64,000 nt of DNA from Salinadaptatus halalkaliphilus (GTDB lineage: Archaea; Halobacteriota; Halobacteria; Halobacteriales; Natrialbaceae), in NCBI RefSeq assembly GCF_006543045.1, contig NZ_RBZW01000012.1, forward strand, positions 1 through 64,000, in the 5' to 3' direction. Below are positions 1 through 64,000 of the stretch, piece after piece. Both the position numbers and the translations under genes were made by a program. Each line of letters starts with the position of its first letter. Positions within the stretch are counted from its first letter, which is position 1. The notes under the pieces are model-generated. The model had not been told where the DNA came from. It searched no databases and worked only from the letters and a program-made list of their open reading frames with translations.

Positions 1-810
1 ATATCGCCAGACGGCGTCCATTTCCCAGTTAATCTGACGGAAGATAACCGTGAGAGCGTCTGAGACTGTCGTCATTCGGCGGCAAAACAAGGCAACCTCG
101 GAGCGAGACCGCGGCTGGTCGAACGCCATCGGGAAGCCGATCTCGCCGTTGAGTTCTCGCAACAACGAGGCGTGTCGCGCTTCGACGCTGTGGATGCTGA
201 GTGCCGGCGCCACGAGATCGACGTTCTCGATAGAGGGCGCTGCACCGGCGTAGGCGGAAACGCCGATATCCTCGAGCATCGCACCCGTCGCGATGAACTC
301 GTCGGGTTGCTGGACTGCCGTCCCGAAGTCGAACTGCGGGCTCGCGACCGGTTCGCCGCCGAGCATCTCGACCGTCTGACCGAGTACCGCTGCGTGCGTA
401 ATTTCGTGGTCCCGAACGGTCCGTAGTCGCTGGAGAACGCGATCCTCCATCACGCCCAGCTCCGCGACTTGCTGTCGGAGGGCCGCCTCGTCGATGTTCT
501 GGAGCCCCTCCCTGTAGAACTCGGCCTCGAGGAACTCGAGCGTTCGAGCGAAGTTGAGGATCTCGATGTCGTTTTCGAACTCGTCGGGCACTGCTTCGGG
601 TGGTTCGTCGCCCATCCGTTCCTCGTCGTTCGGCGCTCCCTTGTGCTCGTCTTTGTGGTCACCAGCTGAAGCCATCGGTGCGACACCGGTTGCACCCGCA
701 CCGAGGATCGCGGACGCCGCGAGAACGCGTCGACGTGACGTGGTTTCGGGTACTGCACTGTCCAGATGTTGCTCGACTGTCGGGGTTTTCCCAGGTTCGT
801 GGTCAGTCAT
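1..810 (-). CDS. Ferritin-like domain protein, Tat-exported, partial at left edge
   Basis: The reading frame is open for all 270 codons from an ATG at 810 to the window edge, and no stop is reached. A twin-arginine signal (SRRRVLAASA, about residues 25-34) is followed by a charged linker and a ferritin-like helical domain with FLEAEFYREG, DHEITHAAVL and HSVEARHASLL. The E and H residues in these motifs are typical metal ligands of this family of exported haloarchaeal proteins. The family usually ends soon after an AFDEP/EV motif. Here AFDQPRSRSEV at about residue 235 is followed by some 30 residues that do not resemble that ending, so the 3' end may be altered. Iron or stress function is inference from the family. 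Confidence 0.75.
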   Translation of the reverse strand, partial: MTDHEPGKTPTVEQHLDSAVPETTSRRRVLAASAILGAGATGVAPMASAGDHKDEHKGAPNDEERMGDEPPEAVPDEFENDIEILNFARTLEFLEAEFYREGLQNIDEAALRQQVAELGVMEDRVLQRLRTVRDHEITHAAVLGQTVEMLGGEPVASPQFDFGTAVQQPDEFIATGAMLEDIGVSAYAGAAPSIENVDLVAPALSIHSVEARHASLLRELNGEIGFPMAFDQPRSRSEVALFCRRMTTVSDALTVIFRQINWEMDAVWRY

Positions 811-1240
811 TTTGTGTAATTATAATCTACCAAGGACCGAACCACTGCAGTAGCCGGTCCACGACAGGCGTATCTACCAGAACCGCACATATATAATAAA
901 CACAGTAAATCTATGAATTTGTTCACCAAGAACACGTTATGGTAGTTTAATGTGGGATTTGGATGGGGAAGAGCGATACCCTATACTATTTCTGTTGATT
1001 ATGTCCCAGCGGACAACAGTTCGGACACACTCGATCACGTCTCGACGCTCGTTGCGTCCCGCGATGGGGTCTCGAGTTCTTCTCTCCCGCCGTAGGCCCC
1101 AACTACGATGGCTCGCATGGTCGACCGTCGGTCGTCCGTTCGGATAACTCTCGAGGGAGCGACACGTCGTCGGCCATCGCGATTCATCTCGCTGCCGAGC
1201 GGGTCACGGTTTTCGCGTGCAACATTTGCCCTTCGTATGG
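811..1240. other. Divergent intergenic region, ferritin-like gene / proS
   Basis: About 430 bases separate the two divergent genes. A TATA-like run (atatataataaa, about 889-900) and a second AT-rich patch (attataatc, about 820-829) could serve the leftward ferritin-like gene. Short reading frames here have no codon signature or family resemblance. I see no RNA gene. Confidence 0.5.
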
Positions 1241-1246
1241 TTTAAG
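1241..1246 (+). promoter_or_regulatory. TATA box of proS
   Basis: TTTAAG is centred about 28 bases upstream of the proS ATG at 1272. In haloarchaea this spacing places the transcription start at or next to the start codon, so the message is probably leaderless. Confidence 0.6.
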
Positions 1247-1271
1247 ACCGCGCTGGCTGACTGTCGATACA

Positions 1272-2759
1272 ATGAGTTCGGAGAGTCAGGAACTCGGGAT
1301 CACCGAGTCGAAATCGCACAAGCCCGGCGAGTGGTACGCCGAAGTCGTCCAGAAAGCCGGCCTCGCGGACTACGCCCCTATGGGCGGGTTCATCGTCACG
1401 AAACCGCGCGGCTACGCCCTCTGGGAACGCATTCAGGACGCACTCGACGGCTGGTTCAAGGAGACCGGCGTCGACAACGTCTACTTCCCGATGTTCATCC
1501 CCGAGAGCTTCCTCGAGCGCGAGAAAGACATCGTCGAAGGCTTCGATCCCGAGGTCGCGTGGGTGACCCAAGGGGGCCACGACGAACTCGAGGAGCGCCT
1601 CGCCGTTCGACCGACCAGCGAGTCGATCATCGCGCCGTTTATGGCCGACTGGACGCGCAGCCACCGCGATCTGCCGCTGCGACTCAACCAGTGGTGCTCG
1701 GTCGTCCGCTGGGAGGCCACGGAGACCAAGCCGTTCTTCCGGACGAAGGAGTTCATGTGGCAGGAGGGCCACACGGCTCACGCCGACAGCGAGGGTGCCT
1801 GGGAGGAGGTCTGGACTCGGCTCTCGCAGTACGAACGCGTCTACGAGGACGTGCTTGCGATTCCAGTGCTTCGCGGAAAAAAGCCAGAACACGACAAGTT
1901 CCCCGGCGCGGATACGACCACGACCGTCGAGGCGCTGATGCCCGACGGCAAATCGGTCCAGGGCGGCACCAGCCACCACCTCGGCCAGAGCTTCGCCGAC
2001 GCGTTCGACATCACTTACGTCGACGAAGACGAGGACGAACGAACCGCCTACACCACCTCGTGGGGGCTCTCCTGGCGTGCACTCGGCGCGCTCATCATGA
2101 CTCATTCCGACGACCAGGGGCTCGTGCTCCCACCGACCATCGCACCCACCCAGGTCGTCATCGTCCCGATCTGGCAGGAAGACACCAAAGACGACGTCCT
2201 CGAGTACTCCCAGGACATCGCCGACGATCTCGAGGACGCCGGCTTCCGCGTCGAACTCGACGACCGCGACGAGCGCAATCCCGGCTTCAAGTTCAACGAA
2301 CACGAACTCAACGGCGTCCCGCTACGGCTGGAGATCGGCCCCTACGAGGTCGAAGACGAGGAAATCACGCTCGTCCACCGACCCGACAACGAAGAGTCCG
2401 TCGCCGACCGCGACGGCATCGTCGACAGCGTCGACGACCACCTCGAGACGATCTTCGAGAAACTCTACGACACGGCCGAGGAGCACCTCGAGAACAACAT
2501 CCGAGAAGCCGACAGTCCCGAGGAGATCATGGGAACGATCGGCAAGCACGGCGGCTACGTCAAGGTGCCGTGGTGTGGCGACGAGGCCTGCGAGGAGGCG
2601 ATCAAGGAGAAGGTCTCGGCCGAGATCGTGATGCAACCGCTCGAGGAACAGGGTGGAACGACCGCGGGCGTCCCGAAAGCGCCCGAAGACGACGACGCCG
2701 TCTGTGCGGTCTGTGGTGAGCCGGCGGATCAACTGGCGTACTTCGCGAAGTCGTACTGA
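1272..2759 (+). CDS. proS: Prolyl-tRNA synthetase, archaeal/eukaryotic type
   Basis: Class II aminoacyl-tRNA synthetase of 495 residues that charges tRNA-Pro with proline in the cytoplasm. Motif 1 lies near residues 66-79 (YFPMFIPES). Motif 2 is at about 146-170 (RWEAT, then FRTKEFMWQEGHTAH). Motif 3 is at about 262-281 (TSWGLSWRALGALIMTHSDD). An anticodon-binding domain follows, and the C-terminal extension carries cysteines (PWCGDEACEEA, CAVCGEP) that form the zinc-binding domain of archaeal-type ProRS. It ends in the usual Tyr (AKSY). The bacterial editing insertion is absent. The ATG at 1272 fits the TATA spacing. It appears monocistronic. Confidence 0.97.
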   Translation: MSSESQELGITESKSHKPGEWYAEVVQKAGLADYAPMGGFIVTKPRGYALWERIQDALDGWFKETGVDNVYFPMFIPESFLEREKDIVEGFDPEVAWVTQGGHDELEERLAVRPTSESIIAPFMADWTRSHRDLPLRLNQWCSVVRWEATETKPFFRTKEFMWQEGHTAHADSEGAWEEVWTRLSQYERVYEDVLAIPVLRGKKPEHDKFPGADTTTTVEALMPDGKSVQGGTSHHLGQSFADAFDITYVDEDEDERTAYTTSWGLSWRALGALIMTHSDDQGLVLPPTIAPTQVVIVPIWQEDTKDDVLEYSQDIADDLEDAGFRVELDDRDERNPGFKFNEHELNGVPLRLEIGPYEVEDEEITLVHRPDNEESVADRDGIVDSVDDHLETIFEKLYDTAEEHLENNIREADSPEEIMGTIGKHGGYVKVPWCGDEACEEAIKEKVSAEIVMQPLEEQGGTTAGVPKAPEDDDAVCAVCGEPADQLAYFAKSY

Positions 2760-2942
2760 GCCTGGCAACTCGATCGGTGCGGCCTCGTCTGGTCGCACGA
2801 CGATCGGATCGCATCCACACCCGTCTGATGGCCCTTACGACGATTGGAAATCGGTCGAATATGGCGAATTCCGTTGTAGAGTGCCCACTGTCTGCTGTAC
2901 AATGTAAGGATTAATGATGAATGGATCTGCATAGAACCTAAC

Positions 2943-3021
2943 TGTTTAACCCAAGATTCCTTACCGGATGCCCGTGAATGGGCTCACGTGGTGTTCACTC
3001 TGCCGGGGTGAGCACTACGTG
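2943..3021 (+). ncRNA. Candidate small RNA or 3' structured element
   Basis: A TATA-like TTTAA (2945-2949) lies about 25 bases before two consecutive hairpins. The first is GCCC-6-GGGC (2970-2983). The second is a 16-base stem (2985-3000 with 3006-3021) and a 5-base loop. The three non-Watson-Crick positions in the long stem are all G-U when read on the plus strand. Transcription would run towards the 3' end of the convergent gene at 3043. It could instead be a distal end structure of the proS message. No RNA family was recognised. Confidence 0.35.
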
Positions 3022-3042
3022 CCTCTGACATTCCGTTCTTCG

Positions 3043-3390
3043 CTATTCTGCGGATGACTCGCTCGAGTCGCCGGCATCGGCATCGTTGCTAGGCTCGGTC
3101 GTCTGGGTCGACCCGTCGATTTGTCCGGACTCGTCGGCCTGTTCGGCCTCGTCGATCGCGGCGTCGGCGAGGATCTGTTCGCCGTCGATCCCTTGCTCGT
3201 CGGCGATCGCCAGCAACAGCTCACGCTGTTCGGCGATCTGGTGGTCGAGTCGTTTGACGGTGTCGTGGGTGTCGTCCATCTCCTCCTCGAGGCCGATGAT
3301 CCGTTGTTGGAGCTGCTGGACCTGCTTGTACATCGCCTCGGCGCGGTCGGAGAGTCCCTGAATCTTCTTTGCGGTGCTGCCAAGTCCCAT
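3043..3390 (-). CDS. Small coiled-coil haloarchaeal protein (DUF5798-like)
   Basis: The product is 115 residues and starts MGLGSTAKKIQGLSDRAE. A long helical stretch follows (about residues 14-65: YKQVQQLQQRIIGLEEEMDD, then KRLDHQIAEQRELLLAI) with heptad-like hydrophobic spacing, and then an acidic, Ser/Asp-rich tail. This matches a small conserved haloarchaeal family that I remember as DUF5798. No enzymatic motif is visible. I chose the ATG at 3390 because the upstream extension is basic and unlike the rest. It is convergent with proS and in line with the next minus-strand gene. Function unknown; a structural or protein-binding role is only a guess. Confidence 0.75.
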   Translation of the reverse strand: MGLGSTAKKIQGLSDRAEAMYKQVQQLQQRIIGLEEEMDDTHDTVKRLDHQIAEQRELLLAIADEQGIDGEQILADAAIDEAEQADESGQIDGSTQTTEPSNDADAGDSSESSAE

Positions 3391-3518
3391 ACGTATTTGA
3401 TGTGTCGGGCGGCTAATGGGCCTTTTCCTCCCCGGTCGGTACTGCGCTCTTCGTGTCACCGTGTCTCTCGGAAGGAGATATTTATCGCCGGTCGTGAACA
3501 AACGACTCGTAAGCTGTT

Positions 3519-4373
3519 TCAGTTGATATGCGAGCGCAGCGACGGCGTTACCGGCTGTCGGCGTTTGTGTTCGGTCTCGGCGTGGTACTCCTCGAGTTGA
3601 TCGAGGATCGCCGGCTCGACGCCCGTCCGTTCGACGACGGTTTCGTGATCGATTCCTTCGTCGAATCGGAGCCGAAGAACGCGATCGACGGTTGTGGGCG
3701 CAATCTCGAAGTCGGCTATCGGCAACTGGCCGGGGTACAGCGGCGATCCGGATGTCTCGACGGTGAGTTCGTCCGGAATGCCGACAGTTCCTGCGAGTTC
3801 GCTCACTTCGGAGTGATAGAGATCGCCGAACAGCAGACAGTCGGCACCGGTCTCACCATGTTTCGTGACGCCCCCGAGCAGATACTGGGTTCGGTCGACG
3901 GTCCCGACGACGAGCGCGTTCGTCGTATTCGCTACGTAGTAGGCACACGTCATCCGCAAGCGCGAGAGCGCGTTGTTCGTCGCGACGACATCGTCGGCTG
4001 GGCCGCTCGAGTCGCCGACCGCCTCCTGAAACGCCGCCAGGACGGGCTGAAGTTGGAGCCGACAGTGTTCGATGCCGAGCGCGGACGCGACCGTTTCGGC
4101 CGTTCGCGAAATCGCCTCGTGGCTCAGAAACGCCGGCATCACGAGCCCGGTGACGCGTTCCGAACCGACGGCATCGACGGCGAACGTTGCCGCGAGGGCC
4201 GTTTCGACGCTGCCATCGAGCCCGACGACCAGCCGGTCCGCACCGGCGTCGTCCACCAACTCCTCGAGAAACGCTGGCCGTTGCTCGCGGAGCCGCGCCT
4301 GTGCCTCGTCGGTCGTCGCGAGTCCGTCTTCCCGCGGGAGCGACGCTGGCTCACTGGTGTGTGACACCGTCAT
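3519..4373 (-). CDS. NAD synthetase-like protein with degenerate PP-loop
   Basis: The 284-residue product aligns by eye with ammonia-dependent NAD synthetase (NadE). It has an ANTTNALVVGTVDRTQ stretch like the NadE NTAE...VGTGNKTE region, then TKHGETGADCLLFGDLYHSE, GIPDELT and SPLYPGQ. The ATP-pyrophosphatase signature SGGxDS is changed to DGSVET (GLDGSVET, near residue 50), so the classical pyrophosphate-gripping residues are missing. It may therefore be a paralogue that has lost or changed activity rather than the housekeeping enzyme. The ATG at 4373 is preferred to a TTG ten codons upstream. An AT-rich TATA candidate lies about 4434-4442 on the minus strand. Confidence 0.75.
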   Translation of the reverse strand: MTVSHTSEPASLPREDGLATTDEAQARLREQRPAFLEELVDDAGADRLVVGLDGSVETALAATFAVDAVGSERVTGLVMPAFLSHEAISRTAETVASALGIEHCRLQLQPVLAAFQEAVGDSSGPADDVVATNNALSRLRMTCAYYVANTTNALVVGTVDRTQYLLGGVTKHGETGADCLLFGDLYHSEVSELAGTVGIPDELTVETSGSPLYPGQLPIADFEIAPTTVDRVLRLRFDEGIDHETVVERTGVEPAILDQLEEYHAETEHKRRQPVTPSLRSHIN

Positions 4374-4567
4374 CGCTGATCGGTCACCCGTTGTGGGAAC
4401 CAAACCGTCATTCAGCTCATCATCCGCCGCTCGACAATATAATGGTTTGCAGTAAATTCCTTAGTCAGTTGCGTGCTAGTGGCCATAATTAGTAAAATAT
4501 ATATTTCTAAATTCGACTATTGGTGAACGATTAACTCTTATACTCTTCCGCTCCTTACTCGTAGTTG

Positions 4568-4604
4568 CCGGCTTCATCCACACCCCTGAAGGGTGGGTTT
4601 TCGC
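4568..4604 (+). mobile_element. Orphan right-end hairpin of an IS200/IS605-type element
   Basis: The sequence GCTTCATCCACACCCCTGAA (from 4571) followed by GGGTGGGTTTTCGCC forms a CACCC-CTGAA-GGGTG hairpin flanked by TTCATCC and GGGTTTTC. This closely resembles the subterminal hairpin found just after tnpB in haloarchaeal IS200/IS605-family elements. No tnpA or tnpB is present on either side, so it looks like a relic end or a very short non-autonomous copy. Identification rests on remembered resemblance, not on an alignment. Confidence 0.5.
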
Positions 4605-4662
4605 CTCGATACCGCTGTAAATCGCCAGGCGATCGATACGACTTCGGCTCGGAGGCGAAAAG

Positions 4663-4671
4663 TCCTTAAGT
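4663..4671 (+). promoter_or_regulatory. TATA box of the SRP RNA gene
   Basis: TCCTTAAGT is centred about 27-29 bases upstream of the inferred 5' end of the SRP RNA at about 4696. Confidence 0.5.
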
Positions 4672-4695
4672 CGTTCCCCGCTAGGAGAATCTGGA

Positions 4696-4995
4696 TAGGT
4701 CGGGCAGTTTGGCCCTGCTCGTTACCCGCGCTATGGTCATTAGCGGGGACCGAACACCGCGGGCGTCCGGTCAGACCGGCCGGGGCCCCGAGAGCCAACG
4801 TGGAAGCCTCGTCCGTCGGGGACAGCGGTCCACGGTGGTCGTCCGCAGGGACGTTCCATCGTGGTTAGCCGGCGACAGCCCATCAGGCGCGGAAGCGAGC
4901 AGTGGACCGTCGGACACCTGTCGCTCGACGGGTCGCGGGGTGGAGAAGGCAATCGGGATTCCCCCGTCCGGAACGCCAGGCAATCGCGGCCTCCA
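4696..4995 (+). ncRNA. Signal recognition particle 7S RNA
   Basis: RNA scaffold of the SRP, which binds SRP54 and SRP19 and targets nascent membrane proteins. Helix 8 is unmistakable: CAGGCGCGGAAGCGAGCAG at 4884-4902 has the universal GGAA tetraloop and flanking SRP54-binding loops. Helix 6 shows CGTCC-GCAG-GGACG (4840-4853) with the GNAR tetraloop bound by SRP19. The 5' domain has hairpins GGGCAG/CTGCTC and CCCGC/GCGGG (helices 3 and 4). The ends pair as AGGTCG (about 4697-4702) with CGGCCT (4987-4992). The length of about 300 nt is normal for haloarchaea. Exact ends are inferred from pairing and the upstream TATA box. Confidence 0.93.
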
Positions 4996-5134
4996 TACTC
5001 ATACTGCATACCAACTGACACTCGAGAGCAACCGCGTCGTGGTGCTCGAGACCGTAACACGGGTAGAGGACCGACGCGAGGGAAGCGTATAATCTCGCTT
5101 GCGTATGTCGATTCGCCAGTGTGACTGTTCTCTC

Positions 5135-5216
5135 ATACGGTTTACTGTACGCCATTTCCGGCGCACCCGCGACCCGGGCGGCGGGTACGCCGGTACATCG
5201 GTACAGCAATCCGTAT
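5135..5216. repeat. 82-bp palindromic repeat, copy 1
   Basis: This element is bounded by ATACGG and CCGTAT and folds nearly end to end. The outer arms (ATACGGTTTACTGTAC against GTACAGCAATCCGTAT) have two mismatches. The inner stem (repeat positions 24-36 with 47-59) encloses a GACCCGGGCG loop. A second 82-bp copy lies at 29531-29612 and aligns without gaps, with 14 differences. It sits between the SRP RNA and the lipoprotein gene at 5333, and no coding sequence spans it. Confidence 0.85.
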
Positions 5217-5332
5217 CAGCGCCGCGAGTGGGGCCCACGACGTGGTCTTCGTCACGCGGCGCTGGCTGTGTGCCCCCTCGTTTCGACGACCGATAGTAAG
5301 GCTTAGGCATCTTCTCACGATCATATGTGGCG

Positions 5333-6115
5333 ATGGCTCCCCGTCGACTCGTACTCGCCGTTGGACTCGTCGTCCTCGTCGCCCTCCTCGGCGGGTGCGT
5401 CGCCCTCCCCACGACCGACGACACGCCCGATCCGGCCGATGTCTTCGAGGACACGTTCGTCCACAGCGACGACCTCGAGGACATCCACGGCGAACGGACG
5501 ACGACCGTCACCCACGGCGACGAGAGCCGAACGGAGGTCGTCGCCGTCGCCGAACGTCCTTACGTCGAGTACCGCAGCGAAATACTCGAGTCCCCGGCCG
5601 AGGACCGCGTCGGTGCTGTCTACGTCTCGAACGCGACGGCGGCCTGGCAGTACCTGCCGGAATCGAACACTGCGACCGTCTACGAGGCCGCCGAGCCCTA
5701 CGACAACGACGTCGTCGAGGCCGCCCGCGCCGACGAAGCCGACCGCCAGCGCGACCGCTACGACCTCGAGTACCGAGGCACTGAGACTGTCGCCGACCGC
5801 GAGGCCCACGTCCTCGCCGTCGAGGCAACGAACGAGTCAGTCGCAGACGGTATCTCCCTGCTCGTCGGTGACACGGAGTTCGTCTATGCCCTCGAGACGG
5901 TCGAGCCGTCCGACGATCTCGCGGTCACCGAACAGACGATCTGGATCGATACGGAGTACGCCTACCCGCTGAAAGAGACCGTCGTCGCGGAGGTCGACGG
6001 CGAAACCTACGAGTACTCCGAACGGTTCGAGGACATCACGTTCAACGACGGCCTCGACGACCAGACGTTCGCGTTCGAACCGCCCGAAAACGCGAGCGTC
6101 GAGGAATTCACGTAA
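5333..6115 (+). CDS. LolA-like lipoprotein
   Basis: The product has 260 residues, with an N-terminal signal MAPRRLVLAVG, a hydrophobic stretch and a lipobox LLGGC, so it is probably lipid-anchored on the outer face of the membrane. The mature part is acidic and beta-rich, resembling the outer-membrane-lipoprotein-carrier (LolA/LppX) fold that haloarchaea use in surface lipoproteins. Recognisable blocks are YDLEYRGTETVADREAHVLA, TIWIDTEYAYPLKE and the end TFAFEPPENASVEEF. The same layout occurs in the paralogue at 48208. A GTG two codons upstream (5327) is an alternative start. It appears monocistronic. The ligand is unknown. Confidence 0.75.
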   Translation: MAPRRLVLAVGLVVLVALLGGCVALPTTDDTPDPADVFEDTFVHSDDLEDIHGERTTTVTHGDESRTEVVAVAERPYVEYRSEILESPAEDRVGAVYVSNATAAWQYLPESNTATVYEAAEPYDNDVVEAARADEADRQRDRYDLEYRGTETVADREAHVLAVEATNESVADGISLLVGDTEFVYALETVEPSDDLAVTEQTIWIDTEYAYPLKETVVAEVDGETYEYSERFEDITFNDGLDDQTFAFEPPENASVEEFT

Positions 6116-6173
6116 CGGCGACCGACCCGTTCCCGACGGTCGGCGCTGTGTCGTGGACCGAATCGATCGCGTG

Positions 6174-7085
6174 TTACTCGGCCGGTTGTCCGATGGTCCT
6201 CGACTCCTCGAGTGCGAGTCCGCCCTCGAGCGTGCGGACGGGGTACGGGATGTCGATGCCCTCCTCGTCGAAGCGCCGTTTGACGTCCGTGATGTACTCG
6301 CCTTTGATGCGGACGAAATCGGCTCGAGAGGGGTTCTCGATCCAGAATCGCGACTGGAGTCCGACATCGGAGTCGTTGAGTTCGGTCAGTCGAACCGACG
6401 GGCCGGGATCGTCCATGATGTCGGGGTTGTCTCGCGCTTCCTCGACGATAATGTCCGTCGCCTGCTGGATGTCGTCGCCGTAGCCGATCCCGAAGACGAA
6501 CTTCAGCCGGAGTTTATCGCCGTCGACAGGGTTCTTGAGGACGTTGTCCGTCAACTGCGAGTTCGGGACCGTCAGCAGTTCGTTGTCGAACGTGCGCACG
6601 CGGGTCACGCGGAGACTGATGTCTTCGACGGTGCCCGCGTACGTGCCATCGTCCCACTCGATCCAGTCGCCGATCCGGAACGGCTTATCGGCGTAGATGA
6701 AGATGCCCGCGACGAAGTTCGAGATGACGTTCTGGAGTGCCAGGCCGACCGCCAGCGCGCCGGCCGCGGCGACGCCGGCCAGCGAGACGAGGAAGTTCTC
6801 GAGACCCGCCGCGCCGAACGCGACGGCAACCGCGACGAAGAACACGCCGAATTTCGTCAGCATCAACAGCGGGTTGCGAGCGTGTTCGTCCAGTCCCCGC
6901 CGATCGAACGCGCGGTTGATCAGCGGGAGGACGACCACTCGGCCGAGCAACCACACCACGACGAAGCCGACGACGAACCAGATCAGCGCCTCGACGGCGG
7001 CCGCCGCCGATCCGAACCCTATCTCCTCAAGCAGCGTCTCGAGGAATCCGCTATCGGCCTCCAGCGCCGGTAACCTGCCAGTCAT
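6174..7085 (-). CDS. Small-conductance mechanosensitive channel, MscS family
   Basis: The 303-residue membrane channel would open under membrane tension to release solutes after osmotic downshock. Three transmembrane segments are visible at about residues 31-52, 75-95 and 98-122. The pore helix TM3 is rich in Ala and Gly (GVAAAGALAVGLALQNVISN). The cytoplasmic MscS beta domain follows (DKPFRIGDWIEWDDGTYAGT, VRTFDNELLTVPNSQL). Its start overlaps the stop of the upstream CRM-domain gene by four bases (ATGA), which implies co-transcription and coupled translation. Confidence 0.93.
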   Translation of the reverse strand: MTGRLPALEADSGFLETLLEEIGFGSAAAAVEALIWFVVGFVVVWLLGRVVVLPLINRAFDRRGLDEHARNPLLMLTKFGVFFVAVAVAFGAAGLENFLVSLAGVAAAGALAVGLALQNVISNFVAGIFIYADKPFRIGDWIEWDDGTYAGTVEDISLRVTRVRTFDNELLTVPNSQLTDNVLKNPVDGDKLRLKFVFGIGYGDDIQQATDIIVEEARDNPDIMDDPGPSVRLTELNDSDVGLQSRFWIENPSRADFVRIKGEYITDVKRRFDEEGIDIPYPVRTLEGGLALEESRTIGQPAE

Positions 7086-7330
7086 CGATACAGAACTGCC
7101 GTGTGGCCGCGCGTATCGACGAGCTCAGCGTCGACGCGCTCGGCCAGGTCGGCGGCCTTTTCGTCGGTCGAACTGCCTGCTCGAGCGGCCCGGAGAAACT
7201 TCACCTTGACCAGATCGTCGTTCGAGAGCTGATCGTCGAGTTCGTCGACGACCGATTCGATGCCGTTCTTGCCGACCCAGACGGTGACGTCGAGGTCGTG
7301 AGCTCGCCGCTTTCGCTCTTGTTGATCCAT
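7082..7330 (-). CDS. YhbY-type CRM-domain RNA-binding protein
   Basis: This is an 82-residue single CRM domain (MDQQERKRRAHDLDVTVWVG, then KNGIESVVDELDDQL and LVKVKFLRA). The YhbY/CRM family binds RNA and is linked to ribosomal subunit assembly. The GxNG-like loop appears as VGKNGIES. The ATG at 7330 removes an unrelated extension. It lies downstream of rnp4 (gap 125 bases) and overlaps mscS by four bases. The rnp4/CRM pairing fits an RNA-processing role, with mscS as a co-transcribed passenger. Confidence 0.9.
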   Translation of the reverse strand: MDQQERKRRAHDLDVTVWVGKNGIESVVDELDDQLSNDDLVKVKFLRAARAGSSTDEKAADLAERVDAELVDTRGHTAVLYR

Positions 7331-7455
7331 ATCCCCGAGTAATGAACCCGATCCGTTTGAATCTTCGCGAAACGGATCGTCCGGATTCGTGATCGTCGGT
7401 CGACACCACGCACGGATCACATCGTCTCCAGTTGTCGTGGGCGATCGTCTCCGGG

Positions 7456-7734
7456 TTACTCGTCGTACGGATACCGCGCGTGAGCGCCACAGTCACACGA
7501 GATGACGACGTGGCCGTTCTGCAAGCGCACCCGCGCGTTGTCACCCGGTCGAAGATAGGCATCGCAGCGGTCACAGGTAAAACGCTCGAACGACCGCGGG
7601 AACTCCAGTCGGTTTCGCTCCGCGATACGGCGGGCGAGCTGGACGTAGTACTTTGCACGCTCGTCGTCGCCGTCGATAGTTGCCGCTCGAGCGAGTTCCT
7701 CGAGCCGGTCGATCCGTTCGGCGGCGACATCCAT
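7456..7734 (-). CDS. rnp4: RNase P protein component 4 (Rpp21)
   Basis: The 92-residue archaeal Rpp21 homologue is one of the protein subunits that help RNase P RNA remove 5' leaders from pre-tRNA. Two N-terminal helices (RIDRLEELARAAT, ERAKYYVQLARRIAERNRL) precede a four-cysteine zinc ribbon (CDRC near residue 54 and CDCG near residue 80). The motif RSFERFTCDRCDAYLRPG is characteristic. The ATG at 7734 starts MDVAAERIDRLEELA; longer versions read through unrelated sequence. It heads the rnp4-CRM-mscS group. Confidence 0.93.
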   Translation of the reverse strand: MDVAAERIDRLEELARAATIDGDDERAKYYVQLARRIAERNRLEFPRSFERFTCDRCDAYLRPGDNARVRLQNGHVVISCDCGAHARYPYDE

Positions 7735-7851
7735 GGCCGGTTGTTTCGTCGGTTCACGTATTGATGTTTCGTCCGGGGCTCGGGCGAGCCGTCGGTATCT
7801 TTGGTCACGACGCCGAAACCACACGGTGGGCCGGGGATACGAGCGCAATAC

Positions 7852-7859
7852 TGTTATAG
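7852..7859 (+). promoter_or_regulatory. TATA box of the solute-binding protein gene
   Basis: TGTTATAG is centred about 35 bases before the ATG at 7891, giving a leader of only a few bases. Confidence 0.45.
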
Positions 7860-7890
7860 CGCGACCGGTGAACTCAGATACCGAACGACA

Positions 7891-9672
7891 ATGTGCGGTG
7901 CCCTCCCCCGCGACGACCAGAAAACTGGATATAGCCGTCGTGCGATGTTGGCCGCAACCGGACTCGCAGTCGCGACCAGCGGCTGCATTCGCCGGGTGCG
8001 AAGCGTCGTCAACCGCGAGGAGATCGACCAGTTCTCGCTGACGATCACGACGCTGCCAGCCGACGGCGACAGGGAAAGCATCTTGCTCGCTCGAGCGATC
8101 CGAACGGCACTCGAGGCCGCCGGAATGGCCGTCGATATCCGGATGCTCCCCGAGGACGAGTTTCTCCGGACGGTACTGGTCAACCACGACTTCGATATCT
8201 ACGTCGGTCGCCATCCGGGTGGCCTCGATCCGGATTTTCTCTACGAAACTCTTCACTCCCGGTACGTCGACGAGGGCGGCTGGCAGAATCCCTTCGGATT
8301 CGCGAACCTGACCGTCGACGATCGGCTCGAGGCCCAACGCGACGCCGACGAGGACCGGGAATCGGCGGTTGCAGCGACGCTCGATGCGATCGCGACCGAA
8401 CAGCCGTTCGTGCCGATCTGCGTGCCGGCGGAGTATCGCCTGGTTCGGACGGACCGCTTCGAGGGCTGGACCGACGCGCATCCGGCGACCCGACAGAGCT
8501 ATCTCGGCCTCGAGGCGGCCTCGGAGGACGCGACGCTGCGAACGGCACACACGGACCCGCGGCCGTCGAAGAACCTGAATCCCCTCGCCGTCGAGTACCG
8601 CAACCAGGGGACGATCGTCGATTTAGTGTACGACTCGCTCGCAACGTTCGACACCGGCGCGGTTTCGCCTTGGCTCGCGACGGACTGGACGTGGGACGAC
8701 GGGACGATGACGGTCGACCTACACGAGCAGTGTCAGTTCCACGACGGCGAAGCCGTGACGGCCGAGGATGTCGCCTTCACCTACCGGCTACTCGCCGATA
8801 CGACGCTTGGAAGCCGGGAGTTTACGGCACCAGCGCCTCGATACCGCGGCGAAGCCGGTGTCGTCGACGAGGTGACCGCCCACGACGAGTCCAGCCTCGA
8901 GCTCTCGGTCGACGCGGCCGAAGCCGTCGCCGAGCGGGCGCTGCTGGTACCGATCCTTCCGGCCCACATCTGGCGGGACCGGGCGGTGACGGCGTCGCTG
9001 CCGGGCTATGCGGTCGACGAGGGGACCACCGAAGCGATCGTGACCGACAACGTCCCCCCGGTCGGGAGCGGCCCCTATCAGTTCGGCGAGCGCGTCGAGC
9101 GCGAACACCTCACGCTCGAGCGTTTCGACGAGCATTTTACGCGACGAGACGATGTCTCGCTTCCCGAGCAGACCGCCGGATCGATCCGATTTCAGATCGA
9201 CCCACGTAGTACGTCCGCGATCGAACTCGTCGAGACCGACGCCGCCGATCTCACCAGTTTACCCCTCGAGAGCTACGTCGTCGACGATATCCTCGACGCC
9301 CGAGACGAGGTCGACGGCGCTGATCCCTTGCCCGACGATGTCGACGTCCTCGGGTCGCCCTCCTGGACGTTCTATCATCTGGGGTTCAACACGCGCCAGG
9401 CACCGTTTGGCAATCCGAACCTGCGCCGGCTCGTGGCCCGACTGCTCGATAAAGCGTGGCTGGTCGAGGACGTCTTCGACGGTCACGCCCGCCCGATCGC
9501 CGCGCCGGTAGCTCAGGAGTGGACGCCAGCGGCTCTCGAGTGGGATGGCGAGGACCCGGTGACCCCGTTTCTGGGGACCGACGGCGAGGTCGATCGCGAG
9601 GCGGCAACAGCCGCGTTCGAGGATGCAGGGTTTCGATACGCTGACGACGGAACGCTGCGGGTGAGACGCTGA
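7891..9672 (+). CDS. ABC transporter substrate-binding lipoprotein, peptide/nickel (SBP_bac_5) type
   Basis: The 593-residue exported protein has a twin-arginine signal with lipobox (YSRRAMLAATGLAVATSGC), so it is Tat-exported and lipid-anchored. The large extracytoplasmic part shows family-5 solute-binding features. These include LVYDSLATFDTGAVSPWLAT, TWDDGTMTVDLHEQCQFHDG, TAEDVAFTYRLL, a GSGPYQF motif and the WTFYHLGFNTRQAPFGNPNL region. Two such blocks can be read, a short one near residues 50-200 and the main one after. No permease or ATPase genes flank it, so the transporter partners must lie elsewhere. The substrate (peptide, nickel or other) cannot be told from sequence. Confidence 0.88.
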   Translation: MCGALPRDDQKTGYSRRAMLAATGLAVATSGCIRRVRSVVNREEIDQFSLTITTLPADGDRESILLARAIRTALEAAGMAVDIRMLPEDEFLRTVLVNHDFDIYVGRHPGGLDPDFLYETLHSRYVDEGGWQNPFGFANLTVDDRLEAQRDADEDRESAVAATLDAIATEQPFVPICVPAEYRLVRTDRFEGWTDAHPATRQSYLGLEAASEDATLRTAHTDPRPSKNLNPLAVEYRNQGTIVDLVYDSLATFDTGAVSPWLATDWTWDDGTMTVDLHEQCQFHDGEAVTAEDVAFTYRLLADTTLGSREFTAPAPRYRGEAGVVDEVTAHDESSLELSVDAAEAVAERALLVPILPAHIWRDRAVTASLPGYAVDEGTTEAIVTDNVPPVGSGPYQFGERVEREHLTLERFDEHFTRRDDVSLPEQTAGSIRFQIDPRSTSAIELVETDAADLTSLPLESYVVDDILDARDEVDGADPLPDDVDVLGSPSWTFYHLGFNTRQAPFGNPNLRRLVARLLDKAWLVEDVFDGHARPIAAPVAQEWTPAALEWDGEDPVTPFLGTDGEVDREAATAAFEDAGFRYADDGTLRVRR

Positions 9673-10517
9673 TGCTCGTTCGTGTGCTCACCCAGATCGC
9701 CGTCGTCGTCACGCTGCTGGTCCTGGTCGGCGTCGCGCTGTTCGTTGGCCGATACCGGTTCCGGGACACCCGCCTCGAGTGGCGCGACCGCGTTCGAAAG
9801 GTAGCGCCGATTACCGCGGTACTTGCTGCGGTCTTGCTGTTCAACAGCGTCGCCAGGCAGATCGTGCCCGACCTCTCCCTGCTGGTCGGCTGGAACGTCA
9901 CCTGGCCGATCTACGACCTCGAGGGACAGTTTATCCTGTGGCTGCAAGATCAGGCGACACCAGTAGCGACGGCGTACTTCTCCTTCATCTATATCTACGG
10001 CTACATCTTCTTGCTCGTCTTTCCCGTCGTCGCGTATTTCGCGCTCTCGAATACGCGGCCGCTCCGGGAGCTGTTGGCCGCGTACACGCTCAACTACACG
10101 CTCGGATTGGGGCTGTACGTGCTGGCTTTGGCCTACGGCCCGCGGAACATGATGCCCGAGCTGGTCGAGGCGCTGCTGTACGACACCTATCCGCAGTATC
10201 AACACCTGACCCGGCAGGTCAACCGCAACACGAACGTCTTTCCGTCGCTACACACTTCGCTCGCGGCGACGGTCACCTTTTTGGCCTACCGCACGCGGTC
10301 GGTCTATCCAGGGTGGGCGGTTATCGCGGTCGTCCTCGGCGTCTCGGTCGCCATCTCGACGATGTATCTCGGTATTCACTGGATGATCGACGTCGTCGCG
10401 GGAATCGGCCTCGCCTACGTCAGCGTCGCGCTGGCAGGTCACCTCGTCGGCCGCTGGTCGCTATCGGCGTCGCTGAGCGAACGAGATCTGTCGCCGCGGC
10501 GCCTCCTCGAGCGCTAG
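9672..10517 (+). CDS. PAP2-superfamily membrane protein
   Basis: The 281-residue polytopic membrane protein has about six hydrophobic segments. Conserved PAP2 phosphatase/transferase motifs are NVFPSLHTSLAATVTFLAY (about residues 190-208) and MYLGIHWMIDVVAG (about 233-246), which supply the two catalytic histidines and the aspartate. PSLHTS is the form seen in the Aur1/inositol phosphotransferase-like branch, so it may act on lipid phosphates or transfer lipid head groups at the membrane. The start ATG overlaps the stop of the solute-binding protein gene by one base (TGATG), so the two are very probably co-transcribed. Confidence 0.85.
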   Translation: MLVRVLTQIAVVVTLLVLVGVALFVGRYRFRDTRLEWRDRVRKVAPITAVLAAVLLFNSVARQIVPDLSLLVGWNVTWPIYDLEGQFILWLQDQATPVATAYFSFIYIYGYIFLLVFPVVAYFALSNTRPLRELLAAYTLNYTLGLGLYVLALAYGPRNMMPELVEALLYDTYPQYQHLTRQVNRNTNVFPSLHTSLAATVTFLAYRTRSVYPGWAVIAVVLGVSVAISTMYLGIHWMIDVVAGIGLAYVSVALAGHLVGRWSLSASLSERDLSPRRLLER

Positions 10518-10534
10518 CGCCGGTCTCGGGGGAC

Positions 10535-11005
10535 TTACAGCTCCTCGAGCGATCGAAGCTTCTGCTCGATGGCGGGAGGTGCAGCGCTCGGGCCGTCCCG
10601 AACCCGGTGGTCGGGGATCAAAATGGGGGCCGGATTCGCCTCGAGTGCCGTCCGCACGAGGATAACGTCGTCCTCGTCGTCGGGATCGAGTACCGGCGTC
10701 ATCCTGGCGAGGGTCTGGGCGTCGACCTGGTCGCCGTAGGGGATCGCCTGGATCTGCTCTAACACGGCCCGCTGGTCGGTCGGGATCGTCAACGCGACCG
10801 TGATGTCGTCGAAGGTTACCGCCTCGAGGCCGTCGAGGTACTCGAAGATCCGATCGAGAACCGGGTGGTCGGTCCCGGCGTCGTCCGCCGGTGTGTCAGG
10901 AAACGAGACGCGCAGCACGCGGCCGCTGGCGACCCCCAACTGAACGTATCGATCGAGATATGCCGACTTCCGCGCGTAGATTCCAGCGTCGCTCACGTCC
11001 TCCAT
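10535..11005 (-). CDS. MGMT-family protein lacking the acceptor cysteine
   Basis: The 156-residue protein has the C-terminal O6-methylguanine-DNA methyltransferase DNA-binding region: LEQIQAIPYGDQVDAQTLA resembles the Ada/Ogt helix-turn-helix, and NPAPILIPDHRV aligns with the NPxPIxxPCHRV active site. The alkyl-accepting Cys is Asp here, so it cannot do the classic suicide repair reaction. It resembles alkyltransferase-like proteins, which bind damaged bases without repairing them, although those usually have Trp. It lies convergent to the PAP2 gene and downstream of the ROK kinase gene on the same strand (gap 54 bases). Confidence 0.8.
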   Translation of the reverse strand: MEDVSDAGIYARKSAYLDRYVQLGVASGRVLRVSFPDTPADDAGTDHPVLDRIFEYLDGLEAVTFDDITVALTIPTDQRAVLEQIQAIPYGDQVDAQTLARMTPVLDPDDEDDVILVRTALEANPAPILIPDHRVRDGPSAAPPAIEQKLRSLEEL

Positions 11006-11059
11006 GTGACGTGGGTAGGGGACGGGGACTTGAATATCCTGTCGGCTGCCGGCGCGATA

Positions 11060-12034
11060 TCACTCGAGACGGCGTCGATCGCCCGTCCCCTGGGTGAGTG
11101 CGCTCGCGAGTGCGCCCTCGACGACGACGTCGTCGCCGAGATCGGTCACCCGGATTTCGGGGACGTTCGTCATCACCATCTCGGCGACGCGCTCGCGAAT
11201 CGGATCGACGACGAGGTCCTCGTTGTGGAGGGACACGGCGCCACCGAAGGAGACGACGATCGGCGCGAACGCGTGGATCACGTTCGTGACACCGATCGCG
11301 TTCCAGTGGGCGAGCTGGTCGATGACGTAGTCGGCTAACTCGTCTTCGCCCGCGAGGTCGAACACGTCTTTCGCGGTGAAATCGGGCTCCTCGAGCGGGA
11401 GGCTAGTCGATATCGTCGGATCGTCTTCGGCGAGCAGCCTGGTGTAGTCGGGGATTCCGTTGCCCGAACAGTAGGCTTCCCAGTGACCGTCCCGACCGCA
11501 GCCACAGGTCAGTCGGCCCTGGGGGTCGACGACGTAGTGGCCGACTTCGCCGGCGTTGCCGTCCCAGCCGGCCAGGATCTCGCCGTCGCTGCAGACGCCG
11601 GCACCGATGCCCGAGGAGATCGTCACGTAGACCATGTCGTCGGGGTTGCGGTCCGCGTGAAATCGCTCGCCGATGACGCCGGCGTTCGTATCGTTGTGGA
11701 GATAGACCTCCTCGCTGTCGACCAGTTTCGATATTGGGCCGGTCAGCGGGATGCGATCGATCGAATCGGGCAGGTTCGCGGGATCGATCACGGCGCCTTC
11801 GGCCAGATCGAACGGGCCGATCGAACCGATGCCCGCAGCCACGATCGATTCGGGTGTGACGCCGGCATCAGCACAGGCCTCGCGCAGCGTCTCGAGGACG
11901 CCCTCCGTCACGTCGATTCCCGTCGGTCCGCGTGGCGTTCCGTTTCGACCCGTGCCGATCGTCGTCCCGCCGTCGTCGGCGACGACCGCCCGAACGTTCG
12001 TCGCACCGAGATCGACGCCCGCGTAATAACCCAT
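11060..12034 (-). CDS. ROK-family sugar kinase, probable glucokinase
   Basis: The 324-residue cytoplasmic sugar kinase begins MGYYAGVDLGATNVRAVVAD, the phosphate-1 motif of the ROK/actin-like ATPase fold. The sugar-binding region has NDTNAGVIGE, and the ROK signature appears as GNAGEVGHYVVDP followed by CGCGRDGHWEAY. The zinc site keeps His and two Cys, while the usual third Cys is His (DGHWE). The adenosine motif VVSFGGAVSL is near the end. Haloarchaeal proteins of this type act as ATP-dependent glucokinases. Substrate assignment is inference. Confidence 0.88.
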   Translation of the reverse strand: MGYYAGVDLGATNVRAVVADDGGTTIGTGRNGTPRGPTGIDVTEGVLETLREACADAGVTPESIVAAGIGSIGPFDLAEGAVIDPANLPDSIDRIPLTGPISKLVDSEEVYLHNDTNAGVIGERFHADRNPDDMVYVTISSGIGAGVCSDGEILAGWDGNAGEVGHYVVDPQGRLTCGCGRDGHWEAYCSGNGIPDYTRLLAEDDPTISTSLPLEEPDFTAKDVFDLAGEDELADYVIDQLAHWNAIGVTNVIHAFAPIVVSFGGAVSLHNEDLVVDPIRERVAEMVMTNVPEIRVTDLGDDVVVEGALASALTQGTGDRRRLE

Positions 12035-12136
12035 CTTGTTCGAACGACATCCCCGACGCTACTTAACATATTGTACTCGGACTCGAGTTACGAATCCGAT
12101 CACCGTCCAGGAGGCGTCGTCGGGTGATCGGTCATT

Positions 12137-12880
12137 TCATGGACTCGGGCGGTCGTCGGTTGGCGACGGCTGGATCACGACGACCGCCTCGCCGTCGATA
12201 ACGGTCGTTTCGTCCTCGTTTCTGACCGTGGTCTGGAGGCGATACCGATCGCCGCCGAGCTCCTCGACGATTTCGCAGTCGGCGGTGACGACGTCGCCGA
12301 TTTCGACCGGCGCGTGGAACTCGAGATCCTGGGAGAGATAGACCGTCAAGCCGGGAAATCGTGCGAGGGCGGCGCTGATCGTGCCGGCGACGAGCGTGCC
12401 GTGTGCGATCCGGCCGTCGAACTGGGTGTCGGCGGCGAACGCCGGCTCGAGGTGGAGACGGTTCGTGTCGCCAGAGATCTGTGCGAACGCGGCGACGTCG
12501 GTATCGGTGATCGGTTTGGTAAAGTGAACATAATCGCCGACCCCGAGGTCGTCGTTCGCGTCGGTCGATCGCTTGAGGAGCCAGGTCTCGTCGCCGAAGG
12601 CGACTTCGGCGACCGCCGGGTCAGTTCCGGTCGTCGACTCGAGGGTTATCTGGTCGGTGACGGACCGATCGTCGTCGCGGACACAGATCGAGCCCTCGCC
12701 ATCAGTTGTCGACTCGTCGCCGTGAGACGGCGTCTCGTCGCTGCTGGCTGTCGAGAGACCCATCGCGGCGAGCACGGCGTTGTTCGCTTCGCGGTAGCTG
12801 TTGAGCGCGTGTTTCGAAACGGTGGACCAGCCCGTCGGGGACGATACAGCGGCCTCGGAGTCCGAGCGATTACTACTCAT
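12137..12880 (-). CDS. MaoC-like (R)-specific enoyl-CoA hydratase
   Basis: The product has 247 residues. After a polar N-terminal region with a helix (HALNSYREANNAVLAAMGLS) comes a hot-dog fold MaoC domain from about residue 110. It has the hydratase motif with catalytic Asp and His in GDTNRLHLEPAFAADTQFDG, then RIAHGTLVAGTISAAL and EFHAPVEIGDVVTADCE. (R)-hydratases of this type supply (R)-3-hydroxyacyl-CoA for polyhydroxyalkanoate synthesis, common in these haloarchaea. No phaE/phaC gene is adjacent, so that role is inference. The next upstream gene on the same strand is a hydrolase ending 116 bases away. Confidence 0.85.
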   Translation of the reverse strand: MSSNRSDSEAAVSSPTGWSTVSKHALNSYREANNAVLAAMGLSTASSDETPSHGDESTTDGEGSICVRDDDRSVTDQITLESTTGTDPAVAEVAFGDETWLLKRSTDANDDLGVGDYVHFTKPITDTDVAAFAQISGDTNRLHLEPAFAADTQFDGRIAHGTLVAGTISAALARFPGLTVYLSQDLEFHAPVEIGDVVTADCEIVEELGGDRYRLQTTVRNEDETTVIDGEAVVVIQPSPTDDRPSP

Positions 12881-12996
12881 GAATTGGAACGTTCGCAGTC
12901 GCTGCTGTAAGAAGGGTACGTATCCAGCTGCTTGGGTGCGTCGCCAACGTGTGTTGGCACCTCTTCGAAACCAGATCGGGACGAGCGCTCGTAAAC

Positions 12997-13833
12997 TCAG
13001 CCGGCCGGTTCCGCCTCGAGCTGCGAGAGAAACGCACGGGTCGCCTCGTTGAACGCCTGCGGTCGATCCTGATTGACGAGGTGGCCGGACTGGTCGAAGA
13101 TGAAGTGACGGCCGTCGGCGACGGCGGTCGCGATCCGTGCGCCTTGCTGTTTGACCAGCGGGGCCTCCTGCTCGCCGTGGATGACGAGCGTCGGCGTGTC
13201 GACGCCGGTCAACGCCGGCGGCTCGAACCGATAGAGTGCGCCGAAAATCTTGCGAAACTCCGACCGGGAGACGTCGCCGACGGCGTCCATCGCCGCCGTA
13301 CGCACGTCGGGATCGACCGATAGCCAGCGCTCGCCCGTCGTCGCCCGAATCGAGTACAGCATCGATCGGAACGTCGCCTGTGGCCCCGTCAGCGAGAGGG
13401 TCGTCGCCAGCGCCGGCATCGGCGAGACGAACGGCTTGACGCCCGCCGGGAGCTCGACCGGCGGCATCGAACGCACCGCACCGCCCAGAATCGCACCCGT
13501 CGCGGCCGCCGGATGTCGATGGAGGTACTGCTGGACGATCATCGATCCCAGCGAGAGCCCACAGAGGATCGGCTGCTCGATCTCGAGGTGGGCCAGCAAC
13601 GCCTCGAGGTCGTCGGTAAAGAGGTCGATCGAGTACCGATCCCGATCGGTCGCGCCGGTCTGTCCGTGCCCACGAACGTCGAGGGTCACGACCCGGTGGT
13701 CGTCGGCGAAGTGCTCGATCTGGGGCTGCCAGGCCTGTCCGTTCATCCAGCCGCCGTGGACGAACACCAGTGGCGGCCCCTCGCCGCTCGTCTCGTACCA
13801 TATCGTCCCGTCCTCGAGCTCGAGTGCTGCCAT
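12997..13833 (-). CDS. Alpha/beta hydrolase
   Basis: This is a 278-residue alpha/beta-hydrolase-fold enzyme. An oxyanion-hole motif (VHGGWMNGQAW, near residue 25) precedes the nucleophile elbow GLSLGS, with Ser at about 94. An acid residue near VIHGEQE and the catalytic His in FDQSGHLVNQDRP near the end complete the triad. It starts MAALELEDGTIWYETSGEGP. The ATG at 13833 has a TATA box 25 bases upstream. The substrate cannot be predicted; esterase, lactonase and dehalogenase-type activities all use this scaffold. Confidence 0.9.
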   Translation of the reverse strand: MAALELEDGTIWYETSGEGPPLVFVHGGWMNGQAWQPQIEHFADDHRVVTLDVRGHGQTGATDRDRYSIDLFTDDLEALLAHLEIEQPILCGLSLGSMIVQQYLHRHPAAATGAILGGAVRSMPPVELPAGVKPFVSPMPALATTLSLTGPQATFRSMLYSIRATTGERWLSVDPDVRTAAMDAVGDVSRSEFRKIFGALYRFEPPALTGVDTPTLVIHGEQEAPLVKQQGARIATAVADGRHFIFDQSGHLVNQDRPQAFNEATRAFLSQLEAEPAG

Positions 13834-13854
13834 CGTCCGTTGTGGGACCTCGAC

Positions 13855-13863
13855 GTATATAGC
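13855..13863 (-). promoter_or_regulatory. TATA box of the alpha/beta hydrolase gene
   Basis: GCTATATAC on the minus strand is centred about 25 bases before the ATG at 13833, typical of a leaderless transcript. Confidence 0.6.
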
Positions 13864-14035
13864 GTAGTTGGTTGCACGGGAGGTAACAGCCGGCTGTCAT
13901 CCACCTCCGTCGACGTGCACTCGAGGTAACTCATACGATCATTCACTGCATAGCGCGGGAAAGCTGGTGGGCAGTGCGATACGAAGGTTCAATTCTACCG
14001 CCATATTGTCCAGAAGGATGACTGTCGGTACTACT

Positions 14036-14050
14036 GATAAAATATATATG
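14036..14050 (+). promoter_or_regulatory. TATA box upstream of the lipoprotein start at 14074
   Basis: GATAAAATATATATG is centred about 29 bases before the ATG at 14074 and supports that ATG, rather than the internal one at 14175, as the original start. Confidence 0.6.
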
Positions 14051-14073
14051 TGCTATCTTCGACACGCTCTGGT

Positions 14074-14474
14074 ATGCAGTCTACTCGTCGGCCACCCTCC
14101 AACTCCTTTCGACCGGCCTCGCATGTGGAGTAGCAGGCTGTGGCGCGCTGACGACGAATCCAACCAATACCGTTGTGATGGAAAACCGCCACGACACACG
14201 GCGGTTTGTATCGGTAGCAGTGACGACAATCCCGGAGGGTGAGAGCGGCTATACGATATACTTCGACGAGTCAGCGTGGCTCGGTGCTGACGAGGAACGC
14301 ACGTACGAGGATGCGATGAGCTACGGAGACGCGGGACCCGACGTCCTGGCTCTCGTTGCGCTCGAGGACGAAACGACGACGCGATCGGAATTCAGCCTCG
14401 GCCCAGGCCTCCACGAGTTACGGGTCGTCGTCACTGACGAGGACCAACCCGAGATCCAGGCACACCCATCTTGA
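14074..14474 (+). pseudogene. Tat lipoprotein gene with an apparent one-base frameshift
   Basis: From the ATG at 14074 the frame reads MQSTRR, then goes wrong and stops early. Reading from base 14091 in the next frame gives ATLQLLSTGLACGVAGCGAL, a perfect hydrophobic signal and lipobox (GVAGC). That frame continues to 14474 through NTVVMENRHDTRRFVSVAVT and a small beta-rich domain (IYFDESAW, LHELRVVVTDEDQP). Joining the two halves restores a twin-arginine lipoprotein of about 133 residues. The missing base near 14091 may be a real mutation or a sequencing error. If real, only the internal ATG at 14175 would be translated, without a signal. Function unknown. Confidence 0.6.
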
Positions 14475-14544
14475 GCTGCCACCCGTTTACGGCGGATGGC
14501 ACGCCACCGACGCATTCAAGTTCGGTTGTTCGAACGAACCCATA

Positions 14545-15858
14545 ATGAACGGATTCGTCCTCGGCGGCGTCAGCTCGAGCGTCGGCAAGACCGTCGCGAC
14601 GCTGTCGATCACGCAGGCGCTTTCGGACGCCGGCTACGAGGTCCAGCCGGCTAAGGCCGGCCCGGATTTCATCGATCCGAGTCACCACGAGGCGATCGCG
14701 GGCCGCCCCTCGCGGACGCTGGATCTGTGGCTCGAGGGGACCGACGGGCTGCGACGGAATTACCGTCGCGGCGACGGCGACATCTGCGTCGTCGAGGGCG
14801 TCATGGGCCTGTACGACGGCGACGCCTCGAGCACGGCGATGGTCGCCGACGCGCTCGAGTTGCCCGTGGTCCTCGTCGTCAGCGCCAAGGCGGGGATGGA
14901 AAGCGTCGCGGCCACGGCACTCGGGTTTCAGCAGTACGCCGAGACGCTCGAACGCGATATCGAGGTCGCCGGCATCGTCGCCCAGCGAGCCCACGGCGGT
15001 CGCCACGAACAGGGGATCGTCGACGCGTTACCCGACGATCTCGAGTACTTCGGCCGAATTCCGCCGAACGACGACCTCGAGATTCCCGACCGCCACCTCG
15101 GCCTCGAGATGGGCGGCGAGGCGGCGCTACCGACCGACGCGCTTCGGGCGGCAGCCGAGTCGCTCGAGACCGAGCGGTTGGTCGAGGTCGCATCCGAGGC
15201 AGCCGAGCCAACGTCGGCGCTCGAGACCGACGCGACAGCAGCCGGGGAACCGACGATCGCCATCGCCGACGACGAGGCCTTCTGCTTTCGCTATCCGGCG
15301 ACTATCGAGCGATGTCGCGAGTACGGAACGCTCCGTACGTTCTCTCCGGTCGCTGGCGACCCCGTCCCCGACTGCGACGGCGTCTACCTCCCCGGCGGCT
15401 ACCCCGAACTCCACGCCGACGCGCTCGCGTCGGCCGGCACCCTCGCCGAGTTGGGCGACCGCGCGAGCGAGGGTTTGCCGGTCCTGGGCGAGTGTGGCGG
15501 CCTGATGGCGCTGAGCCAGTCGCTTTCGACCGTCGAGGGCGACCGCCACGAGATGGCCGGCGTGCTCCCGGCCGACGTGACCATGCACGACCGCTACCAG
15601 GCGCTCGACCACGTCGAACTCGAAGCGGTAGACGACACGCTCACCGCGGCCGCCGGCCAGTCGATCCGTGGCCACGAGTTTCACTACTCGAGTGCATCGG
15701 TCGACGGCGACGCCCGGTTCGCCTTCGAGACCACCCGCGGTGACGGCATCGACGGCGACCACGACGGTCTCACCGAGTACAACTCGCTCGGTACCTACGT
15801 CCACGTCCACCCCGAAAGCGGCGCGTTCGATCGATTCCTCACCGAGATGATTCGGTAA
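14545..15858 (+). CDS. cobB: Cobyrinic acid a,c-diamide synthase
   Basis: The 437-residue enzyme amidates the a and c side chains of (cobalt-)cobyrinic acid using ATP and glutamine, in cobalamin synthesis or salvage. The N-terminal dethiobiotin-synthetase-like ATPase has the P-loop GGVSSSVGKT (residues 6-15), KAGPDFIDP and VVEGVMGLYDG. The C-terminal class I glutamine amidotransferase-like domain has GVYLPGGYPELHA, the nucleophile Cys in LGECGGLMAL and the late His region GTYVHVHPES. It is the first of four cobalamin genes here, separated from cbiTLF by two other genes. Class called CobB/CbiA. Confidence 0.94.
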   Translation: MNGFVLGGVSSSVGKTVATLSITQALSDAGYEVQPAKAGPDFIDPSHHEAIAGRPSRTLDLWLEGTDGLRRNYRRGDGDICVVEGVMGLYDGDASSTAMVADALELPVVLVVSAKAGMESVAATALGFQQYAETLERDIEVAGIVAQRAHGGRHEQGIVDALPDDLEYFGRIPPNDDLEIPDRHLGLEMGGEAALPTDALRAAAESLETERLVEVASEAAEPTSALETDATAAGEPTIAIADDEAFCFRYPATIERCREYGTLRTFSPVAGDPVPDCDGVYLPGGYPELHADALASAGTLAELGDRASEGLPVLGECGGLMALSQSLSTVEGDRHEMAGVLPADVTMHDRYQALDHVELEAVDDTLTAAAGQSIRGHEFHYSSASVDGDARFAFETTRGDGIDGDHDGLTEYNSLGTYVHVHPESGAFDRFLTEMIR

Positions 15859-15940
15859 CGCCGTTTCTGTTGAATTCTGTTGAACAGATTTACCGTTTGT
15901 GTAGAGCTAATAGGCTGGGCAAATATTGCCACGGTAGATC

Positions 15941-16867
15941 ATGCCAATTGAGTACAGTAACCGTGAGAAGTCTTACGAGCTGTATCGGAAAGGGAAACGA
16001 GAGGGGACGTGGGATCCCGACGACTACGATCTCGAGGGCGACAAGGAAGACTGGGCGGCGTTTAGCGAGGACGAACAGGAACAGTTCCTCCTGACGTGTG
16101 CGGGATTCTACGACGGCGAGGAGGACGTAACGCGAACGCTCGCGCCGTACATGATGGCCCTGGACGCGCTCGACAACGACGAGATGCCGTTCGACACCGT
16201 CCAGGAGGAGATATATCTCGCCCAGCAGGTCTACGAGGAGGCCAAACACACCGACCTCTTCAGTCGGTACTTCGAGGAGGTCTTCGAGACCCAGGATACC
16301 GAGCCGCTCCGGGAAGGCGGCTACCAGGATGAGGGCTACAGCACGGACAACCTCTACGACACCGCCGACGAGTTGCTCGCGGCGATCAACAGCGGCGACC
16401 AGCAGGAGCTCGTCTACGCGCTCGGGGAGGCGTACCTGAACTACATGGGGATCGTCGAGGCCCAACTCGCCCGTAGCGGCTACCTCTCGTTCGACCAGAT
16501 GATCGAGCTGAAAGCCGACGAGATGGGCCGCGACGTGGTCCTCGAGTCGTTCCAGGAAGCGATCGGGCGGGTCCGCCAGGACGAGACGCGCCACATCGAA
16601 AACGGTCGCTGGGTGCTGTCGAAACTCGCGGAGGCCGAGCCAGACATCGTCACCGACGTCTACGAACCCCGTATCGACGAGTACGTCCAGAATCGAATCG
16701 TCGGTGCCCAGCGCCGGGAGATGCCCTTCGAGGGATACGACGCTCGCAAGATCGGTAAGCAGTCGATCCAGTACCTCCAGGATACGATCGATTACATCGG
16801 CGCCGATCGGTTCGACGAGTACAGCGACGTTCAACGGGCGGTGCAGGCCCAGCGCGCTGCGGATTGA
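15941..16867 (+). CDS. R2-like di-metal oxidase (R2lox/ribonucleotide reductase small-subunit superfamily)
   Basis: The 308-residue ferritin-fold protein has two ExxH metal-binding pairs: YEEAKHTD (E100, H103) and VRQDETRHIENGRW (E215, H218). An additional Glu lies in NYMGIVEAQL (E173) and a probable first ligand near E61. The spacing and length fit the R2-like ligand-binding oxidases better than a full NrdB, whose partner NrdA is not adjacent. Genome pipelines usually label these proteins ribonucleotide reductase beta subunit. The ATG at 15941 follows an AT-rich leader. It is flanked by cobalamin genes, which matters because haloarchaea mainly use B12-dependent ribonucleotide reductase. A functional link is unproven. 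Confidence 0.8.
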   Translation: MPIEYSNREKSYELYRKGKREGTWDPDDYDLEGDKEDWAAFSEDEQEQFLLTCAGFYDGEEDVTRTLAPYMMALDALDNDEMPFDTVQEEIYLAQQVYEEAKHTDLFSRYFEEVFETQDTEPLREGGYQDEGYSTDNLYDTADELLAAINSGDQQELVYALGEAYLNYMGIVEAQLARSGYLSFDQMIELKADEMGRDVVLESFQEAIGRVRQDETRHIENGRWVLSKLAEAEPDIVTDVYEPRIDEYVQNRIVGAQRREMPFEGYDARKIGKQSIQYLQDTIDYIGADRFDEYSDVQRAVQAQRAAD

Positions 16868-16937
16868 TCGACGGAGTACGTGCGATTTCACCGTCGTCCT
16901 CGAATAGTTTTTGTAGGATCCCTATCACACTCGAGAC

Positions 16938-18602
16938 GTGCTGGCGCTCCGACAGCTCTCCCGGTCGGTGGTCGCGACCGATCGGCTCCTGGCCGTAGCG
17001 ATCGTCGTAACGCTGCTGGAAGGGCTCGTTCGCCTCGGGCTCGCCCTCGCGCTCGAGCCCTATTTCGGCGATATCTGGCTCTCGATCGCCGTCGTCGCCT
17101 GGCCGCCGGTCGTCGCGGTTATCGGGCTCACGGCGATCGTTTCGACGACTCGAACGGGAGACGACGATCGACCTCGAGAGTGGGGCGAGCACGTCGCCGC
17201 GTTCGCCCGGAAGCTTCCCGCACTCACGGCGATAGCGACCGTCGGCCACTGGGTGACTGTCGTCGTCGGAGCAGCGGTCTTTCTGGTGATCGATACCCCG
17301 CTTCGGTACACCCTCTACTGGCTCGGCTACGACGGGTTGTTCACGTTTCACGTGGCCGTTTACGGCACGTTCGTCGGCATCGCCGTCGGGACGCTCCTCA
17401 CGTGGGTCGTTCCCGGGATTGCGGTGGTCAGGGTCGGTGGCGGTGAGCGCGCTCGCACTGCAGCCGTTGCAGCGATCACGGCGCCGGTAGCGCGGCCGCG
17501 ATCGGTCGCGACCCTCATAGGGGCCACGCTCGCGTTCGTGGGACTGGCCGCCGGCGTGACGCTGGCCGTCGCTCGAGCCGTCCGCTGGATCGACGCGGCG
17601 GGACTCGCGGACGGACCCGTCCTCGCCGTTTCGCTGGCCGTGGGCGGACTGGTTCTCGTCTTCGCTGGCGGCTACTGGCTCGCGTGGACGATCGTGTTCG
17701 TCGGCGATCGGTTCGGGACGCGGGCGTCGAAATCGTCGAACGGCACGAAAGACGCGAGGTGGGCGCATGGAGGCGACCACGGCCGACGATCGGTTCCGGT
17801 CGCCCGTCTCGCGCTCGCCTGCCTGCTCGTCACCGCCCTCGTCGGAACTGCCGGCGCGGTCAGAACGAACGAGATTCGGCCGGTGGATAGCTCGCCGGAG
17901 CCGTTACCGGACGATCCCGACGAGTTGTACGCGACCGCCCTCGAGAACACGGATCGGACGAGCCACGAGTTCCGGTGGTACCAGCCCGCGGAGAACGGCG
18001 ACGAGCTGGCCTACGAGTTCGAACTCGACAGGGAGGATCGTCGGCTGTGGGTGTCGCTGGAGGGTCTCGATCAGTACTACACGACGGGGGTATTCTACAA
18101 CGGCCATCGGGCCCCGCTTCCGGGATACGTACTGATGACGGAGGAAGGGATTCCACGGCTCGGGGAACCGTCACGAGACGCCGAGGGGTGGACCGTCGCC
18201 AGCGAGGACGACGGGGAGCTCACGCTCGAGATGACCGACCCACACGCCGTCTACAATGCACAGACCGGACAGGACCTCGAGGACCTCGTCGACGACCCCG
18301 AGGTCCACGAGTCTCGGCTTCGGATGACCGTCGACACCGACACCGGGACGCTCGCTGGCGGCGAGTACCGACTGCACGTCAGCGAATCAGACGGGGTCTC
18401 CGACGAGAGCGATTTCGAGGACGTCGGCGATGACGACCGAACTGCCGACGGCCCCGACGCCACAGCGACTCCCGACGACGGAGACGACGCCTACGACGTT
18501 TACCACGTCTACGAGTACGAAACGGGTAGCGAGGTCGACCGGCCTGACGAACTCGGATCCGCGGGGGTCGGCGAGTGGTTCTGGCGCCTGTTCGTCTACT
18601 AG
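16938..18602 (+). CDS. Haloarchaeal multi-pass membrane protein with C-terminal exported domain
   Basis: The 554-residue protein starts with GTG. About seven or eight hydrophobic segments fill residues 15-260 and resemble YIP1-like or DUF-type membrane bundles. A linker rich in Lys, Arg and Gly follows, then another hydrophobic helix near 280-300 (LALACLLVTALVGTAGA). The remaining 250 residues are acidic and beta-rich (YATALENTDRTSHEFRWYQP, EDDGELTLEMTDPHAVYNAQ) and lie outside by topology. This outer domain looks like the LolA-like lipoprotein domains elsewhere in the window. I do not recognise a specific family or function. Confidence 0.7.
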   Translation: MLALRQLSRSVVATDRLLAVAIVVTLLEGLVRLGLALALEPYFGDIWLSIAVVAWPPVVAVIGLTAIVSTTRTGDDDRPREWGEHVAAFARKLPALTAIATVGHWVTVVVGAAVFLVIDTPLRYTLYWLGYDGLFTFHVAVYGTFVGIAVGTLLTWVVPGIAVVRVGGGERARTAAVAAITAPVARPRSVATLIGATLAFVGLAAGVTLAVARAVRWIDAAGLADGPVLAVSLAVGGLVLVFAGGYWLAWTIVFVGDRFGTRASKSSNGTKDARWAHGGDHGRRSVPVARLALACLLVTALVGTAGAVRTNEIRPVDSSPEPLPDDPDELYATALENTDRTSHEFRWYQPAENGDELAYEFELDREDRRLWVSLEGLDQYYTTGVFYNGHRAPLPGYVLMTEEGIPRLGEPSRDAEGWTVASEDDGELTLEMTDPHAVYNAQTGQDLEDLVDDPEVHESRLRMTVDTDTGTLAGGEYRLHVSESDGVSDESDFEDVGDDDRTADGPDATATPDDGDDAYDVYHVYEYETGSEVDRPDELGSAGVGEWFWRLFVY

Positions 18603-18637
18603 CGGCGCGGCCGTCTGCGCCGTCTCCGCCCGAAATA

Positions 18638-18674
18638 CACAACGACAGTTGTGCTATTACAAACAAAATTGTTT
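18638..18674. promoter_or_regulatory. Paired palindromes in the cbiT promoter, candidate operator
   Basis: Two inverted repeats lie directly upstream of the TATA box (TTTTTATG, about 18672-18679). They are CACAAC-GACA-GTTGTG (18638-18653) and the perfect 14-mer AAACAAAATTGTTT (18661-18674). Their centres are 22 bases apart, about two helical turns, so a dimeric regulator could bind both on one DNA face and block or help TBP/TFB. The regulator is unknown. Confidence 0.45.
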
Positions 18675-18702
18675 TTATGATAGGACGCTGTTCCACCGGG
18701 TA

Positions 18703-19308
18703 ATGCCACCGATTGCGTTGCCACACGACGCGAAAGCCGGTCCGACTAAGTCGGAGGTCCGGGCCGTCGTTCAGTCGAAACTGGCCCTCGAGGCCGACGA
18801 TCACTTCGCGGAGGTCGGTTCCTGTACCGGCGCGGTCACGATCGAGGCCGCCCAGCGGGCCGACCGCGTGACCGCCCTCGAACGCAAGGCCGAGCGCCTC
18901 GAGACGACCGAACAGAATCTCGCCGCAAACGCGGAGACGATTCGGGCCGACGTCGACCTTCGCAACACCGAAGCGCCCGAGGGGTTGCCGGCGGACGCCG
19001 ACGCGCTCTTTCTGGGCGGCAGCCGCAACTTCGAGGCCGTGCTCGATCACGCCGTCGAGACGGGTGTCGATCGCATCGTGATGAACGTCTCGCGTCTCGA
19101 GGTCGCAGGGCAGGCGACCGAGGCCTTCCGCGAGCGGGACATCCTCGAGGAGGTCGTCCAGTTTCAGGTGAGCCACGGCTACGAACTCGCGGGCGCGACG
19201 AGTTTCGATTCGCAGAATCCGGTCTACATGCTGGTCGGCAGTGCGACGAACGACGCAGACGGCGGCGCGACGGGAGCCGCGGACGGGAGCGGCGGTGAGG
19301 ACCGATGA
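18703..19308 (+). CDS. cbiT: Cobalt-precorrin C15-methyltransferase (decarboxylating)
   Basis: The 201-residue SAM-dependent methyltransferase acts in anaerobic cobalamin synthesis, methylating C15 and decarboxylating the C12 acetate of the cobalt-precorrin. It begins MPPIALPHDAKAGPTKSEVR, where the PTK.E motif is typical of CbiT. The SAM loop reads EVGSCTGAVTIEAA, and ADALFLGGSRNFEAVLDH is the conserved central block. The last 20 residues are a low-complexity acidic tail. The ATG at 18703 sits 27 bases after the TATA box. Its stop overlaps cbiL by four bases. Confidence 0.93.
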   Translation: MPPIALPHDAKAGPTKSEVRAVVQSKLALEADDHFAEVGSCTGAVTIEAAQRADRVTALERKAERLETTEQNLAANAETIRADVDLRNTEAPEGLPADADALFLGGSRNFEAVLDHAVETGVDRIVMNVSRLEVAGQATEAFRERDILEEVVQFQVSHGYELAGATSFDSQNPVYMLVGSATNDADGGATGAADGSGGEDR

Positions 19309-20129
19309 CGCTGTACGGCGTCGGTCTCGGCCCCGGCGAAGCCGACCTCGTGACCGTGCGCGGGAAGCGTGTGCTCGAGAGCTGCGACGTGGTCTACTCG
19401 CCGGGCCGCCTCTCTCGGAGTGTCGCCCTCGAGCACGTCGACGACTCCAAGATCGGCGAGGTCGACTTCCCGATGACCAGAGATGAGGAGAAACTGCGAG
19501 CGGCCTGGAAGGAAGCCGCCGCCGAAATCGCACCCACTGCCCGCGACGGCGACGCCGCCTTCGTCACGCTGGGGGATCCGAACGTCTACTCGACCTTTGG
19601 CCACCTTCGGCGGACGATCGACGCCTTCCACCCCGAGGTCGACCTCGAGATCGTCCCCGGTGTCAGCGCCGTGACGGCCTTCACGACGGCGATGGGCGTC
19701 GAGATCGAAGCCGGAGCCGGGCTCGCACTTCGGGAAGCCCCAAGCGGCGCGAGTCCGACGGGTCCCGATCGGCTGATCCTCTTCAAGGTCACCGACGCGC
19801 CGGCGACCCACGAGGGCCTCATCGAAGCCGGTTACGACGTAACGTACGGCCGCCGATTGTTCATGGTACAGGGTGACACGATCGTCACCGACGACCCCGC
19901 CGACGTCGACGAGCGGGATTACTACACGCTCGCCTACGCGGAGAAAGAAGATCTCGAGGTCGAACAGGCGACGGCAGCCTTCCAGCGAGATAGTGACACC
20001 GACTCGAGTGCTGACACGGAACTGCCCGATGGCGACTCGAACGGTGAGCCAGTGGCAGACGGCGGGAAGCTGGTTGCACTGGAGCGCGCGGAGGGCTGTG
20101 AACACGGCGACTGCGAGGGGCATCGATGA
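19305..20129 (+). CDS. cbiL: Cobalt-factor II C20-methyltransferase
   Basis: The 274-residue tetrapyrrole methylase transfers a methyl group from SAM to C20 of cobalt-factor II. Hallmarks are the start LYGVGLGPGEADLVTVRG, then FVTLGDPNVYSTFGHL, EIVPGVSAVTAFTTAMG and LILFKVTDAP. A variable acidic and His/Cys-containing tail closes the protein (CEHGDCEGHR), possibly a metal-binding tail as in some other haloarchaeal cobalt proteins. It overlaps cbiT upstream and cbiF downstream by ATGA, forming one operon. Confidence 0.94.
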   Translation: MTLYGVGLGPGEADLVTVRGKRVLESCDVVYSPGRLSRSVALEHVDDSKIGEVDFPMTRDEEKLRAAWKEAAAEIAPTARDGDAAFVTLGDPNVYSTFGHLRRTIDAFHPEVDLEIVPGVSAVTAFTTAMGVEIEAGAGLALREAPSGASPTGPDRLILFKVTDAPATHEGLIEAGYDVTYGRRLFMVQGDTIVTDDPADVDERDYYTLAYAEKEDLEVEQATAAFQRDSDTDSSADTELPDGDSNGEPVADGGKLVALERAEGCEHGDCEGHR

Positions 20130-20992
20130 CCGACGATAACGATCCCCAGGATGCGATCGACGCCCAGGGCGAGCGGCGGCGCGAGGATCTGGACGACCGG
20201 ATCTTCGACCACAGTGCCGGCGACGATCAGGAGGGGGTTCCCTTCGTCGGTGCCGGTCCCGGCAACCCACGCTTGCTCACCGTCGCCGGCAAGGAACTGC
20301 TCGAAGCGGCCGATCTCGTCGTCCACGCCGGATCGCTGGTCAACAGCGAACTCCTCGAGGCGTACTGTGATCACGCCGAACTGGTCAACTCCGTCGGGAA
20401 AGATCTCGAGGAACTGATTCCGCTGATGCGCGACGCCTACGAGGACGGCGAGAACGTCGTCCGGCTGCACAGCGGCGATCCCGCGATCTACGGGGCCGCC
20501 CTCGAGCAGATGGACGCCTTGGAGCACGAGGGCGTGCCGACCTACTTCGTCCCGGGGGTCACGTCCGCATTCGCCGCGAGCGCGACGCTGCGGACCCAAC
20601 TCACACTGAACGAGGTCTCGAATCACGTCGCCTTCACCCGACCCCAAGGCAAGACGCTGACTGCGGAGGAAGACCACATCTCCGAGTTCGTCGGGATGGG
20701 CGACGTGACGACCTGCATCTATCTCGGAACGCACGCCGTCCGCGACACGATGGATCGGCTGCTCGAGGACGGCCACGATCCGGAGACGCCGGTCGCAGTG
20801 ATCTATCACGCCTCGTGGCCCGACGAGGACGTTATCGTCGGCTCGATCGACGACGTTGCGGACAAAGTCGAGGACGCCGGCTATCGGGCCTCGGCGCTGG
20901 TCGTCATCGGCGACGCCGTGACCGGGGCGGGCTACGAACGCTCGTACCTCTACGGCGACTGGGCGAACCGCGGCAGCGAAAGCCCGGACTGA
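20126..20992 (+). CDS. cbiF: Cobalt-precorrin-4 C11-methyltransferase
   Basis: The 288-residue SAM-dependent tetrapyrrole methylase acts at C11 of cobalt-precorrin-4. The N-terminal 35 residues are an acidic haloarchaeal extension. The catalytic domain begins VPFVGAGPGNPRLLTVAGKE, with LVVHAGSLVN, VVRLHSGDPAIYGAALEQ, VPGVTSAFAASATL, FTRPQGKT and the end region VIYHASWPDEDVIVGSIDD. The expected next genes of the anaerobic pathway (cbiG, cbiH) do not follow; the next gene is a MinD-like fusion 80 bases on. The operon here is therefore only cbiTLF. Confidence 0.94.
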   Translation: MTDDNDPQDAIDAQGERRREDLDDRIFDHSAGDDQEGVPFVGAGPGNPRLLTVAGKELLEAADLVVHAGSLVNSELLEAYCDHAELVNSVGKDLEELIPLMRDAYEDGENVVRLHSGDPAIYGAALEQMDALEHEGVPTYFVPGVTSAFAASATLRTQLTLNEVSNHVAFTRPQGKTLTAEEDHISEFVGMGDVTTCIYLGTHAVRDTMDRLLEDGHDPETPVAVIYHASWPDEDVIVGSIDDVADKVEDAGYRASALVVIGDAVTGAGYERSYLYGDWANRGSESPD

Positions 20993-21072
20993 CCGCACTC
21001 GAACGCCGATCGACCCTTGTTCCGCGCCGCGTCGTGCTAACGTTCAAAAGGGATGGCGCGGCCAACGGTGGT

Positions 21073-22380
21073 ATGATCGCCATCGCCGGATCGAAAGGTG
21101 GCTGTGGCACGTCCACAGTGACGCTCGGCCTCGCCGAGGCCTTCTCTCGGGTCGAGGCGCCGGTACTCGCCGTCGACGCCGACAGACAGCTACCGAATCT
21201 TCACGTCGTGACCGATCTCGAGCGGACGCCAACGCTTGCGGCGCTCGAGAACGACACCGACCTCAGAACGATCGCCCAGCAACACCCTCGAGAACCGCTC
21301 GCAGGCGTCGTTCCCGCGCCGAAACCCGAGCAGGCCGTCGGGTTCGAAACACTTGCGTCGAAACTCGACCACGACGGGCCGGAAGTGTTGCTCGATTGCC
21401 CCTCGGGTGCTGGGCCTGACGTGGTCGATCCGCTGGGACAGGCTGCGGGTGTGATCGTCGTCGCCGGCAGTACCGAACGGAGTCTGGCGGCGACCGAGAC
21501 GACGATCGAGATGGCTCGTCGTCTCGGAACACCGGTCTACGGTGCAGTTTTGAACAGGTGTACCGAGATTCCCGAGCGGGCACTCGCGTGGGATGGCGTT
21601 CCGTTGCTCGGGTGTGTCCCCGAGCGTCCCTCCCCGCTGGTCAACGACGAGGTCGCGTCAGCCTTCGACGATATCGTCACGGCCCTTCAGAATCAGTCGC
21701 CAACCGACCGGGCGCCGCCGGAGTACGCCGGCGAGTTGCTGCCGATCGGAACCGACGAACTCGACTACCGGCTCGGCGGGGGCGTCCCACCCGGTTCGCT
21801 CGTCGCGTTCGTCGCCGATCCCGCGAGCCAGGCCGAGCAGGTGCTGTATCGGGCGACTGGGGTCCGCGGAACGCTGTATCTCTCGAGCGAACGAACGCGA
21901 GCTAACGTTCGCCGGGCGATCGAATCCAGTACGGTCGCCACCGCAGTTCCGACGGTCAGACGCGTCGCCGGTGAGGACGCTCTCGAGGAAGCGCTCGCGT
22001 TGATCGACAAACTGCCGGACGCGGCGAACGTCATCGTCGATCCGATCGACGCGTTCGAGCGCCGCGACCGGGCGGCCTACGTCTCCTTTCTCGAGGCCTG
22101 TAAGGAACGAGTGGTCGAGACCGAAAGCGTCGCCATCGTTCACTGTCTGACCGACGATCCACCACACCGATCGGCGACGCTGCGGGCTGCCGACGCCGTG
22201 TTCGAACTCAAGACGGCTGCCGGCCAATCCAGCGACGACACGACTCGTGTCGGTACCGGCGCCTACTCCCTCTCGATTCCAAAGTACCGACCGGGAACCG
22301 CAGTGACCGACGGCGTGATAATCGATCTCGACAGCGGTCCAATGTCGGCACCCGTCCAGTCCCCGCTCGAGTCCGATTGA
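21073..22380 (+). CDS. MinD-like/RecA-like fusion protein with degenerate P-loops
   Basis: The 435-residue protein has two modules. Residues 1-220 follow the ParA/MinD fold (MIAIAGSKGGCGTSTVTLGL, AVDADRQLPNLHV, EVLLDCPSGAGPD). The deviant Walker A keeps the signature Lys, but the P-loop Lys of GKT/S is Thr. Residues 235-435 resemble a KaiC/RecA-like domain (LPIGTDELDYRLGGGVPPGS, then VAFVADPASQAEQVLYRATG), again without a usable GKT. The family is known to me only as an uncharacterised haloarchaeal HTR-like protein. It starts a run of five genes with almost no spacing (next start two bases after its stop). A scaffold or regulatory role for the intact MinD at 25082 is inference. Confidence 0.75.
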   Translation: MIAIAGSKGGCGTSTVTLGLAEAFSRVEAPVLAVDADRQLPNLHVVTDLERTPTLAALENDTDLRTIAQQHPREPLAGVVPAPKPEQAVGFETLASKLDHDGPEVLLDCPSGAGPDVVDPLGQAAGVIVVAGSTERSLAATETTIEMARRLGTPVYGAVLNRCTEIPERALAWDGVPLLGCVPERPSPLVNDEVASAFDDIVTALQNQSPTDRAPPEYAGELLPIGTDELDYRLGGGVPPGSLVAFVADPASQAEQVLYRATGVRGTLYLSSERTRANVRRAIESSTVATAVPTVRRVAGEDALEEALALIDKLPDAANVIVDPIDAFERRDRAAYVSFLEACKERVVETESVAIVHCLTDDPPHRSATLRAADAVFELKTAAGQSSDDTTRVGTGAYSLSIPKYRPGTAVTDGVIIDLDSGPMSAPVQSPLESD

Positions 22381-22382
22381 CC

Positions 22383-23546
22383 ATGACCGGATTGCCATAC
22401 GACATCCTGATCGCGGTCGCCTACGGCCTCCTCGCTGGGTTCGTTCCTGCAGTGGGAACCGGTCTGGCTGCAATCGGTCTCGGACTCGCACTGGATCGCC
22501 AGCTCTCACTTGCCGTCGGGGCAATCGCGACGGCCTGCCTCGCGGTTGCGACGACGCTGGCTCTCGGCGTCATCACTCTCGAGTCGGGGGGACGGACGAT
22601 ACCACAGCTCCTCAGCATCGCGAGCCTCGCGGTCGGCCTCGGCCTCGTCGCGACGAGCCAGGGCAACCAGATCGCAACCAGCGTCCCTCGAGACCGACGC
22701 CACACGTTCGTGAGCGGGCCGACGCTCACCGCCGACGCCATCGATGCCGTCGACGCCGTCGGACAGGTGACGATCCGTCCGTCGGGACCGATCCGCGAAT
22801 TCGACGGCTATCCGTCCGTCCCAGCGACCCTCGAGTATCGTCTCGAATCCAGTAGCTGGCGACTCCCTGCGGACCTCCAGCTATCGGCACTCGAGTCCCG
22901 TCTCGAAGCGCGACTCCGCACGAATTACGACCTTGCCCGGACCGACGTCTCGATCGACGGCCGCGGGAGGGCGACGATCACTGCGGCTCCACCGACGGCA
23001 AGCCTCGCGAGCGGTCTCGACGCCGGAACGCGGGCTGTTACTCTCTCCGGACTGCTCCCGGCAGGACTCGCGGGCGGCGACGTCGTGTCGATCGTCACGG
23101 AAGATCGACAGATTCGGGCGGACGTACTGGCGGTCGGCAACAGGCCGGTCGAACGCGACACGAACGCCGAGATCACCGATACCGCCGAAACCGATCGCCC
23201 ATGGGCTGGTCGTGGCATCGTCGGTGGCCCTGGTCAACTGACGGTCGCCGTCGAAACGACCGACGCCAGCGCGTTGCTCGAGACGAGTGACTACCGTATC
23301 TTCGTCCGACCGAGTGGCGACGATCACGAGTTCGAAGCGGCGACGCTGCTGGCGGCCGCGGGCAAACCGATGAGAACGATTACTGATGGCGACCCGCCCG
23401 ACGAAGAGACGCTCGCGGTCGAGCGAGACGGTCGCTGGCAGCTCGCGACTGGGGATTCCGGGGCTGCAACCGGCGACAGTGACGATTACGGCGATATCGA
23501 TCGAGCGTTCGTTGTCGGTCCCTCGGCGGGGGCGAGCGATCGATGA
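22383..23546 (+). CDS. Membrane protein with beta-rich RCK_C/TrkA-C-like region, first of two paralogues
   Basis: The product has 387 residues. Three hydrophobic segments occupy about residues 5-95 (LIAVAYGLLAGFVPAVGTGL, SLAVGAIATACLAVATTLAL, LLSIASLAVGLGLVATSQ). The soluble part has a block LESRLEARLRTNYDLARTDV matching IERQLTADYDIDYTDV in the next gene, so the two are paralogues. Repeated beta segments resemble RCK_C (TrkA-C) ligand-binding domains, and such proteins are often annotated as potassium transporter TrkA, but no Rossmann NAD domain or TrkH partner is present. Translationally linked to its neighbours. Function unknown. Confidence 0.65.
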   Translation: MTGLPYDILIAVAYGLLAGFVPAVGTGLAAIGLGLALDRQLSLAVGAIATACLAVATTLALGVITLESGGRTIPQLLSIASLAVGLGLVATSQGNQIATSVPRDRRHTFVSGPTLTADAIDAVDAVGQVTIRPSGPIREFDGYPSVPATLEYRLESSSWRLPADLQLSALESRLEARLRTNYDLARTDVSIDGRGRATITAAPPTASLASGLDAGTRAVTLSGLLPAGLAGGDVVSIVTEDRQIRADVLAVGNRPVERDTNAEITDTAETDRPWAGRGIVGGPGQLTVAVETTDASALLETSDYRIFVRPSGDDHEFEAATLLAAAGKPMRTITDGDPPDEETLAVERDGRWQLATGDSGAATGDSDDYGDIDRAFVVGPSAGASDR

Positions 23547-24709
23547 TCGATGTCGTCGCGCTCTGGGAGCTAGCCCGAACCGTCGCAATCGGAACTGTGG
23601 GATCGGGACTGCTCGCGGCAATCGTCGGCGGGTTCGTCGCCGGCTGGTATCGCTCGCGGACGAAACGAGCGCCGCCGGCCGGAACCGTACCGATGATCGG
23701 GCTCGCTGCGGTGACGGGCTACTGGCTCGTCGTCGCCGCCACCACGGGCTCGATCGTTCCCGGCGCACCACTCGAGCACCAACTCAGCGCAGGCATGCTA
23801 CTCGCGACGGTGGCAGTCGCCGGAGTCGCTGGGACGGTCGGCGGTCGCTTCGTCGATCGACTCGCGTGTCAGGTCGGTGAGATCCCGCGACTCGAGGCCG
23901 ATGGTGAGCCAGCGGCCGCAGTCCGCGATGCGAGACTCGCCGTTTCCCTCGAGTTGCCGGCGACGATCGACGACGCCGAGGGATATCGGCCGGTGGACGA
24001 GTCGACGACACGGCGACTCTCGGGCACGACGATCGAATTACCACACGCGCTCTCGATCGACGAACGTCGTGACCGGATCGAGCGCCAACTCACGGCCGAC
24101 TACGATATCGACTACACCGACGTGACGATGGCCGAGGACGGCACCGTCGATCGGGTTCTCGTCGGTCGCCACGCGCCCGGTCTGGGAACGACGGTACCAC
24201 CGAAGACCGTCGGCGTGGCGATTCGCGCCGAATGCCCGTCCGAGGCGAGCCTCGGCGATTCGGTCGAAATCTGGTCGACTGCAGCGGGCGGTCGGTTGCT
24301 CGCGACCGGGACACTTCGTGCGACCGACGGGTCGATCGCGACCGTCGTCGTCGACGCCGACCGCACACCCGCTCTCGCGGACGACGAACGGTATCGGCTG
24401 GTGACGCGGCCGGCCGGGCCGACCGGCGGCTACGAGTTCGCGTCGACGCTTCACGCGCTCGAGGCGACGGTCAGCACGATCACGGTCGAACCCGACGGCG
24501 ACCTCGTCGGCGAGTTCGTCGGCTGGCTTCCCGGGCGCGTTCTCGTGATCGATCGGGACGACGACCTTCTCGCCGTCCCGGAGACGAACGAACCGCTTCG
24601 GGCCGGCGATACGTGTTGGGTACTCGCACACCCCGACGAACTGACCGATTTCGATCCCACGACGCCGGCCGTCGAATCGGGTCACGAACCACCACAGACG
24701 GCCAACTAA
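23543..24709 (+). CDS. Membrane protein with RCK_C/TrkA-C-like domains, second paralogue
   Basis: The 388-residue product overlaps the previous gene by ATGA. There are three predicted membrane helices at about residues 5-35, 50-70 and 83-103 (TVGSGLLAAIVGGFVAGWYR, VPMIGLAAVTGYWLVVAATT). A cytoplasmic part follows with the paralogous block DRIERQLTADYDIDYTDVTM. The C-terminal segment VLVIDRDDDLLAVPETNEPL followed by AGDTCWVLAHPDEL is a convincing RCK_C fold signature, as in TrkA C-termini. It could sense a ligand and signal to, or anchor, the MinD-type ATPases encoded either side. That coupling is inferred from gene order only. Confidence 0.68.
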   Translation: MIDVVALWELARTVAIGTVGSGLLAAIVGGFVAGWYRSRTKRAPPAGTVPMIGLAAVTGYWLVVAATTGSIVPGAPLEHQLSAGMLLATVAVAGVAGTVGGRFVDRLACQVGEIPRLEADGEPAAAVRDARLAVSLELPATIDDAEGYRPVDESTTRRLSGTTIELPHALSIDERRDRIERQLTADYDIDYTDVTMAEDGTVDRVLVGRHAPGLGTTVPPKTVGVAIRAECPSEASLGDSVEIWSTAAGGRLLATGTLRATDGSIATVVVDADRTPALADDERYRLVTRPAGPTGGYEFASTLHALEATVSTITVEPDGDLVGEFVGWLPGRVLVIDRDDDLLAVPETNEPLRAGDTCWVLAHPDELTDFDPTTPAVESGHEPPQTAN

Positions 24710-24716
24710 GCAACCG

Positions 24717-25085
24717 ATGGTAACACTCGAGACGAGCGTCGTTCGGACGAACGGCGTGACGACCGTCCGTGTAGTGATCGATAACCAGCACTCGACCCAC
24801 CAGGCCGTTCGCCTACAGAGCACGCTCGAGGGGCCGGTCTGGCCACCGCGACGCGACGGCGTCGTCGACCCGCAGTGGGACGGCGACATCTGGGACGGAA
24901 CGATCCGATCGGGCCGAACTCGAGGGATCGGTTTTGCGAGTCCGGCACCACCGACCGATCCACCGGTCGACATCGTCTCGAGCGACCGTCTCGAGGCCGA
25001 CGACCTGAAACGATCGCCAGGCGAGATACTCGCTGCGCTCGATGGCTGGCGGCCGAGCAACGAGGTGCTCGAGTCCGAGCGATGA
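24717..25085 (+). CDS. Small conserved haloarchaeal protein in the MinD-like operon
   Basis: The 122-residue soluble protein begins MVTLETSVVRTNGVTTVRVV, with a beta-sandwich-like pattern (VVIDNQHSTHQAVRLQSTLE), a Pro/Trp-rich centre (GPVWPPRRDGVVDPQW) and SPAPPTDPPVDIV. No catalytic motif, signal or membrane helix is visible. Its stop overlaps the start of the intact MinD gene by four bases (ATGA). I recall similar small proteins always beside MinD in haloarchaea, which suggests a dedicated partner, but no function is known to me. Confidence 0.7.
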   Translation: MVTLETSVVRTNGVTTVRVVIDNQHSTHQAVRLQSTLEGPVWPPRRDGVVDPQWDGDIWDGTIRSGRTRGIGFASPAPPTDPPVDIVSSDRLEADDLKRSPGEILAALDGWRPSNEVLESER

Positions 25086-25804
25086 TCGTCGCCGTTGCTG
25101 GCGGAAAAGGCGGCGTTGGCAAGTCGACGACGGCTTGGAATCTCGGCTTCGAACTCGAGGCGGTCGTCGTCGACGCCGATCTGTCGACGGCCGATCTCCC
25201 GCCGGGATCCGGCCCGAATCTCCACGATGTCCTCGCCGGCTGCGCCGACCCGACCGAGGCGACCGAGACCGTCAACGCGGTGTCGGTCCTGCCGTGTGGC
25301 CGAACGCTCTCGGGCGCCCGAGCGGCCGCGATGGACGAGCTTCCCTGGGTGCTCGAGCGCCTGGAGCGGGCGTACGATCGCGTCGTGGTCGACTGTCCGG
25401 CGGGGGTAGCCCGTGATGTCGGTACCGTCTTGCGGGCAGTCGACCTCGCCGTGCTCGTGACGACTCCCGAGCGGGCGGCGCTGGTGGATTGCTGTCGGAC
25501 GGCGAATCTCGCCGATTCGCTCGAGACGCCGGTCGCCGCGCTCGTCCTGAATATGGCCGATCGGGCGCGACACGGGTCGATCGCCGACCGACTCGGGCGG
25601 CGGTTAGGCGTCGGCGTGACGATCGTCGACTCCCAGCCGGTGGTCGCCGATGCACAGGCACGCTGGCTGCCGGTTCGGACCCACGGGGCCAACGCGCAGG
25701 CGGTATCGGCGTTTCGATCGGTCGTCGACCGGCTCGAGGATGCGATGGAGAGACACATGCGCCGGTCTGGCGCTGCTTGGTCGTCCCGCCGACGCACATC
25801 GTGA
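25082..25804 (+). CDS. MinD/ParA-family ATPase
   Basis: The 240-residue P-loop ATPase has an intact deviant Walker A MIVAVAGGKGGVGKSTTAWN, with both signature and P-loop lysines. It also has a switch I region VVVDADLSTADLPPG and Walker B-like YDRVVVDCPAGVAR. MinD-family ATPases dimerise with ATP on membranes or DNA and position cellular machines. The recognisable C-terminal amphipathic membrane-targeting helix is weak (VDRLEDAMERHMRRSG). It ends the five-gene unit starting at 21073. It is probably the energy-using member, because the fusion protein at the front has lost its P-loop lysine. Not a plasmid ParA: no ParB gene or centromere repeats are nearby. Confidence 0.85.
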   Translation: MIVAVAGGKGGVGKSTTAWNLGFELEAVVVDADLSTADLPPGSGPNLHDVLAGCADPTEATETVNAVSVLPCGRTLSGARAAAMDELPWVLERLERAYDRVVVDCPAGVARDVGTVLRAVDLAVLVTTPERAALVDCCRTANLADSLETPVAALVLNMADRARHGSIADRLGRRLGVGVTIVDSQPVVADAQARWLPVRTHGANAQAVSAFRSVVDRLEDAMERHMRRSGAAWSSRRRTS

Positions 25805-25872
25805 CGATGCGTGGAACGGACGAACCGGGAGTACCCGGAACACCTTTTGCCTTGACGGGAATCCCTCCAGGT

Positions 25873-26724
25873 ATGATCGACGAGACGGTCGAGGAGATTC
25901 AGGAGATGCAGACACACAGCTCCTCGGTGGTCGCCGTGAACGCGACCCGCGCCCTCGAGGAACTGCTCGAGCGGGAGTTCGCGACGGTCGAGGAGTACGA
26001 GCGATCGCTCGAGCGAAACGGCACGGTGCTCCGGCGGGCCAATCCGTCCCACGCGTCCTTACAGAACGCTGTTCGAGGCGTCGTCGAGGACATCGCAGAG
26101 ACCGATCACGACACGGTCGAAGCTGCGAAAGAACACACCGCAGAACGGATCGATGCCGTCGTTGCCCGCGTCGAGTCGGGCAAGACTCTCGCTGCCGAGG
26201 CCACCGCCGAGTACCTCGAGGACGGCGTGACGTTGCTGACTCACGACTACTCTTCGACGGTGCTCGAGGCGCTCGAGGTCGCGACCGAAGCGGGCAAGCA
26301 GTTCGAGGTGTACGTCACCGAAGCCAGGCCGCGGTATATCGGCCGCAAGACGGCCCGCGAACTCGCAACCGTCGAGGGCGTCGAGACGACGATCATCACC
26401 GACAGCGCACACGGCTACTATCTCGAAGAGTGCGATCGCGTTCTCGTCGGTATGGATTGTATCGTCGACGAGACGCTGTACAACCGCGTCGGGACGTTTC
26501 CGATCGCCGCGACCGCGGCCCAGCTCGAGGTGCCGGTGACGGTCGTCGGATCGGCGTCGAAACTCGTCGACGACGGCTTCGTCTTCGAAAACGAGTTTCG
26601 ATCGAGCACCGAGGTAATGCTCGAGCCCGCCGAAGGATTTGGCGTGAAAAACCCCGCCTACGACGCGACGCCGGTCGAGTTGCTCGAGAGCGTCATCACT
26701 GACGAAGGTCGTCGGGAGCTGTAG
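25873..26724 (+). CDS. eIF2B-family protein, probable ribose-1,5-bisphosphate isomerase-like
   Basis: The 283-residue member of the eIF2B alpha/beta/delta and sugar-phosphate isomerase superfamily starts MIDETVEEIQEMQTHSSSVV. Conserved blocks are VTLLTHDYSSTVLEALEVAT, YVTEARPRYIGRKTAREL, GMDCIVDETLYNRVGTFPIA and a C-terminal NPAYDATPVELLESVITDEG. In archaea such proteins act in the AMP/pentose bisphosphate route as ribose-1,5-bisphosphate isomerase. Others are annotated as translation initiation factors. It starts 68 bases after minD, so co-transcription with that block is possible. Confidence 0.85.
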   Translation: MIDETVEEIQEMQTHSSSVVAVNATRALEELLEREFATVEEYERSLERNGTVLRRANPSHASLQNAVRGVVEDIAETDHDTVEAAKEHTAERIDAVVARVESGKTLAAEATAEYLEDGVTLLTHDYSSTVLEALEVATEAGKQFEVYVTEARPRYIGRKTARELATVEGVETTIITDSAHGYYLEECDRVLVGMDCIVDETLYNRVGTFPIAATAAQLEVPVTVVGSASKLVDDGFVFENEFRSSTEVMLEPAEGFGVKNPAYDATPVELLESVITDEGRREL

Positions 26725-26794
26725 ATCGTCATCGTCGCCGGACAGTCACTGACTCGTGGCGACAACCTATCCCGGTCTCCGGTGTAGACGGGGT

Positions 26795-28084
26795 ATGCGT
26801 CTCGTTCAGGTGTTCGTGCCCGCGGGTGAACTCGAGCTCGTTCTCGAGACGATCGAGGATGCCGGCGTCGACTACGCCGTTGCCGAGGAGACGAGCCACG
26901 ACGAGTTCGAAGCGGTCGTCTCGATTCCGGTCCCACCGGCTGCCGTCGAACCGCTGCTGTCGGCGTTTCGCGACGCCGGACTCGACGACGACTCCTACAC
27001 GATCGTGACGGCCGCCGAGACGATCGTCTCGGATCGAACCGACGACCTCATCGGCCAGTTTTCCGGGACGCGGATCTCTCGAGAGGAACTCCAGTCACGA
27101 GCGATGGATCTCGCGCCGGCGGCGTCGACGTACTACGTGTTGCTCGTCGTCAGTACGATCATCGCGACGGCCGGCCTGTTGCTCGATTCGGCGGCGACGA
27201 TCATCGGTGCGATGGTCGTCGCGCCGCTGATGGGGCCGGCGCTCGCGGCGAGCGTCGGTGTCGTCGTCGACGACGACGAGCTCGCGACGCGGGGCGTGAC
27301 GCTCCAAATCGTCGGACTTCTCGCGTCGGTGGCGACGGCGGCGGTGATCGGCTGGGTGCTCAGGGGAACGGTCTTGCTCCCGCCGGGGTTCGACATCACG
27401 ACGGTCCCCCAGATCCAGGAGCGAATTACCCCGAACGTGTTGGCGCTGTTTCTCGCGTTGGGATCGGGGATCGCGGGCGTCGTGAGCCTCGTGCGCAACG
27501 TCGGCTCGGTCCTCGTCGGCGTCGCGATCGCGGTCGCGCTCGTGCCGCCGGCGGCGACGGCCGGCCTCGGCATCGCCTGGGGCCACCCGACGGTCGTCGT
27601 CACCGCCGGGACGCTCGTGCTCGTCAACCTCCTCTCGATCAACCTGACCGCGCTGTTGGTACTGTGGCTCTCCGGCTACCGGCCCCACCGAGGGGCGAGC
27701 GTCGAGCGGGTCTACGGCCGTCTCCGGTCGCGCGTCGTCGTTCTCTTGGTCGCGATCGCCGTACTCTCGCTCGTCCTCGGGGCCGTCACCTACGGCACCT
27801 ACCAGACTGCGTCGGTCGAACACGACGTCCAGACCGAACTCGAGTCGATGAGCGACGACCCCGTCTTCGCCGAGTTGCAGTTCCGAGCGGTCGGTGTCGA
27901 CTACGAACTGATCGACATCTATACCGGTGACGTGCCATCAGTCACCGTTCTCGTCGAACGGCCGCCCGGCCAGCAAGAACCGCCCGACTTCGCCGAAAGC
28001 GTTCGCGAACGTCTCGAGGCCGCGACGGGCCACGATCTCGACGTGGCCGTCGAACTCGTCGATACGCAACGCAGCGAATCGTGA
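26795..28084 (+). CDS. TIGR00341/DUF389 membrane protein
   Basis: The 429-residue protein has a cytoplasmic ferredoxin-like N-terminal domain (MRLVQVFVPAGELELVLETI) and about seven hydrophobic helices between residues 120 and 345. The DUF389 hallmark IIGAMVVAPLMGPALAASVG is followed by GSGIAGVVSLVRNVGSVLVG and VALVPPAATAGLGIAWG. A C-terminal periplasmic-type alpha/beta domain closes it (LQFRAVGVDYELIDIYTGDV). The family is widespread in haloarchaea and actinobacteria. The transported substrate, if any, is not known to me. The ATG at 26795 gives the normal family start. Confidence 0.9.
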   Translation: MRLVQVFVPAGELELVLETIEDAGVDYAVAEETSHDEFEAVVSIPVPPAAVEPLLSAFRDAGLDDDSYTIVTAAETIVSDRTDDLIGQFSGTRISREELQSRAMDLAPAASTYYVLLVVSTIIATAGLLLDSAATIIGAMVVAPLMGPALAASVGVVVDDDELATRGVTLQIVGLLASVATAAVIGWVLRGTVLLPPGFDITTVPQIQERITPNVLALFLALGSGIAGVVSLVRNVGSVLVGVAIAVALVPPAATAGLGIAWGHPTVVVTAGTLVLVNLLSINLTALLVLWLSGYRPHRGASVERVYGRLRSRVVVLLVAIAVLSLVLGAVTYGTYQTASVEHDVQTELESMSDDPVFAELQFRAVGVDYELIDIYTGDVPSVTVLVERPPGQQEPPDFAESVRERLEAATGHDLDVAVELVDTQRSES

Positions 28085-28369
28085 CGGAATCGGTGACCGG
28101 CGGCGGATGGCCGTCGTGGCTCCCGACGGATCAGCGCCAACCTAACATAAATATGATGATCCCTTGGATACCCCGTTTCGAGTTAGATTCGACAACTGTC
28201 CGGATCTATTGACCGTCCGTATAATACAGAGATTACTGGGTCACAACGTTTATTTCGATCCTTGCCCGCCACACTGTATGGACGGCTGTCCCCACACACA
28301 AATGACAACAAAATGGTCTCTTTCTCACTATTCGTCTCTCGAACCATCACAGAATAGAGGTATCTTTCG

Positions 28370-29473
28370 ATGAGCGGGACAGATGTCAGCGTCGGCATCG
28401 TCGGACTCGGGGGAATGGGAAAACTTCACGCGCGGAGCCTCGAGACGCTCGGTGCGGATGTCGTTGCCGGGGCAGACCTCGTCGAGGCCCAACGTCGGCA
28501 GTTCGAAGACGAGTTCAGCGCACAAACGTACGAAACCCACGAGGGGCTCGTCGGCGAGGTCGACGCCGTCGTCGTCACCACGCCGAACCGTTTTCACGAA
28601 CCGATCACCGTCGCTGCCCTCGAGGCCGGCTGTGACGTTCTCGTCGAGAAACCACTGGCCCACTCGCTCGAGAGCGCGGAACGAATCGTAGCCGCAGCCG
28701 CCGAAGCCGACGGCATCTGTATGGTCGGCTTTCACAACCGGCACGCGGCGTCGATGGCGATGTTCGAGGACTACCAGTCTCAGGGCCGATTCGGCGAGTT
28801 GACACACGTCGAAGCGAACTACGTTCGCCGACGCGGCGTCCCCGGTCCGGGATCGTGGTTTACCGATCCAGAACTCGCCGGCGGCGGTGCGTTGCTCGAT
28901 ATCGGCGTCCACGCACTCGATCTCTCGCTGTACGCGCTCGGATTCCCGGAGATCACCGAAGTCTCGGGGGTGACACGAACCACCTTCGGCGACGGCGCCG
29001 ACTACGCCGATCCGGAGGGGTTTGGCGACAGTTGGGACGCCGAAACCGAGGCCTACGAGGTCGACGACTCCGTCAGCGCCTTTATACGCTGTGCGAACGG
29101 CCAGACCATCTCGCTCGAGGCCGCCTGGGCGACCAACCGCGAGGAGAGCATGGACATGCGTATCCGGGGCACCGAGGCGGGCGCACAGTTCGACATCGGC
29201 GAGACGAATCTCACGGTGCTCGAGGCCGGCACCGGCGGGTGCGATCACTACGCCGACGTCGAACTCACCGGAGATTCGTCGATGAAGGGTTACACGGCGC
29301 AGGACGAGCGCTTTCTCGAGGCCGTCCTCGCCGGGACCGAACCGGCGACCAACACGATCGAACAGGCGTTGACCGTCCAGCGAGTGATCGACGCGATCTA
29401 CCGCTCGAGCGAGTCCGGTCGCTCGGAGACGATTTCGATGCCGATGCTCGAGACGAGCGCTCGAGCAGACTGA
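28370..29473 (+). CDS. Gfo/Idh/MocA-family oxidoreductase
   Basis: The 367-residue NAD(P)-dependent sugar or inositol dehydrogenase-type enzyme has an N-terminal Rossmann fold VGIVGLGGMGKLHARSLETL (about residues 7-26), VVTTPNRFHEP and the catalytic EKPLA motif (about 98-102). The substrate domain carries ELAGGGALLDIGVHALDLSL, with the DxGxHxxD catalytic pattern. The substrate is not predictable from sequence. It stands alone between the DUF389 gene and convergent psmB. Confidence 0.92.
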   Translation: MSGTDVSVGIVGLGGMGKLHARSLETLGADVVAGADLVEAQRRQFEDEFSAQTYETHEGLVGEVDAVVVTTPNRFHEPITVAALEAGCDVLVEKPLAHSLESAERIVAAAAEADGICMVGFHNRHAASMAMFEDYQSQGRFGELTHVEANYVRRRGVPGPGSWFTDPELAGGGALLDIGVHALDLSLYALGFPEITEVSGVTRTTFGDGADYADPEGFGDSWDAETEAYEVDDSVSAFIRCANGQTISLEAAWATNREESMDMRIRGTEAGAQFDIGETNLTVLEAGTGGCDHYADVELTGDSSMKGYTAQDERFLEAVLAGTEPATNTIEQALTVQRVIDAIYRSSESGRSETISMPMLETSARAD

Positions 29474-29530
29474 CGACGCCGACGGGCCGAACGACAACGG
29501 TCACGTAACTGAGTTCCAACAGACCGCCTT

Positions 29531-29612
29531 ATACGGTTTCCTGTCCGTCAGTGCCGGCCCAGTCGCGACCCGAGCGGCGGCTGGGCCGGGACATCGGTAC
29601 AGTAATCCGTAT
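29531..29612. repeat. 82-bp palindromic repeat, copy 2, abutting the psmB stop
   Basis: This has the same boundaries (ATACGG...CCGTAT) and the same 82-bp length as the copy at 5135-5216. The inner stem arms read CCGGCCCAGTCGC and GCGGCTGGGCCGG. Two positions have changed on both arms relative to copy 1 (repeat positions 29/54 and 32/51), keeping the pairing. The element's last base is the first base of the psmB stop codon (29612-29614, minus strand), so psmB transcripts carry it as their first 3' UTR structure. Confidence 0.85.
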
Positions 29613-30343
29613 TAGATGACGTCGTCGAAGTCGTGGTGGCCGTGGATATCGACGCCCTCGTCGGTGATCTCACAGAGGAAAACGCCGTTGCCGGAGCCGG
29701 TGTCGCGTTCGGCGGCGGATTTGATCCCGCGGGCGGCGATGGTCGTCGCCTCGTCGTTCGAGAGGTCGTCCTCGTAGGCCTGTTCTAAGTGACCGTAGGC
29801 AAGTTGCATGCCCGAGCCGGTGACGGTGTAGTCGTCTTCCATGACGCCGCCGGCGGGGTCGATACTGTAGACGTGGCTGCCTTCCTCGTCGACGCCGCCG
29901 AGGATGGGATGGATCGCGAAGAACGGGCCGCCGCGGGCGAAGTTGCCAGCCAGCGTCGCGAGCGCGTCGATGCTCATGTCCTCGCCGCGTCGGGATTCGT
30001 AGAGGTTGACCTCTGCACGCAGCGTCGAGATGAACGACTGGGCGCCGCCGACGCTGCCGACCATCGTCAGTGCGGCGGTGGGGTGGATCTGCTCGACCTT
30101 CTGGACGTTCTTGTTCGAGACGAATCGGCCGCCGAGGCTGGCGCGCATGTCCGTCGCGATGACGACGCCGTCGGCGGTCGTGATCCCGATCGTTGTCGTA
30201 CCGGTCTTGTTGACGTTGTCGAGATCGGCACGCGTCAGGTCGTTCTGGGGCTGCGAGCCAACTTCCGGCTCGTATGGGTTCGGGTTGCTCGCCAGCTTGT
30301 CGGCGGTGCGGGAGAACTCCGAGTCGTGTGTGGGCGTTCGCAT
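29612..30343 (-). CDS. psmB: 20S proteasome beta subunit
   Basis: The 243-residue catalytic subunit of the archaeal 20S proteasome has a propeptide of about 48 residues that ends at KTG. Self-cleavage exposes Thr49 in TTTIGITTADGVVIATDMRA, the N-terminal nucleophile. The usual active-site Asp and Lys appear in TDMRASLG and GRFVSNKNVQKV, and the conserved Ser-Gly pair in TGSGMQLAYGHLE. A TATA box 29 bases upstream predicts a leaderless message. The stop codon adjoins the palindromic repeat. Confidence 0.97.
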   Translation of the reverse strand: MRTPTHDSEFSRTADKLASNPNPYEPEVGSQPQNDLTRADLDNVNKTGTTTIGITTADGVVIATDMRASLGGRFVSNKNVQKVEQIHPTAALTMVGSVGGAQSFISTLRAEVNLYESRRGEDMSIDALATLAGNFARGGPFFAIHPILGGVDEEGSHVYSIDPAGGVMEDDYTVTGSGMQLAYGHLEQAYEDDLSNDEATTIAARGIKSAAERDTGSGNGVFLCEITDEGVDIHGHHDFDDVI

Positions 30344-30366
30344 TGACAGACCCTTACGCCCGACGC

Positions 30367-30376
30367 GGTATAAAAC
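30367..30376 (-). promoter_or_regulatory. TATA box of psmB
   Basis: GTTTTATACC on the minus strand is centred about 29 bases from the psmB ATG at 30343. Confidence 0.65.
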
Positions 30377-30473
30377 ATCGGCGTTCGCGGTAGCCGGTCG
30401 GCGCGGTTCGTGGCCACGGTTCGGATCGATAGACGGCGCGACTGTAGACCGGTTCGGCGACCGACAGCGAACA

Positions 30474-30482
30474 GTATATTTC
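30474..30482 (+). promoter_or_regulatory. TATA box of the DUF2797 gene
   Basis: AGTATATTT is centred about 27 bases before the GTG at 30505, which supports that GTG as the start of a leaderless message. Confidence 0.65.
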
Positions 30483-30504
30483 CCGCCCGCCCGAAGCGAC
30501 GACC

Positions 30505-31257
30505 GTGCAACTGGTCGGCTACGAACCGCGTGGGCGAGGGTCGGCGCTTCTCACCGCAGATGGCGGCGAGCTGACGCGACACCCACTCGAGGCCGGCGCG
30601 GACCTCTCGTTCTCGCTTGGCGAGCGCCACTGCGCCGGGACGATCGACGGCGGCGAACACGTCGCCTGCGATCGGTCGGCGACGCCGTACTGCGAGTATC
30701 ACACCAGCACGTGGATCTGCGCCCGCTGTAGGGGAACCTGCTTGAAACCGGAGATGGACTGCTATCAAACCCACGCGGTCTACGTCGCCGCTTTCGCCCC
30801 CGAGACGTTCAAGGTCGGCGTCACCAAACTCGAGCGTCTCGAGACCCGACTCAGAGAGCAGGGCGCCGACCGGGCTGCCCACGTTCACACGGTCTCGAAC
30901 GGCCGGATCGCTCGGGAACTCGAGGCCGAAATCGCCGAGCACCTCGTCGATCGGGTCCGGATAGCGACGAAAGTCGCCACGCTCGGCCGCACGGTCGACG
31001 AGGACGCCTGGGAGGCGGTTCTCGAGGCGTTCGACGTCATCGATCGCTACGCGTTCGACGACGATCCCCCGCTCGAGTCCCAGCCGGTTCGCGAGACGAT
31101 CGCTTCGGGGACGATCCTGGGTGTGAAAGGGCGGCTGCTGGTCGTGGAGAACGCCGGCACAAACTACGCCGTCGACATGCGAGATCTCGTCGGTTACGAG
31201 CTCCACGACGGAGACACCAGCCGGAACGTCCAGTCTTCGCTCGGCTCGTTCGGGTGA
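30505..31257 (+). CDS. DUF2797 protein
   Basis: The 250-residue protein starts with GTG. The N-terminal half has cysteine pairs (ERHCAGTIDGGEHVACD, PYCEYH, WICARCRGTCLKPEMDC) that look like a zinc-binding cluster. It is followed by YVAAFAPETFKVGVTKLERL and RLREQGADRAAHVH, a stretch like a GIY-YIG nuclease core. These are the marks of DUF2797, found across archaea and some bacteria with no function known to me. It may bind nucleic acid. It is divergent from psmB and stands alone. Confidence 0.85.
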   Translation: MQLVGYEPRGRGSALLTADGGELTRHPLEAGADLSFSLGERHCAGTIDGGEHVACDRSATPYCEYHTSTWICARCRGTCLKPEMDCYQTHAVYVAAFAPETFKVGVTKLERLETRLREQGADRAAHVHTVSNGRIARELEAEIAEHLVDRVRIATKVATLGRTVDEDAWEAVLEAFDVIDRYAFDDDPPLESQPVRETIASGTILGVKGRLLVVENAGTNYAVDMRDLVGYELHDGDTSRNVQSSLGSFG

Positions 31258-31382
31258 GACAGATCTGCTGTCCGAGAGTACCGAAGACCGTTCCGAGCCG
31301 ACCGAACTCGAGTTTACACGCCGTCGCCCGTCGGATTCAAAACATGGCAACCCTTTTCCGCGCCGGTGGAGAAGCCGGTGGT

Positions 31383-31772
31383 ATGTCGGACGACAACGAA
31401 TCCAACGACGGAAGCGACGAGGGAGAGGAGAAATCCTTCCGCGAGCGAGTCGAGGAAATTCGTGAAAAGCGCGCTGAGGAAGGCGAGGGCGAGGAGGGCG
31501 AACCGCCGGAGAGTCCGTTCGGCGGCGGTGGCGGCCCCGGCGGGATGGGCGGTGGCGGCAATCCGTTCGCCCAGATGATGGGCGGCATGATGGGCGGCGG
31601 TGGCGGCCCACCGGGCATGGGCGGCGGCCCCGGCGGTCCCGGCGGCCCAGGCGGACGCGGTGAGGAGGCCGGCAACGAGGAGCTCGTCCAGGAAGTTCGC
31701 CAACTCCGCGACGAGATGCGCGACCAGACGCGCGCGCTCAAGCGCATCGCCGACGCGCTCGAGGACGACTAA
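31383..31772 (+). CDS. Glycine- and methionine-rich haloarchaeal protein
   Basis: The 129-residue protein has three parts: an acidic helical N-terminus (EKSFRERVEEIREKRAEEGE), a low-complexity centre of Gly, Pro and Met (GGGNPFAQMMGGMMGGGGGP, about residues 44-92) and a C-terminal coiled coil (NEELVQEVRQLRDEMRDQTR, then ALKRIADALEDD). The coiled coil suggests oligomerisation, and the flexible centre suggests a disordered linker. An in-frame ATG at 31344 (MATLFRAGG) is an alternative start. Similar proteins occur in other haloarchaea. I do not know their function. Confidence 0.7.
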   Translation: MSDDNESNDGSDEGEEKSFRERVEEIREKRAEEGEGEEGEPPESPFGGGGGPGGMGGGGNPFAQMMGGMMGGGGGPPGMGGGPGGPGGPGGRGEEAGNEELVQEVRQLRDEMRDQTRALKRIADALEDD

Positions 31773-31923
31773 GCGAAACGCTCGCGATCGATTCGTTTTC
31801 CCGTCACCCCATCGGCTCCAGTCGCAACTGTCGTTTCGACGGATTAACCGGGCGACACAGCGTTCGGGTCGGACGGGGCTTCGATCGAACGGCTTTTGCA
31901 ACGCCACCGGCTATCAGCGGGCA

Positions 31924-32715
31924 ATGGACGTACTGATCGTCGGAGCGGGATCGATGGGGACGTGGTTCGGCCGCGCCGTCGACGGATGCGTCACCGTCAC
32001 CGATGTCGACCCCGAGGCTGCACGCGAAGCCGCGGACGCGGTCGGCGCCACCGTCGCCGATCTCGAGGCCGAAGGCAGCTACGACGTCGTCTGCCTCGCG
32101 GTCCCGATGACACACGTCACCGACGCGATCGAGGCCCACGCCCGACGAGCCGACCGGGCGGTCGTCGACGTCTCGGGAATCATGGAAGCGCCCCTCGAGG
32201 CGATGGACGCGGCGGTACCGGATCGAGAGCGACTGAGCCTCCATCCCCTGTTTGCACCCGAACGCGCACCCGGGACGATCGCGGTCGTTCGCGATCGATC
32301 CGGGCCGGCGACTGACGCCATCCTCGAGACCCTCGAGGAACGGGGCAACGAGTTACTTGAGACGACGCCGAGCGAGCACGACGAGGCGATGGAGACGGTA
32401 CAGGCGGCGACACACGCCGCGGTGCTTTCGTTCGCGCTCGCGGTCGAGCCGGCGCCCGAGGGCTTCGAGACGCCGATTTACGAGCAACTCGAGGACGTTC
32501 TGGAGCAGCTGACTGCCGGGACCCCACGGGTGTACGCCGATATTCAGGGTGCCTTCGACGGCGCGGATGCCGTCGCCGACGCCGCCGCCGAGATCGCCGA
32601 CGCAGAGCCGGCCGCGGTCGAATCGCTGTATCAGGAGGCAGCCAAGCGGTGGCAGTCGGACGAGCGAGCCGACGAAACCGATTCGACCCCCGATCGACCG
32701 GGTGATGCCGAATGA
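31924..32715 (+). CDS. tyrA: Prephenate dehydrogenase
   Basis: The 263-residue NAD(P)-dependent enzyme converts prephenate to 4-hydroxyphenylpyruvate in tyrosine synthesis. The dinucleotide fold is MDVLIVGAGSMGTWFGRAVD. VCLAVPMTHVTDAI, VVDVSGIMEAPLEAM and LSLHPLFAPERAPG follow, with the substrate-binding His-Pro in the last. It is shorter than bacterial TyrA and has no fused chorismate mutase, as usual in haloarchaea. Its stop overlaps the next gene by ATGA. Confidence 0.9.
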   Translation: MDVLIVGAGSMGTWFGRAVDGCVTVTDVDPEAAREAADAVGATVADLEAEGSYDVVCLAVPMTHVTDAIEAHARRADRAVVDVSGIMEAPLEAMDAAVPDRERLSLHPLFAPERAPGTIAVVRDRSGPATDAILETLEERGNELLETTPSEHDEAMETVQAATHAAVLSFALAVEPAPEGFETPIYEQLEDVLEQLTAGTPRVYADIQGAFDGADAVADAAAEIADAEPAAVESLYQEAAKRWQSDERADETDSTPDRPGDAE

Positions 32716-34262
32716 CCGACCAGCGCGAGGCCGTCCGCTCGAACGCGAAGTACCTGCGCAACGTTCGCCCGATCGATCCCGACGAGATCTGCGAGTACGT
32801 TTCCGGAACGCCCCATCCGGCCGTCGTCCGCCAACTGCTTCGCGAGGAGGCGGTCGACCTAGGGTTAATCGAGCGCGACGACGGCACCTTCGTTCCGGTC
32901 GACGACGATCCCGTTTCGCCCCGTCGAGAAACGATCACGGCGCTGCCAGCGACCTACGAGCGATCCCTCGAGGAGTTGCTTGCCGACCGGTACGGCCCGA
33001 ACTGGGAGGCAGGCGCGAGCGGCGACCTACTCCGGTCGACGATCCGCCGGTTCAAAGCCAGCTACCTCGAGGGTCGAGCCGTCGACTACGACGAGGACGT
33101 GGCGGCGGGCTACGCGATCTATCACCTGCCGAGTTACTACGCGGCCGTCCAGTACGCCCTCGAGGACCTGACCGACCGCGGGCTGCTCAGTCGAACCCTT
33201 CGCGTGCTGGATATCGGTGCCGGCGTCGGCGGTCCCGCGCTCGGGCTCTGTGACTCCCTCCCAGAGAACGCCCTGCTCGAGTACCACGCGGTCGAGCCAA
33301 GCGCCGCGGCGGACGTTCTCGAGACACTGTTGAGGGAGACGGATCGGAACGTTCACACGACGATCCACCGGACGACGGCCGAGGCCTTCGACCCCGCCGA
33401 GGCGCTCGGTGACGAACGGGTCAGCGACGCCGACGCCTTCGATCTCGTGCTCGCCTGTAACGTCCTGAGCGAACTCGCGGAGCCGACCGCGGTCGCCCGC
33501 TCGGCATTGGAGTGGCTCGCGCCCGACGGCACCTTCCTGGCAATGGCGCCCGCCGACAAGAATACCAGCATCCTGCTTCGCGACATCGAACGCGAACTCG
33601 AGGACGAACCGATCGGCGAGCACGACGGTGGGTCGACAGCGGGGAGTGATGACGGATCAGCCGGGGAGCGAGACGACAACACAGCTGCCAAGAATCCCGA
33701 CCGCGTCACCGTCTACAGTCCGACGGTACGGCTCTGGCCCGACGACCGTCCCACCGATCGCGGCTGGTCGTTCGACGTGCGCCCCGACCTCGAGGTCCCG
33801 GCCTTTCAGCGACGGCTCGACGAGGCGACGCCCGCAAGCGACGACGAGCACACTCCCGGCGAGTTCGTCAACGTCGACGTCCAGTTTGCCTACTCGGTGT
33901 TGCGACGCGATGGCACGCGACGCATCGAGGCGAGCCTCGAGACGAGCAAGTGGGCAAAAATGGCCGAGATGGAACGGCACGTCACCAACCGTATCGATCT
34001 CGTCGGAGCGAAACTCAGCCACTCGCTGAGCGATCACGGCGACCACGGTGGCGCCAATCCGCTGTTCAAGATCAGCGACGGCAGCGAGTCGCTCGGTCAC
34101 TACGCCGTCCTCACCAACGAGACGGCGCTCAACCGGACGCTGCTGGAGGCCGACTACGGGACGGTGCTGTCGTTCGAGTCGATCCTCGCGCTCTGGAACG
34201 ACGACGAGGGGGCGTACAACCTCGTCGTCGACGAGGAGACGATCGTCGATCCGGTCGCCTAA
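32712..34262 (+). CDS. Rsm22-like SAM-dependent methyltransferase
   Basis: The 516-residue protein has an N-terminal helical domain (SGDLLRSTIRRFKASYLEGR, then YAIYHLPSYYAAVQYALEDL) and a class I methyltransferase core at about residues 155-300 (VLDIGAGVGGPALGLCDSL, FDLVLACNVLSELAEP, LAPDGTFLAMAPADKNTS). The RSYLPSYY-like approach to the SAM core matches the Rsm22 family, whose eukaryotic members act on mitochondrial small ribosomal subunits. A low-complexity insertion lies near residues 300-325. It is translationally coupled to tyrA. rRNA or ribosome methylation is inferred from the family. Confidence 0.8.
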   Translation: MTDQREAVRSNAKYLRNVRPIDPDEICEYVSGTPHPAVVRQLLREEAVDLGLIERDDGTFVPVDDDPVSPRRETITALPATYERSLEELLADRYGPNWEAGASGDLLRSTIRRFKASYLEGRAVDYDEDVAAGYAIYHLPSYYAAVQYALEDLTDRGLLSRTLRVLDIGAGVGGPALGLCDSLPENALLEYHAVEPSAAADVLETLLRETDRNVHTTIHRTTAEAFDPAEALGDERVSDADAFDLVLACNVLSELAEPTAVARSALEWLAPDGTFLAMAPADKNTSILLRDIERELEDEPIGEHDGGSTAGSDDGSAGERDDNTAAKNPDRVTVYSPTVRLWPDDRPTDRGWSFDVRPDLEVPAFQRRLDEATPASDDEHTPGEFVNVDVQFAYSVLRRDGTRRIEASLETSKWAKMAEMERHVTNRIDLVGAKLSHSLSDHGDHGGANPLFKISDGSESLGHYAVLTNETALNRTLLEADYGTVLSFESILALWNDDEGAYNLVVDEETIVDPVA

Positions 34263-34374
34263 CCTCACGCTGATCGGCTGCGCGCTCGCGTCCGTCTCGA
34301 ACACGATCATGACTGTCCACCACCAAGGTGGCCGGAAGCGGTGGGCTTTTCGCGCCGGCCACGGACGAACCGGT

Positions 34375-35187
34375 ATGAATGATTCTCTCGAGATTCTGCT
34401 GACGAACGACGACGGGATCGGCAGCACCGGGATACGGGTGCTCTACGATGCGCTCGACGAACACGCCAACGTGACGGTCGTCGCTCCCGCGACCGATCAG
34501 AGCGCTTGCGGACGGTCGATCTCGCACTCGGTCGAGGTCTCGGAGCACGAACTCGGGTACGCGGTCCACGGGACGCCCGCCGACTGCGTCGTCGCCGGAC
34601 TCGCGGAACTCGGCCCGTTTCCCGATCTCGTCGTTTCCGGCTGTAACGAGGGTGCGAACCTCGGCGAGTACGTCCTCGGTCGATCCGGAACCGTCAGCGC
34701 GGCCGTCGAAGCCGCCTTCTTCGATGTCCCGGCAATCGCGACCTCGATGTACGTGCCCGTCGAGGACGGCCCACTCTCGGCGATCGATCTCACTGGCGAG
34801 AACTTCGCCGACGCGACCCGCGTGACAACGTTTCTCGCCGAACACGCCCTCGAGGCCGGCGTCTTCGATCACGCGGCCTATCTCAACGTCAACGTCCCGA
34901 TCGCCGACGGCGAACCGGCACCGATCGAGATCACGCGCCCCTCGAAGCGCTACGAGATGGACGCCGAGCGAGACGGCGACACAGTCCAACTACAGGATCG
35001 AATCTGGGAGTCGATGGATCCCGAGACCATTCCGGATCCCGACGGAACCGATCGCCGCGCCGTCTCGGAAGGGCGCATTAGCGTCTCGCCGCTTACCGCG
35101 CCCCATCCGACGAACCACCACAAAACGCTCGAGGCGCTCGCCGACACCTACGCCGAATCCGTTGGAATCAGCGGCTCACGAGCGTGA
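34375..35187 (+). CDS. surE: 5'/3'-nucleotidase SurE
   Basis: The 270-residue metal-dependent phosphatase removes phosphate from nucleoside monophosphates. The N-terminal ILLTNDDGIGSTGIRVLYDA contains the paired Asp ligands (NDDG). ATDQSACGRSIS supplies the Ser ligand, and DLVVSGCNEGANLGEYVLGR (the VSGxNxG motif) supplies the Asn. STMYVPVEDG-like and LNVNVP blocks follow. It stands alone, 112 bases after the Rsm22-like gene. Confidence 0.95.
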   Translation: MNDSLEILLTNDDGIGSTGIRVLYDALDEHANVTVVAPATDQSACGRSISHSVEVSEHELGYAVHGTPADCVVAGLAELGPFPDLVVSGCNEGANLGEYVLGRSGTVSAAVEAAFFDVPAIATSMYVPVEDGPLSAIDLTGENFADATRVTTFLAEHALEAGVFDHAAYLNVNVPIADGEPAPIEITRPSKRYEMDAERDGDTVQLQDRIWESMDPETIPDPDGTDRRAVSEGRISVSPLTAPHPTNHHKTLEALADTYAESVGISGSRA

Positions 35188-35294
35188 TACGGGAGATATT
35201 CTACGGTCGCGCTGTCATTCGCAAGCGAGGGGCCTTTTCCAAATGGCGACGGTATCGCAATCGTGACTGCGTCGCCAGGCAGACTGCCGGCGGC

Positions 35295-35307
35295 ACAAAT
35301 ATAAATC
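35295..35307 (+). promoter_or_regulatory. TATA box upstream of the HTH gene
   Basis: ACAAATATAAATC is centred about 69 bases before the ATG at 35370, predicting a leader of about 40 bases. Confidence 0.4.
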
Positions 35308-35369
35308 AGTGGATAGAACTCTCGAGTAACTACCGACGTAGCGACCGTCCAGCGGAGGGTAACTAACAG

Positions 35370-35765
35370 ATGGTATTCAGTACACTTTGGGCTCGCCTCT
35401 CGTCTCTGTGGCCGCGAACCTCGACGGCGGAGACGGGAAGTACCGAGTCCACGACGACCGAGGAATCGACGACCCAACAGTCCGAGGACGAGACGTTGAG
35501 CTACGCCGAGCAGTTCGACTACGGCGTCGACGAGCGGGACCTGCCGGACGAAGATGTCGTGCTCCGACTGCTGGTCAAACGCGGCGGGCGCGTCGATGCC
35601 GACACCGTCCGCGAGGAAACCGGCTGGTCGGAAGACCACCTCGCACAGGTCGTCGACCGGATGGAAACCGACGACCAGGTCAGCGCGATTACCGTTGGTC
35701 GAAAGCGAGTTATCTGCCGGCGCGGTTTCGAACCGAAAGGGTATCGGTCCCACATCAACGAGTAG
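35370..35765 (+). CDS. Winged-helix (MarR-like) DNA-binding protein
   Basis: The 131-residue protein has a Ser/Thr/Glu-rich low-complexity N-terminus (about residues 15-45) and a compact winged helix at about 60-118. DEDVVLRLLVKRGGRVDADT, then VREETGWSEDHLAQVVDRME and a wing DQVSAITVGRKRVICRRG make up the domain. This is the layout of small haloarchaeal transcriptional regulators. No ligand domain is present. The target is unknown; it is convergent with folCP, so that gene is not an obvious target. Confidence 0.8.
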   Translation: MVFSTLWARLSSLWPRTSTAETGSTESTTTEESTTQQSEDETLSYAEQFDYGVDERDLPDEDVVLRLLVKRGGRVDADTVREETGWSEDHLAQVVDRMETDDQVSAITVGRKRVICRRGFEPKGYRSHINE

Positions 35766-35819
35766 TCGACCGTTCTACGGCGGTTACAGAAGTAACAGGT
35801 GAAAGCCGTGTGGAGGACG

Positions 35820-38315
35820 TCACTCCCATTCGAATCGATCCGGATCGCACGCAGCGAGTGCCGTCCGCACCGCGGCGACGTTCTCGGGGACGTCGTGGAC
35901 GCGGACGATATCGGCGCCGCGGTCGGCTGCGAGTGCGCTCGCGGCGACGGTCGATGCAGTGCGATCGCCTGCCTCGCGGCCGACGTGGCCGAACATCGAC
36001 TTCTGTGAGTGGCCGACGAGTACCGGACAGTCGAGCGCGCGAAACTCCTCGAGTCGACCCAGCATCTCGAAGCTCTCTCGAGCGGATTTGCCGAATCCGA
36101 TTCCGGGATCGACGACGATCTGCTTGCGCTCGAGGCCGGCCTTTTCGGCCAACAGCACGCGCTCTGTGAGTTGGTCGATCACGTCCTCGACGACGTCGTC
36201 GTACTTGACCTCGCGGTCGGGGACGACCGGTGCGTCGATGCTATGCATGATCACCAGCCCGGCGTCGTGGTCGGCTGCGACGAAGCGCATCTCCGGGTCC
36301 TCGAGCCCCGAGACGTCGTTGATGATGTCGCCGCCGGCCTCGAGGGCGGCGTCGGCGACCGCGGCCTTGCGGGTGTCGATCGAGACGAGCGCATCGAGAT
36401 CGGCGATGCGCTCGACGACGGGGACGACCCGACCGATCTCGTCCGCAACCGGGACTGGATCCGCGCCGGGGCGGGTCGACTCGCCGCCGACGTCGATGAC
36501 ATCAGCGCCGGCCTCGACCATCGCCTCGGCGCGGGCGACGGCGTCCTCGAGCGTGTCGTACTCGCCGCCGTCGTGGAAGCTGTCGGGGGTGATGTTCACG
36601 ATTCCCATGACGGCGGTGTGGTCGTGCCAGGGGAACCGCGGCTGTGGCTTGGCTGTCGTTGCTGGCGTCGGGTCAGCGCTGCCTGACTCGAGGTCGAGCG
36701 TCTCACGGAGGGTTCGAGCGACTGCGCCGAGACCGTGAGGTTGCTCCTCGAGGCGATCGGTCAACTGTCGGAACTGCGAGTGTGTCCCCATCAACACGGC
36801 GTCGACGCGATCCTCGTCGCGGTGGGAGGGTGAGCTCGCACACTCACCACCAAGCCGGAGCAGTTCGTCGTTGACGATCGTCGCCTGGCGTTGCTGGAGC
36901 GTCGTCTTGACGACGCGGTGGACGCCCTCGTCGCGTAACCGCTCGACGGTTCCCGGAGGCACGCTCGATCCCTCGAGCGTTGCCTGGGCGTCTGCGAGAT
37001 TCCGGATTCGCTTGGGGACGTCGGCGCTGGTCCAGCGCGAGCGCGCCTCCGCGACCGCAAACAGCGAGCCGGTGACGAGCACGCAGTCGCCGTCGTCGGC
37101 GAGCTCGAGTGTCCGCTCGAGGGCGTCCTGGACGGCGTCGGCGGTTTCGACGGCCGAAACGCCGCTGTCTTCGAAGACCGTCGCGAGGACCGATCGATCC
37201 TCGGCGCGCTCGAGGGTCGGTTCGGTGGCGACGACCGTATCGGGCGTCGGTAAGGCGGCGGCCATCTCGCGGTGGTCCTTGTCGTGCATCGCGCCGAAGA
37301 CGACGTGCAACTCGTCGTACTCGTACGTCGAGAGCGTCTCCGCGAGTGTCCGGCAGGCACCTGGATTGTGCGCGCCGTCGAGGACGACCAGGGGCTCGGC
37401 GTCCATCACTTCGAACCGCCCCGGCCAGTGAGCGTTTCTGAGTCCGCGCGCGAGATTCGCGCTCGAGACGTCGGCGACTTGGCGGGCGAGAACGGCCGCA
37501 ATCCCGGCGTTTGTCGCCTGGTGACGGCCGGGAAGCGGAATTTGGGTCTCGACAGCCCAGTCGTCGGCATCGATCGCGATGGCGGCTTCAGTGTGGTTCG
37601 TGCGGCCGCCGTAGGCGACGTTCACGTCCGGTTCCCCTTCGAACGTCTCGTCGCTATCGTCGGCGCTCCCGACCGTCACCACGTCGCCAGCGACGTCACG
37701 AATCGCCTCGAGCGTCTCGCCCGTGACGCCGGTCACGAGCGGCTGGTCGTCGGGGGCGACGTGGGCCTTGTCGCGGGCGATCGCGTCCTCGGTGTCGCCG
37801 ATGATCCCGGTGTGTTCTAAGGTGACGCTCGTGACCGCGCTCGCGACGGGGTCGACGACGCTGGTCGCGTCGAACTTGCCGCCGATGCCGACCTCGCAGA
37901 CGGCGACGTCGACGTCCTCGCGACCGAACTGCCACAGCGCCATGGCGGTCATCGTCTCGAAGAAGGTCGGCGAGTCGCCGTCGGCGCCGCGCTCGGTCAC
38001 GTACTCGCGGATGGCGTCGACGAACGCACAGACCGCGGACCGAGGGATCTTCCGCCCGTCGATGCGAATCCGCTCGCGCAGGTCCTCGAGGTGGGGCGAG
38101 GTGTACAGTCCCACCGACAGTCCCGCTTCCCGTAACGTCCGCTCGAGCATGCGCGCCGTACTTCCCTTCCCGTTGGAGCCGGCGATCTGGACGACGTCGA
38201 CATCCGCGTGTGGGTCCTCGAGGTGGGCAAGCAGTCGCGCCGTCGACTCCGTCCCCGGCTTCGGGCGAAACCGCCGCAGGCCGAAGACGAAGTCCGCCGC
38301 CTCGTGATACTCCAT
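35820..38315 (-). CDS. folCP: Bifunctional folylpolyglutamate synthase / dihydropteroate synthase
   Basis: The 831-residue fusion joins two steps of folate synthesis. Residues 1-430 are FolC (Mur-ligase-like ATPase), with P-loop AGSNGKGSTARMLERTLREA from about residue 45, LYTSPHLEDLRERIRIDG, FFETMTAMALWQF and VVLDGAHNPGACRTL. A linker of about 130 residues follows. FolP begins near residue 570 with MGIVNITPDSFHDGG, then DVIDVGGESTRPGA, VVDPGIGFGKS and GHSQKSMFG. The same fusion is known genetically in Haloferax volcanii. The folate-using partners thyA and folA lie 23 kb away at 61305-62875. Confidence 0.95.
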   Translation of the reverse strand: MEYHEAADFVFGLRRFRPKPGTESTARLLAHLEDPHADVDVVQIAGSNGKGSTARMLERTLREAGLSVGLYTSPHLEDLRERIRIDGRKIPRSAVCAFVDAIREYVTERGADGDSPTFFETMTAMALWQFGREDVDVAVCEVGIGGKFDATSVVDPVASAVTSVTLEHTGIIGDTEDAIARDKAHVAPDDQPLVTGVTGETLEAIRDVAGDVVTVGSADDSDETFEGEPDVNVAYGGRTNHTEAAIAIDADDWAVETQIPLPGRHQATNAGIAAVLARQVADVSSANLARGLRNAHWPGRFEVMDAEPLVVLDGAHNPGACRTLAETLSTYEYDELHVVFGAMHDKDHREMAAALPTPDTVVATEPTLERAEDRSVLATVFEDSGVSAVETADAVQDALERTLELADDGDCVLVTGSLFAVAEARSRWTSADVPKRIRNLADAQATLEGSSVPPGTVERLRDEGVHRVVKTTLQQRQATIVNDELLRLGGECASSPSHRDEDRVDAVLMGTHSQFRQLTDRLEEQPHGLGAVARTLRETLDLESGSADPTPATTAKPQPRFPWHDHTAVMGIVNITPDSFHDGGEYDTLEDAVARAEAMVEAGADVIDVGGESTRPGADPVPVADEIGRVVPVVERIADLDALVSIDTRKAAVADAALEAGGDIINDVSGLEDPEMRFVAADHDAGLVIMHSIDAPVVPDREVKYDDVVEDVIDQLTERVLLAEKAGLERKQIVVDPGIGFGKSARESFEMLGRLEEFRALDCPVLVGHSQKSMFGHVGREAGDRTASTVAASALAADRGADIVRVHDVPENVAAVRTALAACDPDRFEWE

Positions 38316-38383
38316 ATCCGAACCAGCAAGTCCGGCCGCTTTAGGGTGTCGGACTCGGTTTTGGACGCCGCCGCTCCGAGGTG

Positions 38384-39229
38384 TCAGATCGTCGTGTCGC
38401 TACGAGCGGAGCCAGTGTTTCCGCCGCCGAACCGGGCTCTGATCGTGGCCTCGAGTGCGCCGACAATCGCGAGTACGAGGGCGTACGGGCCAAACAGGAG
38501 GATGTGGACCGGACTGTCGGTCGTGACGAAGACCTCGAAGACGAGCACGTACGGCACGGCCAGTGCAAAGAGAACGAGCGGCGCGAGGAGGCCACGCGTA
38601 AACAGCCCACCGACGGGGACGGCGGCGACGGCAAACGCGACTGCAAAGACTGCGCCGGCAGCGACCGGCGGCCTGATGCCGGCCTCGAGGACCAGAAGCG
38701 TCGTCGCGAGTGCGATGAGTCCCGCCCCACCGGCTGTCCAGCCAGCGATCGTCGAACGTGCCCGCGGGAGCGACGGCAGGTTCTGCAGTCGGCCGTCGGC
38801 GACGCCGTACCGTCGGCGGATTCCGAACTCGAGGACGCCGGCGTACAGCGCGAGCGCGAGCCAGAGGTGCCAGGCGTTCGCGTAGCTCGCGACGTAGGTC
38901 GGCCCTTCGACGATGGCGTAGCCACCGAGTTCGCCCCACTCGGGTGAGGGCGAGGTCACGTCGAGGTACGTCGTTCCGGCAAGGACGGCGAGCAATCCGA
39001 GAGTCGGGGTGAACAATCGCGTGTACGCCGAGACGAACACGGGAACGACGCCGACGACGACCATCGTCGCGACGAGACCGGCAGTCGAACCGGTCGACTC
39101 GAGGGCGGGATAGGCGTCGCGAGCGTACAACGCGAGGACGATGCCGGCGTTCGCGACGCCGGCAGCGAGCGCGACCAGGACGGTTCGGATGGACGGCCGG
39201 TTCGCGCTCGAGTCGAGGGCAGGGACCAT
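38384..39229 (-). CDS. Haloarchaeal multi-pass membrane protein
   Basis: The 281-residue protein has about eight hydrophobic helices from residue 15 to 270 (VLVALAAGVANAGIVLALYA, AGLVATMVVVGVVPVFVSAY, AGLIALATTLLVLEAG, VLFALAVPYVLVFEVFVTTD, ILLFGPYALVLAIVGALEA). The loops are short and lack catalytic motifs. It does not match a family I can name. It lies 68 bases beyond the folCP start on the same strand, so its transcript could run into folCP. Confidence 0.7.
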   Translation of the reverse strand: MVPALDSSANRPSIRTVLVALAAGVANAGIVLALYARDAYPALESTGSTAGLVATMVVVGVVPVFVSAYTRLFTPTLGLLAVLAGTTYLDVTSPSPEWGELGGYAIVEGPTYVASYANAWHLWLALALYAGVLEFGIRRRYGVADGRLQNLPSLPRARSTIAGWTAGGAGLIALATTLLVLEAGIRPPVAAGAVFAVAFAVAAVPVGGLFTRGLLAPLVLFALAVPYVLVFEVFVTTDSPVHILLFGPYALVLAIVGALEATIRARFGGGNTGSARSDTTI

Positions 39230-39324
39230 ACCCGAAACGTCGTCGCCGATCTACATGTAAATTTCCCAGCAGTCGGTGATCGACGACTCGACACCGCAAG
39301 CGCCCGCTCGAGTCGCGTCCGGGC

Positions 39325-40065
39325 TCACTCGATCGGAATTCGGGTCGGCTCTCCAGCAGGCCGTCGCCGCGGAATGGTGGCGTCGATATCGTCGCCGGCC
39401 GCGACGAGCGACTCGAGACGGTGGTGAATACCGTTGTGGTGACCCGCACCGATAACGGCGACGACGTCGTTGCCGTCGCGGGCGAGCGCGTAGAGACGGC
39501 GGGCCATGATTCGATCGCGGGTATCGATGAGCACCTCCGCGACCTCCGGAAGCAACCGTCGTACCTGATCGATCGCCGGCTGAACGTCGTCGCCGTGTCG
39601 AATCTCCGAAAACGGGACGCGCGTCGCCTCGAGCGCACGCGCCTGTTGGGCGGGATCGATGCGCTGTGCCCGGGCGAAAACCTTGGGAATGGTCTCGAGG
39701 CCGATCCGGTCGGTCAGCGCCGAGACGGTCTCGTCGATCGGTCGGTCGATGAGCGCGACCTCCGTGTCCAATTCGGCGGCCGCTTCGATAGCGACCGCCA
39801 TATCGGTCGTCTCGGGGTCGAGCCCGTAGAGCCGGACGACCGCCCGCTGGACCGTCCGCAACAGCGTGTAGGTCACCGCGACGGGAAACGGCAGGTCGAA
39901 TGGATCACGATTCGCCTGGCGCTCGAGGCGTTCGAAGCGCTTCTCGTCGAGTTCGACGGCCACGACGTCCGGTTTCGTCTCGCGAATCGTCGCACGGACG
40001 CGTCGGCGATGCGTCGGCGAAAAGTGGACGCTGGGGACGAGCGTGATCGAGCCGGAGTTGGACAT
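39325..40065 (-). CDS. TraB/GumN-family protein
   Basis: The 246-residue protein starts MSNSGSITLVPSVHFSPTH, with the GTxH-like motif of the TraB/PrgY/GumN family. VAVELDEKRFERL carries the conserved acidic residues, EVALIDRPIDETVSAL follows, and VIGAGHHNGIHHRLE is the C-terminal GxxH motif. The C-terminal transmembrane part of longer archaeal homologues is absent, so this is the short form. Family members are proposed metalloproteases or pheromone-shutdown proteins. The haloarchaeal role is unknown. I chose the ATG at 40065 over upstream codons that read unrelated sequence. Confidence 0.85.
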   Translation of the reverse strand: MSNSGSITLVPSVHFSPTHRRRVRATIRETKPDVVAVELDEKRFERLERQANRDPFDLPFPVAVTYTLLRTVQRAVVRLYGLDPETTDMAVAIEAAAELDTEVALIDRPIDETVSALTDRIGLETIPKVFARAQRIDPAQQARALEATRVPFSEIRHGDDVQPAIDQVRRLLPEVAEVLIDTRDRIMARRLYALARDGNDVVAVIGAGHHNGIHHRLESLVAAGDDIDATIPRRRPAGEPTRIPIE

Positions 40066-40136
40066 GGGTACTGGAAGTTCGACATCGACCGGCTTGAAAC
40101 GCCCCCGTACGAGTAACGAAATTGATACGAACGTCG

Positions 40137-41591
40137 TCAGGCAGTCGCGTTCCTGGCATCCTCGTACCACTGCGGCTCGGTCACGGTTGCAGCGCCGAAT
40201 TTGTCGTACTGGGAGGTGATCCGGATGTCCGATCCGGTCGGTTCGTGGTGGTATTTGACCTCGAGTTCGTGGACGATCCCCGTTTCGGTGACGAACGCCG
40301 CCGCTCGGTACGCCTCGGCCTCGGACGCGATCTGTGCCGGCGGTTCGGTCGTCGTCACCTGATACCCAGGGATCTCCGCCGTCAGGGTCGGTGACACGTC
40401 CGCGTCGCGGTCGTCGAAATAGGTTTCAACGAGGTCGGCACCGATCGCGCCGCTACGAGCGGTCGCGTTCGGATCGCCGGGGATCGCTCGCCGTTCGTAG
40501 CGGGGCTCGGCCTCGTTCCCTCGGTCGACGTACTCGTATTCGTACTCGCCGTCCGCGTACCGTTCGTGACCGTCCGTCGTCCAATCGTCGGCGACGCTCC
40601 CGCGCTGTGCTACGTGATACGTCCCGCCGTCCAGCCGGACGAGCAAGGCGCCGTCGCCGGGTGCGCCGTCCGGAATCGCCTCCGGATCCCCGTCCACGAC
40701 GACGCGATGGGTCAGCGCCTTGGCCCCCTCGAGCGTGGTCGCGTGTTCTTCGCCCATGCGCTCGACATCGTGAATGCCATCGTGAAAGATCCCCGGCGGC
40801 GGGTAATTGGTTGCCCCGTGGGTTCCCGACTGACCGCCCTCGTCGGCAAGCGTGAGTACTGCGGCGACCGCCCGGGTTTCCGATCCGTCTTCGGATGTCG
40901 GGTCGCTGCCCTCGGTTCCAAACGTTGGTTCGCCGTCCTCGATTTCTGACTCGGCCGGTTCGTCCAGGGAGCCGATCGGCGGGCCGTCTCCGCTCTCACC
41001 GTCGTTCCCCTCGCCGATCGGCCCGGCGAACGCCCCGGCGTAAAGCGCGATCGCGACGAAGACGCCGACGAGGAGGACCACGGTGAGGCCCTCAACTGAG
41101 ATATCGGGTGCGGGAATGGTGATTCGAGATGTCGAAAGCAGCGGTTTCCGCGCCGTGTCCTCCGACTGCGCCCCGCTCGCATCGCCGCGAACGCGACGGC
41201 CGGAGCGCTCCGCCGGGACACTGGTGTCACGATCGGATCGATCCGCCGCCGCGTACAGATCGGTCCCGAAGTGTTCGAGGAACAGCCGTTCCCCCTCGTC
41301 GCGGTCGATCGCGTACAAAAGTCGGTCGCGGATTTCGCCCGGGTCGACGACGGCCGCGTCGGTTCCGATGTTGCTCTCGGAGTCGTCGCTGACGACCAGG
41401 TCGGCTTCCGCTGCGGGGGAGTCGACGGCGATCCGTCGAACCGTTCCGCCACGGGTCGCGACGACGAGACCGTCCTCGAGCGTCGTCTCCCACCCCATCG
41501 CGTCCCAGAGAGCGTCGACGACGGCCCGTCGCTCGCCCGGCTCCAGCCGAGCGAACAAAGCGGTGAATCGCTCCCGTGAGGGAACGGGCAT
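40137..41591 (-). CDS. Single-pass membrane-anchored haloarchaeal protein
   Basis: The 484-residue protein has a cytoplasmic N-terminal domain (ERFTALFARLEPGERRAVVD, AMGWETTLEDGLVVATRGGT; about residues 5-110). A polar linker and one membrane helix near residues 165-190 (GLTVVLLVGVFVAIALYAGA) follow. Then come an acidic disordered stretch and an outer domain (about 240-484) with THRVVVDGDPEAI, YHVAQRGSVADDWTTDGHER and TSQYDKFGAATVTEPQWYED. The outer domain resembles the LolA-like lipoprotein proteins of this window in style. No catalytic motif is visible and I cannot name the family. Confidence 0.7.
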   Translation of the reverse strand: MPVPSRERFTALFARLEPGERRAVVDALWDAMGWETTLEDGLVVATRGGTVRRIAVDSPAAEADLVVSDDSESNIGTDAAVVDPGEIRDRLLYAIDRDEGERLFLEHFGTDLYAAADRSDRDTSVPAERSGRRVRGDASGAQSEDTARKPLLSTSRITIPAPDISVEGLTVVLLVGVFVAIALYAGAFAGPIGEGNDGESGDGPPIGSLDEPAESEIEDGEPTFGTEGSDPTSEDGSETRAVAAVLTLADEGGQSGTHGATNYPPPGIFHDGIHDVERMGEEHATTLEGAKALTHRVVVDGDPEAIPDGAPGDGALLVRLDGGTYHVAQRGSVADDWTTDGHERYADGEYEYEYVDRGNEAEPRYERRAIPGDPNATARSGAIGADLVETYFDDRDADVSPTLTAEIPGYQVTTTEPPAQIASEAEAYRAAAFVTETGIVHELEVKYHHEPTGSDIRITSQYDKFGAATVTEPQWYEDARNATA

Positions 41592-41679
41592 GTGCGCACG
41601 TTCGGACCGTCGCTACAAAGGCTTTCCTCGGGTCCGAGAGTCGACGAGCATCGAAAACCCGGCCGCGTCGATCGAACCG

Positions 41680-44925
<3,246 letters not shown>

Positions 44926-45369
44926 TGGTCTTGTTCGTTCGAAGTTCGCACATCGTAATAAGCGCCACGAAACAGTACGAATCTCGAAACGGCTTTTCGA
45001 AATTCGAACTCGTCGCCAGACCGGCGCCTCGAGTGCTACCCGTCGAAGACCGTCGATTGGTCACACTCGAGGTCCTGTTCTTGGACAACCCGCGTATACT
45101 CGAGTCGCGAGACGCGGTTCGTGACACCAACCATCTCAAGACGGTCGTCCCGATCGGCTCTCGGTACTCTTCGGGAACGCCTTCCGAAATGCACGCGAAC
45201 ACGTCGGCGAGGGCGTCTCCGACACCGACACCGGATTCGCGAACGCCGACGATGGTACCGGAATCACCCCGAGACACGCGACTGTACTTCGAGTCGGGCT
45301 ACAGTACGGCACGCGACAGCAAGTTTGGCCCGGCTCAGACAGTCACAGATCGTGATCTAACCCTAGGTC
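44926..45369. other. Intergenic region between carB and the DUF4870 gene
   Basis: About 444 bases hold no gene I can support. Reading frames cross it on both strands, but none has a known family. The G+C is lower near 44930-45000 (probable carB promoter, GTAATAAGC about 44955-44963). It may hold a decayed gene. Confidence 0.4.
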
Positions 45370-45379
45370 TTATATATTC
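45370..45379 (+). promoter_or_regulatory. TATA box of the DUF4870 gene
   Basis: TTATATATTC is centred about 26 bases before the ATG at 45400, giving a leaderless transcript. Confidence 0.7.
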
Positions 45380-45399
45380 GCCGTGAGAACGCCAGGTAC

Positions 45400-45726
45400 A
45401 TGTCAACCCATGCAGACGGCGATACGACGATGGCAGCGCTGGCACACATATCGGCACTCGTTGCGTCGTTTCTCGGGCCACTACTGATCCTCGTGCTCGC
45501 GGACGACACCGACACGCTGGTCAAAGAGAACGCGAAAAATGCGTTGAACTTTCAGATCCTGGTGTTCATCGCGATGGTCATCTCCGGGGCGCTGACGGTG
45601 GTCCTTATCGGGCTCCTCTTGATCCCGATAGTCGGACTGGTAAACGTCATTCTGGTCATTTTGGCGACGATAAAAGCGAACAACAGCGAGATTTACTCGT
45701 ACCCGTTCACGCCGAGTATCATCTGA
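45400..45726 (+). CDS. DUF4870 small membrane protein
   Basis: The 108-residue protein has a first hydrophobic segment at about residues 13-33 (ALAHISALVASFLGPLLILV), then VKENAKNALNFQILVFIAMV and two closely spaced helices (about residues 50-90). The ENAKNALNFQ motif defines the DUF4870/Tic20-like family. Function unknown in archaea. It is transcribed alone from a strong TATA promoter. Confidence 0.9.
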   Translation: MSTHADGDTTMAALAHISALVASFLGPLLILVLADDTDTLVKENAKNALNFQILVFIAMVISGALTVVLIGLLLIPIVGLVNVILVILATIKANNSEIYSYPFTPSII

Positions 45727-45800
45727 GACGGATCGTCGTCGCAGCGTCTCCGTATCGATCGAGGCCATCCATATTTGAGCCTTGGGTACAAAACACGGTC

Positions 45801-46850
45801 GTGTCCCGAATCGCTATCGTCGGCGCGGGTGTGGCTGCGGCCGCCGCCAGCACCGTCCTCGAGCAACGTACCGACGCGGCCGTGACCGTCCTCGAGAAAT
45901 CCCGCGGACTCGGCGGTCGCGCGGCGACGAGACGTCGAGCTGAGATCGTTTACGATTACGGCGCGAACTACGTCAAATCCGACGACGAGCGCGTCGTCGA
46001 GTTGCTCACCGAGACGCTCGAGACCGACGGGCTGGTCGACGTCACCGAACCGGTCTGGACGTTCGACGCAGACGGAACCATCTCGGAAGGCCGGGACACC
46101 GACGATCACAAGTGGACTTACCGCGCGGGGCTAACACAGATCGCCAAGCGACTCTTTGCGCGGACCGGCGCCGAGATCCACCGCGAAACGCGGATCGAGC
46201 GACTCGAGCGGGTGGGTGCCGATGGCGATGCTGGTCGGTGGCGACTCGCGGACGCCGACGGGACCACGTGGGGACCGTTCGACGCCGTCCTCCTGAATCC
46301 GCCGGCGCCCCAATCCGCCGAATTGATCCGGACGGCGACGTGGGAACACGACGGTCGCGACGCGCTGGCCACCGCCGTCGACGACGTGCCGTATCGGACG
46401 ATCTGGACCGGCGTCTTTCACTACCCGTTCGCCCTCGAGCGGCCCTACTACGCGCTGGTCAACACCGACAAAGCCCACGAGATCGGCTGGCTCTCCCGCG
46501 AGGAGTGCAAGCCCGACCACGTTCCCGACGACGAGTCGCTCCTGATCGTCCAGGCCAACCACGAGTGGTCCGTCGATCGAGTCGACGACGACCCCGAGAC
46601 GACCCTCGCGGAACTGGCCGAGCTGACGGCGACCCTGCTCGAGGACGACCGCCTCCGTGAACCAGACTGGAGCGACCATCAGGGCTGGCGGTACGCGCTG
46701 CCGGAGACGGGCGTCGATCGAGATCCACTCGAGCGCGCCGAACGCGAGGGCTTGTACTGTCTCGGCGACTGGGTCGCCGGTGACGGTCGCGTCCACGCCG
46801 CGCTCCGCAACGGCCTCGCGGTCGGTGACCGTGTATCGGCCGACCGGTAG
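45801..46850 (+). CDS. FAD-dependent oxidoreductase, renalase/amine-oxidase-like
   Basis: The 349-residue flavoprotein starts with GTG. The dinucleotide-binding motif is MSRIAIVGAGVAAAAASTVL (GxGxxA), then the E of VTVLEKSRGLGGRAATRR, which matches the ExxxxxGGR amine-oxidase/renalase signature. A C-terminal FAD contact is in LYCLGDWVAGDGRVHAALRN. It is close to renalase-like NAD(P)H-oxidising enzymes common in halophiles and cyanobacteria. The true substrate is unknown. Confidence 0.87.
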   Translation: MSRIAIVGAGVAAAAASTVLEQRTDAAVTVLEKSRGLGGRAATRRRAEIVYDYGANYVKSDDERVVELLTETLETDGLVDVTEPVWTFDADGTISEGRDTDDHKWTYRAGLTQIAKRLFARTGAEIHRETRIERLERVGADGDAGRWRLADADGTTWGPFDAVLLNPPAPQSAELIRTATWEHDGRDALATAVDDVPYRTIWTGVFHYPFALERPYYALVNTDKAHEIGWLSREECKPDHVPDDESLLIVQANHEWSVDRVDDDPETTLAELAELTATLLEDDRLREPDWSDHQGWRYALPETGVDRDPLERAEREGLYCLGDWVAGDGRVHAALRNGLAVGDRVSADR

Positions 46851-46898
46851 CTCTTGGCGGCGGTACGCGACCAACGGCCGAAACCACTCGAAATCGGA

Positions 46899-48089
46899 TT
46901 ACTCGCTCGAGGGCTCGAGGGCGATCGGGTAGTCGGTCAGGTTCTCGTACCCGTCCTCGGTGACGACGATCAGATCCTCGATCCGAACGCCGCCGACTGC
47001 GGGGTCGTAGATGCCGGGTTCGATCGAGATCACGTGGCCGGACTCGAGTTCGCCGCCGGCGGGCGAGACGCTGGGTTCCTCGTGAATGTCCAGCCCGACG
47101 CCGTGGCCTGTGCTGTGGATGAAACCCGTGTTGGTACTGGGATCGCTTCGCAGCGTCTCGTACCCGGCGTCTTCGATCACGTCGCAGGCGACATCGTGGA
47201 CGGTCGCGCCGGTGACGCCGGCTTCGACGGCCTCGAGGGCGGCCTCGTAGGCGTCGTGGGTCACGTCGTAGCGCCGACGGGCCTCCGCCCCGGGGTCGCC
47301 ACGGGCGAAGGTGCGGGTCATGTCGCCGAAGTAGCCCGTTTCCTTGTCTCGCGGGAAGATGTCGATGACGATCAGTTCGTTGGCCCGCAGCGGGCCGCTA
47401 CCGCGGTCGTGAGGGTCGGCACCGTCGGCCCCGCAGGCGACGATCGTGTCGTCGAGTCCGCAGCCGTGGCGAAGCAACGTGACTTCGATCGCCTCTTTGA
47501 CGCGCTCGCTGGTGAGGGGGTCGCCGTCGTAGACGAGCGTCCCGTCCTCGTCGATCTCGGCGCTTGCGATCAGCTCCTCCGCGCGGGCCATCGCACCCTC
47601 GTTAGCGCGCTGGGTTGCCCGGATCTGTTCGCGTTCCCAGTCGGTCTTTCGCGAGCGGATCTCGGTGACGATCCCCTCGGTTTCGACCGTGACCGAGATC
47701 CCCTGCTCGCGGAGGCCGTCCGCGGTACCCGTCGGGAACGTCTTCGGAACGGCGGCCGAGTCGATGTCGTGATCGGCGAGAAAGGCAGCGATCGTTCGGA
47801 CCGTTCCCTCGTAACTGCCGTACTCCCCGATTAGCTCCTGGTAGTCGTAGGCTGCCCGGCGACTGACCGAATCGACGCTTGCCTGTGCGTTCGCGCGACC
47901 GTACTCGAGTCCCGAGACGAGCAGGTGGACGCCGTCGTGGGTGACGAGCGTCTGGTAGGGGTCCGGTGCGGTAAAGCCCGAGACGTAGCGGTGGTCGGCG
48001 TCCGACGCATCGTCGTCGATGAGATAGCCGTCTGCCTCCGCGTCTTCGAGCGCGGACCGAAGCGGCGTGAGGTCGGCCTCGACGTTCAT
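46899..48089 (-). CDS. M24-family Xaa-Pro dipeptidase/aminopeptidase
   Basis: The 396-residue metallopeptidase has an N-terminal creatinase-type domain (about residues 1-130) and a pita-bread catalytic domain. The five metal ligands are visible: Asp in VIDIFPRDKETGYFGDMTRT (two Asp), His in HSTGHGVGLDIHEE, Glu in HVISIEPGIYDP and Glu in GGVRIEDLIVV. It cleaves peptides with Pro in the second position. The ATG at 48089 is preceded by a palindromic TATA box 27 bases upstream, so longer upstream frames are not used. Confidence 0.93.
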   Translation of the reverse strand: MNVEADLTPLRSALEDAEADGYLIDDDASDADHRYVSGFTAPDPYQTLVTHDGVHLLVSGLEYGRANAQASVDSVSRRAAYDYQELIGEYGSYEGTVRTIAAFLADHDIDSAAVPKTFPTGTADGLREQGISVTVETEGIVTEIRSRKTDWEREQIRATQRANEGAMARAEELIASAEIDEDGTLVYDGDPLTSERVKEAIEVTLLRHGCGLDDTIVACGADGADPHDRGSGPLRANELIVIDIFPRDKETGYFGDMTRTFARGDPGAEARRRYDVTHDAYEAALEAVEAGVTGATVHDVACDVIEDAGYETLRSDPSTNTGFIHSTGHGVGLDIHEEPSVSPAGGELESGHVISIEPGIYDPAVGGVRIEDLIVVTEDGYENLTDYPIALEPSSE

Positions 48090-48110
48090 AGACGGATATC
48101 GTCGGCGAGT

Positions 48111-48122
48111 GCATATATATGC
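48111..48122 (-). promoter_or_regulatory. TATA box of the M24 peptidase gene
   Basis: GCATATATATGC, a self-complementary TATA box, is centred about 27 bases before the ATG at 48089. Confidence 0.7.
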
Positions 48123-48207
48123 CCGCGACCGGTCGTCGCGGTCGAACCACCGCCGATCCGATATGTCGATCCAAACTGTTATTGAGACATAACGAAATGG
48201 CTCGTTC

Positions 48208-49368
48208 ATGTACCGTCGACGGCTCCTCGCTGTCGCTGCCGGTGGCGTTCTCGGCCCCGCTGGTGGATGCGTGGCCGTTCCATCGAGTGCCGACGAGCCA
48301 CGGGGAGCGTCCCTCCTTCGGGACGCGATCGACACGCGGACAGAGCTCACCACGCTCGCCGGCCGTCGCGTCTTGACCGCTGAAACGCCGGAGGACACCT
48401 CCCAACGCGTCGAGCGCATCGTCAGGCGGCCCCCAGGGAACCGCCGAACCGAGATCCTCGAGTCGGCGGACCCACACCTTCCGACGGGGTTCGTCTCGGT
48501 TACCAATCGAGAAGTCACCTGGGAGTACGACCCCGCCGAGGAACTCGTCGTCGAGCGCCATCACCCGAATCGGGTCGTCACCGACGGCCCCAGAGTAGCC
48601 CTCGAGGCGCTGCTCGAGGAATACACGTTCACACACGAGGGTGTCGAGACGGTTGCGGGCCGCGAGACCCACCGCATGGACGCCGAACCGATCGCCGACG
48701 ACCTCGAGCGATCGATCGAGTTGCTCGTCGGCGAGACGGTCTATCGGATCCCGCTCGAGCGAACCGAGGCGGCGGCTCTCGAGTCTGCGACGGTAACGCG
48801 GTCGGTCTGGATCGACGACGAGTATCGGTACCCGATCCGGGAACGGGACGTGCTGCGCGACGGTGACGGGGAGCTGTTACACCGATTGACGGCCACCTAC
48901 GAGGACCTCGCGATCGACCCCGACCTCGAGGAGGGGACGTTCGTCTATGAGCCGCCCGAGGACGCCACGGTCGAACGACTCGGGACCGAACCGACCGGCG
49001 TCTACGCTGCTCGAGCAGACGCGGCTGCGGTCGTGAGTTACGACCTTCCCGATCCGGCCGTGCCCGACCCCTACGTCCTCGACCGAATCACGGTCGTCGA
49101 TAGGACTCCCGACTTTGGCGTCCGAACCACGTTCTGGTATCACGATCCCGATCGCCCCGAACGCGAACTGTTTGTCGCCGTCCGCGACGAACGGCGATAC
49201 GATCCCGACGCCCTCGAGGCGATCGACCTCGACGGCCACACCGCCTATCGCCGGGACGGCGGGATCGACAGCGTCTTCTGGAGCTGTGAGGGGCTCCACT
49301 ACGAGGTCTCGAGTTCGACCGTCGCCGAGCCAGTTCGGGAGCTCGCTACCTCGATCGGCTGTCCATAG
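48208..49368 (+). CDS. LolA-like Tat lipoprotein with extra C-terminal domain
   Basis: The 386-residue protein starts MYRRRLLAVAAGGVLGPAGG, followed by the lipobox Cys (AGGC), so it is a probable Tat lipoprotein. The first half is paralogous to the lipoprotein at 5333. It has the same blocks: YTFTHEGVETVAGRETHRMD, VTRSVWIDDEYRYPIRERD and GTFVYEPPEDATVERL. A second beta-rich domain follows from about residue 270 (DPAVPDPYVLDRITVVDRTP, LHYEVSSSTVAEPVRELATS) that the paralogue lacks. It faces the M24 gene divergently. The ligand is unknown. Confidence 0.75.
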   Translation: MYRRRLLAVAAGGVLGPAGGCVAVPSSADEPRGASLLRDAIDTRTELTTLAGRRVLTAETPEDTSQRVERIVRRPPGNRRTEILESADPHLPTGFVSVTNREVTWEYDPAEELVVERHHPNRVVTDGPRVALEALLEEYTFTHEGVETVAGRETHRMDAEPIADDLERSIELLVGETVYRIPLERTEAAALESATVTRSVWIDDEYRYPIRERDVLRDGDGELLHRLTATYEDLAIDPDLEEGTFVYEPPEDATVERLGTEPTGVYAARADAAAVVSYDLPDPAVPDPYVLDRITVVDRTPDFGVRTTFWYHDPDRPERELFVAVRDERRYDPDALEAIDLDGHTAYRRDGGIDSVFWSCEGLHYEVSSSTVAEPVRELATSIGCP

Positions 49369-49467
49369 TTCGGCTGGCTGCCACGCCGTCGGACGACAGC
49401 CCCCACGAAACGGGGTCGGGGTGTCAGGATCGGTACCGGTATAGGGTGGCCACCCCACAGACCGATC

Positions 49468-50772
49468 ATGAGCACGGACGTTACCATTGTTCCCTCGAGC
49501 GTCCAGGGGACGGTTCGGGCACCGCCGTCGAAGAGTTACACCCACCGCGCGATCCTCGCCGCGGGTTACGCCGGCGATACGACGGTTCGAGACGCGCTCT
49601 GGAGTGCCGATACGCAGGCGACCGCACGAGCGGTGACCGCATTCGGCGGCGCCCTCGAGCGACGCGATGACGGTACCCTCGAGGTCGAGGGCTTCGACGG
49701 CCGTCCCGAGGTTCCAACGGACGTCATCGACTGTGGGAACAGCGGCACGACGATCCGCCTTGTCAGCGGCGCGGCCGCCCTCGCCGACGGCACCACGGTC
49801 CTGACCGGCGACGAGTCGCTTCGCTCGCGACCGCAGGGGCCGCTGCTCGAGGCGATCACCGACCTCGGCGGCGAGGCCACGAGCACCCGCGAGAACGGAC
49901 AAGCGCCGCTGGTCGTCACCGGCCCGCTCGCCGGCGGATCGGTGTCGATCCCCGGCGATGTCTCCTCGCAGTTTATTACGTCGCTGCTGATGGCCGGCGC
50001 AGTGACCGACCAGGGCATCGAGATCGACCTCGAGACGGCGCTCAAATCGGCACCCTACGTCGACATCACGCTCGAGGTGCTCGAGGCCTTCGGCGTCGAC
50101 GCTCGACAGACCGACACGGGCTTTGCCGTCGAGGGTGGTCAGTCCTACGATCCGGTCGGCGGCGAGTACGCGGTTCCCGGCGACTTCTCCTCGATCTCCT
50201 ACCCGCTCGCAGCAGGGGCGATCGCCGGCGAGGACGGCGTTCGGATCGAGGGCGCACACCCGAGTGCACAGGGTGATACCGCCATCGTCGAGATCGTCGA
50301 ACGGATGGGCGCCGATGTCGACTGGGACCGCGGGGCGGGTACCGTCGATGTCACAGCAGCCCTACTCGAGGGGATTACTGTCGATGTCGAGGATACGCCC
50401 GATCTGCTGCCGACGATCGCGACGCTCGGGGCCGTGGCCGACGGCGAGACGCGGATTACGAACGCCGAGCACGTCCGCTACAAGGAGACCGACCGGGTGA
50501 GCGCGATGGCCGAGGAACTGGGGACGATGGGCGTCGAGACGACCGAAGAACACGATTCGCTGACGATCCACGGCGACGAGTCACGTCTCGAGGGTGCGAC
50601 CGTCTCGGGTCGCGACGATCACCGCATCATCATGGCGCTGGCACTCGCCGGACTGGTCGCCGACGGCGAGACGACGGTCGAGGGTGCCGACCACGTCGAC
50701 GTCTCCTATCCCGGGTTCTTCTCGAGTCTCGAGGAACTGGGGGTCGACCTCGAGCGTCAGGAAAGCGGGTGA
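49468..50772 (+). CDS. aroA: 3-phosphoshikimate 1-carboxyvinyltransferase (EPSP synthase)
   Basis: The 434-residue enzyme of the shikimate pathway joins phosphoenolpyruvate to shikimate 3-phosphate. Motifs: [20 protein letters not shown] (substrate-binding Lys), [69 protein letters not shown] and [15 protein letters not shown]. All active-site blocks are present at normal length. It is convergent with the GNAT gene (3 bases between stops). No other shikimate gene is adjacent. Confidence 0.97.
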
Positions 50773-50775
50773 ACA

Positions 50776-51507
50776 TCAGAATTCGTAGGCCATGAGTACC
50801 TCGTCGACATGCTTGTCGTCGATCGTATAGTGATTCTTGCGGATGCCCTCCGTGTGCCAGCCGTGGGCCTCGAGGAAGGCCAAGGCGGTGTCGTTGGTCG
50901 CGGGAACGCTGTTGTACACCTTGCGGTAGCCGTTTGCTTCGGCCCACTCGAGCCCGCGAGTCAGGAGTTGACTGCCGACGCCGTCGTTGCGGTGGCTCGA
51001 GCGGACCCCGACGGTCAGTTGCGCGGTGTCGTGGAGTTTCTCGATGTGGGGCAGATCGAGGTGGGTCCAGCCGACCACCGAGCCGTCGGCGGTCGCGACG
51101 AAAAACACCCGCGATTCGACCGTATTGTGTCGCGAGACGGAGTCGTCGTACAGTAGCTGTTCGGCGACCGTCTCGGCGACGACGTAGGATTCCGTCGACG
51201 TCACGTCCCGAATCGTCCCGAGGACGCCCTCGAAATCCGCGTGGCGTGCAGGCCGAATCGTGTACGTTTCCTGGTCGGTCGAATACTCCTCGAGCGAGCC
51301 GACGTCCAGTGGCACGCGGATCGTCCCGCCATCTTCCTCGAGATACCCCTTCGTCTTCAGCGACTCGAGCGTCTCCTGAAACTGGTCGGCCGACATCGAT
51401 GTCGCGTCGCGAACCCGGTGTCGCGCCGCCGTCCCGTGGCGCTCGACGTACTGGTAGAGTGCTTTGCTGCCCTCGGTCTCGAACGTGGGTCGTTCGGGCG
51501 CGCGCAT
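50776..51507 (-). CDS. Winged-helix plus GNAT N-acetyltransferase fusion
   Basis: The 243-residue protein has an N-terminal winged-helix-like domain (residues 1-75: SKALYQYVERHGTAARHRVR, then SADQFQETLESLKTKGYLEE). A GNAT acetyltransferase domain follows (YTIRPARHADFEGVLGTIRD, VVGWTHLDLPHIEKLHDTAQ). The acetyl-CoA loop is LTVGVRSSHRNDGVGSQLL, with the RNDGVG form of RxxGxG. YRKVYNSVPATNDTALAFLE and HGWHTEGIRKNHYTID end it. The ATG at 51507 gives MRAPERPTFE. Targets of acetylation or DNA sites are unknown. Confidence 0.9.
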   Translation of the reverse strand: MRAPERPTFETEGSKALYQYVERHGTAARHRVRDATSMSADQFQETLESLKTKGYLEEDGGTIRVPLDVGSLEEYSTDQETYTIRPARHADFEGVLGTIRDVTSTESYVVAETVAEQLLYDDSVSRHNTVESRVFFVATADGSVVGWTHLDLPHIEKLHDTAQLTVGVRSSHRNDGVGSQLLTRGLEWAEANGYRKVYNSVPATNDTALAFLEAHGWHTEGIRKNHYTIDDKHVDEVLMAYEF

Positions 51508-51665
51508 ACAGAACCCAATCCAGCCAACCGGCATAGTTCTTGTTGCAAGTTATCATAATGCATGGAGATGGCACTGTGTGCCGTCTCGAGGGATAGCGAG
51601 TCCCACAGCGGTCCGTCCGTCCACAAAACACGACCGTTAAGCCGGCGGAGACACAAGCCTGGGCT

Positions 51666-52037
51666 ATGAGTCTCGAGACGATGCAACCGAATCCGGCGTG
51701 GGATCCAGCCGCCTACGACGACGCCGTCGACACGCTCGAAGCACACAACGACGAGCTCGTCTACAAAGTCTGGGGCGGTGACTGGTGTAAGGACTGCCGA
51801 AAGCTACTCCCCGACTTCGGCGCGGCACTCGATGCGGCTAACGTCCCCGACGACCGCATCGAAGCGGTCGGCGTCGACGAGGATAAGCAGGGGCCGGGCG
51901 TCGACGAGTACGACATCGAATACATCCCGACGGTCGTCGTCGAAACTGACGACGGCGAAGAGGTCACCCGGTTCGTCGAAGAAGAAACGCTGCCGCCGGC
52001 CGTCTGGCTCGCACAGGAACTCGAGTCGACGCTATAG
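51666..52037 (+). CDS. Thioredoxin-fold protein
   Basis: The 123-residue protein has the active site VWGGDWCKDCRKLLPDFGAA (CxxC near residues 41-44) and a cis-Pro region DIEYIPTVVVETDDGEEVTR. The C-terminal helix is PPAVWLAQELESTL. It lacks a signal peptide and so acts in the cytoplasm. CKDC with a preceding WGGDW is a haloarchaeal variant rather than classical WCGPC, so it may reduce a specific partner. It stands alone and is convergent with the histidine kinase gene. Confidence 0.9.
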   Translation: MSLETMQPNPAWDPAAYDDAVDTLEAHNDELVYKVWGGDWCKDCRKLLPDFGAALDAANVPDDRIEAVGVDEDKQGPGVDEYDIEYIPTVVVETDDGEEVTRFVEEETLPPAVWLAQELESTL

Positions 52038-52052
52038 AACCGTCCATTCTTT

Positions 52053-53078
52053 TCAGCGATCGTTCGACGGACGGCTCACACCGGTGATTTCGAAGCGAGC
52101 CCCGCCGGTCTCACTCTCGCCGACGGTAATCTCCCAGTCGTGCGCCTCCACGATGTTGGCGACGATGTCGAGGCCGAGTCCCGTGCCGTCCTCGGCCGTC
52201 GAATACCCTCGCTCCAAGACGTCGTCGCGTTCGTCCGTCGGGATGCCGGGGCCGTTGTCGGCGACGTAGAAGCCGTCCGTGGTCGCACCTACCTCTATCG
52301 TCGGATCCTCGCCGGTGTGTTCGACGCTGTTTCGAAGTAGGTTCTCGAAGACCGTCCGGAGCTGTTCTCGGTCGGCACGAATAGTCGCCGCCGAATCGGT
52401 CACCCGGAGCGTCGCCGCCGGCGCATCGACGACACTCCAGGCTTCGTCGACGACGGGCCCGAGTGCGACCATCTCCACGTCGTCGGCGACCGTCCCCTCC
52501 CGGGCGAGGGTCAACACGTTATCGATGATGTCGTCCATCCGATCCAGTGACTCTTCGATTTCTCGCAGGTGTTCCCGGTCGCTGTCCGCAACGGTCTCCT
52601 GGAGCAGTTCGGTTCGGCCCTTGGCGACTTGAAGTGGGTTCCGAAGATCGTGACTGACGACGCTTGCGAACTCCTCGAGACGTTCGTTCTGTGCCGTTAG
52701 TTGCTCGAATTGCCGACGGTGGGCCAGCAGATTCGAGAGCCGGCGGGCGAGAACGTGCTCCCGAACCGGTGCCTCGACGATATCGTCGACGAGCGGGCGG
52801 CCGTCCGACGTGGCCGTAAGCAACGATTCGTCGATGGTCGTCCCCGATCGGCACACGAGCACTACGGGCACAAACGTCGGCCCGTTTTGATCGATGTGGG
52901 CCTCGAACCGCTCACGATACGTCGAAAAGGATCGGTCGTCGACGAGTACGATATCGCCGACTAGCGCTTCGGTCTCGGTCGTGACCGCGTAGTACTCCGA
53001 GAGCAGTGCTTCGAGGGCGTCGCTGTTAGCGTCGTCGCCGACGAACAACTGCACTGTATCCGTCGACTCGGAACTCAT
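52053..53078 (-). CDS. Histidine kinase with pseudo-receiver N-terminus
   Basis: The 341-residue cytoplasmic kinase has no membrane helices. Residues 1-120 resemble a receiver-like fold (VQLFVGDDANSDALEALLSE, DIVLVDDRSF, VPVVLVCRSGTTIDESLL), but the phospho-acceptor pocket is not clear. The H-box is FASVVSHDLRNPLQVAKGRT, with His143. The HATPase domain has FENLLRNSVEHTGEDP, VADNGPGIPTDERDDVLERG and GTGLGLDIVANIVEAHDWEI. The ATG at 53078 gives MSSESTDT; in-frame upstream codons exist. It lies 166 bases downstream of the KaiC-like gene on the same strand, so the two probably act together. Confidence 0.9.
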   Translation of the reverse strand: MSSESTDTVQLFVGDDANSDALEALLSEYYAVTTETEALVGDIVLVDDRSFSTYRERFEAHIDQNGPTFVPVVLVCRSGTTIDESLLTATSDGRPLVDDIVEAPVREHVLARRLSNLLAHRRQFEQLTAQNERLEEFASVVSHDLRNPLQVAKGRTELLQETVADSDREHLREIEESLDRMDDIIDNVLTLAREGTVADDVEMVALGPVVDEAWSVVDAPAATLRVTDSAATIRADREQLRTVFENLLRNSVEHTGEDPTIEVGATTDGFYVADNGPGIPTDERDDVLERGYSTAEDGTGLGLDIVANIVEAHDWEITVGESETGGARFEITGVSRPSNDR

Positions 53079-53244
53079 CGGTTCGGCAGCGATTGTAGTG
53101 GCCTCGAACAGCCTGTCCACCGTAATACGGGTCGACTGCGTCCGCGATCCAGGGCCAACGCCGCCGGCGGTTCGTTCGAACAACGAATAGAATGGTCCAT
53201 ACTCATAGTCGTCATACGCCGACTCGAGTGGCCCGTACTTCGTC

Positions 53245-54714
53245 TTATCGGCTGACGTTGTCAGTTCTATGGGGTGTTCCTTCGAGGATACCCTGGACGG
53301 CCGTCAGCGGTTCGCCGACCTGAATGCCATCCGGTGTAATCTCGAAGTCGCGAATCGTCCGTTCGAAATTCCCGGCGCGCTTTTTCAATACACCGATCCC
53401 TTTCCGCAGCTCGCCGCCGGTTTCGACGTAATTCAGATACAGGATGTTGTCGGCGATGTAGCTGATGTTCGCACTCGAGGCACTCGGCATACCAGTTACC
53501 TGATCGGTTTCGTCGAGCAGGAGAACGGCGATGTCCCTGTTTTTGAGCGACCGGATCAGCGCGTGGAGTTTACGGCCGAGTACGGGTTCCTCGCCCTGAA
53601 TCGAGAGCTTGTAGCCGTCGACGCCGTCGATCATCACGAGCTCGGTCCCTTCGGTTTCGATTCTGCTCATCACTCGCTGTGCGAACTCCTCGGCCGACAT
53701 CGCGAGCGGTTCGATCGCTTCGATCGCGAGCTTGCCCTCTGTTTGCTGCCGTGAGATCGGAATGCCGAGCTCGTTCGACCGGTGGATGTAGGTCTTGGGC
53801 GACTCCTCGAAGAGGTACGCGACGGGGTTTGCCCCGCGTTCGGCTGCAGCCGAGAGAAACTGCGTGCCGGTCGTCGTCTTCCCAACGCCGGTCGGCCCGC
53901 TGATAAACGTCGCCGTCCCCCGCTCGAGACCGCCACCGAGCAGGGAATCGAGCGCATCGATACCCGACGGCGTCTGCCCGGGGTCGAACTCGTGGTCCGA
54001 GTGTTCGGGAACGAGACTCGGATAGACCTCGAAGCCGCTCGATCGAATCTCGAGGCCGTGCGAGCCGTCGCGTTGGCCGATCCCGCGGTGTTTGGCGACG
54101 GTGATTCGACGACCGCCGCTCCCGCGCTCGAGTTCGACGATCCCGTCGCTTAGCGACCGGACCTCGTCGTCGGCGCGTGACTTCTCGTCGGTCTTGGTCG
54201 CGATGACAGTCGTTCCTCGCCCTTTCAGAAACCGCATAAACGAGATGAGCCGTTTGCGAAACTGGTACTCCGAGGGTTCGATGTACTGCAGTTGCGAGAT
54301 CGGATCGAGCAGTATCCGATCGGGGTTGATCTCCTCGATCGCCGCCCGGATCTCTTCGATAAACTGCTCGGATTCGATGTCGCGAGCGTCGACCAGATCG
54401 TACGTCTGATCGCCGTCGAAAAAATCCGAGTCGGGCCCCAGATCGAGGAAGGTAGCGTCCTCGAGGTCGATACCGAAACTCGAGGCGTTGGCGAGAATTT
54501 CGCTCTCCGTTTCTTCACCGTGAATAAAGAGGACGGTTTCGTCCCTGCTGAGTCCCGTCCGCAGGAACTCCATTCCGAGCAACGTCTTCCCAGTGCCAGG
54601 TCGTCCCACCACGAGATACAGTCGGCCGGTCACTAACCCGCCATTGAGTAGCCCATCGAGACCAGAAATACCGGTCTCGACCGTTCGTAACGCGTTTCCC
54701 ATAGAGTGAGCCAT
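53245..54714 (-). CDS. KaiC-like two-domain RecA-fold ATPase
   Basis: The 489-residue protein is a tandem pair of KaiC domains. Domain 1 has Walker A VVGRPGTGKTLLGMEFLRTG (K43, T44), catalytic Glu pair FIHGEETESEI and Walker B DRILLDPISQL. Domain 2 begins near residue 250 (TPSGIDALDSLLGGGLERGT), with ISGPTGVGKTTTGTQF, a Glu pair YLFEESPKTY and Walker B LVMIDGVDGY. The end ADNILYLNYVETGGELRKGI, then GVLKKRAGNFERTIRDFEI is typical of KaiC. Both ATPase sites look intact. Paired with a histidine kinase, it is likely a signalling ATPase rather than a proven clock. Confidence 0.93.
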   Translation of the reverse strand: MAHSMGNALRTVETGISGLDGLLNGGLVTGRLYLVVGRPGTGKTLLGMEFLRTGLSRDETVLFIHGEETESEILANASSFGIDLEDATFLDLGPDSDFFDGDQTYDLVDARDIESEQFIEEIRAAIEEINPDRILLDPISQLQYIEPSEYQFRKRLISFMRFLKGRGTTVIATKTDEKSRADDEVRSLSDGIVELERGSGGRRITVAKHRGIGQRDGSHGLEIRSSGFEVYPSLVPEHSDHEFDPGQTPSGIDALDSLLGGGLERGTATFISGPTGVGKTTTGTQFLSAAAERGANPVAYLFEESPKTYIHRSNELGIPISRQQTEGKLAIEAIEPLAMSAEEFAQRVMSRIETEGTELVMIDGVDGYKLSIQGEEPVLGRKLHALIRSLKNRDIAVLLLDETDQVTGMPSASSANISYIADNILYLNYVETGGELRKGIGVLKKRAGNFERTIRDFEITPDGIQVGEPLTAVQGILEGTPHRTDNVSR

Positions 54715-54875
54715 AGAAGGGGTCGGTCGAAGATAAATTTACGGATTCGACACCTATCCGAAAGCGAATACGTATTGTCGATGCCAGTTGCCCGAGTCGC
54801 TCGATAGCGGTCCGTTACGAGCCGTTTCCCGAAGCGAGCGTCCCCGACTCCCACCGTGAGGCATTCATATTGTTG

Positions 54876-57014
54876 TCATATTGGTGCAGCTGTATCGCGT
54901 TCGAGCCACTCGAGGGCATCCCCAACGTCGTGGGTCGATGGCGAACACGTTCGGTTCTCGCAGACGTAGAGGGTCGGCTCGCCGTCGCGAGCATCGCGGC
55001 CGGCCCAGATCGGCGGCGCGTCCGACAGCTCGAGGCGGTCGAGCCAGGCGTCGAGTCCATCTTCGGTCGGCGGCCGCCGCGCGAAGAGCCGACCGGGAAG
55101 ATACCGCGAACCGAGCCGATCGTACCACTCGACCGGCGTCGATTCGGCGGCGACCGTGATCTCGAGGGGGCCCGCCGCCAGCCGATCCGCGGCGAGCGAG
55201 AGCGTCGCGTGCTCGAGGGCGTTTGCCTCGAGGCGGTTTGCGTGGGTCTCGAGGACGCCGGTCGCGATTTCGTCGAATCCGTCGTCGGAAAATTCCGCGA
55301 GCGAAAGCAGCGTCTCGACGGCGACGCCGGCGGCCGACGGCGTCGACTGATCGCCGAGTTCCTGTGGTCGCGTGACGAGCGATTCGCCGCTTTCGGGCGT
55401 GAAATACAGCGTTTCCCGGTCGGCGTCCCAGAACTCCGCCTCGACGACGCGGCCGAGTTCGAGCGCAAATTCGAGGTGCTCGACGTCGCCAGTCGCCTCG
55501 TAACAACCAAGCGCGCCGCGAGCGAGGAAGGCGTAGTCCTCGAGATAGCCGTCGACGGCAACGTCCCCGTCCTTGTACCGTCGCGAGAGGCGCTGCTCGT
55601 CGCTATCCCAAAGCCGGTCGCGGACGAATTCGAGTCCCTCGGTGGCCATCGCGGCGTATTCGTCGTCTCCGAGGACGATGGCTGCTTCCGCACACGTCGA
55701 GATCATCAACCCGTTCCAGCCCGCAAGCACCTTCTCGTCGCGGTTGGGTCGCGGGCGCTGCTTGCGAACCTCGAACAGCCGCTCACGGGCCGACTCGAGG
55801 CGCTCGCGGACGGCGTCTTCCGCGAGGTCGAACTGTTCGGCGAGTGTCTCGCAGTCGGTGACTCGGTTCGGCTGGTTCCGGCCTTCGAAGTTGCCCGAGT
55901 CGGTGATATCGTAGCGGGCACAGAACAGTTCGGCGTCGGTGTCGTCGGCGAGCGCGTCGTGAATTTCCTCGGGCGTCCAGACGAAGAAGGCCCCTTCCTC
56001 CCGCTCGCCCGTTTCGGGGTTCTCGCTCTGGGCGTCGAGCGTAGCGAAGAAGCCGCCATCCTCGTGGGTGAGTTCGCGGTCGACGAACGCCAGGGTGTCC
56101 TCGACGACCGCGGCGTAGCGTTCCTCACCCGTCTGCTGGTAGCCCACGAGCAACGCGCGCGGAATCTCGGCGTTGTCGTACAACATCTTCTCGAAGTGGG
56201 GAACCGTCCAGTCGCGGTCGACACAATAGCGGTGAAATCCACCCCCCACGTGGTCGTAGAGCCCGCCCGAAACCATCGCGTCGAGTGACTCCGCGAGCAC
56301 GTCGCGGTAGGCCTCCTCGCCGGTTCGATCGGCCGCTCGAGCGAGCACGCGCAATCGCGACGGCTGGGGAAACTTCGGTCCATCGGCGCCGAATCCGCCG
56401 TACTGACGGTCGGCGCTGCGCACCGCAGCATCGGCCGCCCGCTCGAGCAAGTCGCTCGAGGGAGCCGTCCGATCGTCGGGCGTTTCGGGCGTCTCCTCGA
56501 GTCGATCCCGGGCCGCGGTCGTCCACTGTTCGGCGCGGTTCTCGACTTCGTCGCGGTCCTGTTCCCACGAGTTCGAAATCTGTTCGAGGACATCGAGAAA
56601 GCCGGGTTGTCCGCGCTTTGATTCTCGAGGGAAGTAGGTGCCGACGTAGAACGGCTTTCCCTCGGGCGTGAGCCAGGCCGACAGGGGCCAGCCACCGCGG
56701 CCGGTGACGAGCTGACAGACCGTCATATAGATGCTGTCGACATCCGGGCGCTCCTCGCGGTCGACCTTGATCGGGACGAACTGTTCGTTCAGCACCTCGG
56801 CGACCGCCTCGTCGGCGAAGCTCTCTTCCTCCATAACGTGACACCAGTGACACGCCGAGTAGCCGATCGACAGGAAGATCGGGCGATCGTGCTCGCGGGC
56901 CGTCTCGAGGGCCTGTTCGTCCCAGGGCTGCCAGTTGACGGGGTTGTCCGCGTGCTGGCGAAGGTAGGGACTTTGCTCCTCGTCGAGCCGGTTGCGTTCG
57001 GTAGGCTGATCCAT
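54876..57014 (-). CDS. YyaL/SPATA20-family thioredoxin-domain protein
   Basis: The 712-residue protein has an N-terminal thioredoxin-like domain (NRLDEEQSPYLRQHADNPVN, GYSACHWCHVMEEESFADEA, REERPDVDSIYMTVCQLVTG) and an (alpha/alpha)6 glycoside-hydrolase-like barrel after residue 190 (YGGFGADGPKFPQPSRLRVL, GGLYDHVGGGFHRYCVDRDW, PHFEKMLYDNAE, NRDEKVLAGWNGLMIS). The family is conserved from archaea to man, with no settled function. The CHWC motif could be a redox site. The ATG at 57014 follows a TATA box by about 24-27 bases. Confidence 0.92.
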   Translation of the reverse strand: MDQPTERNRLDEEQSPYLRQHADNPVNWQPWDEQALETAREHDRPIFLSIGYSACHWCHVMEEESFADEAVAEVLNEQFVPIKVDREERPDVDSIYMTVCQLVTGRGGWPLSAWLTPEGKPFYVGTYFPRESKRGQPGFLDVLEQISNSWEQDRDEVENRAEQWTTAARDRLEETPETPDDRTAPSSDLLERAADAAVRSADRQYGGFGADGPKFPQPSRLRVLARAADRTGEEAYRDVLAESLDAMVSGGLYDHVGGGFHRYCVDRDWTVPHFEKMLYDNAEIPRALLVGYQQTGEERYAAVVEDTLAFVDRELTHEDGGFFATLDAQSENPETGEREEGAFFVWTPEEIHDALADDTDAELFCARYDITDSGNFEGRNQPNRVTDCETLAEQFDLAEDAVRERLESARERLFEVRKQRPRPNRDEKVLAGWNGLMISTCAEAAIVLGDDEYAAMATEGLEFVRDRLWDSDEQRLSRRYKDGDVAVDGYLEDYAFLARGALGCYEATGDVEHLEFALELGRVVEAEFWDADRETLYFTPESGESLVTRPQELGDQSTPSAAGVAVETLLSLAEFSDDGFDEIATGVLETHANRLEANALEHATLSLAADRLAAGPLEITVAAESTPVEWYDRLGSRYLPGRLFARRPPTEDGLDAWLDRLELSDAPPIWAGRDARDGEPTLYVCENRTCSPSTHDVGDALEWLERDTAAPI

Positions 57015-57033
57015 GTGCCGGTTACGGCCAGGG

Positions 57034-57042
57034 ATAATAAAA
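57034..57042 (-). promoter_or_regulatory. TATA box of the YyaL-type gene
   Basis: TTTTATTAT on the minus strand is centred about 24-26 bases before the ATG at 57014. Confidence 0.55.
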
Positions 57043-57126
57043 GTCCGAGGTATATTGCTAAGGTGGCCGGTCAGCGTGAGAGAACCAACGAGCGTGGTGG
57101 GGAGTCGGAGTACTCGTTTCGACGGT

Positions 57127-58122
57127 CTATCGCGCCGGTCCGGCCGACGGTGCGAAGTCATCGGCGAGATGATCGAGCGTCCGATCGATCGACTCGATCT
57201 GGTTCGTCTGTGACTCGAGTTCGTCCGCGATTACGCCGGTATCCTCGGCGATGCTCTCGGCGCTTTCGACGGTCTGGTCGACCATACTCGCAACCTCCTC
57301 GGTGCTCGAGGCCTGCTGGTCGGTCGCCGTCGCGACTTCGTCGATGCCGTCGGAGACTTCCTCGACGGTCTCGTGGATCTCTGCTAAGATTTCGACGGCG
57401 CGGTCGACCGATTCGATCCCGCGGTCGATTCGTTCGTTGTTTTCGTCGAGACTCTCGACGGCCGCCTCGGTTTTCTCCTCGACGTCGCGAATCATTCCCT
57501 CGATTTCGGCGGCACGCTCCTGAGAGTCCTCCGCGAGGGACTTCACCTCGTTCGCGACGACGGCGAAGCCGTTGCCGTCGGCGTCCGCGTGGGCCGCTTC
57601 GATCGAGGCGTTGAGCGCGAGCAGGTTCGTCTGATCGGCGATGTCGTTGATTACCTCGACGATCTCGTCGATCTCCGCGACACTCTGTTGAATCGCGGTG
57701 ACATCGTCGGTGACTTCCGTCGCCGTCTCCTGAATTTCTTCCATAGCGGTGCCGACCTCGGTCGCGGACTCCTGGCCGGACTCGGCGAGTTCCCGTGCCG
57801 TCTCACCTGCCGCTGCGACTTCCTCGGAGGAGGAGGCGATCTCCTCGACCGACGCCGAGAGACTCGAGGTTTCGTCGGCGACCTCCATGATCGCGTCGTA
57901 CTGGTCGTTTGCCTCGTCGTGGATCTCGTCGATCCGATCGCTAATCTCGACCGTGCTGTCACCCAACTCGGCGAGTGAGTCCTGAATGTCCGTGATCTCG
58001 TCTCGGTCGTAGTCGTCCGTCGTCTCGAGGGCGTCGACATCGGCAGTCTCGATATCAGTGTCGACATCCGCGGACACCTGATTGGGTTGGTCTTCGCGGT
58101 CAGGGTCCCTATCGAAGGACAC
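57127..58122 (-). CDS. Soluble methyl-accepting chemotaxis transducer (Htr type)
   Basis: The 331-residue transducer has no membrane helices and is acidic and helical throughout. The hairpin tip that contacts CheA/CheW is DIADQTNLLALNASIEAA, followed by NGFAVVANEVKSLAEDSQER. Glu/Gln-rich flanking helices carry probable methylation sites (for example SSLSASVEEIASSSEEVAAA and QQASSTEEVASMVDQTVESA). No input domain is recognisable before the coiled coil, only an Asp-rich N-terminus, so the signal is unclear. The GTG start is fixed by a strong Shine-Dalgarno site just upstream. Confidence 0.93.
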   Translation of the reverse strand: MSFDRDPDREDQPNQVSADVDTDIETADVDALETTDDYDRDEITDIQDSLAELGDSTVEISDRIDEIHDEANDQYDAIMEVADETSSLSASVEEIASSSEEVAAAGETARELAESGQESATEVGTAMEEIQETATEVTDDVTAIQQSVAEIDEIVEVINDIADQTNLLALNASIEAAHADADGNGFAVVANEVKSLAEDSQERAAEIEGMIRDVEEKTEAAVESLDENNERIDRGIESVDRAVEILAEIHETVEEVSDGIDEVATATDQQASSTEEVASMVDQTVESAESIAEDTGVIADELESQTNQIESIDRTLDHLADDFAPSAGPAR

Positions 58123-58126
58123 TGCA

Positions 58127-58136
58127 GATCACCTCC
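58127..58136 (-). promoter_or_regulatory. Shine-Dalgarno site of the Htr gene
   Basis: GGAGGTGATC on the minus strand is complementary over ten bases to the conserved 16S rRNA 3' end and ends four bases before the GTG at 58122. Together with the TATA box about 110 bases upstream it shows a leadered message, unlike the many leaderless ones here. Confidence 0.8.
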
Positions 58137-58232
58137 CCAACTGTCCCGCCCGGAACTATTCGGTTCTGTACGACAGAAAGTGGGCCGTCGACACGTCGTC
58201 GTTGTTCCATTCAGCCCCTAGTTATCGAGGAT

Positions 58233-58243
58233 AGTATATAAAA
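58233..58243 (-). promoter_or_regulatory. TATA box of the Htr gene
   Basis: TTTTATATACT on the minus strand would start transcription near 58210, leaving a leader of about 85 bases before the GTG at 58122. Confidence 0.6.
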
Positions 58244-58419
58244 CGTGATTCCCAATTACGTTGGGGTGTCCGCGACCGGCGCGACAACAAGTGCCGTGTT
58301 AGTGTCCTAATACCGGCGAATACAACGAGATGTTACTACCATCTTTCGTATTAATTGGTGGTTGGCTCGTCGACCGCGATCGAAGCCACTCGATACTGCA
58401 GCCGGGCCTGCGTTGTCGC

Positions 58420-61179
<2,760 letters not shown>

Positions 61180-61232
61180 TGGACCGCCCTTGGCGATCCT
61201 TCCATTTGAAACTGCCGAGATCGAGGAGTAGA

Positions 61233-61260
61233 GTGTATATATGCCCCGCATTTGTCGGGG
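61233..61260 (-). promoter_or_regulatory. Aconitase promoter: TATA box with adjacent dyad
   Basis: GCATATATACAC (about 61233-61244, minus strand) is a TATA box. Directly upstream is the inverted repeat CCCCG-7-CGGGG (61244-61248 with 61256-61260), covering the BRE position, so a bound protein could compete with TFB. Confidence 0.5.
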
Positions 61261-61304
61261 TCGGGATAAGCAAATACCACGATCGATGACGGGGTCTCGG
61301 CACC

Positions 61305-61862
61305 TCAACGGACGTACTCGACGAAGGCGAAGCCGTCGCGTGGCTTGCGCGCGACCTCCTCGAAGGCCGATCGATCCCACTCGGGAAACCGCGTGTCACC
61401 CTCTGGTTCCTCGTGAACTTCGGTGACGAGCAGCCGATCCAGCGCCGGCAAGAACTGTTCGTAGACGGTTCTCCCGCCCGCGACGAAGATCCGGCCTACG
61501 TCGTCGTGGCGCTGCCGGGCGGCCCGTTCGGCCACCTCGAGTGCAGCCTCGAGATCGTTCGCGACGACGGCTCCATCGGGCGTCTCGAGGTCCCGACTCG
61601 TCAACACGACCGTCGTCCGTCCGGGCAACGGCTCGCCGAGCGTCTCGAGGATTCCCTCGTAGGTCACCCGACCCATGACGACCGGATGGCCCATCGTCGC
61701 CTCCTTGAAGTGTTCGAGGTCCGCGGGGATGTGCCAGGGCATCTCGCCGTCCGCGCCGATGACACCGTTGTCCGCGACGGCGACGATACCGACCAATTCG
61801 CGGTCGGCCTCGAGGCACGGATCGGCCCTCGTAGACGCCTCGGCCGTGTCGTAGCCGGTCAT
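61305..61862 (-). CDS. folA: Dihydrofolate reductase
   Basis: The 185-residue NADPH-dependent enzyme regenerates tetrahydrofolate. After a short acidic extension it reads LVGIVAVADNGVIGADGEMP, then WHIPADLEHFKEATMGHPVV (active-site acid and the HF motif), VMGRVTYEGI, VVLTSRDLE and IFVAGGRTVYEQFLPALDRL. Known in Haloferax as hdrA/hdrB; which type this is cannot be settled. The start overlaps the thyA stop by four bases (ATGA), so the two are translated together. Confidence 0.95.
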   Translation of the reverse strand: MTGYDTAEASTRADPCLEADRELVGIVAVADNGVIGADGEMPWHIPADLEHFKEATMGHPVVMGRVTYEGILETLGEPLPGRTTVVLTSRDLETPDGAVVANDLEAALEVAERAARQRHDDVGRIFVAGGRTVYEQFLPALDRLLVTEVHEEPEGDTRFPEWDRSAFEEVARKPRDGFAFVEYVR

Positions 61863-62875
61863 TCTGCGACCGCGAACTCGATCCCGTCGTGGGATTCGTA
61901 GTCACGAAGCGTGATGTCGTCGTCGCTCAAGTCGTCGATCGACGTGTCGGCGACCTCGAGCGTCGAGCGCTCGAGTGGCTCCCGGGAGAGTTGCTCGAGC
62001 AGGCCGGGGACGTGATCGAGCCGTTCGTCGCCCTCGGCCTCGGGCGGCGCGTCGGTCTCGAGCCACTCGCGGATGTCGAGATAGTCCGCGCGGTTCTCGA
62101 CGGCTCGCAGGCGAGACTGCAGGGCCTCGAGGTTGTCGGCGTACCACGCACCCCGAGCGCCGCGGCCGCAGTAGACGTGGGCGTCGACGACGGTGTGAGC
62201 GAAGGTGCCGGGTTCGAATCCGGTCTGCTGAGCAATGACTTTCGTCAGGAGCGCGTAGGCCGCGATGTTGAATGGCACGCCGAGTGCGATGTCACCCGAA
62301 CGCTGGGTCAGATGGCAGTTCAGCCGGTCACCCTGGACGTTGAAGACGAACGAGTAGTGACAGGGCGGCAGCGTCGAGACCGCGGCGTTGGCCGGATGCC
62401 AGGCGTTGACGACCAGTCGACGGGAGTTTGGGGACTCGGAGAGCGTGTCGATCACGTACTGGAGTTGATCGAAGGTTCGGCGGCCGTCTGCTTCCTCGGT
62501 CACCCACCGATGGGAGTCGTCGGGCCAGGACTCGCCCTCGAGGTGGGCCTCGTGCGCTGGAACCGGATATCGACGCCAGAAGCGGCCGTAGGCGGTGTCC
62601 AGTCGCCCGTCGTCGTCGGCCCAGGCGTCCCAGATCTTCGTTTCCTCGCGGAGGTTTCGGATGTGCTCCTCGCCGGAGAGATACCAGCACACCTCGTGGA
62701 GCATCGAGTTCCAGCGATAGCCGTCCATCTCCTTGGTCGTCAACAGCGGATACCCCGCCTGCAGGTCGACCTCGTAGTGCTCGCTGAACGCGGAAATCGT
62801 GTCGACGCCGGTCCGATTGGGCTTGTACGTGCCCTCCGAGAGCGCGGCGTCGACCAGCTCGAGGTACTGTCGCAT
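61859..62875 (-). CDS. thyA: Thymidylate synthase
   Basis: The 338-residue enzyme methylates dUMP to dTMP using methylene-tetrahydrofolate, yielding dihydrofolate that the next gene's product reduces. Motifs: DAALSEGTYKPNRTGVDTIS, YPLLTTKEMDGYRWNSMLHE, SPNSRRLVVNAWHPANAAVS, the catalytic Cys in LPPCHYSFVFNV, LNCHLTQRSGDIALGVPFNI and DAHVYCG. An extra acidic C-terminal stretch is present. The ATG at 62875 gives MRQYLELVDAAL. Confidence 0.97.
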   Translation of the reverse strand: MRQYLELVDAALSEGTYKPNRTGVDTISAFSEHYEVDLQAGYPLLTTKEMDGYRWNSMLHEVCWYLSGEEHIRNLREETKIWDAWADDDGRLDTAYGRFWRRYPVPAHEAHLEGESWPDDSHRWVTEEADGRRTFDQLQYVIDTLSESPNSRRLVVNAWHPANAAVSTLPPCHYSFVFNVQGDRLNCHLTQRSGDIALGVPFNIAAYALLTKVIAQQTGFEPGTFAHTVVDAHVYCGRGARGAWYADNLEALQSRLRAVENRADYLDIREWLETDAPPEAEGDERLDHVPGLLEQLSREPLERSTLEVADTSIDDLSDDDITLRDYESHDGIEFAVAE

Positions 62876-63030
62876 TGGCACCTCGTTTGGAGCGGGGCTA
62901 CAAATCAGGTGCGGTCGGTCTCGGCGTGTCATAGGGATTCTCGTAAACGTTCATAGTTTCCCGCTGGAGAACCGAGACACAGCGTCGAACGCCCGGTTTC
63001 GAGACCGTCGGTAGGCTACGATAATCCCTA

Positions 63031-63471
63031 TCAGTTCGGGTCGTACTCGCGGTCCCGGTCGGTGGCGTTCCGGCGTCCGTCTGCTGGCGTCTCAGTTTCC
63101 AGCAGTCTAGCCGCCTTCCGCTCGAACTCCGCGTCGGTCAGCTCGCCGCGAGCGTAGCGCTCTCGAAGCGTCTCGAGCGAGCTGTCGGCGCCACCACAGT
63201 GGTGCTCGGTGTCCGCGTAACGGGACGACTCGCTCGAACGAGGGGACGTCCTACTCGAGTGCCGCGGTGTCTCGCTCGAGGGAGCGCCGGCCGATCCCGA
63301 TGTCTCCTGTCTCGTCGCGATCCAGTTCGCAGCGAGGAAGGTGACCGCGATCGACCCCACGAGCGCAAGGGTGGCCAGCGCACTCGTGAGGCCGGCGAAC
63401 AGTCCGGCGAAGAGGATCATCGGTGCGCCGAGTAGCAGGGCAAACAGGGCGGCTGCGACGCCGTCGTCCAT
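63031..63471 (-). CDS. SHOCT-domain membrane protein
   Basis: The 146-residue protein has two hydrophobic helices at residues 5-50 (VAAALFALLLGAPMILFAGL, TLALVGSIAVTFLAANWIA). A Ser/Arg/Pro-rich linker and a C-terminal SHOCT motif follow (LETLRERYARGELTDAEFER, then KAARLLE, about residues 100-126). SHOCT regions are short oligomerisation modules common in haloarchaeal membrane proteins. Function unknown. Confidence 0.82.
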   Translation of the reverse strand: MDDGVAAALFALLLGAPMILFAGLFAGLTSALATLALVGSIAVTFLAANWIATRQETSGSAGAPSSETPRHSSRTSPRSSESSRYADTEHHCGGADSSLETLRERYARGELTDAEFERKAARLLETETPADGRRNATDRDREYDPN

Positions 63472-63670
63472 ATCGTCACCCTCACCGTCGGGGCTGGTAG
63501 TTGTTTCGCCGACACGATATCGGGGCCTCGCAGTCGGTTCGTCGAGACGGCCTCGGGGTCCTGCAGTCGGTCCGATACCACGAGTCCGTCGCTGCCGAAA
63601 GTCCCAGGGGCGTGCCCTCCGTTCGAGATGTCACAGCCGATTTGACTGTCTCGAGACCGTGACGCGCACG

Positions 63671-63678
63671 GTATATCT
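63671..63678 (+). promoter_or_regulatory. TATA box of the 52-residue protein gene
   Basis: GTATATCT is centred about 27 bases before the GTG at 63701 and supports that GTG as a leaderless start. Confidence 0.55.
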
Positions 63679-63700
63679 GTTCCGACACCTCGAAACGAAC

Positions 63701-63859
63701 GTGACATCCGAGGAGTCGAAACCGAAACTTGCAGCCGCCTGCGTTTCCTGCGGCTGGGTCTGTGCGGCAGCGAAGCGCTCGGACGGAACGGTCGTACCGA
63801 TCGGGAGACCACAGGGCTGTGACTGCGGCTCGTCGTCGTTTATCTCCGTAGACGAGTAG
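63701..63859 (+). CDS. Small zinc-finger-like protein, 52 residues
   Basis: The GTG start is set by TATA spacing. The product has an N-terminal MTSEESKPKLAAACVSCGWV, then RSDGTVVPIGRPQGCDCGSS and ends FISVDE. CxxC and CxC pairs about 20 residues apart suggest one zinc ribbon, as in the many small zinc proteins of haloarchaea. Short CxxC proteins of this kind have been linked to growth and adaptation phenotypes in Haloferax, but this one is unassigned. It lies divergently from the SHOCT gene and convergent to the edge gene. Confidence 0.72.
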   Translation: MTSEESKPKLAAACVSCGWVCAAAKRSDGTVVPIGRPQGCDCGSSSFISVDE

Positions 63860-63872
63860 CAGCGATTCCCGC

Positions 63873-64000
63873 TCACTTCTGTGCGAGATCCGCCGCCTTC
63901 TCGAGTTCGCTGCGCAGCCGCGTCGAGTCGAACTCGTGGTCGGGACGCATCCTGACGAAATCGAGAAATCGTCGCGCCGAGAGCAACGTTTCCGGCTCGT
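63873..64000 (-). CDS. Unidentified protein, C-terminal fragment at right edge
   Basis: An open frame enters from the right edge and stops at 63873-63875 (TGA, minus strand). The visible 41 residues include EPETLLSARRFLDFVRMRPD and TRLRSELEKAADLAQK. Codon use (GAG, CTC, GAC, high third-position G+C) fits a real gene. The helical pattern gives no family. Confidence 0.6.
   Translation of the reverse strand, partial: EPETLLSARRFLDFVRMRPDHEFDSTRLRSELEKAADLAQK

Follow-up and report, generated by a model that had tools for sequence, protein, structure and literature searches.

Results

Five same-strand genes encode two MinD-type proteins

The stretch of DNA analysed here (hereafter the window) comprises positions 1 to 64,000 of contig NZ_RBZW01000012.1 of Salinadaptatus halalkaliphilus. 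Five open reading frames lie on one strand at 21073-25804 (+), with gaps of 2, −4, 7 and −4 bases from gene 1 to gene 5. A codon-model gene caller recovered the same five genes independently, confirming the arrangement first described, and none of the five frames is interrupted in the window copy. The five-gene order is not due to chance, because it is kept with similar gaps in five other genomes, one of them from another family; this last genome additionally has its own mcm-linked MinD1. The initial annotation as one translational unit is thus borne out in order and spacing, and we infer that the five genes are co-transcribed. Poor conservation of gene order, which would have spoken against a joint role, was found only in part: six genomes keep the order, including the one in the other family, but in most haloarchaea the MinD3-DUF7125 and DUF7857-MinD1 components occupy two separate loci. 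As first supposed, no description of this composition was found in the literature searched, nor any paper naming DUF7125 or DUF7855-7857. An anti-phage defence system was set aside as a candidate: PADLOC models matched none of the five proteins.

Gene 1 (21073..22380, +) shows MinD-type matches over about residues 1-223 (Pfam, NCBIfam), followed by DUF7125 (PF23442) at residues 224-416 (E = 8e-34, 116.9 bits against a gathering cut-off of 29.1). In the tree, its N-terminal half, of which residues 1 to about 215 form the MinD3 part, groups with Haloferax MinD3 with support of 100/99, apart from MinD1, MinD2 and MinD4. By its domains and tree position, gene 1 is a fusion of MinD3 (HVO_1634 family) and DUF7125. 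The same two domains, of the same clade, are encoded in Haloferax volcanii by HVO_1634 and HVO_1635; in Haloferax, however, they are split genes, adjoining dph2 and FKBP. Against the NCBIfam model of archaeal MinD (TIGR01969), gene 1 scored 63.4 bits, below the curated cut-off of 201.75. The protein had been described as a degenerate MinD/RecA fusion. Its MinD-type N-terminal half agrees with this, but the second half is DUF7125, which has no P-loop and whose likeness to RecA/KaiC is weak. The motif GSKGGCGTST keeps the signature lysine, and a threonine replaces the P-loop lysine (residue 13). Among the gene 1 copies examined, only two others share this loss, one from a close MAG and one that is decayed. 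The lysine is indeed lost in the window's lineage, but the motifs of other copies rule out the loss as a family trait.

Gene 4 (24717..25085, +) encodes a DUF7857 protein (PF25256; E = 6e-24, 85.4 bits against a gathering cut-off of 27). Its structure model (pLDDT 71) is a predicted beta-sandwich with weak fold matches, none of them below E = 1e-3. Gene 5 (25082..25804, +) groups with Haloferax MinD1 with support of 97/99, apart from MinD2, MinD3 and MinD4. Its motif GGKGGVGKST is an intact deviant Walker A (xKGGxGK[ST]) with both lysines; the view that only the last gene keeps the P-loop lysine was therefore correct. Its TIGR01969 score was 110.7 bits, below the same curated cut-off. As judged by tree, synteny and motif, gene 5 is MinD1 (HVO_0225 family), and gene 4 is its partner gene: of 107 places with a DUF7857 gene, 103 have a MinD1-type neighbour. 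The unit thereby unites two of the four MinDs known from haloarchaea. The identities of genes 1 and 5 as MinD3 and MinD1 had been missed in the initial annotation.

In H. volcanii, HVO_0225 and HVO_0224 form the same pair, with the same clade and order. H. volcanii itself is absent from our genome set (best DHFR identity 93%), and other Haloferax genomes served as stand-ins; HVO numbers were taken from gene order and published anchors, with HVO_1635 and HVO_0224 assigned by gene count. In most haloarchaea examined, including Haloferax, the MinD1-DUF7857 pair lies between mcm and tfb and not beside pilus genes. The Haloferax pair, between mcm/DUF7854-7856 and tfb, has longer DUF7857 proteins, whereas the window's pair is joined to MinD3 and two membrane proteins. 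The MinD2-HVO_0596 operon of H. volcanii likewise combines a haloarchaeal MinD gene with a partner, and this pair affects shape and motility (PMC11588486). Identity with this operon is ruled out, as the MinD2 clade, whose Haloferax genes carry K16 and D117, is separate from genes 1 and 5.

The MinD genes follow one type IV pilus locus

The unit's families were compared with a haloarchaeal pilus locus, DUF7310-DUF7311-PilB-PilC, for which DUF7311 served as the marker. The link to this pilus had escaped the initial annotation. Presence of DUF7857 and of DUF7311 agreed in 141 of 145 genomes (phi 0.93, as raw co-occurrence that ignores kinship); in the same genomes and with kinship likewise ignored, phi was 0.88 for MinD1 and 0.81 for MinD3. 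The archaellum marker ArlH, the one surface-structure marker used as a specificity control, reached only 0.16 against the 0.93 for DUF7311. An association with the archaellum was rejected on this value, and a general role in motility finds little support, as the archaellum marker does not follow the unit.

Consistently, several genera contain both states, and the DUF7857, MinD and DUF7311 families switch together. The only genomes with two DUF7857 copies in a Pfam search (G058 and G141) are also the only ones with two strong DUF7311 copies. The unit adjoins DUF7382-HerA-DUF7310-DUF7311 (PilB, PilC) in G077, G005, G141 and Halopiger djelfimassiliensis, and in four further genomes (G120, G052, G085 and G046) a stretch of about 20 kb contains the membrane pair and the pilus genes as well as MinD3-DUF7125 and DUF7857-MinD1. 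The window's own genome has a complete pilus locus, but on another contig (C42). Exceptions are one genus (g32), where DUF7857 and the pilus persist although MinD1 and MinD3 are both missing, and five genomes in which MinD3 occurs but DUF7311 does not.

These patterns point to the reading that we favour with some confidence, in which the unit is a MinD-type module that controls or positions one haloarchaeal type IV pilus, that of the DUF7310-DUF7311-PilB-PilC locus. MinD1, with DUF7857 as an adaptor, would place or switch the pilus machine through ATP cycling, and MinD3-DUF7125, in which an ATPase is paired with the KaiC-like domain, may add a second ATPase layer. Control of archaeal type IV pili by MinD/FleN has been predicted in general terms, with FleN/MinD-like regulators sometimes encoded together with membrane proteins (Makarova et al. 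2016, PMC4858521). In the passages of that paper drawn on here, the prediction stays general and does not name MinD1, MinD3 or an RCK_C-like pair with the DUF7311 locus. The assignment to this pilus and the composition of the unit appear to be new.

A membrane pair related to neighbours of potassium channels

Genes 2 (22383..23546, +) and 3 (23543..24709, +) were correctly recognized as paralogues, although distant ones (about 26% identity, E about 1e-5), and gene 2 always adjoins gene 3 in relatives. An AlphaFold2 model of gene 3 (pLDDT 75, pTM 0.34) predicts three long N-terminal helices followed by RCK_C-like soluble domains. The three membrane helices first proposed for both proteins are thus seen in the model for gene 3, and for gene 2 are predicted from sequence. 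As to the TrkA-C-like regions proposed for both, gene 2 has no Pfam match, and gene 3 matches TrkA_C at 19.5 bits, below the Pfam cut-off of 27. The best fold matches of this modest-confidence gene 3 model were the RCK_C domains of KhtT, BusR, MthK and TrkA, with a probability near 1 but E-values of 3e-3 to 5e-2, all above 1e-3. When a profile of gene 3 relatives was searched against PDB sequences, the only matches were weak ones to MthK (E about 0.5). The KhtT and BusR entries are structures solved with c-di-AMP. Gene 3 differs from these regulators in its three-helix membrane anchor without a pore, its low identity and its sub-cut-off Pfam score. A literature search on RCK_C domains in haloarchaea returned nothing relevant.

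The putative RCK_C-like fold of gene 3 would also suit a membrane device for ion gating or osmosensing, in which genes 2 and 3 are themselves a channel or transporter, or regulate one, with the MinDs as a nucleotide switch. The family tree of gene 3 splits into a pilus/MinD side and a potassium-channel side, each with support of 100, and the sister clade of genes 2-3 adjoins an Ion_trans_2/TrkA_N potassium channel. However, the window's genes fall in the pilus/MinD clade, whose members adjoin type IV pilus genes or MinDs and where no channel neighbour was found in 16 rows; no pore domain (Ion_trans_2 or similar) was found in either protein by Pfam; and the MinD parts follow the pilus. We regard such a device as unlikely. 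The original picture of a membrane-anchored, nucleotide-driven, ligand-sensing unit stands as to a membrane-linked, MinD-driven module with a probable ligand-sensing part, but a device for potassium gating finds no support.

Under the pilus reading, the gene 2/gene 3 complex would anchor the MinDs to the membrane. Its RCK_C-like domains may sense a small ligand, either an ion or a cyclic nucleotide, for instance c-di-AMP, so that pilus assembly would respond to that ligand. The pair is at best accessory, because genes 2-3 of the pilus clade are missing from most haloarchaea with a DUF7311-type pilus.

Other readings of the unit

The position of MinD1-DUF7857 between mcm and tfb might instead indicate a replication, cell-cycle or transcription module, with MinD1 as a partner of mcm and tfb and the unit as their link to the membrane. 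This is quite unlikely: 40 of the 145 genomes have no such pair, although each should carry mcm; in G141 the pair relocated along with the pilus locus; and a quadruple minD deletion in H. volcanii reportedly left division and growth unaffected (PMC11588486).

Equally improbable in our estimate is lineage decay, by which the unit is separating from the pilus and the copy in the window does little or does something different. The lost lysine of gene 1 would fit, as would the close MAG L135, in which both MinDs have no P-loop lysine, and G064, which holds only a truncated MinD3-MinD1 remnant and no DUF7311. On the other side stand the five open frames and the complete pilus locus of the same genome, and the equivalent K16A change in MinD2 has a mild or no effect on motility (PMC11588486, PMC11621097).

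Positioning of archaella and chemotaxis arrays, by analogy with MinD2 and MinD4, both of which influence H. volcanii motility (PMC11588486, PMC11621097), is very unlikely, given the low ArlH phi, the 18 genomes that have DUF7857 and the pilus but no archaellum, the archaellum in 25 of the 37 genomes lacking both, and a quadruple minD deletion whose motility defect did not exceed that of the minD2 minD4 double (PMC11621097).

Discussion

A more elaborate form of the pilus reading, doubtful as a whole, describes a ligand-responsive two-ATPase MinD system. Genes 2-3, related to the potassium-channel-adjacent pair, would form a heteromeric, RCK_C-like membrane receptor for c-di-AMP or a comparable small ligand. 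This receptor would bring in MinD1-DUF7857 and MinD3-DUF7125, which would then position or switch one dedicated type IV pilus machine; the cassette could move together with its pilus locus between haloarchaeal families.

In the model archaeon H. volcanii, no role has been described so far for MinD1 or MinD3. That both co-occur with a single pilus locus suggests a specific, testable role for MinD1, MinD3, DUF7857 and DUF7125. If the pilus reading is true, MinD-type spatial control in haloarchaea would cover pili in addition to archaella and chemotaxis arrays, and the membrane pair may link a small-molecule signal to pilus control.

Organization of the five-gene unit

The unit consists of five plus-strand genes. 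In Pfam searches, gene 1 (21073-22380) gave MinD-type matches and DUF7125, gene 2 (22383-23546) gave no match, gene 3 (23543-24709) gave a sub-threshold match to TrkA_C, gene 4 (24717-25085) matched DUF7857, and gene 5 (25082-25804) gave MinD-type matches. The coordinates, strand and intergenic gaps of the initial annotation were borne out by ORF reading and by a codon-model gene caller, which called the identical five genes. PADLOC defence-system models returned zero matches for the five proteins. The unit is flanked upstream by two tetrapyrrole methylase genes and a methyltransferase-like gene (18703-20992) and downstream by an IF-2B-family gene and a DUF389 membrane protein gene (25873-28084), none of which looks like a unit member.

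The outer genes of the unit encode MinD3 and MinD1

In the MinD tree, gene 5 grouped with Haloferax MinD1 (support 97/99) and gene 1 with MinD3 (100/99), both apart from MinD2, recognised in Haloferax by the published mutated residues K16 and D117, and from MinD4, recognised by length. Across 145 haloarchaeal genomes, a MinD1-type gene lay within 2.5 kb of DUF7857 at 103 of 107 places. The usual order, found at most loci read outside the window's family, is mcm-DUF7854-(DUF7504)-DUF7855-DUF7856-DUF7857-MinD, facing a TFB-like gene that was named from its sequence rather than from Pfam. Five genes separate mcm and TFB in Haloferax; this fits HVO_0221 to HVO_0225, as MCM of H. volcanii is HVO_0220 (PMC3972481), TFB is HVO_0226 (PMC7714728) and MinD1 is HVO_0225 (PMC11621097), and the gene count would place DUF7857 at HVO_0224. 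At their MinD1 locus, many haloarchaea share an extra conserved MinD/ParA-like gene on the far side of tfb and DUF7858; it reads GATGGAGATR (as at 3714-4454 of locus L098), with both motif lysines missing.

The counterpart of gene 1 is usually split elsewhere into a MinD gene and an adjoining DUF7125 gene, in Haloferax in the order dph2-f25-YlbF-MinD-DUF7125-f29-FKBP. Because Dph2 is HVO_1631 (PMC8305020), this gene order identifies the MinD as HVO_1634, that is, MinD3, and by gene count DUF7125 would be HVO_1635. In one Haloferax genome (G040:C3:31611-32245), the match to MinD3 is broken into two fragments whose frames differ, pointing to either a frameshift or a sequencing error.

The front MinD had been described as degenerate. 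Its P-loop, GCGTST, has indeed lost the lysine, but the loss is not family-wide: all fused and split MinD3 copies compared retain the residue, except those of the window and a decayed copy in genome G064. The loss is therefore a recent change in one lineage. The MinD3 lysine is also lost in a Natrialbaceae MAG (L135), whose MinD1 reads GVGTST; threonine replaces the lysine in both proteins within a window-like neighbourhood (5568-10255). A copy without this lysine may still be functional, since motility was affected mildly or not at all by the equivalent K16A mutation in H. volcanii MinD2 (PMC11588486, PMC11621097). In the G064 remnant (L106; G064:C1 near 543410-544419), the first half of MinD3 is joined, nearly without a gap, to the second half of MinD1, and the IF-2B-family gene known from the window comes next; genome searches of G064 found no DUF7857, membrane pair or DUF7311.

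The unit is conserved and its core tracks a type IV pilus locus

The same five-gene order recurred in G077, G005, G141 (from another family), Halopiger djelfimassiliensis (L134) and the MAG L135. Other genomes carry MinD3-DUF7125 and DUF7857-MinD1 tail to tail, in four cases (G058, G079, G050, G089) also near the membrane pair formed by genes 2 and 3. The unit is real and conserved.

DUF7311 (PF23993) marks a pilus locus, DUF7382-HerA-DUF7310-DUF7311-PilB-PilC followed by DUF7283, DUF7285 and DUF7284 genes, which lies on contig C42 in the window's genome. PilB is a T2SSE match; PilC, having no Pfam match, was named from position and length only. DUF7857 was found in 105 genomes by Pfam search, and protein search gave the same number. 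With kinship among the 145 genomes ignored, DUF7857 and DUF7311 occurred together in 104, were jointly missing from 37 and disagreed in 4 (phi 0.93); phi with DUF7311 was 0.88 for MinD1 and 0.81 for MinD3, their presence being called by score thresholds, and 0.33 for the entire gene 2-3 superfamily, and ArlH, the archaellum marker, gave 0.16 with DUF7857. Several genera contain both states, and DUF7857 and DUF7311 switch together. In the Pfam search, DUF7857 occurred in two copies only in G058 and G141, and strong DUF7311 copies likewise came in pairs in these two genomes alone. Four genomes of genus g32 (G036, G037, G049, G099) have DUF7857 and DUF7311 and lack both MinD1 and MinD3, so DUF7857 may act with the pilus without any MinD.

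G141 additionally possesses a MinD1 gene linked to mcm, as well as a second pilus locus. Its unit adjoins its own DUF7382-HerA-DUF7310-DUF7311-PilB-PilC block and its unit MinD copies group with those of the window, suggesting joint movement of the unit and the pilus locus. Comparative evidence gives good support for assigning the unit to this pilus.

The membrane pair

Genes 2 and 3 co-occur in nearly every fetched locus, and a HerA-type gene lay within the same 17 kb in 12 of 13 named loci. The gene 3 tree has two sides, each with support 100. On the window's side (16 rows), pilus-locus genes were present at 11 loci, MinDs only at three and neither at two, with a potassium channel neighbour at none; pilus genes were present at no locus of the other side (23 rows), where 20 loci carried an Ion_trans_2/TrkA_N potassium channel or a ThiS-type (SAMP1-like) gene. 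In Natrinema and relatives (L038, L040, L041, L139, L143, L144, L146), two CDC48-like double AAA ATPase genes flank the pair.

The predicted structure of gene 3 has three long N-terminal helices followed by alpha/beta domains (mean pLDDT 75, pTM 0.34). Its top fold matches, all with E above 1e-3, were RCK_C proteins, including KhtT and BusR structures solved with c-di-AMP, a nucleotide reported in H. volcanii (PMC6741144). A ligand-sensing role can be proposed for the pair.

Discussion

In the most likely mechanism, MinD1, paired with DUF7857, and MinD3, paired with DUF7125, would each act as a nucleotide-driven placer or switch of the pilus machine, while the membrane pair would anchor both and sense a ligand; every biochemical step here is our inference. 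Published work assigns MinD2 and MinD4 roles in shape, motility and positioning (PMC11588486, PMC11621097). For various archaeal pili, Makarova et al. 2016 (PMC4858521) predicted control by FleN/MinD-like ATPases; they remarked that the genes of these ATPases often lie apart or with unrelated membrane proteins, and described pilus loci with TFB and KaiC-like neighbours. The open-licence literature, where absence is weak evidence, yielded no paper naming DUF7125 or DUF7857 and, in the text covered, no link of MinD1 or MinD3 to pili. The most fitting reading of the unit is a module through which MinD proteins control or position one type IV pilus: its general kind is already known, and what appears new is its composition and its assignment to the pilus.
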